Below, piece after piece: positions 1-64,000 of a DNA stretch of 64,000 bases. Origin of the DNA: Gonatopus flavifemur (lineage: Eukaryota > Arthropoda > Insecta > Hymenoptera > Dryinidae); NCBI GenBank assembly GCA_018340375.1, contig JAFFJZ010000013.1, positions 3,140,501 to 3,204,500 of the forward strand, written 5' to 3'. The notes below the pieces were generated by a model that searched no databases, was not told the origin of the DNA, and saw nothing but the letters and a program-made list of their open reading frames with translations. Position numbers and translations under genes: made by a program. How positions within the stretch are numbered: position 1 is the first letter of the stretch; each line of letters begins with the position of its first letter.

Positions 1-48
1 GTTCTTACATTTTGATTTGATCACGATTTAGCAAGGAAACTTACATAC

Positions 49-198
49 TCCTGGTTGAAGAAACCCATTCACTTCCATTAAACGTGCAAATTTCCGATTC
101 AAATTCAACGGGCTTCAATGGACACCGATTAAAAACCATTGGGATTGAATTTGAAATCTGTACGGTTGATGAAAATGAGTCGGGTTTTTGAACAGGGA
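49..198. repeat. MITE, CCCTGGTTGAA terminal type
   Basis: The left end reads TCCTGGTTGAAGAAACCC. The reverse complement of the right end reads TCCCTGTTCAAAAACCCG. Inner parts of both arms (CATT.., AATTTC.., ATTCAA..) also pair, giving an imperfect inverted-repeat element of about 150 bp without coding capacity. The same terminal motif recurs at 15377-16362. It sits directly beside the mariner insertion. Confidence 0.55.
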
Positions 199-203
199 CA
201 ATA

Positions 204-1496
204 CGAGGGTGGATTGATAAGTTTCCGGCCTGACCAAGAGATGGCGCCACTAGGCCTACCTTGAGGTGGCGTTCTATAGTGCCATCCTTAGATAGCTTGT
301 AGCTATAGTTTCAGTTCGATCGCCATGTTAGTTTAGTTTTGAGAGCACGCTGACCAAGACGCCTCTGTGTTTTTCGTAAAAATGGAAAAGCTGGAAAATC
401 GTGCTGTCATCAAATACTTTTATTTGAAGGGGTTAACGCCGAAGGAAATTAGAGAAGAGATGGACTCAACACTGGGGACATCCTCCCCATCATATTCAAC
501 CGTTAAGCAGTGGGTTTCCAAGTTTAAAAAGGGTCGTGTGAGCACCTCTGATGAGCCTCGCTCAGGACGCCCCATTGAGGTCACAACTCCAGATATGATC
601 GAAAAAATCCATCAAATAGTGCTGAAAGATCGCAGATTAAAAGTTCGTGAGATAGCTGAGACCTGTAAGATGTCATATGAACGTGTACAAAATATTTTGC
701 ACCAACATTTGTATATGGAAAAGCTCTGTGCAAGATGGGTGCCGCGTTTGCTAACAGTCGACCAAAAATTGATTCGAAAGAACATTTCTACCGCCAATTT
801 GGCGTTGTATAAGCGTAATCCAAGCGAATTTTTGCGTCGATTCGTAACCGTTGACGAAACTTGGGTCCACCACTACACTCCTGAAACCAAAGAACAGTCT
901 AAACAATGGATTGGACCAGGGGAACCGACTCCAAAGAAGGCAAAAACAATTTTTTCGGCGAACAAGGTTATGGCTACTGTTTTTTGGGATGCAAGAGGTA
1001 TTATATACATTGATTACCTTGAAAAGGGTAAAACTATCACTGGTCAATACTACGCAGACTTATTGCAACGTTTGAGCCACGAAGTGAAAATTAAACGACC
1101 TCATCTGGCGAAGAAAAAAATCTTGTTTCATCACGATGACGCACCAGCGCACACGTCAATCGTTGCGATGGCTAAAATCAACGATCTGAAGTTTGAATTA
1201 ATGCCGCACCCTCCCTACTCTCCAGACCTAGCCCCGAGTGACTATTATCTGTTTCCTAACCTCAAAAAATGGCTTGGCGGTGAGAGATTTGCGGACAATG
1301 AAGAAGTAATCGAAGCTGTAAATGGGTATTTTGAGGAGCTTGACGAATCAGTCTATAGAGATGGCATTACTAGACTAGAACACCGCTATGAGAAATGTAT
1401 CAGCCTTGGAGGAGATTATGTTGAGAAATAAAAAAAAAACATTCTTGAAATCGTTGTTTTTCTTGGTCAGGCCGGAAACTTATCAATCCACCCTCG
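204..1496 (+). mobile_element. Complete mariner element
   Basis: The 36-bp terminal inverted repeats at 204-239 and 1461-1496 are perfect complements. They begin CGAGGGTGGATTGATAAG and are flanked on both sides by the TA dinucleotide (202-203 and 1497-1498) that mariner/Tc1 elements duplicate. The body is 1293 bp, the usual mariner size, and holds one uninterrupted transposase ORF. Perfect repeats and an open frame suggest a recent insertion, possibly still able to move. Confidence 0.97.
382..1431 (+). CDS. mariner transposase (DD34D), intact
   Basis: This 349-aa cut-and-paste transposase would bind the element ends and catalyse excision and TA-targeted insertion in the nucleus. The N-terminal half is a paired helix-turn-helix DNA-binding region with the GRPIE linker motif. 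The WVPRLL linker follows. The catalytic domain has VTVDETW (first Asp), FHHDDAPAH (second Asp) and SPDLAPSDY (third Asp), with exactly 34 residues between the second and third Asp, the mariner signature. I chose the ATG at 382 because the frame upstream (from 367) opens only with GTG, and MEK is a typical mariner start. The stop at 1431 lies 30 bp before the right terminal repeat. No break or missing catalytic residue is seen. The mariner subfamily cannot be assigned by eye. Confidence 0.96.
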   Translation: MEKLENRAVIKYFYLKGLTPKEIREEMDSTLGTSSPSYSTVKQWVSKFKKGRVSTSDEPRSGRPIEVTTPDMIEKIHQIVLKDRRLKVREIAETCKMSYERVQNILHQHLYMEKLCARWVPRLLTVDQKLIRKNISTANLALYKRNPSEFLRRFVTVDETWVHHYTPETKEQSKQWIGPGEPTPKKAKTIFSANKVMATVFWDARGIIYIDYLEKGKTITGQYYADLLQRLSHEVKIKRPHLAKKKILFHHDDAPAHTSIVAMAKINDLKFELMPHPPYSPDLAPSDYYLFPNLKKWLGGERFADNEEVIEAVNGYFEELDESVYRDGITRLEHRYEKCISLGGDYVEK

Positions 1497-1498
1497 TA

Positions 1499-1889
1499 TG
1501 TTCAAAGCATCTAATAAGAAATTTTTTGGCAAGATAGAAATCTATCTATCTATCCATCTTTTTTGATAAGATAGATTTCTTAGAATTTGTAATATTGTGC
1601 ATGGGGCTGAAAATAGCTTCCCAAAATAAATTCTTCGGTCATTCTTTTAGATCATTTGAGAAATTATTCTGGAGAGATTTCAAATGTTCATCATGCACAA
1701 GCGATATATTTTCTAGATATCTGGACAAACACTTTTTAGAATTTTGTGGAATATGCATTGAACTCATTCGGAAAAATTCTTCAAAAATATTCGGCCAGTT
1801 ATGGTATTATAAAGGTATTCCATGTTTTTCAAAACGATACATATAAGATTGAGGTAATTGAATTCTCATTTTATGATCTGTACGTGAAA
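1499..1889. other. AT-rich spacer between mariner and Helitron
   Basis: I see no gene here. A short pyrimidine-rich tract with repeated TATCTATC occurs near 1538-1570. The 3' end of the Helitron may lie here, but I could not find a convincing hairpin plus CTRR end. Confidence 0.5.
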
Positions 1890-2667
1890 TTATTGCTTCT
1901 TTAAAAAATATATATATGAGTCTTTAGCATTACGTGGCCAATGTCGTTCTATAACTTGCAGATCTTGAATAAATATCCATTTTGCACCTTTACTTCGTAA
2001 CATGCACGTGAAATTCCCTTCAGAAATACTTTCACCCCGATGAGAAACGACAGCTATAACTTTATAAGAGTGTTCTGCGATTTGAACTTTTGAAGTTGGC
2101 ACTGCTTCAATGTTCATATTCTCTACCTTAGTTGCTTCGATATTATTATGATTGAATATCATCAACTGTACGATTACAAATTGTTCTGATGCTGTAATAA
2201 CTGATTTTTCAGTTTCATGCAAATTATTACAATTTCCACAAGAATCTCCAAAAATTTTCCGTATTGGAAAATTAAACTCGAGCATTTCTTGAAACTCAAA
2301 CGATTTTTTTGAAATTGGAGGTAACGCAAGACGTGTAACACAATTTGTATCAATAATATTTCCAGTATATTCACATTTCGTACATCTCGTCGTGGTAGTT
2401 ATTTGGTGTTCCACTAAATTTTCAATAGCCATTGAATTTTCACAAACTGAAGCGATGAATTCGTGCGTGATTATGCAAGTATTGTTAACCCGCCAGCTGT
2501 TTCAAAGCTACAGTATCAAGGTTTTTATGTGAATTATAGTTCTCTATTGAGATATTCATGATGTAATTGAGATCAAATGGGATTGATTGTTTTGTCATAG
2601 CAGCACAATTTGTGATCAGAATTTTGGACACTGGATACTTCAGTTGGTATAGCTCAAATGCGATCAT
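1890..2667 (-). pseudogene. USP-like (C19) protease domain fused to Helitron
   Basis: Downstream of the helicase, 2667-2485 and 2470-1890 (separated by a frame change near 2482) resemble the second half of a ubiquitin-specific protease. THEFIASVCENS fits the Q-D-A-H-E-F-L type box. RCTKCEYTGN and CGNCNN form the usual CxxC pairs of the zinc finger. SYKVIAVVSHRGESISEGNF matches the His box (H-x-G-x-S-x-x-x-G-H-Y), but the position of the catalytic His is occupied by Asn-Phe. KDSYIYFLKK matches the terminal A-Y-I-L-F-Y block. The catalytic Cys box was not found. It is probably a captured deubiquitinase domain, now decayed. OTU or Ulp1-type domains are better-known Helitron passengers, but the motifs fit C19 best. 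Confidence 0.6.
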
Positions 2668-4232
2668 GTACTTTGCGGAAACGTTGCTTTGTAATTTCTA
2701 TGGTCATAAGATCTGGTCTGTTTATTTTCCGCGATCGATTGTATTCTATTATAGCTGAATCTTGCGCTTTCACAGAAGACGGATCAAAATCAATTAGATG
2801 TAATCCTTGTAGCGTGGTTACTCGTAAGATAGCAACATATACCTGACCACAAGCAAATATCGAATTGCCAGCTTCAATGATCGCATGCTCTGAACTCAAT
2901 TCTTGACTTTTATGAATAGTCATACCGTAACTGAGGCATATTGGAAATTGTTTCCTTATGACAAACGCTTTGTCCATTATTCCGAATTCAACACTTACGC
3001 GTTTTATTATGTGTTCATTTTCTGTATTTAAAAGAATTTTCAAGTTTTCAATCTCGTTATTGGCACCTCGTAGAACGAACACAATCTTGCCCAGTGTACC
3101 GTTAACAAGCCCCAAAGTCACATAAATATTTCTTCTGATCATGATTTTTGCTCCTAGTTTGACAATCATAATTCTTGCCAGCCCCGCTGTGCGAGAAGTA
3201 TCGTCATCATTGGAAGATAATGTTTTCAATACCTTTTTTTTCAAATATGGTGCACAATTTGTGGTATCTTGAGCGGTTGTGAATTTCTCCCCTAGGAAGT
3301 CGACCAAGTATTGATGTGTTTAGAACATCACATTGCACACAAGTAGGGAGTAAACAAACTGCCTCCGGGACACTATTTAGCAAATAATCACACAGTTCAT
3401 TCAATCGGCTATCACCGCTTGTTGTCTCGAAATTTATTTTTCTAGATTGTAAGGCTTGAATATCCAAATCATTGAGTACTCCTATGCGGATTCTTGATAG
3501 CATATCTTTATAAGAAGTGTCATTCTGTTGCCGCATATTAATTCTTAGTTCATCATAGCTAAACGAACCACTCCATAAATCATGAGAACCCAGAGCTCCA
3601 GTGTGTTTTTCAATGTTCTTAGTAGATAATTGTATGAAAGCAGGATCTTAATGAACAAGTGGTAGCTGTAGTAAGTCACCGAATAATAAAATATGCTTTT
3701 TCCCAAACCAACCATCATCGCAATCTGACGTATTGAATATTTCTGTCAATCGAAGATGTACATAGAGAAGAGTTACATTAGAAACCATTGAAACCTCATC
3801 AATTATTATTAACGTAACATTTTTGAGTTGATCTCGAATAATCTTGAGAGCTGCGTCAGAAAGTTGCCTATACTGGGCAGTATGCCCATGCTCTACTGGC
3901 AACTAAAAAAGGCGAAGCAAAGTGAGACCTTCAATATTGAAAGCTGCTATTCCAGTATGAGCAGTTGCTGCAGTATTTTTGCCAATAATTTGTTTAATCC
4001 AGCATCTGAGAGTTTCGATAAGAAAGCTTTTGCCAGTGCCACCTTCTCCGTTTACATAAAGTCTGAGAATTTCATTCTCAGAACTCAAGACACTGGTAAC
4101 TTTATCGAATATACGTTTTTGATCGCTATTCAACTGTGAAATCATTTGAGTTGAATCAACAATTTCAACCTCATTTTCTACATCTTTGAAATCTTCCATA
4201 GCACCCGCTGTTTCAACCGGCACACACTCCAA
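2654..4232 (-). pseudogene. Helitron Pif1-type helicase region
   Basis: This SF1B 5'-3' helicase domain unwinds DNA during rolling-circle transposition. Motifs in order: NSDQKRIFDKV (Q-like motif), VNGEGGTGKSFLI (Walker A), HTGIAAFNIEG, LIIIDEVSMV (Walker B), a degraded GDLLQLPLV, then MTIHKSQELS, GQVYVAILRV and LHLIDFDPSS, the C-terminal Pif1/RecD2-like motifs. In-frame stops sit at 3903-3905 and 3648-3650, and a frame change occurs near 3207-3307. Length and motif order match other insect Helitrons. The frame ends at 2654, just before the protease-like tail. Confidence 0.9.
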
Positions 4233-6202
4233 GGGGTGATCATCGAATGTATCATCATCCTGATTGAATTATGCAATAAGTTTTGTTCAATTTGTTCCTT
4301 GATATGGTCACGAGCTTTCTGGATATCAATTATTCGCTCGTGATATTGCATTGCTTCTATGAGTTTTGATTGTAGAGATGAAAGTGCTTCTGCATATGTC
4401 TCATATCCATTTTTTAATTCACAAATATCTCTCCAAGGTTTGAACAGTAACAATAATGAAAAATAATAATTTTCAGGTTGTAGTTCAACATTGAAGTGGT
4501 AATGATTAATGAGATATTCACGAGTACGTTTTTTTGGGAATAAAGATTCGCCTATAACATGATATTCAGATTTTTCACTATCAGATGGCCTTATTTTCGG
4601 AACATCATACCATTTCGCGAAATCGTAAAGAGACATAGATTCAAATTCTTTGGATCTATTTGGATAATGGTTATCTATTAGAGATGGACAGAAAATATCT
4701 GTGGAGTCGGCTTGTAAATCTTCGATCTCTTTCCAAGTTTTCAATTTTCTACTCCTAATCATACTTACATCCAACCATCTCATAGTTGTATTCGGATCAG
4801 TACCATGTAATGGAATGCCCAAAAGTGTATCAGCAGCTTCAAGGGCACCGCATCCCCTATGGTTCAACACGCGCATTCCCACGTTCCAGAGACGGCTGCG
4901 CAACGGTTTGCAAGCATTTATTGCTTCGAATGTATCTCCAACATAACTTTTCTCAGCCTTAGATACATACTCGGTACAATATAAAGTTAACAATGTCGAG
5001 TTTCTTCCAAAAAATTGAATGTCCATGTTACCTTCCCAAGCCGTAAGGATAGCAGGATTATAATCATTGATGTTGATTTCTTCTTTTGCACGCGGGAGAT
5101 CATATAATCTCTTTTTGGTTTTAAGCTGTCTTTTGGCAGCTATAGATACCCCCACGTCTCTTATTATCAAAGTATCTGTAACTGGACGTGGAAATCCAAA
5201 CGTGCACACCTTGGTGAACGAGTTTTTGGTTTTTTTATTGCGTGAACAATAATTGTTACGACTGTGTTTCTGATGTGTGTTCACACGTCGATACAGTTGT
5301 GGAGGCACTCCTTTTGGCGGCATTCCACAGGTTACATTTTTTGAAATGAATAAGGCTCCTCCTTCGTTTGAAGATTCATTGATAATGGGAGCACCTTCTC
5401 CCCAAATGAGGAGATGAAAATGTTGTGTTCCCCTGCCTTGATATTCTCTGCGCCAGAAGTAATTAACAACTTCACCAATTGGATTGTCAGATGAACAAAT
5501 AGAATCAAGCATAGCTTGGAACTTGTGTTCAATAATTCAGGAAGTTGAGATAGGGTCAGACGCAATAAGTTCGTTGACAGATTTTACGAACGAAGTGGGT
5601 CCATTAACTTCATGAAGATATTCAATCAAATCTGTCTATAACCACTCACTTAGGCTGAATGTAAGAAACCATGTAACTGGCCCATAATGATGAATCATAC
5701 AATTCACATCATCTCTGGGCTTCCTCCAATACTGTTCTGTGTTTCATAATCTTGAAAATATGGTACTCAAGTTTGTTCCAAGTTGTTCTTCTGAAAGCTG
5801 ATCTAAATGAGAAGCAGCGGTATATTTTTCTCGAGGATTTGTAACATTCATTCCATGGAAAATCCCAGCATTCAATTGTCGCATATTTGTATCATGTACT
5901 AAATAGAAAATATATTGTATGTTCAACCAGAACTGAGGATGTTTGGACATCATTTTCGTTCTTGTGAATTCGGAATCAATTGAACGTACAGATCTATTTT
6001 CATGCCAACCATTCACTCCATGAGGATAAAAATCAGGCAAACACATCGAATCCGAAGACTTCGTACGATTATCTAATGGAATATCATTGATTCTGATCAT
6101 TTGATAAAGCTTAGTCGCAGATTCATTAATCCCTTCATCACACATCGGATGAATTGTAAATTGATCGCACAACACATCAGGTCGTTCTTTTTGGGTCAAC
6201 AA
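4178..6202 (-). pseudogene. Helitron Rep (HUH endonuclease) region
   Basis: This is the rolling-circle initiator that would nick DNA and covalently attach to it. 6202-5744 carries the conserved N-terminal block (FYPHGVNGWHENR, HPQFWLNIQYI, NPREKYTAAS). After a frame change, 5700-5540 gives the GPVTWFLTFS motif. An in-frame TGA (sense strand of 5537-5539) separates this from the 444-codon ORF 5512-4178. That ORF begins near the EYQGRGTQHFHLLIWGEG block, where HFH is the HUH metal-binding motif. LYCTEYVSKAEKSY, further on, corresponds to the catalytic tyrosine region. Another frameshift near 4178-4232 leads into the helicase. Frameshifts and the stop make this copy non-functional. Confidence 0.88.
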
Positions 6203-6394
6203 AGCAGCTTTATTATCATTGAAAATGTCAGAAATCTCATGCTGTTCTGCTTTCCCTTGGTCATCCGATTCACTATTTTTTACTGTTGTGGATTCTTCTT
6301 CTCAAAAATGTATATCTGGTAATTCGCAATCTAATAATAAATCATGTGATTGAGGTAAAATAATCTCCGAATACAAAGGAATATTCTCTTTTAG

Positions 6395-7099
6395 TCATAG
6401 TAATGCGTCCCATACCTTTTTAAGGTCAACTAATTTCTCCCAAATTATTTTTGATTTTGTTGGAATGCCACGCATTGAAATGTATAGTTCATTATTCAAA
6501 TTAAGAGGTTCAGTCGTAGGGCAAATCTTCTTCAAAGTTTCTTGTAACGGTAAGGGAAGATGGAATGTTTTACCTTTTGATTTTGATACCATGTGTTTAT
6601 GAGGCATATTTTTATTCATGACTGTACCCATTTTTTGTATTGTTTGGAATGCCTTTGCTCTTTGAATAAGAATTTTTTCATAATCGTTGAGCTGTGTTAT
6701 TTGCGGTATCGAACTTACATTGAGGTTATTCATAATACAAGTTGGTGGAATAAAATTTGTACGAATTTTGTTATGACAATATTTGCAGATGAAAAACATT
6801 TCACTGTCCTTCAAGTTAGTTGAATTCATCAATTGAGTCCAAACATTTCCGTTGTATGAACTTTCACCAACTTTTTTCTTCATTATATTCCTTCCAAAAC
6901 ATGATTCCTCACAGGAGATACATGGAAAACGTGGAGTGTCCATAGACCGCTTCGATAAAGCTTTGAAAGCGGAACAATTTTCAGATATCATTTGTTCTTC
7001 ATTCAGATTAATTTCAGCATTATGTTTCGCCAATGGTTCAGCTTCTTGCTGAGCCTTGCGAGATATCTGTTGGAGTGTTTCAAGATCGTTATCGTTCAA
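6395..7099 (-). pseudogene. Helitron protein, Cys-rich and DUF6570-like region
   Basis: The open stretch of 234 codons contains CISCEESCFGRN and FICKYCHNKIR, two CxxC pairs typical of the zinc-binding section before Rep. LNDYEKILIQRAKAFQTI follows, then ELYISMRGIPTKSK, the signature of the domain Pfam calls DUF6570 in Helitron helicase-like proteins. Its role is unknown, though it nearly always precedes the Rep domain. The frame ends at a stop at 6395. The next recognisable coding block starts at 6202, so about 190 bp between them is decayed. Confidence 0.75.
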
Positions 7100-7116
7100 A
7101 GCTTTATCTAAATTAT

Positions 7117-8097
7117 TTACATACTTGTGGGAATTGGTAATAATAGTTTATATATAATTCTCTTCATATTCCGTAAATCTGGAAAATGAGATGATAAAAT
7201 TCCAAGAGCTAAAAATTTTGAATTGCGAGAGCCAGGATCCATATAACAAATATGAGCGTGACCAAGTTTCTCAGTGTTCACCCTGTTACAACAATTGTGC
7301 ACTTGAGAAAACAATTGCTGTGTTTTCTTCAGTGAACAATTTGACAATTGTTGAAAAAAACTTTGTAAATTATTCAAAATGTTCAGATCTTTTGTCTTAC
7401 AGAGATCATTACAAGACCACATTTGATTTTTCTCATTTTTTGATTTCAAAAGAGGTAGAATATTTGTACTTTGACCTTTCGAATTCATTACAATTGGATC
7501 TAAAGATTTCAGAGGGTTATATGCAGTCTCTAAAAAATATGATTCCGATGAAGAGGTGTGCATTGATTTTCCACATAAGGCATTGATTTTGTCATCAAGT
7601 TCTGAACATTCTGCCGCACGGGTTAGAGCAACTTCCACCTTTTGTTTTGTCTCCTCCAATAATCTTTCAATTTTCAATGTATATGTCTCTCTAACATGAA
7701 AGCACCACTTAATTATACTTTCAGCTTCTAATTGACTTGCTCCCAAAGATGATTGTCGAATCATTTTGGATAGATTCCCAATATATATATGTTTCTTCAG
7801 TGAATTCAGTCGGTATCTTATTATTGAAAAGAGCAATGAGATGATATTTGTTGATTATAGCTATTGCAGAAATACGAGATTCAAGTCTCCTAATAAGATC
7901 TTCTCGATGCGCGATGTGATAGTCTCTCGCTTTTTGAAGAATATGAGATTCATTTTTTCCATAATAATCCCTCTTTCTCTCGCATAGCTTCTTTTGATTA
8001 GTCTTATAGTACTTCTTTTGCTTCTCGCGCAGTTCCTTTTCATTAGTTTCATGATAATCCTTGTTGTTTTCACGAATTTGTTCTTCTTTTATTCCAA
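7117..8097 (-). pseudogene. Helitron protein N-terminal region (broken)
   Basis: From about 8097 down to about 7840, one frame gives repeated charged units of the form (Y)xxNxxxLREKxKxYY, as in the basic N-termini of many insect Helitron proteins. A frame change leads into 7836-7117, whose conserved parts include CFHVRETYTL, a Leu/Glu-rich stretch and HICYMDPGSRNSKF. The basic repeats may help bind DNA, but this is inference. The segment joins the DUF6570-like region after another frame change near 7100-7120. Confidence 0.7.
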
Positions 8098-8100
8098 GAC

Positions 8101-8706
8101 GAGATTTCTTTTTTTTTCAAAATTTGTGCTTCATTGAGTATAGGCCACCATTTGGATTTCCAGTTCGTATGGAAGTCGAGCTTTTAGAGGGCGCAGGAAT
8201 ACGTCCAAAGTATATTCATATGAGTTGCACCCCCCTGCCAGGAATTATCATCATTTCACGTCCTCCTTTGATTGTGTTAAAAATTGAAAGTTTTCATTTT
8301 GTAAATAGTTATTTGTCAAGCAATGCTCATACATTTTTTTCAATGTACTATTGATATGTATGAAAGCCCTAGCAAAAATATCATGCTCCACCCGATCTAA
8401 TGTACTCAAGTAGAACCTCTATGATCAATCTCTTCACTGACTCATGAATCTGACTGGAGGAATTGCCACCAAATATTCTCGGAAATGAGTATCACTAAAG
8501 TTTGAATCATCCATATTGAAATAAACTGAAAGTTGAATAATGGTGTATAAGTATAAAAACATTTTGGATTCCTTGATGCGCCTGCTAAAAAGTCACCCTG
8601 AATCTCTATGAATTTTCCTGCAGCGTGAAATTTTCATAGAAATTCAGAGGGATTTTTTCACTATGAGCAGCTCATAAATGACATGTCCTATTTGGAAACA
8701 TCAATC
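8101..8706. other. Non-coding stretch beyond the Helitron ORF
   Basis: No gene is recognised. The stretch probably includes the Helitron 5' end (sense strand minus) and unrelated AT-rich DNA. A complementary pair around 8600-8655 (TTTTCCTGCAG / CTGAATCTC..) is weak. Confidence 0.4.
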
Positions 8707-8870
8707 TACCCTAGTGGGAATGTTGGATAAATTCAGATAAAAACTTGCAAATGGATACAGAAATAGGATCGAATCGGATAGAAATACAATCCAACTTCAT
8801 CCGATTCGATCCTATTTTCGATCCATTTGCAAGTTTTCAACCGAATCTATCCAACATTTTCAGCAGGGTA
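8707..8870. repeat. Foldback MITE with TA flanks
   Basis: The arms pair along most of the 164-bp length. The left end is TACCCTAGTGGGAATGTTGG and the right end is the near complement CCAACATTTTCAGCAGGGTA. Inner blocks AAACTTGCAAATGGAT and AGGATCGAATCGGAT pair with ATCCATTTGCAAGTTT and ATCCGATTCGATCCT. There is no coding capacity. Confidence 0.85.
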
Positions 8871-10525
8871 TAGCACAATATATCACACCATCCATGATTC
8901 AGATTTCGTTTAAATGAACAACTCAAACTTTATTGACATCAAAATTGACTGTTAAAATTTGTGATGAAATTATGCTGATAAGAATAATTCTAAGCAGATA
9001 CCAGTTGCTAAACCAAGTCGACTTCCACTATGTAAATCTGATACAATCAAAATATCACTATGTTCAAACTGTTCTGATTAATTGAAAAAAGCCTGTACAG
9101 AGTACAAGTAATATCAATCGATAAGACACTAGATGCACTGATATTCACAACATGGTTAAATATTGGAAATATCACTCTGTGCAGATCATCGTACTTAATG
9201 GATTGAAACAAGTTTGTTGCAAATACCATTTTGATTGTATTCTCTCATTAGATTAGGCTAGTCTCACAGCGATCGTATCTCTTTGTATCCCTTCGATGAA
9301 ACGAAAAAGATTTTCCAAGAAAGATAAGAGAACATGAGATACAATTTATAAATTATCTTTGTTATTGTTTGTAATTTCTTGACTTCATGAAAAAGGGGGA
9401 TGTACAGGTTTTGGTATCATTTCTTGAAAAGTAAAAACGCAGCTGATATACCATAGATGTAAGTCAAGTGTACTATTATCAATTCTTCTAAGCAGATCTA
9501 CATGCAAATGAAGAGACGACAAAAAAGCAGCTGATATATTTATAATACCTAAGATCTTAACGTCTAGTGTACTGCTGGTGTCTTAATCAGACCTTAACTA
9601 GACAAATGATCAAGTAGAGCGTGCATGAGAAAATAACTTCCTGGAATCAAATCAGAAATCCTGAATCTGAAATCATAAATAAAGTTAATCCATTGTTGTA
9701 ATTCACTATCATTCATATCCACAAGGAGTTGGCAAAACTTGGTTCTATGTAAAAATTCCTAATTGGAAATGTTGTTAATCCTTGGTTGAAAAGCAAAGCA
9801 GTACACCAGCTTTTCGTTCAGCTAGGTTGTCAAAGTATTTCCAATTAGAAGCTTTTACATGCACTCGTCAAGATAGTCCAGCAAAAAATGTAGGATACGC
9901 AGGAGTGAGATTTTGAGATGGTTTTCAATTTCCAAGATTCATCACTCACTATTCGTTCTCACTCTTCATTAGGTATCCGAGAGGATATTTGATAAAATAA
10001 TTTTTATAATGAATGATTCAAATTTGAAACTTCATTTCATCATATATACACAATTCATCCTTCATAGTTTGCATCCTATATTTTCCACTAGAATATTATA
10101 AATAAATAGAAAAATGGTGAATATGCTGGCAGAACATGAAATAGGATGAACGAGATGTATATTAACATATGTGCTACCCATATACAGGCGACCCTGAATC
10201 AACACATACTTGATTATGAAGAAACTTCACATTCACGAAATCACAAAATCATAAAATAATGCGGGTTCAAATCGAACAAATGTAATTTCTGAGGATTCTG
10301 GGTTCTTTAATATCGTTCTATTGAATGAAGTGATTATATACCAAATGATGTTTCCATCGGATTTCTGGTTCACATCAATAAATGGATGTTGGCTGTTTTG
10401 AAAAACAATATGTTCAATATCCAATGATATATAAATGTTCAAAACATAGATTTCTGAACTCTGCCATAAAGTGTTACCCTTGATGGCCATGTTCACATCG
10501 TGATTCCGTAGTTAGCACTCTAGCG
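8871..10525. other. Non-coding AT-rich spacer
   Basis: No gene is recognised in about 1.65 kb. The phrase GCAGCTGATATA occurs twice (about 9431 and 9530), which may be a short diverged duplication. One inverted repeat is listed separately at 9747-9860. Confidence 0.5.
9747..9860. repeat. Short inverted repeat (MITE-like)
   Basis: ATGTAAAAATTCCTAATTGG at the left pairs with CCAATTAGAAGCTTTTACAT at the right, leaving about 65 bp between the arms. It could form a hairpin. Confidence 0.6.
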
Positions 10526-10547
10526 TAAAGGTGCCATTACATGGAAA

Positions 10548-10640
10548 GAGCGATGAGCGACGAAAGATGAGCGACGAGCGACGAACGATGAACCATGAAC
10601 GATGAGCGACGAGCGACGAACGATAAGCGACGAGCGGTAC
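10548..10640. repeat. Subterminal GAGCGACGA repeats of Harbinger end
   Basis: The motifs GAGCGACGA, GAACGATGA and close variants repeat about ten times next to the putative left end. Such subterminal repeats are often binding sites for the Myb/MADF-like partner or the transposase. That role is inferred. Confidence 0.6.
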
Positions 10641-10818
10641 AACGCAGAACGAAGTGCGCATGTTTTTGTATGTACGAAATTCCACTCCAACGACGGTGCG
10701 CAGATGTCAAAATCAATTGCTCTCATAACCAAACTTCATTTAACCGTCAAGTTGATTAGTGCAGAGTTTATATGTCGTTACCTTTTGGAAATTGAAAGAT
10801 AATATTGATAAATAAATT

Positions 10819-13800
10819 ATGGCAACCGCATCGAAATGTTTTTCGTGTAACAAAATAGTACAGAAAAATGAAATTCCGCAACATGAATGCCTGAAAGAAC
10901 ATCATTCGTTCATAATTAGTGATATTACAGGATATATTCATCCACAAAGAGGTATAATAATATTTTCGTAGTATTTACAACATCTGTTTGTTATTTTTGC
11001 AATTATAATGTTTGATTTTTTGTTGCTTAGAAAATGGTGATATTCTGGTCAAAGTTCGGCACGGTGAGAAAACAGTTATGATGTACATGTCAAAAAATCT
11101 TGGTACTTCTGGGTGTAAAAAACCGAACCTTTTGAAAATTAGAGATACATGTGACAGTACGATCTCAAATAATCCAGGATTTTCAGAAAAAGTCGTGCAT
11201 GTGCCATATCATGATGCAGAACAATCGCTATCTTCATCCTATCAGTCTCATCCTGAAGCAACAAATCCGGATACAGTTCCAAAGAACAAAAAAGCCAAAA
11301 AACAAACCAGGTCCAGATATTCGAAACAGGAAATCGCAAATTTGGAACTTTTAATCAATGAAGTACAAAAATTTAGATGTCTTTATGACATTACGTTACC
11401 TTCTAAACTTCGAGGACCAAAAAATACAGGTCCTGCGTGGGCGAAAATTGCCTCTACTTTACAAAGTAATTCTCGATTATTGTATTTTAACGATTATTGT
11501 ACCTGTAATAGTTGAGAATTTGGTTCTAGTTTTAATTTTGTCCATGTTCAAATGTTGAAATATTTCTTTTCTTGAGTAGTACCAAACTGGACAATTGAAG
11601 TATATAAAAGTAAATGGAAAAATCTCAGGGATACATTCCGAAGGATAATGAATGCTTCGCAACTTCCAAGTGGAGCTGAAACACCCTCGACGGAAGACTT
11701 GGAAGAAGTAAATAATTGGCCATTCTTGAATCATTTAATGTTTTTACGCACAATTGAAGAACAACCAATGTAAGTATCTCTTCATCAGAAACTTCCAAAA
11801 CAAACTGAGTATAACACAAATTATCCAAAGACAGATCAAGTTACGTTTCAAAGTTCATGAAGCTTCATTTTCAGATTTAAAAATACAATGTTTTTAAATG
11901 AAAGTAATAAATCCCACAATGGTACCCGCATAGCACAACAATTCACAAAGAGTTTACTATTAATTCACCCAAGACTATAAGAATTCAAAATGAAGATTGA
12001 ATGATGTATTGAACATTTTTTTAAATTTTTTTTGTGTTTTTTTTTGTGAGGGTGCATATCGTTTCCAGATGATACCAGTAAACCATTTGGGTTATGATAG
12101 TAGTAATTAGTTCATTAAGAAGTTTTTGGTTTATAATAGAATCAATGAGTTTATAATGAAGTATCGTTGAAGTCAATATACCATAAATATTTTTTGGAAT
12201 ATCCTTGTGAATTCATTTTGAATTCAAAGAACTGACAATAACCACGTGTTCCCTGTCATAGCAGATACTGTTGTACTATTTGGGTTGGTATTTTATAAAA
12301 TATCTTACAATGAGATTGATAATTTATTTTCGAGGATATCTACTAACGAAACTCCTCACTTTATGTTTTACAGTTTGAAGATGAAGCTTTATGTACACTT
12401 TGTATTATACTTTGCCCGTTTGGGACACTTTGAATCTGTTTACTTGAATGCAAGAATCAATTATCATTGATTAAAAATTCCAATCAAATGAATTGAAATC
12501 ATCGCATCAGAAATAGTAGTTACAGATCCGAAACTATCACCTGTACTCACACAGGAGCCTTCCGAAGTAGCTGATCTAAGTGATGCGGATAACTTCTCAA
12601 CCAATCAGGAAGCTAGAAAAGTGATCCAGATCACATGAATCAGCTACTTCGGAAAGCTCCCATGACACACCGCCTTGCTGAAAAAATTCTATAGAAAACT
12701 ACAGGTTACTACAGAAAAACCTATACTTTACTATAGAATATGGATAGTTTCCAATGAGCGTTATGAATCGGTAATCCACTAATAACGTATAGTTTTCAAT
12801 CGGTAAATCAATGTGAATCTGTAGTTTTCGATGGTTTGTGTGGTTGTGAATAAGAATATAACTTTTCGATAGCAACAGTGCTTAAGGGCCATGGAGCTCT
12901 GAAAGATCGAGCAAAATTTTGCTACTTACTTTTTCTAAAACTAAGCGACAAATAAAAATGTTTAATATGCAATGATGGAGCATATTGCCCAGATTAGACT
13001 TTGAATATAAATTGAAAGTCAAAAGGAATATCTAAACATAAAAGAAAACAAGTTATGAAAATTATTGACATTTGTAGGTTATTATGTTTATAATTCTTTG
13101 CATAATTTTCAGGAATATTTTCCAGATTCAATCAAATATTCAAAATCTAATCTTGGCACTGTGTTTCATTACTGCACATTAAAAATCTTTATTTACTGCT
13201 TAGTTTTTGAGAAAGTACGTAGCAAAATTTTGACCATTTTTCTGGAGCTCCATGGACCTTAATAGTTCTCAATGGTATGGTTTTTTTCAATAGTTTTCTA
13301 TAGTGGATTTTCACACTATTACGAACTATTGTTATGATATAGTTTCTTACTCATTCAACACTTTACGTACGATACAAAACTATGAATCCATATTGACTTA
13401 CCGATTGAAAAGTATAGATGAATAGTGAATTACCGATTCAAAACGCTCATTGAAAACCATTGCTTTTTTCAATAGTTGTCTATGAAAAATTTTCTGCAGG
13501 GCGGTACATGTATGGGAACATTTAATACGTACATGTCTTCACATGTATGTACTGTTACATCCATGTGAGTCACGTCTGTGTTTGAGATTTGTTACCCCTG
13601 ATCAGAAATGAATTACTTTCATGTGTTATTTCAATTCAATTCCAGTGAAGAACACTCAAATTTAAAAGGTAACCTCGAAAATACTTTTGAGAACATAAAT
13701 TCACAAATCAACATTGAACCACGAATCAGCATTGAACGGAGTTTCGAGAACGCCGGAAAAAACAGTATAAGCCAAAGAGCATGCAAGCAAATTCCTGTGC

Positions 13801-14078
13801 TACAAGACAAAATGAATTTTAACAGCACGAAAAGTAGAAATAAAAGGCAGAACGATGACGCTGAAATGAACGATGCCATTGGAAAATTAGTTAAAGCTGT
13901 AGAATCAACACCGCCAACACCCCAGATTATTTTCCCTGAAATCCCAAAGCCTGATGCGATTGACGGTTTTTTCACATACATTAAGCCAAAAATATTGAAG
14001 TTGTCGAACAAAAAAAAGGATAAATTGTTGGCAGATTTCTTACTTGCTATAAATGAACTGGATAGTGATGAAAATTAG
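10819..14078 (+). CDS. MADF-BESS DNA-binding protein of Harbinger
   Basis: Four exons give an open 396-aa protein: 10819-10951, 11031-11465, 11580-11769 and 13646-14078. Every intron starts GT and ends AG, and the phases agree (133+435+190+433 nt = 397 codons with stop). Exon 1 carries a CFSCNK..H..C cluster. Exons 2-3 encode a MADF (Myb/SANT-like) domain: LINEVQKFRCLYD, then AWAKIA, then WKNLRDTF and WPFLNHLMFL. Exon 4 ends with a BESS motif (DGFFTYIKPKILKLSNKKKD). PIF/Harbinger elements need such a partner to bind the ends and import the transposase into the nucleus. The third intron (1.9 kb) hosts two nested MITEs. No break is seen. A domesticated host gene is the alternative. Confidence 0.8.
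12554..12660. repeat. Inverted repeat in intron 3
   Basis: GGAGCCTTCCGAAGTAGCTG pairs with CAGCTACTTCGGAAAGCTCC across about 63 bp. It is a hairpin-forming MITE-like sequence. Confidence 0.75.
12670..13504. repeat. Foldback MITE, interrupted
   Basis: The left end CCGCCTTGCTGAAAAAATTC pairs with the right end (reverse complement CCGCCCTGCAGAAAATTTTT). Inner arms with repeated ATAGTTTTC/GAAAACTAT words also pair. A second palindromic element (12886-13258) is inserted in its middle. Confidence 0.75.
12886..13258. repeat. TTAA-flanked MITE (piggyBac-like)
   Basis: It is flanked by TTAA at 12882-12885 and 13259-13262. The termini GGGCCATGGAGCTC and GAGCTCCATGGACC are inverted, and inner blocks (AGCAAAATTTTGCTAC / GTAGCAAAATTTTG) pair too. 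TTAA duplication is the hallmark of piggyBac insertion, so this is probably a non-autonomous piggyBac-type element. Confidence 0.75.
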
Positions 14079-15152
14079 ATGATTATTATATGTATAAGCG
14101 ATGTGATTGGGAAAGTGCGCATACAAATGTTATATGCTGGTTTTTTTGTACACTTGTTCTTGTTTGATACAACTTTCCTAGAGTTTAAAATACAAAATTC
14201 TTTTTTCCTTTCTATCTTACTATTTATGAAATTGAAACTTTTTGTGTTGAAGTGTAACAGTATTTGCTTTGCCATCGAAGTGCAATATATTTTAAGCAAT
14301 TCTGTTGAATTAATATAATTCTTGAAGAGTTTCAAGAAGACTTCGATCCGTCAGACATCAAATTTTTCGAATAAGTCTCATAGAATGTTAAGGAAACTAG
14401 TAAATGTCCAACAAATCGAATTCTTTTTGAAATTCTTCAAGAACTCTTTGCATTCTAAAACAGTTATTTGTAATTCTTGTATGCTACCTAAAGTTTAATT
14501 ATATTTATAGTGTCTGTGATCTTGCGAAAGCTGTACTTGATGAAGTACAAAATATTTCTAAGTAATATTTCAAAGTATTAAATCTGTATCCTCATGATTT
14601 ATCGTACCTGATTAATTAATATCAGATATATGTTGTGTCAAGTGGATATTGTATTATTCCTTTTATTATGTGCATTATTCAAAGGAAAGTTGAAGGTTAC
14701 TTCAAGTCTAAATCTTAAAAGGTCTATAAGTTGAGTTATTCATCCACGATTTCTGTTGTAAGGATATGATTTCCATGTAAAAACGTTTCCATAAAAATGT
14801 TAATTACGTTTTATTTCTTATAATTTTGGTTTGGATGTACAAGTACTTTAATGAAAAAAGAACATATTTTACTAAGTAAGATTTAAATAATAGTTTCTTA
14901 AATAGATTTCCAGTTCTTACAGTTTAAATATGAAAAAAGAACATCAAAGCTTATGGAATTGTAGATAACGGTTATTTGGGATTGTCAGCATTCGCGATTA
15001 TATGAAACTGTACCCTATAAGATTTCTCATTTCAATAATTATTATATTTCATAAAATATGATCAGATCATTTATGAACAGTTCCGAAATAATATAATTTT
15101 TCTTGACATTTCCATGATCGTTTGATTCTGCAAAACATGTCTTAATTGATCC
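14079..15152. other. Non-coding region 3' of the MADF-BESS gene
   Basis: No gene is recognised. It is AT-rich and probably includes the 3' untranslated region of the MADF-BESS gene and Harbinger filler. Confidence 0.5.
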
Positions 15153-15271
15153 CCCTACTGTAAATTCCCAGTTAGTTCGCATGGGTTTTCCCAAATTCGC
15201 ATGGGAATTTACCGAATTCGCATGCGAATTTGGGAAAACCCATGCGAACTAACTGGGAATTTACAGTAGGG
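15153..15271. repeat. Near-perfect palindromic MITE
   Basis: The arms of about 50 bp are perfect complements (outer ends CCCTACTGTAAATTCCCAG / CTGGGAATTTACAGTAGGG), with a loop of about 15 nt. The lack of mismatches suggests a young insertion. Confidence 0.92.
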
Positions 15272-15376
15272 CCTATAAATTAACCATTCCAATAAACAGG
15301 AGTGCAGGCGTTTCAAAAGACCGGTAACGGCCCTTCCGCAGCAACGCAGGACCATCAACGGCCCATCGGAATGCCA

Positions 15377-16362
15377 CCCTGGTTGAAAGAACCCATTGAT
15401 TCTGACCAATTTTCATTGAATTACAATCAAATGTTGACAATGTTTCAACCAAATCTCACCAGTGATTTTTCAATGATATTTGGTCAGAACTTTCATGTGA
15501 ATCTCGTTGAATCTGGCCGAATCTCACTAAATTATCTCACCCATCTAGTCATCTTACTTGTTCAATCAAACTTGAACAATCTTTTGACCAAATCCCATTG
15601 AATTTCATTTTTCAGATTCAATGGATTCTTTTAAAGGGTTATATGGGTTTCAGAACCAAAAAAATTAGGCTCATTTTCTGGATTTTTTTTTACATATACG
15701 AAATGCAAGTTGTTGCTTGAAATTTAGAGTACATTCAGAGTAACCTCTGAACAATATTCCGCCAAATTTGCAAAATACAATTCTGAGAATTGACCTAGTT
15801 ATAACCATTTTTTGGAGAAATTTTGGAAAGAAACTTTTGTCAAGATTTCTCGAAATCTACTCAACCGATCTTGATGAAATTTTACACAGGTCTTCGAGAT
15901 ACAATTCACAAGGACTTGGACGAAGGATTTATTTCTTTTTTTTTTCAATTGCAGCTATTTTGTTCGTTTAAAAATGTAGTGCAAATTTAACCGAAATTTT
16001 CATTTTCTTGTAAAAACGTCTATCAAAAATCCAATTTTTACTTGTTCTTTTTTTTCTTTGTCCAAGTTCTAGTTTATGGTCTCAAGTAAAACACGGATTT
16101 TTGTTTTTTCATTTTGGATGATCCTATCATGAGTTCTGTTGTCAACGCAAATGCACGTTTTTTCCGAAAGGTCATCGGAAATGACATCGCAATGTCGATG
16201 TTTCAAGTCTTTTTCTACGAAAATTTCAGAAATCCTTCGTCAAGTGTGTATCTTTGAGACAGTGAACAGTTTGAATGAAATATTTTGTTTTACATGGAAA
16301 AAGAATTGTCAAAAATAGGCCGTTTCCTCACCGAGGAAACCCATGCAACCCCTTAACCAGGG
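15377..16362. repeat. MITE, CCCTGGTT type, split by another MITE
   Basis: The left end is CCCTGGTTGAAAGAACCC. The right end (15600-15630 plus 16353-16362) reads, as reverse complement, CCCTGGTTAAAAGAATCC. The right end is recognisable only once the TTAA-flanked block 15635-16352 is treated as an insertion. Confidence 0.75.
15635..16352. repeat. TTAA-flanked insertion (piggyBac-like MITE)
   Basis: TTAA at 15631-15634 and 16353-16356 flanks inverted termini AGGGTTATATGGGTTTC and GAAACCCATGCAACCCC. The 718-bp interior is AT-rich without a gene. It is inserted in the right terminal repeat of the 15377-16362 MITE. Confidence 0.75.
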
Positions 16363-17862
16363 CAGTGATCATTGTTTACAGAGATTTCAATTACTGTCCA
16401 TTCTGTCAGCAATTGCAGTAGCTTGCCAAGGAATCTCTCCTTCTTCATCAAAATAGCGACAAAATTCGTCCCTGACATATTTTGCTACCTTGGTACTATT
16501 CTTGTCATCCAGGAAATGTCCTCTCAATCCTAGACGCACAGCTGATTCGTTCATGAATGCTCTCCATTGTCCAGGGTAAAAATTCCCTTGCGTATCTTCA
16601 CGATCTACCATTGTCTTTTCTATGTAATGTTCCCTTTCCGAATGGTAACTACCAAGCCAGTTATGGAGGCATACAATTGCTTTCACAATATCACGCGCTA
16701 CCTCAACCTTGCACTCTATCGGTTTCCGAAGAATTCGCCACTGACTTACAATTATACCGAAAGCGTTTTCAATTACTCGACGAGAACGTGATAATCTGTA
16801 ATTGAAAATTTCTTTTTCTCTCGACAATCCCTGTCTCCCTGGATACGGACGCATCATGTATGAAGACAATGGGAACGCCTCATCGCCTACAAACACATAC
16901 GGGAGACTAGGACCATCCTCGTATAATGGTTCCGGTGGGGGAAGATTCATAAATCCTGTTTCTAAATGACGTCCTATTGATCCTTGTCGAAAAATTCCTG
17001 CATCTCCTCGTCTACCACATGCTCCGATGTCAACGCATCGAAACAAATATTTAGCATCACAAACTGCCATCAAAACGATGCTGTGGTACCCTTTATAATT
17101 GTAATACTGGGAACCTGCATGAGGAGGGCACTGAAACACAGTTATGATACCATTTTAAAACGAATAAAATGCCCTGTTTTGCATACATGATAATAGTTTT
17201 TGTAAACAAAGCATTGAATGATGAATTGATGATTTTCTATCAAGACGTACTTTCGAAAAGTTATTTACATTCCACTTCAGACATTTTTTCCACCTCAATT
17301 ACGAAATTTTTCAAATTTATCCATCAACTTACAGATCTTGATCACAGGATTTCATGATAATTGATTATTCATCATTCTCTTCAATGATGATATTGCCAAG
17401 AAAACATTGATTGGAAACAATTCGACTTTCTGATAATAAATTGTAACTCGATCTTAAAAATTTTGCAAAATTAGCTCCTCATTAAAAAACACATTACTGA
17501 ACATGGTTACTTCTAAAAAATCATAATTTTTCGCCAAACATTCAAGTATTTACAATTTACTGGGAACAAATGGATCCGTTGTGATCAATCAATGCAAATT
17601 ACAAAAGTGATCAATATAAATGTAAAGTAAAAGGTGAAAATTTTCGAGTCCGCCAAATATATATTAATATATTTTATGTCAATTTTTTAAAGCAAACAAA
17701 GCTTTCGTAATAACACAATGAACTTGCAGTTCTCCGAGATACGTAAAAGACATTACTTCTGTATATAAAACATATATCACAAAAGATATCTCTTGTACGT
17801 GCCCAAGCGACATCTTTCAGATATCTAAGAATATTGGTCAAAATAAAGCGTACAACAACCCA

Positions 17863-17930
17863 AGTAGCACCCGAACGTTGTATACATACTATGAACGTGC
17901 ATAGTACGTATACAACATTTTTTTGCTACT
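17863..17930. repeat. Hairpin in transposase intron
   Basis: AACGTTGTATACATACTATG pairs with CATAGTACGTATACAACA, bounded by GTAGCA / TGCTAC. Loop about 6 nt. Confidence 0.75.
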
Positions 17931-18242
17931 AGGAATGCTCTAAAAGCATGCAGATCGTGGAAAATGGGACAGATTCGCACTGTTTGCCCGCTTTTCGCAC
18001 ATCCTTGCACGCTTTACTTTTACCAGCGACATGTCTTGTCGCTTCATCAAGTAGATGTCTAAAACTTTTCAAATTTAGTTATGACATAGATTAGATATCT
18101 ATGAATGATTTGGTATTTTATGAATGATGAAAAGATATCTTTCGGAATTCGAAGACATCTTTTACATATCTGATGGATATTGTTCCATTTTTGGGGATAA
18201 AAAATACAAGCACAGAAATTATTTTCTAAATTTTTCAATTAA

Positions 18243-18453
18243 CCCGCATCCGTCCCTCGTATCAATTTGATACATTTTCCAATTTTGTTCGGATCTATAT
18301 CAACGAATCTATTCATCCAATTATGAAACTCTTGATATGTTATAAGAAATAAGTCGAAGATTGAAATCTCATGGTATGCAGAGGTTTGCGTTGTGTGCAT
18401 CAGTTTATACAGAAAGAAAGAAATTTAGTGGACAAAATGAGGACGGATGCGAG
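18243..18453. repeat. TTAA-flanked MITE (piggyBac-like)
   Basis: TTAA at 18239-18242 and 18454-18457 flanks inverted ends CCCGCATCCGTCC and GGACGGATGCGAG. CC-starting ends next to TTAA fit piggyBac. There is no coding capacity. Confidence 0.85.
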
Positions 18454-19151
18454 TTAAATCAACTTTGGCGTTGAGAAGACTATGCTTGTGAAAAGAAATC
18501 TTCAAAATGATTCCTTCTCATTAAAATAAAATTTTTCCAATCAGAAATGTGCAGATTTTGAATTAGCTGTTTGAGAATTCAATTATTCTAAATAAGTTTG
18601 AATCACTTTTAATCAGAGATTTGCACCATCAATCGTTTTGAATGATTTCTTTTTTACAGAGATTAAATCATTAGTATTCTATATGATATTCTTAAAACAT
18701 CATAAAGACGTTTATAGTCGAGATCAAAGATCACTTAGCATCACGAACATGATTTTGAGAGTATTTTATAAGAAATATTTGAACATATTTACTGAATTCC
18801 TTACATCGATTTCAATATGTCTTCCATCGATGGCTCCACAACAATGAGGAAAGTTCCATGTATTTTCAAAATCTGAAGCTATTCTTCTCCATATACTTTC
18901 CGTGCAAGGCGCTAAAACCAGGGGTTGCAGAACTTCCCAAATGACATTGCAGGTTTCTTTAATGATACATGAAACTGTAGGTTGTGTGTAGGAGAATATT
19001 CACCTCTTTCTTCAACCAAGGGTTCCGCGTTCCGTTTTCCGCGTGATTTTCGCTCCATGTGACTCGGGCCTAACGTAATATATAGAAGTCTGTGGCTGCA
19101 TGTGACACCGGCTTGAGACCCGCATTGAGGTCACGGTGTGAGAAATATAGG

Positions 19152-19335
19152 CCCAGATAGCAAAATTTGGGAAAAAGCATCTTTTTTGGATCATTCACGA
19201 ATTCAAAAAAAAATTCTCGAAATGTCAGTGAAATTGAGTTCTTGGAGAACCCAATGAAAACTGCATAGCTCGGAATGAATTCTCCAGGAGTCCTATTTCA
19301 CTGACATTTGAAGGATTCTTTTTTTGCTATCTGGG
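19152..19335. repeat. MITE with CCCAGATAGCAAAA ends
   Basis: CCCAGATAGCAAAA at the left and TTTTTGCTATCTGGG at the right are inverted. Inner blocks AATGTCAGTGAAAT / ATTTCACTGACATT also pair. A diverged partial relative ends near 22572 (TTTTGCTATCTAGG). Confidence 0.85.
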
Positions 19336-19527
19336 AGGGTAGCACCTCATAATCCCGAACGATCATAATCCCGCCTTGTGTTCAACATCTGCGAATCCTA
19401 GTAATAATATTTAGTAACAGCCAAACAGAACAATTGACGCTCAGTCATTGAGCTCCATAATATACTGGAGTGCGCGGATGGGTGCCAAATCAACGGAACC
19501 ATTGATTGGAAAGAGACAGATGTATGA

Positions 19528-19698
19528 TGTATGATCTTTTTGCCGAAAACGTTTTTTGCCGAATACACTGTAATTTGACAATCGATAGTCACCTCTAGAC
19601 ATCACCAGGAGATTTCGTAGTGATTTCTAGAAATGACTAGCGATTGTCGAATTACGTGTATTCGGCGAAAAACTTTTTCGGCAAAAAGACCCCCTACC
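19528..19698. repeat. hAT-like MITE family A, copy 1
   Basis: This palindromic element ends CTTTTTGCCGAAAACG / CGGCAAAAAGACCCCCTACC, flanked by the 8-bp repeat ATGTATGA (19520-19527 and 19699-19706). The left terminal GGTAGGGGGT is eroded. Two further copies lie at 26671-26827 and 48680-48830. The 8-bp target duplication fits the hAT superfamily. Confidence 0.85.
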
Positions 19699-19770
19699 AT
19701 GTATGATGTGTTATCCTTTCCAACTGACGGTTTCGTTGATACGGTTTTTCGTTGATTTGGCTCCCATCCG

Positions 19771-19994
19771 AGTGCGCACTCCCCCAGATATTCAATAGAA
19801 ATTCTTCGTCAGAGAGAGGAAGAAGGAGTGAATGTGTGAAAGAGATCGCGTTACCCTTTCAACTACTACCTTCGCTACAAACATCATGAAAATCATCGAT
19901 GTTTTCAGCGAAGGTACTACTTTCGTGCAGCTCATTTCCCTCATACTAATGTGTTTCTCTCTCTGACGATAGTTTCCTAGGGAGTGCGCACTCC
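19771..19994. repeat. Foldback unit inside composite element
   Basis: AGTGCGCACTCCCCCAGA at the left and CCTAGGGAGTGCGCACTCC at the right are inverted. TCGTCAGAGAGAGGA / TCTCTCTCTGACGA and ACTACCTTCGCT / AGCGAAGGTACT pair inside. Confidence 0.75.
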
Positions 19995-20298
19995 ATTATA
20001 TCATAGAGCTCAATGCGCTTAGTTGATTCTGGAACACCCCAAATACTATTACCAGGAATCCATTGTTCCCGCAGATGTTGAACGCACGGCCGGAATGCCG
20101 TGATTGATGAAAACCTAGTAATTTCAAGTCACTTCACCAGAAGACACTAGCGTTCAACCAATGACTGACATTCGGGATTATGATCTTCCGGGATTATGAG
20201 GTGCTACCGAAATATAGGTGGTCCAACCTCACCCCCCCCCCCCCCTCGGCCTAGTGTGAACGTGCGTATAAAGCTGATAGTGTTTCCCACTCACCTAT

Positions 20299-20401
20299 AC
20301 TGGCTGCACTCAGTGCGCACTGGATTGTATCTATATCCTTTATTAAGAATACGGGTAAGAGAGAGATAACAAGAGGGCAGTTCGCACCGAGTGCAACCAG
20401 T
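20299..20401. repeat. Inverted-repeat MITE
   Basis: ACTGGCTGCACTCAGTGCGC pairs with the right end (reverse complement ACTGGTTGCACTCGGTGCGA). The loop contains diverged TATCTATATCC / GAGATA words. Confidence 0.75.
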
Positions 20402-20413
20402 GGAGTTCGCTAT

Positions 20414-20528
20414 GAGATTTCATGCTGGTGTTTTTGACGCGGCGATCATTGGATAATAAAGGAACAATGACAGGGCCTCTTTTTTCAACCAATGTGCCAC
20501 CACGTCAAAAACGCCAGCATGAAATCTC
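20414..20528. repeat. Palindromic MITE
   Basis: GAGATTTCATGCTGGTGTTT pairs with AAACGCCAGCATGAAATCTC, followed inward by TTGACG / CGTCAA and CATTGG / CCAATG pairs. Confidence 0.85.
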
Positions 20529-20633
20529 AGCTTAAGACTCAGTTTGCGCCCACCACTTCACCAACACTGTCTAATTTGCAGATGTGTGTGTGTATACCCC
20601 CACTCCGATTCTTTCCTAAAAAATAGTGGATCT

Positions 20634-20859
20634 GGTAGACCGTGATTATCCCGAAAGCGTGTTGGCCCGAAACTTGGTTGAACCGAAAGTTGGAATCCCG
20701 AATGAGAGTAATCCAGAAAGATGACTAAATTTTACTAGTCACGCGCTAATGAAATAAAATGTCACAAAAATTTTCTCGGGATTACTTCTATTCGGCATTT
20801 CAACTTTTGGGCCAACCGAGCGTCGGGCCAACAGGCTTTCGGGATGATCGCGGGCTACC
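20634..20859. repeat. MITE with GGTAGACCGTGATTATCCCG ends
   Basis: The left end GGTAGACCGTGATTATCCCG pairs with the right end (reverse complement GGTAGCCCGCGATCATCCCG). Pairing continues through AAAGCGTGTTGGCCCGA / TCGGGCCAACAGGCTTT. Confidence 0.88.
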
Positions 20860-20923
20860 GGTGGATGTGAGATTACTCACAAATTCAGAGCCCTAGGTGT
20901 ATCAACGCATATGAATCGTGTAA

Positions 20924-21134
20924 AACATAGACATAGTGCATGGACCACTAAGCAGGCCGCCATATTTGAAGCCAAGGAAAGAGATAGCAAGAGGTACAAA
21001 ACATACGCTATCTCTTTTGTATTCATTGTATTATCATTATTTACACAATATGCGCTCTCTCTTCCGTTTCAATAGGCATCACATTTTATGCATCGAATGA
21101 ATGGACGTTAGCGGTCCATGCTCTATGTCTATGG
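20924..21134. repeat. Foldback MITE
   Basis: ACATAGACATAGTGCATGGA pairs with TCCATGCTCTATGTCTATGG. The interior holds AGAGATAGC / GCTATCTCT and other partly paired words. Confidence 0.85.
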
Positions 21135-21235
21135 TGTAAAATATCCCATTTTTGAGTTGGACTATAATTTTTTTCATTCAAAATTCGGAGTTATGCACCT
21201 TCGGGCTTACGGACATTCGGGTCTATTCAAAGGAG

Positions 21236-21551
21236 TAAGAATATCAGGAAGGAGCCTTTTCAGTAATTTACTGGTATGTAGTGAAACGGAAAAATCCATC
21301 TAGTGATCCAGTATTATATAGTGGTTTTCTGAAAATAGCCAATAAGAACTGTTCGCTAACGTAACCTAACCTGCATATAACCTAAAACTAAAATCCATCA
21401 AAGAGTATTACAGATGAATAACCCAAGAAATAACAGAGAATTGAATGTAATTGACTTTTTCGAATACCACATTACATTCGGCAACCATCTTTACTGAACC
21501 ATTTCCGTTTCACTGTGTTACTAAAAAGACTCTTTTCTGATATTCTTACTT
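21236..21551. repeat. Foldback MITE
   Basis: TAAGAATATCAGGAAGGAGC pairs with the right arm (reverse complement AAGAATATCAGAAAAGAGTC). The inner TAGTGAAACGGAAA pairs with TTTCCGTTTCACTG. Flanking CTTCGGGCC words suggest a longer element of about 21195-21600. Confidence 0.75.
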
Positions 21552-21692
21552 GTTTGGTTCTACCGCCCTTCGGGCCTATTCACGTACGGACCAATTGACC
21601 CTTACCTTGCCAAACTATATAAACTGGTATTGTCTGTGGCGGATTTAGAAATGCTTTTCTCTCTCTTCATTCGACGAGTAACAAAAGGATAA

Positions 21693-21968
21693 GGCTGGAG
21701 ACTCACGCTAGCGACTGTTGCGCGCGACACCATTAGAAGGAAGCAGAGGGAAGGTGTTTTCAACTCGGATCCCTGCATTCTTCTAGTAGCTTCGTTCGTT
21801 CTAAGGTGTTCTAAGTTGCCCCAACTTGCACCAAACCAATCAATTCATTTTTATAATTAGAAGAGCCAATCAAAAATATCTGGAGCACGTTGGGGCAACT
21901 CAGAACACCCTAGAACGAACGAAGCTGATGGTGTCGCGTGCGACAGTCGCTAACATGAGTCTCCAGCC
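21693..21968. repeat. Foldback MITE split by a palindromic MITE
   Basis: GGCTGGAGACTCACGCTAGC pairs with the right arm (GCTAACATGAGTCTCCAGCC). GACTGTTGCGCGCGACACCA pairs with TGGTGTCGCGTGCGACAGTC. The element at 21788-21926 sits between the arms. Confidence 0.88.
21788..21926 (+). repeat. MITE family B, copy 1
   Basis: The palindromic ends are AGCTTCGTTCGTTCTAAGG and CCTAGAACGAACGAAGCT. The interior has AAGTTGCCCCAACTTGC.. and GCACGTTGGGGCAACT. A second copy in the opposite orientation lies at 22302-22440. Confidence 0.88.
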
Positions 21969-21975
21969 TGAGAGT

Positions 21976-22088
21976 GTCTTCAAATGGCAGCGATTAGTGA
22001 CGAGCGATACTTTGGACGAAGGGAGAGATCCCATGTGACTTCTCTTTTCAGCTAACGTATCGTCGCTGATCGCTGCCATCTAAAGAGA
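21976..22088. repeat. Palindromic MITE
   Basis: TCTTCAAATGGCAGCGAT pairs with ATCGCTGCCATCTAAAGA. Inner GTGACGAGCGATA pairs imperfectly with the TATCGTCGC side. Confidence 0.78.
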
Positions 22089-22106
22089 CCTTGAAGGTGA
22101 AAATAC

Positions 22107-22216
22107 ATGCGTGCGTTTGTCACATGCGATGGTATTAGATGAAAAGAGAAGTCCTAGGGGAGAACACTTCACCTTCCCTTTCATCTAATGATGTCGCATG
22201 CAGCAAACGCACGCAT
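22107..22216. repeat. Palindromic MITE
   Basis: ATGCGTGCGTTTGTCACATG pairs with the right arm (reverse complement ATGCGTGCGTTTGCTGCATG). Inner CGATGGTATTAGATGAAA pairs with TTTCATCTAATGATGTCG. Confidence 0.85.
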
Positions 22217-22301
22217 ATAATATAAGCTTCACATTACAAGCACTGCTTGTAGCGTTGTCCGTTGAAAAGAGAAGAAGGATTCCTAAGTCCGCTACTATAT
22301 T

Positions 22302-22440
22302 AGCTTCGTTCTTTCTAAGGTGTTCCAAGTTGCCCCAACGTGCTCCACATGTTGTTAATTCGTTCTTCCAGTCATAAGAATGAATTGATTGGTTTGGTGC
22401 AAGTTGTGGCAACTCAGAACACCTCAGAACGAACGAAGCT
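22302..22440 (-). repeat. MITE family B, copy 2 (inverted)
   Basis: The ends AGCTTCGTTCTTTCTAAGG and CCTCAGAACGAACGAAGCT are shared with 21788-21926. The asymmetric interior (GGTTTGGTGCAAG) shows it lies in the opposite orientation. Confidence 0.85.
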
Positions 22441-22944
22441 ATTGTACTGTATATAATATATGATAAAGGCAAATTGAATTCTCCAAAAAGACTCAATTCA
22501 ACTGACATTACAGTATTTTGTGGTTTCGAAAGAATGCAAACCAATCAAACTTTCGAAACTTTTGCTATCTAGGAAGAATATGAGATCGGTTATATGAGAA
22601 ATAGCCAATGACTAGAGTTGGCGGTTTTTTACAAACACCAACGGCAATCATAAACTTTGAAGTTGAACAAACCCCTTGCATCGATCGATTCGTGTGGTGA
22701 TGAACATAGTATCAACGTCCATTTTGATCGATTCCGACTTTGGGCTGGTTTGGACGCCATAACCTCGATCGAAGAGCTACTACGAACAAGCGATACCGAA
22801 TTTCAACCGAACCAACAAGAATATAGTAAGCTCATCAATCCTCTCATAATAATACAAAACGCACACGCACACAGAAAGAAAATTCATACATTTTGCGAAA
22901 AAGATTTATTCATACTCAGTACAGATTCCATGTGATAAACGAAA

Positions 22945-22991
22945 ACAATTCAAACCGATTTATTTCACTCTCTTTTATCGGTTTGAATTGT
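22945..22991. repeat. Short hairpin
   Basis: ACAATTCAAACCGAT and ATCGGTTTGAATTGT form a perfect 15-bp stem with a loop of about 17 nt. The sequence continues to TTTAACCAGGGG at about 23040, the reverse of the CCCTGGTTAAA end type. The region may therefore be one arm of another such MITE. Confidence 0.65.
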
Positions 22992-23067
22992 GTTTCTGCA
23001 TCGGAATCAATTGAAATTCAATCGGATTTTTTTTAACCAGGGGCTCCTACTCGATGCTTTTAATTAA

Positions 23068-23136
23068 CCCTCTAACGTCTCAAAATGTCCCAACACGGCT
23101 GGAACGGAAACGTTCCGAGGGTATGAGGCGTCAGGG
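23068..23136. repeat. Small TTAA-type hairpin element
   Basis: CCCTCTAACGTCTCA and TGAGGCGTCAGGG are inverted, next to TTAA (23064-23067) and TTGA (23137-23140). The centre is a perfect GGAACG-GAAA-CGTTCC hairpin. Confidence 0.6.
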
Positions 23137-23435
23137 TTGATTCATGATGGTATATTGGAAGAGCATGGATTCATAAACCTAATGCGCTATAGTTAGCTTA
23201 CATCAAAGGCATGATATCTCTCACATACAGAATGTATGAATTTTCTCTCCGTGCTGTGAAAACGAGATATTACATTACCTAACCTTTCTTTGATTGTTAA
23301 TCTCATATATCTATGTATTTTCATATTCAGTCATAAAAAAAGTGAAGTCAATTACTACTATCTTATAACTAAAGTTCGAAATCACATATTACGTAGGATG
23401 TTCAATATAATCTAAACGATCTTATTCAATTCCAG

Positions 23436-24224
23436 TCTGAGAAGCAGTTTTCAACTCCCGATCAGGAGGATCAGCTGTTAGCTGATATTGATATCGACCC
23501 TCAGTTGACCGCAAGTTTGCAGCCTGGAGAGGGAAGTGGAGAGCTGCGGGAGCGAGGAAGAGCACTGCGCAAGCGAGAAAGGGCACTGCGAGAGCTCGAA
23601 AGAGAGCTGCGACAGCAGCGTGAACTTCTTGCTGAGCAGATTCGAGACGTTACCAGACAGAAAGAAGCGCTACATTCGCAAACTAATGATTTCATTCTCC
23701 ATCAGCAGGCTCATGAGGAGCGAATAAGACAGTGGCAACAGCAATGCGAGGATCAGCAGAAACAGCTGCATCGCCAGCAGCAAATGTTACGAAGCCAGCT
23801 ACAACGGCAACAACAGCAGCAAAAAGAACTGCAGCAGCAACAACAACAACAGCAGTAGCAGCAGCAGCAGCAGCAGCGATCTCAACCCGCCCCTCTGCTA
23901 CCACAGCACCCAGGTCAGCAATCCACATGTAAGTAAATTTCTTTTTCATTCAATCCTTACACCACATTGTTGGTTAAGTATTCCTTCAAATTTTGGAAAA
24001 GATTTACAGATGTCCTAATGATACATCATTTCAACGGATTTCTTTCAAGACAAAAGATTCTTCAAGAATCATCAATCAAGAATGTTGTGCATGGGATTCA
24101 CTTGAATGTTCAGATCAATTTTCTGCGAGAAATTATAATTATGGATAATTTTTAATGTTTTGCAGACCGAGGAACTCGTGCTGGACGAAGAACACAGCAA
24201 AACACATTTGCAAACTGGCTCTGA
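23436..24224 (+). pseudogene. Two exons of unrecognised coiled-coil/polyQ gene
   Basis: 23436-23928 is preceded by TTCAATTCCAG and followed by GTAAGT. Its frame (TCT GAG AAG..) reads acidic sequence, then a heptad-like Arg/Glu/Leu-rich coiled coil (RALRKRERALRELERELR), then a Gln-rich run. A TAG at 23856-23858 replaces one CAG of the Gln run. Without it the frame stays open to the donor. The next acceptor TTTTGCAG (24161-24165 region) leads to a short exon ending in TGA at 24222-24224. An upstream exon-like stretch ends at GTAAGC near 22827 (DRFRLWAGLDAITSIEELL), but its phase does not join cleanly. No family recognised. The TAG may be a true disabling change. Confidence 0.4.
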
Positions 24225-24260
24225 ACATTGGCCCATGCTGGCAACACAGCGCGAGGTACA

Positions 24261-24640
24261 GGAAGAGGAAGAGGAAGAGGGAGAGGAAGAGGGAGAGGGA
24301 GAGGGAGAGGGAGGGGGAGAGGAAGAGGGAGAGGGAGAGGGAGAGGGAGAGGGAGAAGAAGAGGAAGAGGGAGAGGAAGAGGAAGAGGAAGAGGAAGAGG
24401 AAGAGGAAGAGGGAGAGGGAGAGGGAGATGGAGAGGGAGAGGGAGAGGGAGAGGGAGAGGAAGAGGGAGAGGAAGAGGGAGAGGGAGTGGGAGAGGGGGA
24501 GGGAGGGGGAGAGGAAGGGGAAGAGGAAGAGGAAGAGGAAGAGGAAGAGGGAGAGGAAGAGGAAGAGGAAGAGGAAGAGGAAGAGGAAGAGGAAGAGGAA
24601 GAGGAAGAGGAAGAGGAAGAGGAAGAGGAAGAGGAGGACA
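24261..24640. repeat. Polypurine GGAAGA/GGGAGA microsatellite
   Basis: About 380 bp consist only of A and G on the plus strand apart from one or two T interruptions (for example GGAGATGG, GAGTGG). They are built from GGAAGA and GGGAGA hexamers. All three plus frames stay open (Glu/Gly, Arg/Gly and Arg/Lys/Glu repeats), which reflects composition rather than a gene. Such mirror-symmetric purine tracts can form H-DNA triplexes. Confidence 0.95.
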
Positions 24641-24699
24641 AGGAGAAGAAGACGAAGAAAGAGAGACAGAAGAAAGTGGGAGAGAATGAGGACGACTGA

Positions 24700-25479
24700 T
24701 TCTTTATACTATTTATGATTTTTTGTTGGAATCACAAATTCAAGATATCTGCGAATTTTGGCTTTTGAAGAATTCTATTTTTTCAGATTCAAGTGTAAAA
24801 CATTATTTAGACTCTCAAGTGTGAAGCATCATAGCTCTCAATTCAAGTAAGAGAATTGTATTTTTGTCATTTTTATTTTGAGAAATTTAATATTCATTTT
24901 GAGTTACAAGGAATTCTAGCATCAAGAGTTGGGAAGTGGGAGCAGTTGAATTCAAAAGCTACATAATTAGTCAAAATCTGAAGCGAATAATGATAACTTA
25001 TGCGCTTGACATTGCATATTGTTGGGAACGATGAATGTTTTCAAATTAGACTAAACGCTAAGCTATCAGCTTGTGAAATTTCGATCCCCAACTGTCAATA
25101 ACAAATCTCAATCGTTTGGAAATTCAAAGTTCTCAGTAATAAGCAATCTCAGGTACGTCAGTTGTTATTATTCCCTTCAAATGTGTGTTCATTACATCCT
25201 TTCTGGAAAAAGTTGACGCAAAATTCAACTTCATTCCCTGCTCCACTTCTTGATACTGGAATTCCCTTAAAAATTTCATTATTCCCCAATTTGCATTCAA
25301 ACGAAAATTGTTACGTCCAAGACAAATCAATTATCATATTTGTTATTTTTTTTAGTATCAAAATTTTGATAATAAAACGAATTTCAGCACAAAATCATTG
25401 TTATTCAATCATTCTTGAAACATATTTTCATTCAACCCTCAATCACTCCATGTATTTTCACTAATGTTTCATTGATTCA
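24700..25479. other. Non-coding AT-rich spacer
   Basis: I see no gene or clear repeat here. Confidence 0.5.
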
Positions 25480-26114
25480 GTTTTTTTTGAACAGGTTCAT
25501 TATTATTTTGTCATTTGCTCACGATTTTGATTGGAAAATAGTAGACACTAGCAGACTGTACATCAAAGTTCATTGTATTTATTGTATATCCACTACGCCT
25601 TTATGTGTGGGGCTTTTCATCCTAGAGCAAGCCTGATTTAATTTGTTTCATCAATTGCCTACGATTTTAATTGAAGAAATCAACAGTATTTGGCTGTCCG
25701 TCAGGATTCATGGTATGTCCACTGCAGGGGTGTTATAAGAATTCTTATACGTATATGTATAACACCCCTGCGTATGAGGTATGAGGATGAAATCATTCTC
25801 ATACGTAATTGTATAAGACCTCCAACATTTTGAACAGAATATTATTAAATGGTGGTGAATCCTAGTCCAACTGTCACAACGATTCATATAAGAATTCTTA
25901 TCCGTATAACACCCCTGATCCGCTGTGTCCTAGTTTATAAAGCGGTAGTGAATAAACTTGAATCATTCTTCTGGAGCAGGGTTGTTATGAAAATGTGCCT
26001 ACGATTCTAGTTGAAGAACTCTGTGAAAGAGTTTATCTGCTATGTTTCAGTCTGTGAAGGGATTATGGATTTTATTTTATATAATCAAATCTTTGACATA
26101 TCATACAGAATTTT
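25480..26114 (+). repeat. R-family tandem repeat units (left part)
   Basis: This contains diverged units with GCCTACGATT(C/T)TAGTTG, TTGGCTGTC, ATCCGCTGTGTCCT and CAGTCTGT words. The same words occur in 33728-34852 and 56817-57140. The unit length measured in the 33728-34852 block is about 630 bp. This part is cut by a MITE (25725-25917) and by the 7.6-kb insertion starting at 26115. Confidence 0.7.
25725..25917. repeat. hAT-like MITE (CAGGGGTGTTATA)
   Basis: The ends CAGGGGTGTTATA and TATAACACCCCTG are perfect inverses. The flanks GTCCACTG and ATCCGCTG are a decayed 8-bp duplication. R-family paralogues near 34123 and 34727 show the empty site, ATCCGCTG present once. The CAGGGGTG end and 8-bp duplication fit hAT. 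Confidence 0.88.
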
Positions 26115-26670
26115 AGTGCTTCCGCAAGATTCGAGAAATTATTGATCTTGTCTTGTCTTGTCTTGGAAATCGATACAATATCGAGACGAGATGCGTAAAA
26201 TAGCATTCAAGACAAGAACAATATGTATCAATCGAGAAAAGCGTATCGTCGAGATCAGTTGGTCAAGATCTTGACTAGATCTCGATCTTGTATTATCAAA
26301 ATCACCAATGCGCAGTGAGGACAAATTTTACAGTAAATTATTGCAGTGTTGGTTATGAACTTTGTATATCCATATATACTGTATATTTAGATATACAAAC
26401 AATGTTAAATAACAAAGACGTAGTATGGATAGACCGAGCCCGTATATGGCGGGAGTTTAGGAAAGACAGAAACAGAAACTCTTCCAACCGTATTTTAAAA
26501 TGGGTGGGAGAGTTTCTATCCCTCTCAGACTGAAAGACGATAGTAAATAAACAGAGCTAATATGTTTGTTTTGCAAGACTACACTACGGCCACGACAGCC
26601 GTCACTATATAGTACGACCACGAGTGCTTTCAGATTGGACTCGCAAACGTTGCGAACACAAGGAAAATTT

Positions 26671-26827
26671 GGTAGGGGGTCTTTTTGCCGAATAAACTTA
26701 ATTCGACAATCGCTAGTCATCCCTAGAGATCACTACGAAATCTCCTAGTGATTTCTAGAGGTGACTATTGATTGTCAAATTACAGTGTATTCGGCGAAAA
26801 ACGTTTTCGGCAAAAAGACCCCCTACC
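26671..26827. repeat. hAT-like MITE family A, copy 2
   Basis: The ends GGTAGGGGGTCTTTTTGCCG and CGGCAAAAAGACCCCCTACC are perfect inverses. The flanks GAAAATTT and GGAAATTT are an 8-bp duplication with one mismatch. The interior CGACAATCGCTAGTCA pairs with TGACTATTGATTGTC. Confidence 0.92.
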
Positions 26828-26887
26828 GGAAATTTCCTTGGGTCCCAAATGGGATTGCCTAAGAACCCGCATGAAAATGAGTGGTTA

Positions 26888-27304
26888 CCCACGGAGGAAG
26901 ATGCACCTCGAAAGGATAGTAATCTTGATTGGAAAATTAGAGAATATTTCTTGGAATCTGAGAATTTTCCTCAAGTTCGTAATAAACATAAAACGGTTCA
27001 GATTTCTCTTGAATATTGCTTGAAAAACAATGAAAAATTATCAATACTTAACAAATCATAAAAACAAATATGAAGTTTCCAAAAGTCGTGCATGAAATTT
27101 TACAAAGTGAATAAGAAAATTCTGTAATTTGAAAATGAGATTCCAAAATTCTGTTACTTACTTTTTCGAGCAATATTCAAGAGAAATCTGAACCGTTTTA
27201 TGTTCATTATGAACTTAAGAAAAATTCTTAGATTTTAAGAAATATTCTCCAATTTTCTATTAAAGATTACTATCCTTCCAAGCTGCATTCTCCTCCGTGC
27301 CCAT
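26888..27304. repeat. Foldback element, CACGGAGG type
   Basis: The arms of about 150 bp (CCACGGAGGAAGATGCACCT.. and its complement ending TCTCCTCCGTGCC) pair with scattered mismatches. They include the words AAACGGTTCAGATTTCTCTT / AAGAGAAATCTGAACCGTTT. A related one-sided copy lies at 60808-61062. Confidence 0.85.
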
Positions 27305-27336
27305 GGGTTCCCAGGGATTCACACATCGGCTCTTAT

Positions 27337-29346
27337 CGCCCTAGCAATTTCGTTTTCACCGAAATTTTTGGTGAGAAATTGGTAATTTTGTAGTTTGGTA
27401 ATATTGTGGTTGGAAATTGGTTATATTGTGGTCAAATCGTCGTACCGTTTGTGACTTTTTTGTACCACATAATTACCAACAAATTACTACACGATCGGTA
27501 TCTTTTTGGAAGAAGTTTTGGACAAATTTTGGTAAAGAATGACGGAATCAACAGGATGTACATTTCGGTTCCTTTTTGGAAAAAATATGCCTAACATTAT
27601 CGCAAATGGAAGGAACAAAATTTGTAGGTTTTCGGATGATTCCGAGTTCATCACCATGAAACCAGCGAATCTTCAGTGCTACTGATTGGTAACAATGTGG
27701 TTCCTTTTTGGAGAAACATCTTGAAAATACCGATGATGGGAGGAACCAAATTGGTCAGTTTTTGGTTACTTTCCGGTTCATAACCATGGGATTACCGAAT
27801 TTGCATTGGTACTCATTTGTAACAATTTGGTGCTTCCTTGGAAAGAGTATACCTGGAATCACTGCAAATGGAAGGAACAAAATTCGTCAGTTTTTGGATA
27901 ACTTCCGGTTCACAACTATAGAATCGCCAAAACTTCAGTGCCACTCATTGGTGAAAAGTTGGTTTCTCTCCGGAAAAAAATATGCCTGAAATCACCGCAG
28001 ATAAAAGCACCCAAATCGGTCAGTTTTTGGATAATTTCCGGTTCACTACCATAGAATTACCAAAACTTCAATGCCACTGATTGGTGGAAAGTTGTGTCCT
28101 TTTTGGAAATTATATGCTTGGAATTATCGCAGATGGAAGGAACTAAATTGGTAAGTATTTGGATAATTTCCGGTTAACGACCATAGAATCACCAAAACTT
28201 GAGTGCGACTGATTGGCAACAATTCGGTTCCTTTTTGGAAAGAAAGCCTGAAATTACCGCAGATGGGAGGAACCAAATTGGTCAGTTGTTGGATAACACC
28301 TGGTTCACAACCATAGGATTACCAAAACTTCAGTGTCACTGATTGGGGAAAATTTGGTTCCTTCTATTCGCGGTAATTTCAGGCATTTTTCTCCAAAAAA
28401 GGACCACATTGTAACCAATGCAGGATCCTCAACATTCGGTAAATCTTCGGTTTTTAACCACGAAGCAACCAAGAAATGATCAAGGAGACCATCCCTGTGG
28501 TCTGGTGAAAATAGTGGTTTTGTTCCAAAAAGGTACCGAATCGTGACCAATGAGTAGCACTGAATGTTCGGTAATTTTATGGTTGTATACTGGAAATTTA
28601 CCTAAAACTGACCAATTTGGTCCCTCCTATTCACGGTAATTTCAGGCATTTTTTTCCAAAAAGGAACCAAATTGTAACCAATGCAGGATTCTCAACATTC
28701 GGTAAATCTTCGGTTTTTGACCACGAAGCAACCAAGAACTTACCAAGCAGACCATTCCTGTAATCTGTTAAAAAAAGTGGTTTGGTTCCAAGGAGGGACC
28801 GAATCGTGACCGATGAGTCGCACTGTATATCCGGTAATTTTATGGTTTTAAACCGGAAATTTACCGAAGACTGACTAATTTGGTTCCACCTATTCGCGGT
28901 AGTCTTAGGCTGGCCTCCCATGGACCGGAATTCGTTCCGGCGGAATGAGAATTGAACCAATGCAAAATTTTTTATAGATTTCTGATAGAACGCTCTAAAA
29001 GAAATTGTGAAAGCGATTGGTGTCAAGTCATTCCGCCGGAACGAATTCCGGTCCATGGGAGGTTAGCCTGAGGCCTTTTTTCCCAAAACGGGACCAAATT
29101 GCAAGCAATGCAGGATTCTCAACATTCGGTAAATTTTCGGTTCTTAACCACGAAGCAACCAAGAAATGACCAAAAACATCATTTCTGTGATCTGGTAAAC
29201 AAATGGTTTTGTTCCAAAAAGATACCGAATCGTGGCTGATGAGTAGCACTGAAGATGCGGTTGTTGGTTATTTTGTGGTAAGAAAAAGTCACAAACGTAC
29301 CGATATTTTTTGGTACCTTTTTGGTAACCTCGAGATCGCTAGGGCG
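27337..29346. mobile_element. Foldback-like element with minisatellite arms
   Basis: The ends CGCCCTAGCAATTTCG and (reverse complement) CGCCCTAGCGATCTCG are inverted. The left half is an array of diverged units of about 120-140 bp (ACCAAATTGGTCAGTTTTTGG, TTCCGGTTCAC, CAAAACTTCAGTGC, TTGGTTCCTTTTTGG). The right half carries the same unit in inverse orientation, with a longer period of about 255 bp. Long inverted arms built of tandem repeats are the structure of Drosophila FB elements. No ORF of note. Confidence 0.75.
28907..29069. repeat. Palindromic MITE inside the foldback element
   Basis: CCTCCCATGGACCGGAATTC / GAATTCCGGTCCATGGGAGG and GTTCCGGCGGAATGA / TCATTCCGCCGGAAC give perfect arms of about 35 bp. 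Confidence 0.92.
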
Positions 29347-30508
29347 GAACCACCTGGATTTTTTGACACGGAAAACATGAGCGGGAGATTCAGTTTTTTC
29401 CTTAGGATCAGGTTATTTGGGTATTTGAAAAACGCTATTTAGGTATCCTATCGTATTCAAAATTGACCCCCGTAGTGAATGTGCTCCTGTATCAGAGCAA
29501 ACCACGAACATCGTTTCACCCTTGATTATCTGTTGGCTATAATCAGCAAACGTGACATCATTATGACTGGTGAAGGTTATTATTTCCTCAAATTGAGGAT
29601 GATAAACATGAGTTGTGAATTTCCATTTGCGAGTAGTTGCTTCGAAGATACAACCACACGACAATTTTTGTATACCGAAAATACGGATGGAATTGGATTA
29701 CCCGCACAGGTGTGATCTCATGGAAAAGTGATAATTCATTGTGACTCAAATTTCATACGTTCCACGGATGAAATCGGATCAAGCTCTGGATTCGGATTCG
29801 CTCGGATTGAATTCTCGTCCATCCTAACGGATGAAAATGAGTCCACAACCCGATTCATAATCTCAAGTCGGAATGAGATTTGTTTGGATAGAAATTCTAT
29901 CCGTTGCTCGGATGCAAACGAACCAATGTTGTAGCTCAGATCATTCTGGATGATTTTTTTATCCTCTGAATGGACAGAAATGCATCCGCAACGCTTGTCG
30001 ATTGGAAAGGGATGCGAGTGGATTGCAGATCTTCAATAATATCTCCATTTCGGATGGGAACGGATTGGAATCTTCTTTGAATGGATGGAATTGGATACGT
30101 ATGGACAACTTATTCCACTCCTGGACAAAATCAGACGGAACCTCATCGATACCTGAAATATACCTAAAAGATACTTATCACGAACTTGCTAGGGGAAGTA
30201 CAATGTTGATTCCGCTCGATTCTTGAACGTTTCAGCCAACTTGGCCATATTTTCTTTTGAATTGACTGTGGGACGGTCATCAACGACTTCACCTAAATTA
30301 CTGAAATCAGAATCGTTCCTGTTGATCAGCGACAATGAGGCATCATTGATTGCATCCTTACCATGGGCTGCAATTCTAATTGGTACGGCAATAGGAACAA
30401 AGCACTGGTCTTTATATACACTGGATGCACAATCCAATAGGTTCGGGTGAAGCAATTCGAAAGCCGCATCCGCCATGTTTTAGTAGGTGGAAGTGGCCAA
30501 ACTATGGC
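29347..30508. other. Stretch without a recognised gene
   Basis: About 1.16 kb inside the 7.6-kb insertion. A minus-strand frame from an ATG at 30474-30476 down to 30189 is open for 95 codons (starts MADAAFELLHPN). It has no recognisable domain and could be a chance ORF or an exon. Confidence 0.35.
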
Positions 30509-30980
30509 GGCAAATTCAAATGTCAAATTGAATTAAACTTTGAAATGTTGATTAAAAGAATGTGAAATGCACATTTTTAGACATAATATTAGGGAAATTG
30601 ATAAGTTATTGAGACAAAAGTGGAAGGGTAATGAAATTACAATTATTTTGATTTTTGTTCAACATATATAACCAATCATTTATTGAGAATCTGTAACTTC
30701 TAATTTGTCGAATCAATTATACATATTGTGTAATTTTCGATGAATCTTATCTTAATTGCCCAGACATTTTTTTATTCAATACAATCAATTATGTGAATAT
30801 TCTTAATAAATGATTGGTTATATATGTTGGACAAAAATCAAAATAATTGTAATTTCATTACCCTTCCACTTTTCTCTCAATAACTTATCAATTTCCCTAA
30901 TATGATGTCTAAGAATGTGCATTTCACATTTTTTTAATCAACATTTCACAGTTTAATTCAATTTGACATTTGAATTTGCC
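30509..30980. repeat. Long-armed foldback element
   Basis: The arms of about 185-195 bp pair with few mismatches (ends GGCAAATTCAAATGTCAAAT / ATTTGACATTTGAATTTGCC), around a spacer of about 90-100 bp. Its right end lies about 95 bp before the dead mariner ORF. Confidence 0.9.
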
Positions 30981-31073
30981 TTGTGTCTTGTTATTGTATT
31001 GGTATCCGACAAAGATTTCCAACTCAGAATAACACGAGTTCCATTCAGTAGCATTAGTTTATTAGAGATAAAC

Positions 31074-32113
31074 ATGTCGAATTTTGTGCCAACAAATGAC
31101 GATTCGCGGATAGCACTACTTTTCTGTTTTCATCTGAAGAAAACCGCAGCCGAATCGCATCGAATGCTCGTGGGGGCGTTTGGTGAGCATGCTTTCGGTA
31201 AAACACAGTGTTTTGAGTGGTTCAAACGGTTCGAAAGTGGCGATTTTAACGTTAGGAACGGAGAACGTGGGAAGAAGACCACCGAAAAAGTTTGAAGACG
31301 CTGACCTGCAAGCCTTGTCGGACGAAGACGACGCTCAAACACAACAACTGGTGGATCAGTTAGAATTGCCCCGAGAAGCCATCTCCCTCCGGTTGAAAGC
31401 CATGGGGAAAATAAAAAAAGGTGGGGAAATGGGTTCCACATGAACTCAACGAAAGACAGCGGGGAAACCGCAAAACATCATGTGAAATGCTGCTCGCCAG
31501 GTTCCAAAAAAAGTCATTTCTTCATCGAATTGTGACTGGCGATGAAAAGTGGATATATTTCGAAAATCCTAAGCGCAAAAAGTCGTGGGTTACTCCGGGT
31601 GAACCATCAACATCGACGGCAAGACCAAACTGCTACGGACGAAAGACAATGCTGTGTGTCTGGTGGGATCAGAAGGGCGTAATCTACTACAAGCTGCTGA
31701 AACCTGGGGAAACTGCCAATACTCAACACTACCGATAACAAATGATCGATTTGGATCGAGTTTTGCGTGGAAAACGACCAGAATACCAACAAGGACAACA
31801 CAAGGTGATTTTGCTGGATGACAATACAACAGCACACAAAGCAAACTAGGTCCAGGAAACGATAGAGTCGTTCCGTTGGGAGATTCTTCAGCACGCGCCT
31901 TACTCACCGGACCTTGCCCCATCCGATTACTACTTGTTCGCATTGATGGGACACGCACCAGCTGCGCAGCGCTTTACTTCTTACGAAGATGTACGAAAAT
32001 GGCTCGATGACTGGTTTGCCTCAAAAGAGCAACAGTTCTTTTGGCGCGGAATCCATAAATTGCCAGAAAAATGGAAAAAATGTATAGATAGCGACGGACA
32101 ATACTTCGAATGA
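31074..32113 (+). pseudogene. mariner-like transposase pseudogene
   Basis: From the ATG at 31074 the frames read the HTH region (AFGEHAFGKTQCFEWFKRF), then VTGDEKWIYFENP (first Asp), VILLDDNTTAHKA (second Asp) and HAPYSPDLAPSDYYLF (third Asp, 34 residues after the second). The sequence ends KWKKCIDSDGQYFE before TGA at 32113. A frameshift near 31260-31440 and in-frame stops (near 31736 and 31847) disable it. It belongs to a different mariner lineage from the intact copy at 382, because the DNA-binding and catalytic blocks differ strongly. Terminal repeats were not found. Confidence 0.9.
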
Positions 32114-33020
32114 GTTACTTTGTATCGTATCATTACAATGAACGTGTTTTTTCTGTACAAAAATTCCGGTTTCATACTTACACACCCAGTGAAATACGGA
32201 TGAGAAGCGGACTGTAGATTGAAGGAAGAGGAAATAGATTCCGTCTCGTTTTTTGTTCAGAAAAGAAAGAAAAAAGACGAGTGTTTAGTTTTCACACTTT
32301 AATTCACGGATAACAATATAATATAAACTCCAAGGAATAAACTCCTCATAACGGAATTTACAAAGATGGGTCAGTTGAAAGGTACACAAGTACCCTATCC
32401 AAAGGACCCAAAATGGAGAAATGAATCTGGCCAAGATTGACACGTCATTCACTCACTCATACATACAACCGTTGCGGTGCACCGTGAAAAAGTCGGGGGA
32501 GATTTCCTGGTCCAGTGACGATCGACGATAGAATTTGGAGGTGTTCAGCAGAAGATGCCCAAGATGAGGAACCGCGTCAAGAATTGATACACTATAATGG
32601 CGTATTCCCAGAGGAATTCGGAGACAACGTAATCACAGCGGATCGCAAGGAGATGAAAACCAATTACACCAAATACTTTACACATGGAAAGATAATCGAA
32701 GAGAACACACACTCGTTGCTCTAAGAATGTCATGACCCACTGAACTTGGGAGGGATTGACAGCCAAAGGTATGAAATATCTTCGATCCCCACTCTCTAAT
32801 TGCCGTGTAATGGGAGTGCGTAATTGTGGTGTGCGACGAATTGCTCTGCTACAGGTGCGACGATCAAACAGTGAGCAATATTCAAAATCCGCTGTCTCTT
32901 TCGTTCAAATCTTATGAACTTGTAGTATAATAAGTACACTATATCTAGGAGGAGTGCATTACCCTACCAGCACACCTACCGCTTCCACGTCGCATCTGCG
33001 TGGAGGCAACGTGGACAAAA
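32114..33020. other. Stretch without a recognised gene
   Basis: One plus-strand frame at 32515-32724 is open (a 70-codon stretch with QELIHYNGVFPEEF), but no domain is recognised. The rest shows nothing clear. Confidence 0.4.
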
Positions 33021-33390
33021 CACGGAGGAAAAGGAATTCGCTGTGGCAGCGAAATCTACTTTTGCTGGGTTCCTTTTGCCAGAGCAGAAAATTTTTTGCT
33101 GTGACAGCAAACTATCCGCTGTTCCAGCAATCTTGTTAGCTGCAACAGCAAATTTTTAGCTGGGGCAGCAAAAAATGTTTGCTATCTCAGCAAAATTTGT
33201 TTGCTGTTCTGTGTATAATACTGAAAATTTGCTGGCGGAGCGAACATTTTTTGCTGCCACAGCTGAAAAATTGCTGTCGTAGCTCACACGATTGCTGTTA
33301 TGGCAAATTTTTAGCTAGGTCAGCAAAAAATTTTGCCATTCTATATATAATACCTCGATTTGCTGCGTCAGCAAATTTTTTCTCTCCGTG
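33021..33390. repeat. Array of short TTTGCTGnnnCAGCAAA palindromes
   Basis: The inverted ends CACGGAGGAAAA and TTTTTCTCTCCGTG enclose at least a dozen short interrupted palindromes of the form GCTG-(2-5 nt)-CAGC, each flanked by A/T runs (for example GCTGTGACAGCAAA, GCTGCAACAGCAAA, GCTGGGGCAGCAAA). There is no coding capacity. Confidence 0.8.
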
Positions 33391-33727
33391 AAGGGATCCT
33401 CTGTAATGGTGCGTTTCCTCTCTCAATTAATTCAATCAGAGAAATGTTGTTCCACTGTGAAGATAGTAAGTTTCATTGCTGAAGCAATAAACTTTGACCA
33501 GTAGTTGCACTGTGAAACATGTATTTATATTTATATATTTCCTCAAACATATAAAATTCTGAAAATTCATCGACAAGATCAATATTCTTGAGGTATTGTC
33601 AAGACAAGATCAAGATGATTCATCACAAGAATCATTCAAGAACAAGACGATATCATTATTTTCATATTTTCCAAGAACAAGACAATATTTCAGAAAATAT
33701 CGTATCGTCTCGTATTGTGGAAGCACT

Positions 33728-34852
33728 AGTATGAGCAGATCTTTCTTGTGAACTTTTCTCCTGTTTTTCATGTATAGAATTGATTAACTTATTCATTCAT
33801 CACAGAGAAGTTTCGGAATGTGGCTGGAGTTTGAATTGTTTATTGAACGAATTAGTGATCGAATAATGAAATAATCATCCATTCAAGGACCAACATATAC
33901 AATACATCTCCAAATCTTAAAATCTTGCAATATATTCTTCAAATGAAGTTTCAAGTCCCAAAGAGTCAGTTCGAGGACATAAATAACGATAATCGATGAC
34001 ATTTTGTGAGTTGGAATTCTTTGTTTTGTTTCTATAAGCGATTCAGACTTCAACAACATAGTTTCGCATGGTATTTTATGACATTGATAGTAGTTGGCTG
34101 TCGATTGAGGTTCATATGGTATATCCGCTGTGTCCTGGCTTATGAAGGGATATTGAATGAAACTTGAATCATTCTTCTTGAGCAGGGTTGTTTTATCCAT
34201 TTGAACATTTGCCTACAATTCTAGTTGGATGCAGAATCCTGTGGAGGAGTTTATGATTCAGTCTGTACAGAAATCATCAACTTTATTCGATATTATAAAA
34301 TCATGGTATATCAGACAGAATTCAGCCCTATTTATCTTTCGATTTTCCAAATGTACGAGCAGATCTTTCCCTTAAACTTTTCCCCTATTTTTTATATTCA
34401 TCTAATAGATAATCTCAACTCATCCATTCATCGTAGAGAAGTTTTGGAATGCTGCTGAAGTTTGAATCGTTTATTGAAAGGAATTAGTGGTTGAATAATG
34501 AAATACTCATCTGTTCCAGACCCAGAATCTTGCCATCAATTCTTCAAATGAAGTTTCAAGTCCCAAAGAGTTACTTTTAGAACATGATCAACAATGATTG
34601 ATGACATTTTATGAGTTTGAATTTTCGTTTTGTTTCTATAAACGATTCAGACTTTAACAAGATAGTTTTGAATGTTTATTTCATGACATCGATAGTAGTT
34701 GGCTGTCAGTCAAGGTTTATGGTACATCCGCTGTGTCCTGGCTTATAAAGGGATATTAAATAAACTTGAATCATTCTTCTTGAGCAGGGTTGTTTTATCC
34801 ATTTGAACATTCACCTACAATTCTAGTTGGATGGAGAATCCAGGAAAGGAGT
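33728..34852 (+). repeat. R-family tandem repeat (about 630-bp unit)
   Basis: Two consecutive units are visible: CAGAGAAGTTTCGGAATG at about 33803 and TAGAGAAGTTTTGGAATG at about 34433. Shared landmarks are AATGAAGTTTCAAGTCCCAAAGAGT, TTGGCTGTC, CCGCTGTGTCCTGGCTTAT and TTGAGCAGGGTTGTTTTATCC. The second unit is cut at 34852 and continues at 56817. It is non-coding, possibly a small satellite. Confidence 0.88.
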
Positions 34853-35846
34853 CCCTAGTGGAAATTAATCATATATGACCCATATTTGACCCATATATGA
34901 TCCAAACATGGAGCATATATGGGGCATATATGGTCATATATGTTTTGTGGGGATCATATATGTCCCATATATGTCCCATATATGCCCCATGAATGACATA
35001 TATATGACCCATATCTGTCCCATATATGTGGCCGAAGCTTCATCAGTGATACATATAAAGCATATATGGTACCGCGCGCAACATATATGTTTGCAGGAAA
35101 CGGTCAAAAACATATATGATTCATATTTGGTATAATCATTTGCTATGTATGGATCAATTCATATCGGATTTTCCAAGATTTCATAAATATTTTTGAAATG
35201 GTTATTCCGAATTCTCTGTTGGAAAATCTGAGATACGTATCATTAGTTTCTTTTTTTCTTATTCTATTATGATTTCAGGTTCACAACATATGTCGGAGTT
35301 CTTACTCTCTAAAACCCACTTTTTTCAAATGCCTGTATCTTGGAAAGCTTTCAATACAAGAAATTATGACCAAGGCATGGAACTTAGGATTTTGCCTCAA
35401 ATTTTTACAAAGTCAAGAGAAAATTTCTTCACAAGAATGTATTTTGCCGGTATTCGACGATGGAAGTGAAAAGAGTATTTCATTCAAATTCGAATACGTT
35501 TGATTTTCGAATTCCACAAGCAAAACTAATTTCTGGAACATAACGACAATTTTCGTTTCGTTCTGGAAAATGTTACTCCACGGCATTCGAGAGATCTAGA
35601 CGAAACAAGGGAGGCCTGAGGACTCCGCGTGCTCGATTATGCAAGATTTGTCATGCAGCATAGATACGAGACATTTCATGGACGGATTGATGTGTAATTT
35701 AAGTTATTGAGTTATCTTTTTTGTCTCGTTTCATTTATATTTCTTGAATGTCGTAGAAAATTACCATTTTCAGAACTGAACCGAAAGTATTGCTATGCAC
35801 CATAGATCAATCGTGGTTGTTGAATGAAAAAATTAACCCGTTGAGG

Positions 35847-36988
35847 TCACACTTCAAAGTACTCACGTAAAGGTTACACAGGGTCTTTCGGACCCCAAAC
35901 CAAAGCAACAGATGTCATTCACGCAGTCTTCCAAATATTGTTGCAGATTTCTCGGTAAAATTCACATCCCGGTGTCTTTGACAACAACAGAAGGCAGCAC
36001 AAATTAAAATTCATGACAAGCACTGTAAGCTAAGCTGACGAAAATTCTTGTCATAATTCCTCATAATTTCTTATTGTCCCAATTCATGGAGGAAATATGA
36101 GGAAGAACAATAGAACAAATAGAATTCCTCATATTTTCTCCATGAATTGGGACAATGAGAAATTATGAGAAATTATGGAAAAAATTTCCGTCAGGGTACG
36201 GAACCACAGACTCCCCCTAGAGCCTTTTGGACTCATGGTGATCTCAAAGTGCTGAGACTGTCCGAATCCGAATGAACTACCATTTTTACTCTCACCGTAG
36301 GAATTCCACTAGACACAAATTCGGAAAAAAAATTCCACTTGAATTTTTGAAAACTTCAGAAACAATCCTAACTTTTATGCCTGATTAGCAATTCTGTGTG
36401 TTGAGACCTTCTCGAGATATACGCATTCAAGAAGAACTGGATTTGTCAGAACTAAAAGCTCCGACACATTGTGAACGGGTGAACACAATAAACTAAAGGA
36501 GAGCAAACGAACAAATTCGACAAATATCCCATACTTTTCAACCAAGAATTCAAGAATAATTATTCTAAAAATATTGAGGAACTCATTGTGAATCTGACCT
36601 GCACTAACTCATATATGTTTCATATGTGATCCACAATTGTTGATCTACCGATTCGGAGTTCATATATGAGCCATATATGGTTTTCAAGAATAAGCGGGAG
36701 TTCATATACGTGGAAGGAGTCACTTCTTTCAAGCGACCGGCGGTGGCTCCAGTGAAAGGGGAATGGAGTCCGGTCCCAACGAACTGCGTTCAATTCTCGT
36801 AGGGGAGACTTTTTTTATACCCCTCAATAAATGGAAATGAATCATATATGGCTCATATATGGGTCATATATGGGTCATATATGGGTCATATATGGGTCAT
36901 ATATGGGTCATATATGGGTCATATATGGATCATATATGATTTATGTATGGGGCATTTGTGGGTCATATATGGTGCATTCCCACCAGGG
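35847..36988 (+). repeat. First of two tandem 1.1-kb units
   Basis: The unit begins TCACACTTCAAAGTAC and ends CATTCCCACCAGGG. It is repeated directly from 36989. The second unit is interrupted at 37386 by the LTR retroelement and resumes at 56127, ending at 56816. Each unit contains a foldback (36036-36200 and 37178-37340), with CATAATTCCTCATAAT / ATTATGAGAAATTATG arms and a CTGACG / CGTCAG boundary. The first unit documents the empty insertion site GGTGATCTCAAAG. Confidence 0.85.
36838..36975 (+). repeat. 11-bp minisatellite GGTCATATATG
   Basis: About eight to ten near-identical tandem copies of GGTCATATATG sit just inside the right terminal repeat of the first unit. Scattered copies lie at 34870-35115 and 56490-56810. 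Confidence 0.9.
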
Positions 36989-37386
36989 TCACACTTCAAA
37001 GTACTTACGTGAAGGTTACACAGGGTCTTTGGGACCCCAAACCAAAGCAACAGATGTCATTCACGCAGTCTTTCAAATATTGTCGCAGATTTCTCGGTAA
37101 AATTCACATCTCGGTGTCTTTGACAATAACAGAAGGCAGCACAAATCAAAATTCACGACAAGCACTGTAAGCTAAGCTGACAAAAATTTTTGTCATAATT
37201 CCTCATAATTCCTTATTGTCCCAATTCATGGGGAAAATATGAGGAAGAACAATTGAACAAATAGAATTCCTCATATTTTCTCCAAGAATTGGGACAATGA
37301 GAAATTATGAGAAATTATGACATGAATTTTCGTCAGGGTACGGAACCACAGACTCCCCTTAGAGCCTTTTGGACTCATGGTGATCT

Positions 37387-38777
37387 TGTGATGTTTTTAG
37401 AGAATCACAATTCAGAATAAACAACACAATTGTTCCTTAGGTTCATGAATGAGAGCCAGATTATGACACCAGTTCGTTTTAGGGTTGCAACGAACAAACC
37501 AGTGAAATGAAGACTATTTGTAGAGGATGACTGAAATTTGATTTATCTTGTATGGAACTCAAGTTGTTAATTAGACTCATTCAAACGAGCGAGAGGGACA
37601 CTCCCCATACAGAGAGCCGATTTGATTGTTGCTAACAAGTCAATTTATATATTCCTTTTATTCAGAAGTGATAAACTGGTAATGGAAAATTTGAAAAAGG
37701 AACACTCACTTTACCCAATTATGGAATGATTTCCATAGATTCCTCTCCCCTCAAGACTTCTCAAAATCAGTATGAATGATGAATTCCGGTTTTCACAATT
37801 TGTTTAATGACACTATTGTTGCGAGTCTGTTCACAATTCACAAATTTTGGATTTCCACAGTTCTTATGCTTCAATTTAATACCATATAGATAAATGAAAT
37901 GACCGCACATAAGTTCTTCTCACATACGTCCAAGACTTAAACGCGCACGGGACTTCGAAAAGCCGAGCGTAAACCACGACTTCAATTAGTATTCGAGAGT
38001 AAAGTTTTCTTCGTTCCAACTCTTCTCGTCAACTTCGACATCCCTTCTTCCAAGGTGAAGGCGTGTCGAAGATGATGGAGTTCTCTAATGAGCGACCACT
38101 TGGTCAGCTCTTTCCGTCTACACCGATGGCCGTCAACTGCATTCCTCCACGTATTGTTATGGGAAAGAAAATGGAATAAAATATTGAGTGCTGATAGCTG
38201 GAGATTTGAAACAGTGGTATCATTGAGTCTATATATCCTTTGCATGATGAAATGATAGATGAATTTCACATTATGACTTTCGGGAACGGAAATATTATAT
38301 TCCTATTCTATTATTTGAACGTTGAAATTCGATTTATTTGCAAAGTGATTCAATGGATAAAGTTTCAATTGAATTTGTTGGATTTCAGAATTTGAATTTG
38401 AATACAGGATATCATAATTTGTTGATATCCATCACCTCAGCATTGAAGGTGAAAGAAGGCAGAGGAAACAAAAGAAAATTTTGATCTCGGACACAATAGG
38501 TTGACCCGAAGAGTTTTTATACACTGGTTTCCAAGGTCAGTTGTCTCAACATTGACAGGTTTATGAGGGTGACTCGAAGTAAAAGGAAAAATGCAGGATG
38601 ACGGTCCATCAATATGAGTATGGCCGCACTTCCACTTCATAATGTGAAAATTCGATTATCCTCAAGACTGCTCTTCGAACATATTTATTTGATCAGAGAA
38701 GATAAAATTTCAAATGTTAAGGGAAATTCTCTGAATATATAGCAAAAAAAAAGAAAGAAATGGTACGGGACGTAAAA
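37387..38777 (-). repeat. 3' LTR
   Basis: Its partner is 54727-56122. Landmarks shared by both copies are GAGAGGGACACTCCCCATAC, ACGCGCACGGGACTTCGAAA and AATGGATAAAGTTTCAA. The sense-strand first bases are TTTTACG instead of TGTTACG in the 5' copy, a change at the terminus. Confidence 0.95.
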
Positions 38778-38790
38778 TCCCTCCTCCCTC
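38778..38790 (-). promoter_or_regulatory. Polypurine tract (plus-strand primer)
   Basis: The sense strand reads GAGGGAGGAGGGA directly against the inner edge of the 3' LTR, the place where retroelements prime plus-strand DNA synthesis. Confidence 0.85.
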
Positions 38791-39132
38791 ATTTCATCGT
38801 CGTCCCGACGATGCGATTGGTATATGAGTAGCAATCTTGAGTTCCAGCACCTCTCACAATGCTCAGACAATTCAAGACCCATAATCAATTGACAATATTC
38901 GAGGTTTCAAGACTTGAGGCGCTGGAAATATTATTCTCTCCACATTCACAATAAAAGGTATCGCAGTCTTCATGCGCGCTAGACAATTCACACGGTCTCT
39001 GCTATCATAATGTTCTACATTTGCGAAATCATTCCGCTTGTATTCTTTGTACGCTATTGTTTGACATTTGAGAACGGAATTTCGAAATTTCTGACGCAGG
39101 AATTGAAGAAGAAGAAGTTCATAATATATATA
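38791..39132. other. Short non-coding spacer inside LTR element
   Basis: I see no gene between the polypurine tract and the large foldback element. Confidence 0.5.
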
Positions 39133-40984
39133 CAGGGTGATTCAAAATTCCCGCACTCTTTTTTGGAAGTAGATTCCTGATGGAATTCTAAAACGATTTG
39201 TCCTTTTGCACAATGCTCTCCGACGCATAATTTCCGAAATATAATTAATTAAAGTTGACTAATTATGAGGTGGATCCATCGGTCATTCAGGAGCGTCATA
39301 ACAGAACAAGAGAGGAAGGTGCTTGTAGAGGGCGCTCATACGATCAGCTGATCGGTATAATCGATATGATTTACCAGCATACAAATTGGTAAATTTTCTA
39401 TGTAGAACGATTGAATTCGTCGACACTGTGGAAAAATTGATTATTGTCATGAATTCTTATCACGATATGCTGTAGGTGAAAGTTATAATTTCAGTGATGA
39501 TTTTTATTACGCAGACAAATGTAAAATGGTGTTATTTCGTAGGGATAGGGATTCAAGTGAGAGAAAGAAGTATAACTACTCGTTTTCAATCAGAATTTTC
39601 ATGTAAAGAAGAAAACATGACAATTTCCATTCATCCGATACCCAATTTGAACGGTTTGATTAGTAAGTTTAACACAAGAGATTGGATTCCGAATCCTGTA
39701 TTCTGATTGGTCGAGAATCAATGTATGTTAGATCAATCCTCGGCCGTTTCAAATGATTCTTCTGAAGAATGTGTTTTCGACTTATCCTAACCACAACATT
39801 GAACAATGATGAATTTATTCGAATTCACCCTTTTTACATCATTCGATGATTATAAAGATTTTATCGAACGTTAATAACTCACTTGAGATCACTCAAGATC
39901 ATTCATGTTTAAATCAAAATCTAATTCAAATGTGTGCAAGTTCGAGCGCGTTTCTACGTTTAGAAAATGTATTCGTCCTATAAAGGACGGATTTGGTTAA
40001 TCTTCAAAGACAATTCTTTTTCCATTTGAAATAACAATATGCCCTTTGGAGTCGTATGTGCTTTCAATGAAACTGTTCCGAGCTGTCACCTGATTGGTTG
40101 ATTCGTATCACGAATGATTGATTTAAGCTAAACAAACCGTATGTGATCACAATGTCAATCAAGTGCAATGATTGGGTCGTATACGATGTCACACCTCGTG
40201 TTTTCGTCAGAATTGATGGATTCTGCAAGTTGAAGTGAGTTATTAACGTTCGATAAACCCTTTATAATCATCGAATGATGTAAAAAGGGTGAATTCGAGT
40301 AAATTCATCATTGTTCAATGTTGTGGTTGGGATAAGTCGAAAACACATTCTTCAGAAGAATCATTTGAAACGGCCGAAGATTGATCTAACATACATTGAT
40401 TCTCGACCAATCAGAATACCGGATTCGGAATCCAATCTCTTGTGTTAAACTTACTAATCAAACCGTTCAAATTGGGTATCGAATGAATGAAAATTGTCAT
40501 GTTTTCTTTTTTACATGGAAATTCTGATTGAAAACGAGTAGTTATACTTCTTTCTCCCACTTGAATCCCTATCCCTACGAAATAACACTATTTTACATTT
40601 GTCTGCGTAATAAAAATCATTACTGAAATTACAACTTTCACCTACAGCATATCGTGATAAGAATTCATGACAATAATCAATTTTTCCACAGTGTCGACGA
40701 ATTCAATCGTTCTACATAGAAAATTTACCAATTCGTATGCTGCTAAATCGTATCGATTACACCGATCAGCTGATCGTATGAGCGCCCTCTGCAAGCACCT
40801 TCCTTTCTTGTTCTGTTATGACGTTCCTGAATGACCGATGGATCCACCTCATAATTGGTCGACTTTAATTAATTATATCTCGGAAATTATGCGTCGGAGA
40901 GCATTGTGCAAAAGGACAAATCGTTTTAGAATTTCATCAGGAATCTACTCCCAAAAAAGAGTGCGGGAATTTAGAATCAGCCTG
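39133..40984. mobile_element. Large foldback element, arms of about 750 bp
   Basis: The left arm 39133-39893 (starts CAGGGTGATTCAAAATTCCC) and the right arm, about 40232-40984 (ends GGGAATTTAGAATCAGCCTG), are complementary with few differences around a unique core of about 340 bp. Both outer flanks are TATATA runs, which may be the target duplication. There is no ORF of note. It lies between the F-box ORF and the 3' LTR, and so adds about 1.85 kb to the retroelement. Confidence 0.92.
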
Positions 40985-42146
40985 TATATATATATATGTA
41001 TGTATATATGAGTTTACATTTAACTTAGGGAGGATTATTCACCATCGTTACTATGAATTACTAAGGATCGTTTGGTCAGTCTATCTTGACAAAGGAGGTT
41101 TAGAAATGTATTCACATCGATCAAGATAGTCATCTCTTGTAAAAATCGATGATGTATTTTCCTCCCTCTCATCCCATTCTTTAGTTTCTATTATTGATAG
41201 TAATGAGATTCATCATACGGTTACCGTTGATGAATCATTCAATTTGAAAAGAAAAGGAAGTTCCAAACATGTTCATCGATAATTCCGACGAAGTCAATCA
41301 CCTCTCACATTGATCGAAGTTATTCAGAGGTACCTTTAGGCACCGGATCAATATGAATCGCTCAATTCTCGCAGTTCCAATCTCATTTCCCCTTTCCTTT
41401 CGACTCCTATCAAGCTATGCTCAGGTCTCTCTTATCTACAGGAATTTGATTGATTTATATTACTCCTATCAATGCATATTTTTATAATTATATACTTTCC
41501 ACGCATTGACCTAAGTCGCACAGAGATGCCTATTTCAGCACCAGGTCAATGTGTTCCACTTGGTGGTTCGATTCGTTACTCGTTTATAAGGAGAAAGAGG
41601 AGGAGGAAATGTTTTCCTTTAGGAAAATTCATTGATGGAAAGTCATTTATTCCCCACATTGATCAAAGTTATTCAGAAATGCTTTTCAGCATCGAATCAA
41701 CGTTGGGTCTCTCATCTTCGAGAAACGTTTTCCTTCTCCCCCTGTCATCCCGTGGCTATGATATGGCCAACATACGGATTTTATCCTTCAGAAGAACAAA
41801 AGTTGTTTGATCAAGTGTATAAATATTCTCGTGTTGAATCATATGTTTTTCGGGGATGATCCACCATTCGTGTTACTTGTCCATATTATCTGGGTAATCC
41901 ATATTATATGGATCTGAGAAGGAAAATGCATGTCACGCTCATTAACAGTCGGTCGTGCCGAAGTGCAGTTGCACTGATTAATGAAAGTTCATTTCTGATT
42001 CGAAATTAATGGTAGATCATCCCTGCAAACGTGCTTAATCATTACAGGTACCTTCTGTTTTTTTTTTTATTTCCTACTTGCTTGTGGTCCTTTGGCATGG
42101 AGCGAATGTTGATCTTCGGCTGATGTTATCCCTTGGTACTTGGTGT
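40985..42146. other. Region 3' of the F-box ORF
   Basis: No gene is recognised. On the sense (minus) strand an A-rich run (AAATAAAAAAAAAAAA) occurs about 75-90 nt after the F-box stop, near 42060-42075. It may be a fossil poly(A) tail or simply an A-tract with a polyadenylation-like AATAAA. Confidence 0.5.
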
Positions 42147-43871
42147 TTACTGGTACAGCGGCGATGTCCTCCTCTCGTATCTGATATTGAGGTAGAAGTT
42201 CATTTTATCGCGCTTATAGCGCATTGCGGATGTTCCTCCAAGGAATATGTCTCTTGTAAAGGTTGGTCGGCTCCCACGCAACAACGTGATCGCACAGTCG
42301 ACCACCGGCCGTCTCATCGCTGTGCACGCTTCAAGATCCAGGCATCTCAGATTTGTATTTCGCCGCAGGAGCGTGATCACGTCCTCGTCAATGATACCGT
42401 GATTGTCTCGGCATTCAACACTCTCCAAACTGGTGAACCCCCGCAGACAATGACCATCCACGTCCGGATGTGGGTTGTTTATATTTAGCACCCGTAATCT
42501 TTTCAGGCGCACCAAATCATCTAGGCCACCTACTCCCTGTATATTCGTGCACCCGCATAGATCTAGTTCTTCGAACAAGTGTAGCTCTCTTCCGATATCC
42601 ATTACTACGCTGGAATTGACCCATCCGCAGAATGTCAGATGCAGGCATACGATGTCCTTGTACACTCGAGGGAGAGAAGGCGCAGCTGGTCCCACTGGCA
42701 GCTCCACCCAATCACCAACCTCGCCCTGTTGTTCCTCCTCGTCTTCCGGTTCCGGTGGCAGGGGAATGGTGAAATGACATAGATGGAACTTGATAGTTCG
42801 CACCGTTTCACCCAAAATTTTGTTTTCCAGGAGTGGCCCCAGCACCTGTTGGTCTCTTAGATTTCTGCAGTCTCTGATTTCAAGGCAATTTAATCCCTTT
42901 GCCTGGAGGAGCAGCACTGCCAGACTTTCAGATCTCAAGATGTTGCAACGCGCGAACAGGAGGGAGTCCAACTCGCGTGCCATCCGTTTCAACGCCTGGC
43001 CTGTGATGTCATTATCTGTCATGTGTATGGTGGTGATTATTGGGTTCTTTGTTATTATTTTTTCTAGTCCAGGATCCACTGGTCCGCGGCAACGTCCCAA
43101 TTTCATGCTGGTCAGGCACCCCATTCCTTCAGCCAATCTGTCCAGGAGTCCTGGCCTGATGGTAGTCCCGGTGGTATTCATGATTTTTAGACCAGGGCAC
43201 AGCCTCGCTACGATGGTGAGCACTTGTGGTCCAATATACTCGCTCCTCTGAGGGTCTGTGATTATCAGAGCCTCCAGATTCGGGCAGCGTTCAGCAACCC
43301 AGCGCACCTGGGACGAATAGATGTTCCCAATATCGCTCCATCGCCAATCGGTTAGGTCCAACTTTCGATCATTCCGATGGGAATCCAGGCTGCCAAGCCT
43401 CCACTTGTGGCAGACGAACTCCGCCCTGGATCGGTCCTCGTATGTCAGGTAGCTGAACATCTTTCCCAGAACCTCGATTGGTAAGTCGCTGGCTACACAT
43501 GCCGAGACCAGTCCATGACCATTGCCTGATGGTAATGGCGATGGTTGTCCTTGCTTATTCTGCCCTCCAGATGTCGTCGGGTCTTCTGGGTTACGTTTCG
43601 GTCTCTTCCTCTCATTCCACGGGTCTGCAGCCTCCACAACCAGCTTCCGTTTGTATAACACTAGCTCCCGTGTCTGCGCCCAAGCCAACGCCTCATTTCG
43701 TTTTTCCGAGTCAGGAAAGCACACAAACGCCTGCTTTGACACCTTCTGTTTCTTGAAGATCATCTTCCATGCTCCGAAATCCTTGAACATGGTCATTAGG
43801 TTTCGTTCTTTGACTCCAAAGGCCAGTCTTCCCACATACAAGCGTTCTCCCTGTTCCTGTCCAGGCTCCAT
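42147..43871 (-). CDS. RRM + F-box + LRR protein inside retroelement
   Basis: This 574-aa ORF starts at a real ATG (43869-43871) and has no break. Residues about 9-82 form an RRM: RLYVGRLAF (RNP2) and KQAFVCF (RNP1). After a polar linker, residues about 129-178 form an F-box (LPIEVLGKMFSYLTYEDRSR, then VCHKW). From about 190 to 540, leucine-rich repeats follow (CPNLEALIITD, CPGLKIMN, LTSMKLGRC, LNCLEIRDC, LEELDLCGC, LRCLDLEAC). F-box proteins usually recruit substrates to SCF ubiquitin ligases through such repeats. An RRM would add RNA binding. The gene is intronless, visibly GC-richer than the DNA around it, in the same orientation as gag-pol-env, and lies between env and the 3' LTR. It could be a captured host gene, a virus-borne accessory gene or a retrocopy inserted later. 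Confidence 0.85.
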   Translation of the reverse strand: MEPGQEQGERLYVGRLAFGVKERNLMTMFKDFGAWKMIFKKQKVSKQAFVCFPDSEKRNEALAWAQTRELVLYKRKLVVEAADPWNERKRPKRNPEDPTTSGGQNKQGQPSPLPSGNGHGLVSACVASDLPIEVLGKMFSYLTYEDRSRAEFVCHKWRLGSLDSHRNDRKLDLTDWRWSDIGNIYSSQVRWVAERCPNLEALIITDPQRSEYIGPQVLTIVARLCPGLKIMNTTGTTIRPGLLDRLAEGMGCLTSMKLGRCRGPVDPGLEKIITKNPIITTIHMTDNDITGQALKRMARELDSLLFARCNILRSESLAVLLLQAKGLNCLEIRDCRNLRDQQVLGPLLENKILGETVRTIKFHLCHFTIPLPPEPEDEEEQQGEVGDWVELPVGPAAPSLPRVYKDIVCLHLTFCGWVNSSVVMDIGRELHLFEELDLCGCTNIQGVGGLDDLVRLKRLRVLNINNPHPDVDGHCLRGFTSLESVECRDNHGIIDEDVITLLRRNTNLRCLDLEACTAMRRPVVDCAITLLRGSRPTFTRDIFLGGTSAMRYKRDKMNFYLNIRYERRTSPLYQ

Positions 43872-44051
43872 ATTTCTTTATCTACGGATCAAAGTGCAAA
43901 TTAGCTATGTTTGTTTTCAAAGGAAGATATTTGAGAAGATTTCAAAATTATTTTCCAGTTCAAATTATTCAGATCCAAGTTGTTCAGAAATGTCATCCGT
44001 GACACTGAATCTGAGCTGATGATGTTGTCTAGATTGATTTTAAATGAGATT

Positions 44052-46037
44052 TCAGTTTGTTATCGCTTGCTGCGTAGGGAGCGTCCGCTTGGATCCTCCG
44101 GCAGTGGCTCTCTCTGCTGGTTCAGGAGGCTCTACTTTGGCTCTCCGCATCTCGATTCTCACTTCCTCGTGGCGAGCCTGCTCCTTCAGGTCCAGATTTT
44201 CCCGTTTCCTAGGCTTCCTGCAGCATAATGATCGCTTGAGCACAAGTCTGATTATAATTCTCCAAATTGAACCTCAAAACAGATACAAAAAACCACAAAC
44301 GATTGTGATAATCTGTATCCCGATCAGATAAAAGTTGAGATTCGATTGTTTCTGCCTGGTTCGAGTGGGACTGCCTATTTCTTCCAACTTTTGCTCTAAT
44401 GTTAACAGAGAATTTTCACTCAAGTCTTCGAAATGCTTCAAACTTGTTGATTCTATTCTTCCACGAATTGTCCTAAATTCTAGTGTCTTTGCTATTATTG
44501 GAGGAATTTGTGTTATGTTTAGAGCAATTATTGGATTATGGTAATATTGTTCTGCTTTTTGTATCACTTTAGAATTCACCAGGGTCACATAATGGTTCTT
44601 TACTATGCAATTTGGATTGAATTCTAGTATTCCGGACCCTTCAACGGTTATAATTTCCAATTTTTCATTCGGACAAATGAGTTGCAGATTTTCTGTTCTA
44701 TTTACTGCATATAGCCAGGAATTCAATGTTCTTATTCTGGTCCAAGAGTTTTGGTGTTCTAGATTTATTCTGATATTACAATTTCGTAGTTTATCAGCTT
44801 TTGGATTCAGTCACAGCAATAATTCACAAGACGGAGAGTCTTGAATTCCTCTCAACGGAAAATTTGGTTCGCAGAAATGAATTCTTTGACTATGCGTACA
44901 AAGCGTAGTGGAGTGATCATCAACAGTGAGATATAGTCCATTGGTGTAGCTGATTCCGAAATATGGGTTTTCTGGTTTGATATATGCTGACGTGGAATAT
45001 CCAGATAAATTTTGAATAACAGGCCACGAATGTAATCGGTATATGTCATAATCGATCTCGTCCACTGATGGTATGTGTAGAATGAATGAAAATCTCTCAT
45101 TCGACCGCGATGTAGTTACAGTAGCAAGATCTGTTATTTCTCTAATGCTCGATCCTTGATGGGATAAGGGAATCACGTACTCCGGTGCGCTATTATGGAT
45201 TTCTTGGATTACTTGCTTCAATTTTGAACGTTTCAGAAGTGAAGGATGCGCTTTTCCTAGTTCAGCCGAATATAGGGAATCTATACAATTTTGTCTGGTT
45301 ATTAGAAAATGGTTTAAAAATTCTTCTATTTGGTTTATGCAGCGATTCATAACATATTGAAGATCTGCTAATTGTTGCTCCTTCACCCATCTTTTCAACT
45401 CTGCAGCAATGAGATTAAGCCTTTCACTGTTCCCTTTTATGGCAATTTCATGATTTTGAATAGTTTCTTGCAATTGATGTAAGTCACTTGTTATTATATG
45501 AGTTTTCCTTACAATTTGTGCTATTTGATTTTGATCTCTGTATAATTTATCAATTTCATCTTTAAAATAATCAGCATCTCCAGAGTTCGATGTTCCGAAA
45601 AGATTTTTACTAACGGTTCCTACAAATCCAAAAGGTACCATTCTTCTCGTGATTGTTTTTACGGGATTATTTCCGAGACGCGGTTCCACTATTTCCCTCA
45701 ACAATCCATGTATTTCGTCATGAATTTGCATTGCTCTTTCTAATTTAGCATTCATATAATCTTTTCTGAGGGATATATCGCACTCGAATAGGGATTCATG
45801 GTTTAGACAAAGATCTTCCGTTTTATTTAGTAAATCCAAATCAAATGGGAATTTGACCTCCAATTTTTCTGTGTCCCACACTATAAACACTCTCCACTTG
45901 ACGCCTTGTAGGCGGATGTTATACAGTCTTTCAAAGTACAGTCCGGTGTTTGTATTCACTTTGGTAATTTTATAATTGTCTTTACCATGTGTCTTCATCA
46001 GGAGTGTGAGAAGGAGAGAGATCACTATCAGCTTCAT
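44052..46037 (-). pseudogene. env: Errantivirus env (F-like fusion glycoprotein), broken
   Basis: The frame starts at an ATG (46035-46037) that overlaps the integrase end by about 55 nt in another frame, as in many errantiviruses. A hydrophobic signal peptide occupies the first 18 or so residues. A basic pair at about residue 130 and the following hydrophobic/Gly segment correspond to the cleavage site and fusion peptide of insect-retrovirus/baculovirus F-type envelopes. Helical heptads follow. A membrane span lies near the end of the 44726-44274 part. In-frame TGA codons at 44811-44813 and 44274-44276 interrupt it. Beyond the second stop the same frame runs on, Arg/Lys-rich and GC-richer, to 44052. 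It would be an entry glycoprotein if intact; this copy is not. Confidence 0.85.
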
Positions 46038-47541
46038 TTTTACTGATCAACTCCAATTTATCCACATGTTTAGTAAAAAGTTTTCCATTACTACCCTTCA
46101 GTACGACATTTCCCTTTTCAAGAATTCCAACTATTTTATATGGTCCTTTATAACCTGCACTGAATTTTCTTTTCTTTGGTTCGATTAGTACTTCTACAAG
46201 ATCCCCTATTCTTCCCTGGGGAGGTCTTGTCTTCTTGTCATAGTAACTTTTGGATTTTTCTTTCGCAGTTATCAAGTTTCCACTGGCCATTCCTTTCATT
46301 TCTGTCAATCGAGAAATTAAATCATGAGCATATGAATTATAAGTGACTAATTCTTCTTCCGAAGGGAAAGACGTAAGTGTTCGGGCTCATTTTCCAAAGA
46401 CCAATTCGAATGGTGTGAAGTTAGTTGCTTCATGTACAGAGGTATTGTAGGAGAACATAGCAAAAGGTACTATTTTATCCCAGTCATCAGAATCAGACAA
46501 ATAGTGACTTATATACTCAGTCAAGACTATATGGCTCCTTCCTAGACTACCATTTGTTCGTGATCTATAGCCTGAAGTAGTCAGATGTTTGATCTTGAGT
46601 ATTTTTGGAATTTGATTGAAGAACTTATTGATAAAACTGGTTCCTCTATCGGTCGAAATTGCCGAAGGACTACCAAATTGCAAAATCAAGTGATTCACTA
46701 CTGCGTTAGCTACGGTTTCTGCTCTAATATCAGGGATAGGTATTGCTATACAGTATTCAGTTAAGTTATCTTGCATGGTAAGAATGTGCCTGTTACCACT
46801 TGGTGTAATTGGCAAAGGACCTACTGTGTCGACTGAAACTTTTGTGAAAGCTTCTATTGGTGTATCAGTAATCAACATCGGTTCTCTGGTTTTTGTTCGG
46901 ATTAGTTTATGATCCTGACATCTTTTACATGTGCGAATAAAGTTTTGGATATCATTCCTTAATCCAGGCCTATAGAACTTTTCACGCACTCTGCGGTAAG
47001 TCTTATGAATCCCTCTGTGTCCCCCCATCAAACTTTCGTGATATTCAGAAATGATATCCAGACGTAGTTCTTCGGGTGGAATGACAACTTCACCGTGACA
47101 GATGGTGATCACTATGTCGTCTTCCTCAAAGATATCCATTAATATTTCTATTATTGTACCCTGAGGGATAGTTTTGATGAAGTCCTCATTTTTCGAAATT
47201 CTAAACTCTTTGATGTTCAATTCCAATAAAACTTTTCTCAAATTGTGTAATACGAGAAATCAAATGTCCTTTGTAATTTTGTCATACCATTTATCCTTCA
47301 AAACTGCACTAAAAATCCTATGTTTTCCTGTTTTGGTGGTAAAGATTCGACCCACTTTCGGTTTTAATTCTTTTAACTCATCTGAATTTATAAGTCCGAT
47401 ATCTGAGAGTAATTTATTTGCAGGAATAATCACCTCACAATCAGTTGGAATAAAATGAACTGAATTTGACTTCTGGTATGTTGAATTTTCACGAGAATAT
47501 TTTATGAAGTTCGCATCTTGCAAAAATCGTCCCAAATTCAA
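45982..47541 (-). pseudogene. pol: Retroelement integrase region of pol, broken
   Basis: 47541-47260 carries the spacer typical before integrase in insect gypsy-group pol (ELKPKVGRIFTT). 47241-46387 has the HHCC zinc-binding domain (YHESLMGGH ... CKRCQ) and the catalytic core (VDTVGPLP, STDRGTSF). Where the third catalytic residue, Glu, is expected, this copy shows Gly (NGSLGRSH). 46308-45982 holds the GPY/F-type C-terminal module (YKGPYKIVG). All parts lie in one frame, separated by TGA codons at 47260-47262 and 46387-46389. Integrase would insert the cDNA and give the 4-bp duplication. This copy is inactive. Confidence 0.9.
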
Positions 47542-47649
47542 CGGGCTGATCGGGTCAATATCTGGTGGGATAGATTCTCTAACCTGAATTTTTTTAGGAT
47601 TTGATGTGTTTTTTGTCCCTGAATCAATTATTCTTCTGGGAATAGTTGG

Positions 47650-48992
47650 TTATTTCAGATTTTGTGGTGGATCTTTTTGAAAGGGAGTGGATAAAGCTGG
47701 AGGTTTCGATATCACCGATGGTGTGGGAATAGTCTGACTGTGTGGTTGTCTGTTTTTAATTGAATGATCCAAGGTTTGGTTTGGCGTACTGATTTCTAAT
47801 TCTTCGTTCTCCGGAATATTTTTCAGATGAGGATGTTGCAGAGGTTGTCCTTTGAATTTTTGTTCCATTTCCCTCTCAAACTTTTGAACATTTTCTGCTA
47901 ATTTCTCAATTCTCCAATCTAATTCCTCATCTGATAATTCTGTATCATAAGGGTCATTATCGAGCAATATATCTCGGGTTGAATCATCTAATGATCCACC
48001 CTCTGGAATAACTTCGGGTAATTCCAATTCTTCTATTTCTTCCTCCTCTTTTTCAGAGAGATGGCTATTATCTTTCGAGGACTTTTCAAATTTTTCAAAC
48101 GAGTGTGGTAATTCATCCAAATCAATTGGGAATCTTTTCTTTTCCGGTCTATCTTCTGTTACTAAAACCTCATCATCACCTTCATCGCTTTTCTCAGGCA
48201 ATTCAATCCTGATTTCATCATCAGGCAAGGGAGAAGGGGTATTCTTCACCTGTTCTGCTTCTATCTCAACTTCAGTATGAACTTCTGCATGTTCCCCTTT
48301 CTTGGTTATTTCAGGCACAGCCCCTGATCCATCAAGACCCGGTAACACACTTTTTCGTCCTCTGTTTACAGGTGGTTCCTCTTTATTCACTTCCGATTCT
48401 TCTTCGTCACGCGAAGAATCGGTTGCTTCTTCTCCCTGAGTACCTGACGGAGGCAATGATGTGGCTTTTGATTGATTTTCTCGGGATTTTAATTTCAGTC
48501 TTGTACGACTTGCTATAGAACTAGTATTCACTGGATTAGAAATTTTAGTTTTTTTTTGCGAAGGGGTGGTTTAGATGCTGGTTTGGAAGAACTGGGTGCA
48601 CTATGTACACGCTCCCGAGATTCCACTTCCTTTATTTTATCTTTTTCTTCGGATTTTGGGTTAGTCGCGGTATCTTCAGGGTAGGGGGTCTTTTGACCGA
48701 AAAAGTTTTTGGCCGAATCGAGATGATTTGACAATCGCTAGTCGCTTTCAGAGAACACTAGAGAATGACTAGCGATTGTCAAATCATCTCGATGCGGCCA
48801 AAAACTTTTTCGGCCAAAAGACCCCCTACCATCTTCAGCCGGATTTTCTTTTGAATTCGCGGATTTTGCAGGATGAGCGGGTTTCTTCCTCAACATCATC
48901 ATGCTAGCATCTTCTACTTCCGAATCTCCCCCTCCATTTTCTGAAGAGGAACTACTTTCGGTGGTTGATTCCAAATCTAACTCGTCGGAGCT
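47650..48992 (-). pseudogene. Acidic Ser/Pro-rich linker between RNase H and IN
   Basis: Directly after the TAG (48993-48995) that ends the RT/RNase H frame, the same frame continues as Ser/Glu/Asp-rich sequence to the MITE at 48830. It resumes after the MITE and ends at 48528. A second frame begins with an ATG four bases earlier (48531) and stays open for 293 codons to 47650. It is very rich in Glu, Asp, Pro and Ser (EKEEEEIEELELPEVIPEG), with no recognisable fold. The frame shift coincides with a homopolymer T run near 48547-48556. About 440 codons of such sequence between RNase H and integrase are not usual for gypsy-group pol. It may be part of pol, a separate protein or foreign. Confidence 0.55.
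48680..48830. repeat. hAT-like MITE family A, copy 3
   Basis: The ends GGTAGGGGGTCTTTTGACCG and CGGCCAAAAGACCCCCTACC are inverted. The perfect 8-bp duplication ATCTTCAG flanks it (48672-48679 and 48831-48838). The arms are highly complementary. It was inserted into the retroelement after that element arrived or within its lineage. Confidence 0.95.
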
Positions 48993-50782
48993 CTACAGGG
49001 TTTCTTCGTTTACAGGATTACGCGAGAGGGCATCAGCATTGGTATTCAGTTTCCCCGGTTTGTGCACAAAATTGTATTCATAATCACGCAATTTCAATCT
49101 CCAACGGACTAGACGTTGTCCAGGATCTTTAATCGAATCTATCCATTTCAAAGGTTCGTGATCGCTGAATGAAGTGAATTTTCGTCCGAACAAATATGGT
49201 CTGAAATGAACTATAGCGTATAATACGGCTAAACATTTTTTCTCAGTAGTTGGATAATTCTGTTCTGGCTTTGTCAACGTTCTAGACAAATAAGCGATTG
49301 GAAGATCAAACCCATTGAAATTTTGGCTCAGTACTGCACCGATAGCAAAATCTGATGCATCTGTGGTTAACGTGAATTTCCTATCAAAATTTGGGTACTG
49401 GAGGATTGGTTTTTTGCACAATGCCTCACGCAATTTCCGGAAACTTTGAGTATGCTCTTTTGTCCAAACAAATTTCGCATTTTTCTGTAATAGTTCGGTT
49501 GAAGGTTTAGCTATCTTCGCCAAATTTTTTATGAATCTTCTGTAATAGCCCGCTAGACCTAAAAATTGTCTAATGTTTTTCTGGTTCTGAGGTCTGGGAA
49601 AATTCTTTACAGCATCAATTTCCTGAGGATCGGGTTTCACACCATCCCGAGTAATAATATGGCCTAAATGAACGAATTCTTCTCTCAAAAATTGGCATTC
49701 ATCTGGTTGTGAGGTAATTTTCGCTTCTCCTAATCTTCTGAACAATCTATGGATTTTGCGTTCATGTTCTTCCAATAATTTCGCAGAGACTACAATATCG
49801 TCCGAATGAACGAATAATTCAACACCCTGCAATCCCCTTGAGACCGTGTCCATCATCCGTTGAAACGTCGGAGGTGCATTTTTCAAACCTTCGGGCATCC
49901 TAACGAACTCATAATGTCCGTGAGGGGTGGTGAACGCTGTTTTGTGCCTATCTTTTGGATTCATTGAGATTTGTTGGAAACCACTCGCGAGATCTATTAC
50001 CGTGGAATACTTAGCTTCTCCTAACTGATCTAGGATTCCATTAATGTTTGGTAAGGGATATGCATCGCCTATGGTTTGAGCATTCAATTTTCGAAAATCT
50101 ATGACCATACGCCAACGCGGATTTCCCTGCGAGTCGGGTTTTTTAGGCACGATCCAAATGGGTGAGTTATACGGAGAAGTTGAAGGCTTGATTATGTTAT
50201 TTCCCAATTTAATGTCAATTCGTCGTTCTATTTCGTCTTTATGTATCGGCGGAAATCTATATTGTCTCGTATTGGCGGTTTGTTTCCATCAAAAATTCTA
50301 TGTCTGCTATACGGAATGTAACGTAATTTATCTCCGGGCAAAGAGAAAATGAATGGGTATTCCTCTATGATATCTACAACATGTTTAATTTCTTCCTGGT
50401 TCAAATGCTCCAAATTGAGTTTATTCCAAATTGAATCCGACCTGTCCACCCTATCTTGTAAGGTTAGAGATTTTTCTTCAAGGTCTAGATCAGAGATATC
50501 GCTCTCATCAGGACAGCAATGATATTCAAAAGGAATAATTTCTTGTGGGGGAATTTCGATTCTAATATCCTGATTCCATGTATTTATTGCTAGAACATAA
50601 TACGTTCCATTTTCATCAGGTGTAACCAAAGCTTCACCTATGTAAACCCCATCCTCTGTTTCTAATTTTGAGAGGTATCCTTCCTTCAAAACTGGATTCA
50701 TGACATCAATAGGTATGGATTGCCTCGTTCGTCCTTGTATAAGCAACAAACGTGGTTTCAAATTTCTTCTTTGTGAATTCAA
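48993..50782 (-). pseudogene. pol: Retroelement RT-RNase H region of pol
   Basis: 50782-50228 holds the segment before RT (YPFIFSLPGDKL, ending at the SRHRI block) and ends in a frame change. 50207-48993 is an open 404-codon RT-RNase H: TSPYNSPIWIVPKK, RMVIDFRKLN, YSTVIDLASGFQQI, FVRMPEGLKNAP, then a catalytic box reading HSDD where gypsy elements usually show Y-x-DD. RNase H has TLTTDASDFAIGAVLSQ, LYAIVHFRPYLFG and FSDHEPLKW, ending with LNTNADALSRNP. It synthesises cDNA from the RNA genome. The frameshift and the changed active-site box suggest loss of function. Confidence 0.92.
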
Positions 50783-50811
50783 ATTCCCTTCCCCTAAGAA
50801 AGGTATGGGTT

Positions 50812-51177
50812 TTAAGGATCACTTTTGGTTACTATGGTATGATGAGAGGAAGATATCTCTGCTTCCTCTTGTAAGAGGTATTCTTTCCCTAGTATACCGG
50901 AACAATTCAAATGAAATGATGATCGAACTACGTGAAATTTGACAGGTTGATTCAGTATATTTATTATGGCTGTCCATATGGTGTTAATTTTTTCAGTGGT
51001 AATACCGGTTATCGAGACGGATTCATGCAAAGAAACTTGTACGTTTTCATCTAACGCGTTCAATTTTATAACGTTTACATCGGCTCCTGTATCTATTAGG
51101 AATATACCTTCTTCGTCACGTAACTCTTTCGATTGCAATTTGATCATTGGAAACTCGAATTTTTCGTCCCCACTCAT
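50812..51177 (-). pseudogene. pol: Retroelement aspartic protease region
   Basis: The 121-codon frame contains GIFLIDTGADVNVIK, the DTGA active site of retroviral-type proteases, and GILGKEYL, the flap-distal Gly motif. It would process Gag-Pol. It lies between gag and RT as expected. The frame ends in TAA at 50812, so it is not continuous with RT, which needs either frameshifting or reflects decay. Confidence 0.82.
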
Positions 51178-52523
51178 TCCATAGTTTCCAGGATTTTGAG
51201 ACTCGCGTGACGCTCTCTTTCGGGTTTCTGACTCGTCACTGCGTTCGTATGACGAGTCCCTGACCGGTTTAAATTATCAAATGAATTTTGACTAAGAGAA
51301 ACTCTTTCATTATTTCCCGATGATCTTGATTGATTCCCCGGATTGGCAAATCTGACCGGCGAATTTTCTCGACCACTTTCCCGAGAAGAAAACTGCTTAT
51401 TAGGTGGAAATGATCTGTGATTTTATTGAGAAGGTTGTGGATGAGGTGAGAAGGATCGACCTGTTCCCCGATACGAGCCGTTATCGCGTGGATCATTTTT
51501 CTGATTTCCGTAACTGTATGGATCTTTATGAGGTTGATTATGGTGCATCGATTGTTGATGCGGTGCGTATGGATTTGAGTATGAGGGTGGATATGGATAG
51601 TACGGATATGGCATTGGCGGTGGGTAGTATGGTGGATATGGAGGATATCTCATGGGTGGAATTTGTGGTGGATTTTGGTCAAAATTTGAACTTCTAGGCG
51701 GTTTTAAAGTTCCTACAGGATTCAGGTTTGAAGTTGATGGTACTGAGCTCGGTGTTCTTGATCCATCAGGTGAATTCAGAACAGAATAATTTCTATAGTT
51801 TCCTGAATCTCGACTATCATTATCTAATTTATCGTGACGATCATAGGGATTGTGCAGAGAGGACGAAACTCTGGATGTTCCTCCTCCCGGTATGATTCCA
51901 GTTCTCATTTTATTTTCAGTTCTTACCGCGATTTTATGGGCTTCGTCCAAATCTTGTGGGTCTCGAGAGTCCACTGCTCTTGCTATTTCGTCCGGTAAAC
52001 CGCGTAAGAATGATTCTAAAGCGCACTCCTGTACGGGCTTTAACATACTTTCAGCGTCATCTCCATATTCATCTTGCAGAGCAATTTTTGCGCCGCTTAA
52101 TAACAAATTCAACCTATCATGGAAATCGCTCACCGACTCACCACGATCCATTCGAATTCTCTCTATTTCGTGTTGATAGTATGGGTATGTTTTCCCGGGA
52201 GCGAATCTATTCTTCAAATGTTTAATCAAATCATCTACAGTGTTGAAATTTTCCCCGTAAGTGCTATCTCAAGCGGCACCGCGTAACTTTGCCAAAACTT
52301 CTTTCACATAATTTGGTTCGGATTCTGCTAATACAGAAGCGGCTCCGTTTCTGATATCTTGCAAAAAATCTTCCAAAGGGAGGTTTTTCCCATCGAAATT
52401 AGGAATGGTACGTAAGCTTCGCTGCAAGCTCGTGCACTCAGCTATGGATTTCATCATAGAATCAGGAAGGGTTGTATTTGCTTCTGATCGGCTGCTTCCC
52501 GAAGCTTCGTCTTCGTTTGGCAT
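51178..52523 (-). pseudogene. gag: Retroelement gag, broken
   Basis: It starts with an ATG at 52523. 52523-52269 and 52229-51423 are in the same frame, separated by TGA at 52269-52271. The capsid-like part includes FAPGKTYPYYQHEIERIRM and VQECALESFLRGLPDEIA, similar to gypsy-group Gag capsid segments. The C-terminal part is rich in Pro/Tyr (PPYPPYYPPPMPYPYYPYPP) and then Arg/Ser. No CCHC zinc knuckle is seen, as in many errantiviruses. After TAA at 51423-51425 the frame runs on Arg/Ser-rich towards 51178. Confidence 0.85.
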
Positions 52524-54698
52524 TTTGGCGACTCACTACGACGCGATTTAGAACAGGGAAATCCAAGAGTACTCTTCAAGTATTCCAAGATGTTTGTTCA
52601 ATTCCTCGGGAACAATTGGCATTCAAGGAAAATTCAGTGAATTTTCTATTAGGAACGTTTTACTGCTTCCTTTTCAAATTTCAACAACAAAGATTCTTCG
52701 GAGTTTGTTGGTGAGAGCAGAGTTCTTAGTAAGAGGCAGTCTTATTTGGTTTATGGAACTCCAACGATTTGATACAGTCAAGTTCGCATAGAAAAGACTA
52801 GTTCCAACTATTCGGATCTTCCTCCTTACCCTTGAATTCCGAGAAAGGGTGACTGAATTATATAACTCTGCAGAGTAAAGATCAGAAATGTCTACGACAT
52901 CAGCAGGAAATTATACAATTGAGTCATTCACACGAAAAGGGAAAAGAAAAATTCTAAACCTTGACTGTAATCTATCGTCTCTCTTGTTAATTGTAGTTTC
53001 ACACAAATCTATTTACAAAAGTATTTGGACACGAATATCAGTGCATATGTACAATAGCTCGCGTATAGCAGGATTCCTTTCGATTATGACTGACTTCTCT
53101 CATGAATTCTAGTTATGTCTTGACACAGATATCTATTGCATCTCGGAAATTGATTATTCAGTAATTCGTTCGAACAGAACACCAAAGTTATTGCAGAGAT
53201 TGCTGAAGCAACCGGGTGTTGTTCAATTACAAGAATTTTCATGAAACAAAAGCGTTAATTATATCCTTTTTTTCAATTACACGTAAACAGCTACCCTTAC
53301 GTGTCCTAATCACGAATTTTCAAGTCCCTGAGTTCTCTGATCATTCAATTTCGGGCGCAACAGAGAACACTGTGACGCGATGTGACGTATTAAGAACACA
53401 TATACAAAGAGAAAAACATTATACAATTATAAACATATGTTATATCTACCGAATCCGAACTCTTTAATATTCCAATTTTCGAACATTTCAACGACAATTT
53501 CTCACATCTATTTTACTCTCTCAAGACAATTCTCCAAATTTCAATATATAACTGTCGGGCCTTCAAACTGAAGGTATGATACAATTTCGCATTCTAAAAC
53601 TTAATCCAAGAACCGATCTTTATCTGATTTCGAATTATTCAAAATTGAGGGAATTGAAAATCTCGGCTCTTCAATAATTCACAATGCTGGATCAGAGTTC
53701 AGCTTCGTATAATTTGATAAAAAAGAATTCAAATGTGAAAAAAAATAATTGATATATATACATGTATATATATATATATATATACATACAGACATATACG
53801 AATGAGTCCGAATTTGCATGCACGGAACCATAAAATCCCTGGAACACTGATGAGTCCGCAAATTTTATCAACTACGTTCTTTCTTGTTCGAATACGCGGA
53901 CTCGGGGTTCAAAACACTCAGTCAAAAAAAATTTTTGAATTTCGTAAAATTGAATTCTGTGAAATTCCATCTAATGGTCATTCATGCTCGAACGGAACGC
54001 CAAGATATTTCAGAGATTGCCATGCAACCGGCATTTTTGTTCGATCACAGAACATTCCCCAATTCACTCATGAATTCTCAACTACTCGAATTATTCAATG
54101 TCAAGGCAATGAAAATGAGAATTAGGCAATCCTGTAATGGTTGAAAGTATACCCCAGAATTCAATTCCGTCACAACTCAGAAATGGAAAATATATACGAG
54201 TGGATATCAATCGTCAAGCACAATTCTAAAAAAAAACCTGTAAAGTTTCAAATATTCATGAAAATCTAATCTTCACCACCAATTTGCACATTGAAAGACT
54301 CACGTCACTGGTTCAAATGATAGTTGACAAATTGATTCTCATGCAAAATTAAATTCATGAATACTCACATTACATACACATTTTATACAGATTTTTTTCA
54401 GAGCATTTGCAAAAAAGAAAAGGAAGAAAGATCAAATATTTTTATATTTATAATGACTGGTCATATGATTATTATAATCGGTCATACATCATGCATATGT
54501 ACAAATGTACAAAGAAAGACCTGTAAAAACATTAAGGATTGATAATTATTGAATTATGAATTGATAGGAAACATCAGATATATTCCTTTATTAAACACTA
54601 TATTTGAGATTATCGCGGGGAGAAGTCTTTGTTACTTTGGAATTTGAATCGGAAATGAATATTAACCACAATCAAACTGAATGGAACTTGATGAAACG
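52524..54698 (-). other. Long 5' leader of LTR element
   Basis: About 2.2 kb separate the primer site from the gag ATG without a recognisable ORF on the sense strand. A TA/CATA microsatellite lies at about 53750-53800. The leader may hold packaging signals or inserted DNA. Nothing more can be recognised. Confidence 0.6.
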
Positions 54699-54718
54699 AT
54701 CCCACACTTCTGACACCA
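54699..54718 (-). promoter_or_regulatory. Primer binding site, tRNA-Leu-like
   Basis: On the sense strand TGGTGTCAGAAGTGTGGGAT lies 8 nt after the 5' LTR. Except for one extra T it would pair with a 3' end ending ..CCCACTTCTGACA-CCA, which resembles eukaryotic tRNA-Leu. The assignment to Leu is from memory of tRNA ends. Confidence 0.75.
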
Positions 54719-54726
54719 ATTTTTTT

Positions 54727-56122
54727 TGTGATGTTTTTAGAGAATTGTATTACAATTCAGAATCAACGACTCAATCGTTTCTTTGGTTTATAAATGAGAG
54801 CCAGATTCTGACACCAGTTCGTTTTAGGGTTGCAACGAACAAATCAGTAAAATGAAGAATATTTGTCGAGGATGACTGAAATTTGATTTATCTTGTATGG
54901 GACTCAAGTTTTCAATTAGACTTCTTCAAACGAGTGAGAGGGACACTCCCCATACAGAGAGCCGATTTGATTGTTGCTAACAAGTCAATTTATATATTCC
55001 TTTTATTCAGAAGTGATAAACTGGTGATGAGAAATTTGAAAAAGGAACACTTACTTCACCCAATTACGGAATGATTTCCATAGATTTCTCTCCCCTCAAG
55101 ACTTCTCAAAATCAGTATGAATGATGAATTTCGGTTTTCACAATTTGTTTATTGACACTATTGTTGCAAGTCTGTTTTAACAATTCACAAATTTTGGATT
55201 TCCACAGTTCTTTTGCTTTAATTCAATACCATATAGATGAATAAGATAACCGCACATAAGTTCTTTTCACATACGTCCAAGACTCAAACGCGCACGGGAC
55301 TTCGAAAAACCGAGCGTAAACCACGACTTCAATTAGTATTCGAGAGTGAAGTTTTCTTCGTTCCAACTCTTCTCGTCAACTTCGACATCCCTGCTTCAAG
55401 GTGAAGGCGTGTCGAAGATGATGGAGTTCTCTAATAAGCGACCACTTGGTCAGCTCTTTTCGTCCACACCGATGGCCGTCAACTGCATTCCTCCACGTAT
55501 TGTTATGGAAAAGAAAATGGAATAGGATATTGGGTGCTGATAGCTGGAGATTTGAAACAGTGGTATCATTGAGTCTATATATGCTTTGCATGCTGAAATG
55601 ATAGATGAAATTCACATTGTAACTCTTGGGAACGGAAATATTATATTTCTATTTTATTATTTGAATGTTGAAATTCGATTCATTTGCAAAGTGATTCAAT
55701 GGATAAAGTTTCAACTGAATTTGTTGGATTTCAGAATTTGAATTTGAATACAGGATATTATAATGTGTTAATATCCATCACCTCAGCATTGAAGGTTGAA
55801 GAAGGCAGAGGAAACAAAAGGAAATTCTGACTTCGGGAACAATAGGTTGACCCGAAGTGTTTTCATACACTGGTTTTCAAGGTCAGTTGTCTCAACATTG
55901 ACAGGTTCATGAGGGTGGCTCGAAGTAAAAGGGAAAATGCAGGATGACGGTCCATCAATATAAGTATGGCCGCACTTCCACTTCATAATGTGAAAATTCG
56001 ATTATCCTCAAGACCGCTCTTCGGACATATTCAATTGATCAGAGAAGATGGAATTTCAAATGTTAAGGGAAATTCTCTGAATATATGGCAAAAAAAAGAA
56101 AGAAATGGTGCGGGACGTAACA
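54727..56122 (-). repeat. 5' LTR
   Basis: Plus-strand termini TGTGATG ... GTAACA. The partner is 37387-38777. It is followed by the duplicated target ATCT. Differences from the partner include a short insertion near 54745 and scattered substitutions. Confidence 0.95.
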
Positions 56123-56816
56123 ATCTCAAGGGGCTGAAAATGTCCAAATTCGAATGAACTACCATTTTTACTCTCACCGTAGGAATTCCACTATACACAA
56201 ATTGGAAAAAGAAATTTCACTGGAATTTCTGAAAAGTTCAGAAAAAATCCCAACTTTTATGCCTGATTAGTAATTCTGTGTGTTGAGACCTTCTCGAGAT
56301 ATACGCATCTAAAAAGAACTGGATTTGTCAAAACTGAAAGCTCCGACACATTGTGAACGGGTGAACACAATAAACTAAGAAATAGCAAACAAGCAAATTT
56401 GACAAATATCCCATATTTCTCAACGAAGAATTCAAAAATAATTATTCTAAAAATATTGAGGAACTCATTGTGAATCTGACCTGCAATAATTCATATATGT
56501 TTTATATGTGATCCACAATTGTTGATCTACCGATTCGGAGTTCATATATGAGCCATATATGGTTTCCAAGAATAAGCGGGTGTTCATATACGTGAAAGAA
56601 GTCGCTTCTTTCAAGCGACCGGCGGTGGCTCGAGTGAGAGGGGGATGGAGTCCGGTCCCAACGGACCGCGTTCAATTCTCTTAGGAGGCCTTGTTTTATA
56701 CCCCTCAATGAATGGAAATAAATCATATATGTTTGGATTACTCATAACATATATGATCCATAGATGGTTTATATATGGGGCATATATGGGTGATATATGG
56801 TGCATTCCCACTAGGG

Positions 56817-57140
56817 TTATGATTCGGTCTGTAAAGAAATCATTCACTTCATTTGATATTATAAAGTCATGGTGTTTTTGACAGAATTCACCCCTTCCTA
56901 TGTGTCAATTTTTCAAACGCACGAGTAGATTTTTCTTCTCAACTTTTCCCATGTGTTTTTTTTTATTTCATATAGATATCTCATTCATTCATCATACAGA
57001 ATTTTTTCATTGTATTTTGTGAGATATTTGAGATATGTTTCAAGTAATTCTTCCATTGTTCTTTTGTTCTCTATTCTTTTAATCACTGTTAAACTGTCAT
57101 TCATTCATCTTCTCATTCACTTCGTTGATATCATATAAAG
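56817..57140 (+). repeat. R-family unit, right-hand remainder
   Basis: TTATGATTCGGTCTGTAAAG and the following DNA (GATATTATAAAGTCATGGT, ACGAGTAGATTTTTCTTCTC) continue the unit cut at 34852, as judged from the unbroken unit at 34242-34400. Confidence 0.85.
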
Positions 57141-57769
57141 ATAACCTGTTAATCGCTCCATTGATTGACAAATTGATACATACACTTGTTGACGTTTGAA
57201 CTATATTGGAAATAATGAAAGACCATTGGATGTTGAAAGGAAAAAAGAGACGGAATACATTTAGTTACCATTGAAAACATAGCCGAAATGATCAGAACAT
57301 ATGGGGATATTTGGAAACCGACCCGTAAAAGTGGATAACAAAAATCTCGTGATGACGAGACCCTTATGGAGAAAGTCGTGTTTTGATCGCATCAAATTTA
57401 TAATTATTTATGTTCCAGTATCGCGTGAATTGATCAAAAGTTCGTATTGTGCTCAATTAAAAGTGTATAGTCTAATTATATAGGAAAAGTTCCATTATTT
57501 TCGTGATACGAAATATGCGTTGAGTTATTGTGGAGTGAAAATTTTTTTAATCATAGAAAATGTCGTTTCACGAGTATAGATACACGGTAGCGCACGACTT
57601 TCATGTTATGTTTTCAGGTTGTTTTTTTCATGTACTTGGCGTCGAGACGCTACCGCGTCTCTTGATTAATTTAAAAGCAAGATTTCTTTCAGGATTGATA
57701 TTTTCAAAACATACATATTCCTTTTCTAGAAATCCTCGCAATAAAAATTTGCCTTTAATCTTAGGGGAA
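57141..57769. other. Non-coding AT-rich spacer
   Basis: I see no gene. CGGTAGCGCACGA and GGTCTC-like words near 57585-57660 (CGAGACGCTACCGCG) show weak complementarity only. Confidence 0.4.
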
Positions 57770-58061
57770 CCCTGGTGAAAGGGAAGCGTGTATTAGGAAG
57801 TGTCACAAACGTAGTTGGGAAGTATTTGGAACGTAGATTTGAGCGTATACCGAGCGTCAAGTGGGACATCAGGAGTAGTTCGAACGTATATTTGGAGTAT
57901 GCGAAGCGTATGGGAAGAAACACGAATTTCATAGAAACCGGGCTTCACACACGGAAGCGTAATTGGAGAGTGGATAAGAAGCATGGGAAAAGTATCAGAA
58001 AAGTCATCTGAAACAGTCTTACGCTTCCGTTACTGTTTATGACACGCTTCCCTTTCACCAG
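57770..58061 (+). repeat. MITE family C, copy 1 (292 bp)
   Basis: The ends CCCTGGTGAAAGGGAAGCGT and (reverse complement) TCTGGTGAAAGGGAAGCGTG are inverted. A second copy lies at 59689-59982 in the same orientation, with shared words AATTTCATAGAAACCGGGCT and TACGCTTCCGTTACT. Confidence 0.9.
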
Positions 58062-58069
58062 AGAATGAG

Positions 58070-58861
58070 TATGTATCTCGTGTCAATAAAACTGTCGCTG
58101 CAGAAGAATTCGAAAGCGTCACATCTTGCTGCAGTCAAGAATGTTATGAAAAGATTGAGACCTCGGAACAAAAATACTTTTTTCACGTATTCTGGAAATC
58201 AACTGGCGGATATACAGCTCAGAATTGTTCACTGCGTGGAATGATGTTGATGGAAACTGGAAAATCTTGCGAAGGGAAAAATAACAAAATTATCTGTTGG
58301 GAATATTTTTTTCATCATCGAACAAATGATCTGTCAGTGTGTCGAGGCTTTTCATGTTCTTTGTTGAAGATTCATGAACCTAGCTTTCCCAAAATCCGAA
58401 ACAGAATGAAAAATAATGAGTCTCTGGGAGAGAACAGAGGTGAAGGAAGCAAGGAGAGTTGAATTCGATCAACTATTGATGTGAAAAAAATGATTCTAGA
58501 GCATTGTTCATCTAAACCACACTCTGAGTCTCATTATAAGCGTGAAGATTCTTCAGTGCAATATTTTGATAACCTCGATTCAACAATAACGAAATTGTAC
58601 AGTTTGTTTCTGGAATATCATGCCATTAGAACCGGCGATTCCAACGCTCCCTCAAGTGAGTCAACGTACATGATATATTTTAATCACAATTTGAATTTCA
58701 TATTCCCAAAGCCATGCACTGATGTTTGTAACTTTTGTTTCGAACCTAAAAATGATGCTAATAATGAAGATTCATTAGGACATAAAGAACTCGTAGAAAA
58801 ACACAAAGTATTGACAAAAGTCTATCCTCGAAGAGAATCAGGTTTTATGTCTGGAATTTGA
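58070..58861 (+). pseudogene. Transposase-like remnant, Cys-rich type
   Basis: The frame 58241-58459 and the next one (58470-58861, after a stop and frame change) read TAQNCSLRGMM, DLSVCRGFSC, then SHYKREDSSVQYF, TITKLYSLFLEYHA, and finally NFIFPKPCTDVCNFC. The order VCR..F / SHY.R..S..YL / LY.LY / NF..PK.D.C..C is one I associate with an uncharacterised transposon-encoded protein family common in insects and cnidarians. I cannot name the superfamily. The catalytic part after the C..C block is missing. It sits between two MITE C copies. Confidence 0.5.
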
Positions 58862-59252
58862 TTTTGCCCAGAATTCACCTCAGAATTTACCTCTCCCGAA
58901 AATTCCGGTCCCAGATCAATTTTATCGGAGACTGATATGGTTGAACATTTTTAATGTGATTACTTTTGGGAATAATAAAAATAGTGACATCCCACTGAGC
59001 GAAATAACATTCCAGAAATATTTCAGGAACTTCGTCTTCGAAACATGGAACGTTTCAGAGATCACGACATTATCACCTCAGAGACGTCTCAGAGACTGCT
59101 AATGTCCGCCCATTGAAATGTTTCCAAAGGAACGTTTCAATGAAAACCCTCTACAGAAACGTTTTCATGTTTTCAGAAATGTCTCAGTTGTGACCACTCA
59201 GGACATCGCCCATGAGATCTCTCAAAAATATCCAAATTTGAAACGTTCATGA
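58862..59252. other. Non-coding region with GAAACGTTTC words
   Basis: Between 58995 and 59250, words such as GGAACGTTTCAGAG, GAAACGTTTTCATG and TTTGAAACGTTC recur in both orientations. This looks like a diverged inverted-repeat element, but clear ends could not be fixed. Confidence 0.4.
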
Positions 59253-60729
59253 TCCCTGGTAGAAATTTTCTTTAGTACATCGAGAGTTACTCATAAGTTT
59301 ACCTATCTTACTTGTGAGTCACTCATAAGGAAAACTTACGAGTAACTTAGTAGAATGTGACACGTCACTCAACTAAATTCTAGTCATCAAAACTAGCGAG
59401 GCACTCAGTAGTAACTGACCAGGAACTTATAAGAAACTAGCGCCACACTCATGACAGCAATTATATGCCAAAAAAGTTGTGAAGTTATAATAATACATCA
59501 ACGATGATTATTCAGTAAAATATGCATGCTTTGGCCAAAAATGTTCTTGAAAATCATTGAAATTTGAGCAAAAATCATGTTTCAGAGGAGACACTTGCAG
59601 ATTACCACCAACGTTCACTTCGTGCTCAATGCGATGGAGAGAATATTGGAAACCTCGGAGAGAATCGGACCTAACTAAACCAATTCCTCCCTGGTGGAAG
59701 GGAAGCGTGTAATAGAAAGTGTCAGGACCGTAGTTGGAACGTATTTGGAACGTGGACTTAAGCGTATACTGAGCGTCAAGTGGAACATTAAAAGTGGTTC
59801 GGAAGTATATTTGAAGTGTGTGAGGCGTATCCGAAAAAACCCCAATTTCATAGAAACCGGGCTGTACGCACGGAAGCGTAATCCAAGAGTGGATAGGGAG
59901 CATGTGAGAAGTATTAGGAAAGTAATCTGAAACATGCTTACGCTTCCGTTACTCTTTATGACACGCTCCCCTTCCACCAGGGCTACCTAATGTTGCGCGA
60001 TCTACTATTCTAACGCCCTAACGACCTCAGCTAAACCGGTCCCCACGCGATGCAGTAGAAAAGATCAATCAAAGTGACGTGTTTATCCGATTCAATCATC
60101 CGTCGGTTGAATATAATAATCTATGAGCCTGTGTGAAAATTGCAGTTCGGTTGACAGATGTGAGGTTAAATTTATGTGATCACAAAAATGGATGAATTAT
60201 TTTTGTGAAATGTGTGGTGGTTATTTCTTGAATAATGTGTATCAAAAAATGTGTTGGTAAGTGCAAAATGAATTAGTAAATCAGTCATAGCTGTTGTAAC
60301 ATGTCAAAAAATCATAATTTGTTGATGCAGTGATAATGAATTATCTTCAAATACTTACATCAGTACTTCTAGGCAAAAACTCAAGGATCATATTAATTTT
60401 GTAATAAATATGAGTCATGAAGAACTCATTTGATCAAAAATATGTCAAAAGAATGTTCAAAATGAATTGCAAAAAACTTGGATTATTCACTTGCAGCTCG
60501 ACGGATGGTTTGACTTTTCAAATTGAAGAGTACTCTTCATGTTGGAAGTTTCCGATTTGAGGAAAAAGCCGCATTTTCTGAGTTGAATTCATTTTCAGGG
60601 TGATGAGAAACTTGTAGGAAGAGTTTGGAAGTTGGGTGGAATCTATATTGATCTATATTACTCAACTAGTTCCCCCTCACTAGTGCTCCACGAGTTGTGG
60701 GGAAAAACTTATGATATTTCTACCAGGGA
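59253..60729. mobile_element. 1.5-kb TIR element, CCCTGGTAGAAAT type
   Basis: The left end TCCCTGGTAGAAATTTTC and the right end (reverse complement TCCCTGGTAGAAATATCA) are inverted. No ORF belonging to it is recognised. The MITE family C copy at 59689-59982 is nested inside. Confidence 0.75.
59689..59982 (+). repeat. MITE family C, copy 2 (294 bp)
   Basis: The ends CCCTGGTGGAAGGGAAGCGT and (reverse complement) CCCTGGTGGAAGGGGAGCGT are almost perfect inverses. It is collinear with 57770-58061 over its whole length. Confidence 0.93.
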
Positions 60730-60807
60730 TACGTTTGATTTTGGAATATCATTGGAATTTCATCTAGGGGAACTTTGAGAGATGTTGATCACATTGGAAC
60801 AAGATAC

Positions 60808-61062
60808 ACGGAGAAAAATGCGGCTCGAGAGGAAAGTAATCTTTTGATGGAAATTAAAGAATATTTCCTAAAATCTGAGAATATTCCTCAAAATCTGAGA
60901 GTTTTCCTTAAGCAGCGTAATAAAGAGAAAACGGTTGACATTTTTGTTGAATTCTATTTGAAAAACATTAGGAAACTATCGATACTTAACAAACAATAGG
61001 AAGATATATGAACTTTTCTGAAGTCGCGCATGAAATTTTACAAAGTGAATAAGGAAATTTCG
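60808..61062 (+). repeat. CACGGAG-type repeat, single arm
   Basis: CACGGAGAAAAATGCGGCTC and the following words (GAATATTTCCT, AAACGGTT, TACTTAACAAA, AAATTTTACAAAGTGAATAA) match the left arm and core of the foldback at 26888-27304. No right arm was seen. Confidence 0.7.
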
Positions 61063-63060
61063 AAACCCTTATATTCACTTTGTAAAATTTCACGCAGAGA
61101 CCCGTGTCTGAGACAACGGAGACCGTTTCAAAAATTCTTGAATAGACAATAATAAAGAAATTTGTCTCGCCAAGACAATTAAGCATACAAGCATACCACA
61201 CTCACACATCGATGTTTCGCGGTGGCCACCTTGTCGAGAATTGGCGTAGTCGTTGTAGGAGGAGAACCCAATCGATGACATCCGCGATGCGAAAGTGAGA
61301 AACGGAGCACTCCTTTATCTGGCACTTCGCGAAGAAGCTTGCGAGGACATTTTTGAGTTGAATGGATAACTTATATGCATCATAGGATTTAGAAGAGAAT
61401 CGCGTTGATCACGTGTGAAATTACAAAGGAGAGAAGTACGTCCGTACTCCGTGAGTTGCGATGAGCCTCTGATCAGAGAGGGGGTAAACGGTCTCGTGAC
61501 TCAGGAGGAATATTGTCCCCTTCCTTCCATCCCCTGGAAGAGATACTGGATACAAGAATTCATGCAGTGGTAGTACCAAAGGTAGAGGTTCCTCAGGCTC
61601 GAACAATGAGTCAACAACAATTGAACGATGTCCAATCGTTGACAAGGTATTCAAGTGTTGATGGGCAAGAGTTTTTTAATGATTTATTGAACAAATCTGT
61701 CCACAAAATATTGAGAAAGGATGGAACCTGTTAACAAAACTGGCATAATTCACAAATTAAGAGAAAATGTTCCGCAAAAGTGACGAAGGAAGTCAATATG
61801 AGTTTCAAATGTTCGAGAAGGAAATTGCCATTCTTCTACTGTGATATATTGTTAAATTCAAGAGCTATACAAAGCTATATAAAGTTATACATCTTGTCTA
61901 AAAAGTTTATGATTTATATCTTGAAATAAAGTGATTGAAAAAAATTTTAATACCTAATATCCATTGAATCCTGTGGATGAGAATATGACTTTTTCAAAAA
62001 TGTTTGCCGTTGTTCATTAATGGGACATGTTATCCTCGATGACACATTGGAAAAATTAGGAATAGATCTTGTATGAATGATGTTTCACTCAATGTTCCCT
62101 CATGAGGAATTTGGAGTATTCGACATTAACATAAAACATGACAAAAAAAAAACGAATCCCATTTTTTGGGTATAATTTTAATTGTTTACATAAATAAATA
62201 ATATTAGTATTGTAAACATGCTTGATACATAATCTATTCTTCAAGTGAAACAAGAAACTTGTTTGTCTACCTGATTTTCCTCAAATACGAGACGTTTCTT
62301 TATAATATAGTTCCAAACAAGTTGTTTATAATAAAGAATCCATCATGAATCCTGCAAAAATGATTCGATATTTGGATTCTCTGATACAAAAAACATGAAA
62401 GTACCTTGGGAAATCGCGTGGACTTTTGTTTCGTGCAGCCTCGTACGTTTGACCCAGGAACGACGTAGAAATAACGGAGAATATGAGTTGCGCGCTCATG
62501 AATGAATAGCTGTATTTTCCAAACCAAGAGCTTAATTGATCTGGAATTTTCCAGGGAGTCAGTCCATACACTAGTGAACAATTTCGTCGCTGGAAGTTTG
62601 TTGTAGCTCATACTTCCCTCGACACTTCTCTAATACAAAGCTCGAAAAACATGATTTTCACTTTGGATTGAAAAATTAATGATTCAGAATAATTTCTTAC
62701 AAAGTTTTCCACATCATCGTCTTCCACCAAGTTTCATAGACAAGATTTGATTCACTCCGGAATGGTGAAAAATACAAAACTCAGAGCAGGTTTAACATCG
62801 AAAACCATTGATTTTCAGACCAAGAATATTTGCAGTTTTCATTTTTTTTACTAAGGAATTATTGATCACAGAAAAAAAATCGTAAACGAAGGCTAAGGTT
62901 GATTTTTCAAGACCTATCGTCTGTTATTCTTGGTCTCCCGAATTCGACTTTCTTATTTTGAAGTCGAATGTTACAGCTTGGACAATACTTTCACGCCTTC
63001 CCGAGCGCGCGACCGTTTGTTGCTTCTGGCCGCTCAATTGTAAAGTGATTCCTTAATCAA
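61063..63060. other. Stretch without a recognised gene
   Basis: About 2 kb, less repeat-like than the rest. Short frames occur: plus 61606-61734, 42 codons from an ATG, starting MSQQQLNDVQ; and minus 62611-62300. Neither shows a domain. They could be chance ORFs. Confidence 0.35.
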
Positions 63061-63104
63061 AATTTCAAGCTGTGAACTCAACATTCTCTCATCATCATTT
63101 ACAG

Positions 63105-63352
63105 AGGATTCGAAATTATATTCGGATTGTTTAAAAGCTATGGTCAAAAGTTCCAAAATATTGTCAGAATTTATCAACATACTGTACAAACAAAAGAGAG
63201 CAATAAAAAAAATCAGGAGATATCATGTGATGGTTGACACAATGATGAAAAAATGTGATGTTCCACATACCACAGAAGGTCAAAAAGAACTCAACTTAAG
63301 AATTCAACATGAATTCTTCAAATCTTTGAGTACTCTTTGTGAACTAGTGTGA
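63105..63352 (+). CDS. Possible terminal exon of an unknown gene
   Basis: A good acceptor (pyrimidine-rich CATTCTCTCATCATC then TTTACAG at 63098-63104) precedes an open frame (codons from 63107) to TGA at 63352. It reads about 82 residues, Lys/Leu/Ile-rich and helical in appearance (SKILSEFINILYKQKRAIKK). The frame begins upstream of any ATG, so it would be an internal or last exon of a gene whose other exons lie to the left or are not recognisable. I know no family for it. It may be a host gene or chance. Confidence 0.35.
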
Positions 63353-64000
63353 TGTAGGGGGTTTCACGGGAAGAATATCTGTTGAAATTAAATTTCACAG
63401 TGAGCAGTGACTTTGAAGTATAGATATTTCAAGAACGGAGATGGAAGTGTAAAATGCAACTCACAATTATGGCTACCAACGGTGATCGATGTTGGTAGGG
63501 AACAAGAATGAGAAGCGGGAAGATTTATATCTAATAATAACAGATATGAAAATATTTTGTGTAACAAAAAGTATAACACTTGTAGATTTGGACAGATGCA
63601 TCTGATGATGAAAAAATGCATTGGACAATGTTGCACTCTGAAATTAATTGAATGAAATATGTAGAGTTGGTGTTTCACATAAATATAGCTCAAGTAAACA
63701 ACTGGCAAGCTTGATAGGTTGAAATGCAATCACTTCTATGACGTATGTATAATGTGGAATTTTCTATTTCTGACCATTGTTCTAACCTCCCAACTGCCTC
63801 AAAAAATATATGGAAAAATATATCATTAACGGAAATTATTTTATTGCTATAATAATTTGGAAGTGTTATAGCATGAAGGGCGAGAGGGCTCTCCGTAAAT
63901 AAATAACGCGAATATTAGGAGGTGAAGGGATGCTCTATAAATAATCATCCTGTCAATATATGTAGAGGGAGAGGTTCCCTAATAGAAACGAATCGTATAT
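63353..64000. other. Right-edge AT-rich DNA
   Basis: No gene or clear repeat is recognised. AATAAA occurs near 63897, over 500 bp after the exon-like segment, and could be a polyadenylation signal. Confidence 0.4.

What the first reader, a model, noticed from the sequence alone, without database searches (positions are those of the whole stretch)
37387..56122. Env-bearing LTR retroelement carrying an RRM/F-box/LRR gene
Between the LTRs of one element (TSD ATCT, primer site and polypurine tract all visible), the sense-strand order is gag, pro, RT, IN, env, then a 574-aa ORF with an RRM, an F-box and LRRs, then the 3' LTR. An F-box gene in the accessory-gene position of an errantivirus-like element could be a captured modulator of host ubiquitination or RNA silencing. 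I know of viral F-box proteins in plant viruses and poxviruses, but not of this combination in an insect retroelement.
Basis: partly seen in the sequence, partly recalled or inferred. Interest (0 to 1): 0.93.

Follow-up and report, generated by a model that had tools for sequence, protein, structure and literature searches.

The report
Wasp retroelement with captured F-box gene
A family of virus-like jumping elements in a wasp, ant or bee relative carries, after its envelope gene, a long-kept relative of a cellular gene whose protein looks built to bind RNA and to plug into the cell's protein-disposal machinery, which would be an unusual counter-defence tool for an insect retroelement.

Summary
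On the minus strand of 37387-56122 lies an env-bearing gypsy-type LTR element (4-bp duplication ATCT, primer site, polypurine tract) with an intact 574-codon RRM/F-box/LRR gene (FBX) between env and the 3' LTR. It is not a chance retrocopy. The host genome search gave 60 merged FBX loci. Of 58 env loci of this clade, 45 have FBX downstream on the same strand (44 within 5 kb); 0 of 33 loci of other env clades do. FBX diverges in step with env and integrase (Mantel r 0.95 and 0.97) and is under purifying selection between subfamilies (dN/dS about 0.07-0.11, rough). It is homologous end to end to an intron-containing arthropod gene annotated "putative RNA-binding protein EEED8.10", present in this host, which groups with aculeates by that gene. 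Capture is well supported; the donor is not resolved. Best mechanism: a viral SCF adaptor, with the F-box docking SKP1, the LRR choosing a target and the RRM localising it to RNA. This is inferred, with no functional test. The window's own copy decays near neutrally, so domestication is not supported. Searches of open-licence papers found no description.

The parts
54727..56122 (-). 5' LTR
   Evidence: 93.0% identical to the 3' LTR over 1391 columns
37387..38777 (-). 3' LTR
37383..37386 (.). target duplication ATCT (left)
56123..56126 (.). target duplication ATCT (right)
54701..54718 (-). primer-binding-site-like TGGTGTCAGAAGTGTGGG, 8 nt from the LTR
   Evidence: tRNA not identified
38778..38790 (-). 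polypurine tract GAGGGAGGAGGGA
51423..52229 (-). gag fragment
   Evidence: Retrotrans_gag E 0.013
50228..50782 (-). ORF upstream of RT, protease region by position only
   Evidence: no Pfam match
48993..50207 (-). reverse transcriptase and RNase H
   Evidence: RVT_1 E 2.1e-27, RT_RNaseH_2 E 1.5e-36
47650..48531 (-). acidic ORF between RNase H and integrase, shared by the family
   Evidence: tblastn matches (37-91% identity) in 14 of 22 family loci searched
46387..47241 (-). integrase
   Evidence: Integrase_H2C2 E 1.7e-21, rve E 1.5e-8
44811..46037 (-). env, first part (baculovirus F type)
   Evidence: Baculo_F E 3.3e-26
44274..44726 (-). env, second part, cut off by stops in this copy
   Evidence: Baculo_F E 6e-7; 2 TGA in the env frame
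43872..43884 (-). possible 3' splice acceptor: TAG (43884-43882), then 10 nt, then the FBX ATG
   Evidence: AG within 22 nt of the start in 21 of 22 loci read; no chance control made, and an AG this near is common by chance
42147..43871 (-). FBX accessory gene, 574 codons, intact
43683..43841 (-). RRM part of FBX (residues 11-63)
43398..43490 (-). F-box part of FBX (residues 128-158)
42237..43364 (-). LRR solenoid of FBX (residues about 170-545)
   Evidence: model
39124..40993 (.). nested insertion with 761-bp inverted repeats between FBX and the 3' LTR

Best explanation
FBX is a true accessory gene of one clade of env-bearing gypsy-type elements in an aculeate hymenopteran. It descends from a capture, presumably of the spliced message, of a cellular RRM/F-box/LRR gene (the EEED8.10-like gene of arthropods), and it has been kept under purifying selection while the clade split into subfamilies whose FBX are 38-93% identical to the window's (homology, position and selection shown; the act of capture inferred). 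It probably acts as a substrate adaptor of the host SCF ubiquitin ligase: the F-box docks SKP1, the LRR solenoid, the better conserved half, recruits a host target for destruction, and the N-terminal RRM holds the complex on RNA, perhaps the element's own transcript (inferred). A host antiviral or RNA-silencing protein is the likeliest target (inferred, weakest step). A spliced message starting just before the FBX ATG is suggested by an acceptor-like site shared by several subfamilies.
For: 45 of 58 clade-A env loci have FBX downstream on the same strand within 15 kb (44 within 5 kb) against 0 of 33 other env loci (Fisher p 1.5e-14, but copies related by descent are not independent). 17 of 20 fetched FBX loci have integrase and env collinear upstream; 1 of 20 has an env remnant. 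FBX distances follow env (r 0.946, 13 loci, 0 of 5000 permutations) and integrase (r 0.968, 12 loci, 0 of 5000). dN/dS in deep pairs (not the same pairs for each gene): FBX 0.068, 0.074, 0.105; env 0.114; integrase 0.067, 0.068. Collinear homology to the cellular gene: 24% over 569 columns to the Ceratosolen protein, E 1.6e-38 in a 125-protein set. The host has that gene in several exons at C1:55704-55707 kb, with RRM, F-box, LRR and a C-terminal GGTS that is also in 5 of 6 open viral copies. Best PDB fold matches are SKP1-bound FBXL2 and FBXL17 (TM 0.43-0.45 by query length). One Skp1 (PF01466) match in the host genome.
Against: No binding, expression or degradation data. Of the 4 open copies scanned with Pfam, an F-box model is over its cut-off in 2 (window, L025), under it in L035 and not found in L036; RRM is under its cut-off in 4 of 4. 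The first RNP1 aromatic is missing in the window copy (motif recalled; residues). RRM and F-box are the less conserved parts: 15-16% invariant columns against 23-34% for the LRR and the F-box/LRR junction (six copies, of which three are near-identical). The F-box stretch of the model has low confidence. No consensus splice donor found in the leader.
Confidence: 0.5

Rival explanations
1. Decoy: FBX is a rival of the host's own EEED8.10-like protein, binding the same SKP1, RNA or targets without degrading them, and the host answered by duplicating its gene.
For: Same domain order and end-to-end homology; at least 4 further host loci with matches to the LRR part of the gene in separate pieces, as of exons, which group with the host gene, some on long branches; the F-box is eroded in one subfamily.
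Against: The function of the cellular gene is unknown (EEED8.10 is in 2 papers of the library; one passage read); whether the host paralogs keep RRM and a whole F-box was not examined; paralog expansion has other possible causes.
Confidence: 0.2
2. RNA handler: RRM plus LRR serve export, translation or packaging of the unspliced element RNA (as RRM plus LRR do in the export factor NXF1, recalled) and the F-box is a relic.
For: RRM is detectable, if weak, in 4 of 4 open copies scanned while the F-box fades in L035 and L036; FBX keeps GC3 0.47-0.60 (23 loci) against 0.25-0.35 in integrase (18 loci) and 0.29-0.41 in env (20 loci) of the same elements, which could serve export of an intronless message.
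Against: The best PDB matches are F-box/LRR proteins; the F-box/LRR junction is the most conserved block.
Confidence: 0.2
3. Passenger: a host retrocopy that landed in one element and is carried without function.
For: It is intronless and of different base composition.
Against: Purifying selection between subfamilies, co-divergence and presence at 45 of 58 env loci.
Confidence: 0.03
4. The window copy has been domesticated by the host.
For: FBX is open in a copy whose LTRs differ by 7% and whose env is broken.
Against: Window-specific changes give dN/dS 0.64, 0.97 or 1.11 by the choice of comparison copies, which is near neutral; the simulated chance of no stop was 0.29 at 2% and 0.11 at 3.65% change (indels not simulated), and the copy was noticed because it is open.
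Confidence: 0.05

Closest known systems
Insect errantiviruses (gypsy-type elements with a baculovirus-F-like env)
   Same: LTRs, gag, RT/RNase H, integrase order, Baculo_F env, 4-bp target duplication
   Different: Known members as recalled carry gag, pol and env; none with an F-box gene showed in the listings
Cellular EEED8.10-like RRM/F-box/LRR gene of arthropods
   Same: Same three domains in the same order, homology along nearly the whole length, C-terminal GGTS in part of both
   Different: The host's cellular gene has introns; the viral clade is monophyletic on a stem of 2.2 changes per column
Viral F-box proteins (polerovirus P0, nanovirus Clink, poxvirus ankyrin/F-box; all recalled, no call)
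   Same: A virus-coded F-box presumed to use the host SCF
   Different: P0 and Clink have no LRR or RRM and poxvirus ones use ankyrin repeats (recalled)
F-box/LRR and LRR proteins of giant viruses
   Same: Similar predicted fold (Tupanvirus, Klosneuvirus and others)
   Different: 9-17% identity among the 50 listed matches; DNA viruses; their other domains were not examined
F-box genes that captured transposon domains in nematodes (PMC12062965, passages read)
   Same: F-box genes and transposons meet
   Different: Opposite direction: there the cellular F-box gene took a Tc1/mariner domain

Membership tests
Ty3/gypsy LTR element | Integrase after RT/RNase H; LTRs with short target duplication | tested here: met
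Errantivirus-like insect element | env of the baculovirus F type | tested here: met
   Baculo_F E 3.3e-26
Errantivirus-like insect element | RT groups with errantivirus RT in a tree | not tested
   no named reference RT set was fetched
Errantivirus-like insect element | env from a spliced message | not testable with these tools
   no RNA data
F-box/LRR (FBXL) SCF adaptor | F-box motif over the curated cut-off | tested here: met
   window copy 27.0 bits, cut-off 24.3; over a cut-off in 2 of 4 open copies scanned, under in L035, not found in L036
F-box/LRR (FBXL) SCF adaptor | LRR solenoid following the F-box | tested here: met
F-box/LRR (FBXL) SCF adaptor | binds SKP1 and CUL1 | not testable with these tools
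   none
EEED8.10-like cellular RRM/F-box/LRR family | collinear homology through RRM, F-box, LRR and C-terminus | tested here: met
   24-26% over 569-580 columns to the best hit for the three window-type copies
EEED8.10-like cellular RRM/F-box/LRR family | viral copies nest inside a donor clade of the cellular gene | tested here: inconclusive
   sister to all 32 Hymenoptera rows, 84/61; union with the host gene (AU p 0.078), chalcids (0.247) or aculeates (0.086) not rejected
RNA-binding RRM | RRM over the curated cut-off | tested here: not met
   20.1, 16.0, 19.2 and 18.2 bits against 20.7 in the 4 open copies scanned; an RRM-like fold is modelled

The most novel reading that the evidence does not exclude
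An insect retroelement lineage codes for an RNA-tethered ubiquitin ligase adaptor: its RRM sits on the element's RNA, so that silencing proteins arriving there are ubiquitinated and destroyed, and the host's duplicated EEED8.10-like genes are the other side of this arms race.
Probability: 0.15. Interest if true: 0.93.

Novelty: new variant of a known kind. Interest (0 to 1): 0.78.

Why it matters
Accessory counter-defence genes mark complex vertebrate retroviruses, while insect env-bearing elements are generally taken to carry gag, pol and env (recalled). A conserved, host-derived SCF-type adaptor in such a lineage would give a handle on how insect endogenous retroviruses answer host control, and it points to an uncharacterised arthropod gene family (EEED8.10-like) as a possible player in that conflict.

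Tried and rejected
Chance retrocopy: rejected by the fixed position in many copies and by selection. Domestication of the window copy: not supported. Host paralogs as donor: four paralog pieces group with the host gene, not with the viral clade (quick tree, 10 of the 46 earlier rows left out). Chalcid donor, suggested by several top BLAST hits: the tree does not place it there but does not reject it. The host's own gene is not among the 12 best cellular hits printed for any of the six viral copies, which speaks against a recent capture from this host. Exogenous relatives: none in IMG/VR or phage records; no PHROG match. Protein database: besides the cellular gene family, one plant F-box/LRR protein reached E 0.001; in each search 7997 candidates were scored, and transposon proteins are often left out of annotations, so absence from other insects is not shown. 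A splice donor by consensus in the leader: none found. The genome search with the LTR (40 of 137 candidates scored) was used only to find LTR partners of two copies; solo LTRs were not studied. An earlier count said 18 of 20 loci with env and integrase; recounting one search gives 17 of 20.
Full report
What is there. The window is G000:C35:3140501-3204500 of an unnamed 636-Mb assembly. Read on the minus strand, 56122 to 37387 is one gypsy-type element: 5' LTR, primer-site-like stretch, weak gag match, RT/RNase H, an acidic ORF, integrase, a baculovirus-F-type env cut by stops, then the intact 574-codon FBX gene, a spacer with a nested inverted-repeat insertion, purine tract and 3' LTR. The LTRs differ by 7%, so this is an old copy. 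Two younger copies with FBX have LTR pairs 98.5% and 98.2% identical over 1074 and 1297 columns.

FBX belongs to the element. Protein searches of the host genome with three FBX copies (each scored only its best candidates, 76-78 of 103-111) gave 60 merged loci; env searches (rows plus nine rows that added something) gave 91 merged env loci, 58 of this clade (40% identity or more) and 33 of others (under 30%). FBX lies downstream on the same strand within 5 kb in 44 of 58, within 15 kb in 45 of 58, and in 0 of 33 others (positions entered by hand; Fisher p 1.5e-14, though copies related by descent are not independent). One of the 13 misses was read directly and holds a match to the first hundred codons of a diverged FBX, cut short (L045); the other 12 were not read. 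Two of the 33 were read in part (L046, L047): no FBX match. The FBX queries come from this clade, so a very diverged FBX in the other clades could be missed. Of the 20 next-best FBX loci fetched with flanks, 17 have integrase and env upstream in order, one has an env remnant (L025), two have no env match (L030, L031). In the position list 14 of 60 FBX loci had no clade env within 15 kb upstream; of these, L036 does show env when read with other env queries. LTR-like sequence follows FBX in 5 of the 20 (L013, L014, L021, L029, L032); LTRs of the other subfamilies were not sought otherwise.

Old and selected. Pairwise distances of FBX match those of env (r 0.946, 13 loci) and integrase (r 0.968, 12 loci); the regression slope of FBX on integrase is 2.45 and on env 1.08 (only loci with one match covering at least 80% of the gene). 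In deep pairs dN/dS is 0.068, 0.074 and 0.105 for FBX, 0.114 for env, 0.067 and 0.068 for integrase. These are not the same pairs for each gene, dS is 1.3-2.7 there, near saturation, and other deep FBX pairs had dS beyond measure, so the values are rough. In close pairs dN/dS is 0.3 to 1.1 over the three genes, with one FBX pair undefined, as expected when changes since insertion are neutral. Window-specific FBX changes give 0.64, 0.97 or 1.11 by the choice of comparison copies: no sign of domestication.

Origin. A protein search with FBX found two, and with its six-copy profile four, matches at E 0.001 or better; besides one plant F-box/LRR protein these are two near-identical tick-type proteins (one named Haemaphysalis, one unnamed) and a centipede protein, with RRM, F-box and LRR annotated in part or in full. 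The tick-type and centipede proteins are 29% identical to each other over 675 columns. The host has that gene in several exons at C1:55704-55707 kb: RRM, an acidic linker, the F-box, LRRs and GGTS in order (exon borders chosen by eye; the Cephus protein matches five ordered pieces there). Its hand-made model matched 129 proteins, of which the 120 listed are mostly from Hymenoptera where named, several called putative RNA-binding protein EEED8.10. In the tree of 46 rows the host gene groups with 14 aculeate genes (100/99) and the six open viral copies form one clade (100/100) on a stem of 2.2, sister to the 32 Hymenoptera rows with weak support (84/61). Holding the viral clade with the host gene, with chalcids or with aculeates is not rejected (AU p 0.078, 0.247, 0.086). 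A quick tree with four host paralog pieces keeps them with the host gene. The host's own gene is not among the 12 best cellular hits of any viral copy. So: a capture from an arthropod gene of this family, probably in or near the hymenopteran lineage, donor unresolved. GGTS is in 12 of 40 cellular proteins of the set (counting one GGSS), among them 9 of 15 aculeates and 0 of 17 other Hymenoptera, and in 5 of 6 viral ones; this hints at an aculeate-like or older donor but is weak.

How it may work. The model (mean pLDDT 68.7; F-box stretch poor) is nearest to SKP1-bound FBXL2 and FBXL17. The F-box/LRR junction (34% invariant columns) and the LRRs (23-26%) are kept better than RRM and F-box (15-16%) among the six copies, three of which are near-identical. 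This fits an adaptor whose target surface is under the firmest constraint, but equally a protein whose F-box is being lost in one branch (L035/L036). An AG lies within 22 nt before the FBX start in 21 of 22 loci, the exception being L030, with TCGTAG or CCGTAG shared by three groups whose FBX are 38-60% identical to the window's; no chance control was made, an AG so near is common by chance, and no donor was found. FBX keeps GC3 0.47-0.60 in 23 loci against 0.25-0.35 in integrase (18 loci) and 0.29-0.41 in env (20 loci) of the same elements, and 0.39-0.41 in two exons of the host gene. With silent sites saturated between subfamilies, this difference is unlikely to be a mere trace of the donor; its cause is unexplained.

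Literature. A search for errantivirus with F-box gave 0 papers; other combinations gave none whose title or abstract start in the listing describes such an element. Passages were read in PMC12992720, PMC13172572, PMC2774666, PMC12062965 and PMC5563511: none mentions an F-box gene carried by such an element. Only open-licence papers are held, so this does not show absence from print.

Verdict. The element-borne, host-derived, selected accessory gene is well supported (about 0.95). The SCF-adaptor mechanism is the best guess (0.5).

Noticed in passing
window 1890-7836 (-): Helitron-like remnant: replication-initiator/Helitron_like_N ORF, DUF6570, Pif1-type helicase piece and, at its end, an ORF with a ubiquitin carboxyl-terminal hydrolase (UCH) domain.
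   Followed up: no
window 47650-48531 (-): A roughly 290-aa acidic ORF between RNase H and integrase, found in 14 of 22 family loci searched, with no Pfam match over cut-off.
   Followed up: partly
L034/L039 and L041-L044 (host C1, C359, C349, C24): The host genome has several loci related to the LRR part of its EEED8.10-like gene, in separate exon-like pieces, some on long branches.
   Followed up: partly
FBX genes in 23 loci: GC3 of FBX 0.47-0.60 against 0.25-0.41 for integrase and env in the same elements, kept over saturated silent distance; unexplained.
   Followed up: partly
L030 (gag fragment at 1141-1443, FBX at 4098-5729): A copy with a gag piece and FBX but no pol or env match in the fetched stretch, a possible internal deletion that kept FBX.
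   Followed up: no
window 367-1431 (+) and 16387-17139 (-): Mariner-type transposase ORF and a DDE_Tnp_4 transposase ORF.
   Followed up: no
window 36241-36540, 36832-36978, 56123-56422, 56748-56817: The element sits in a repeat: flanks about 90% alike on both sides, with an 11-bp tandem CATATATGGGT on one side.
   Followed up: no
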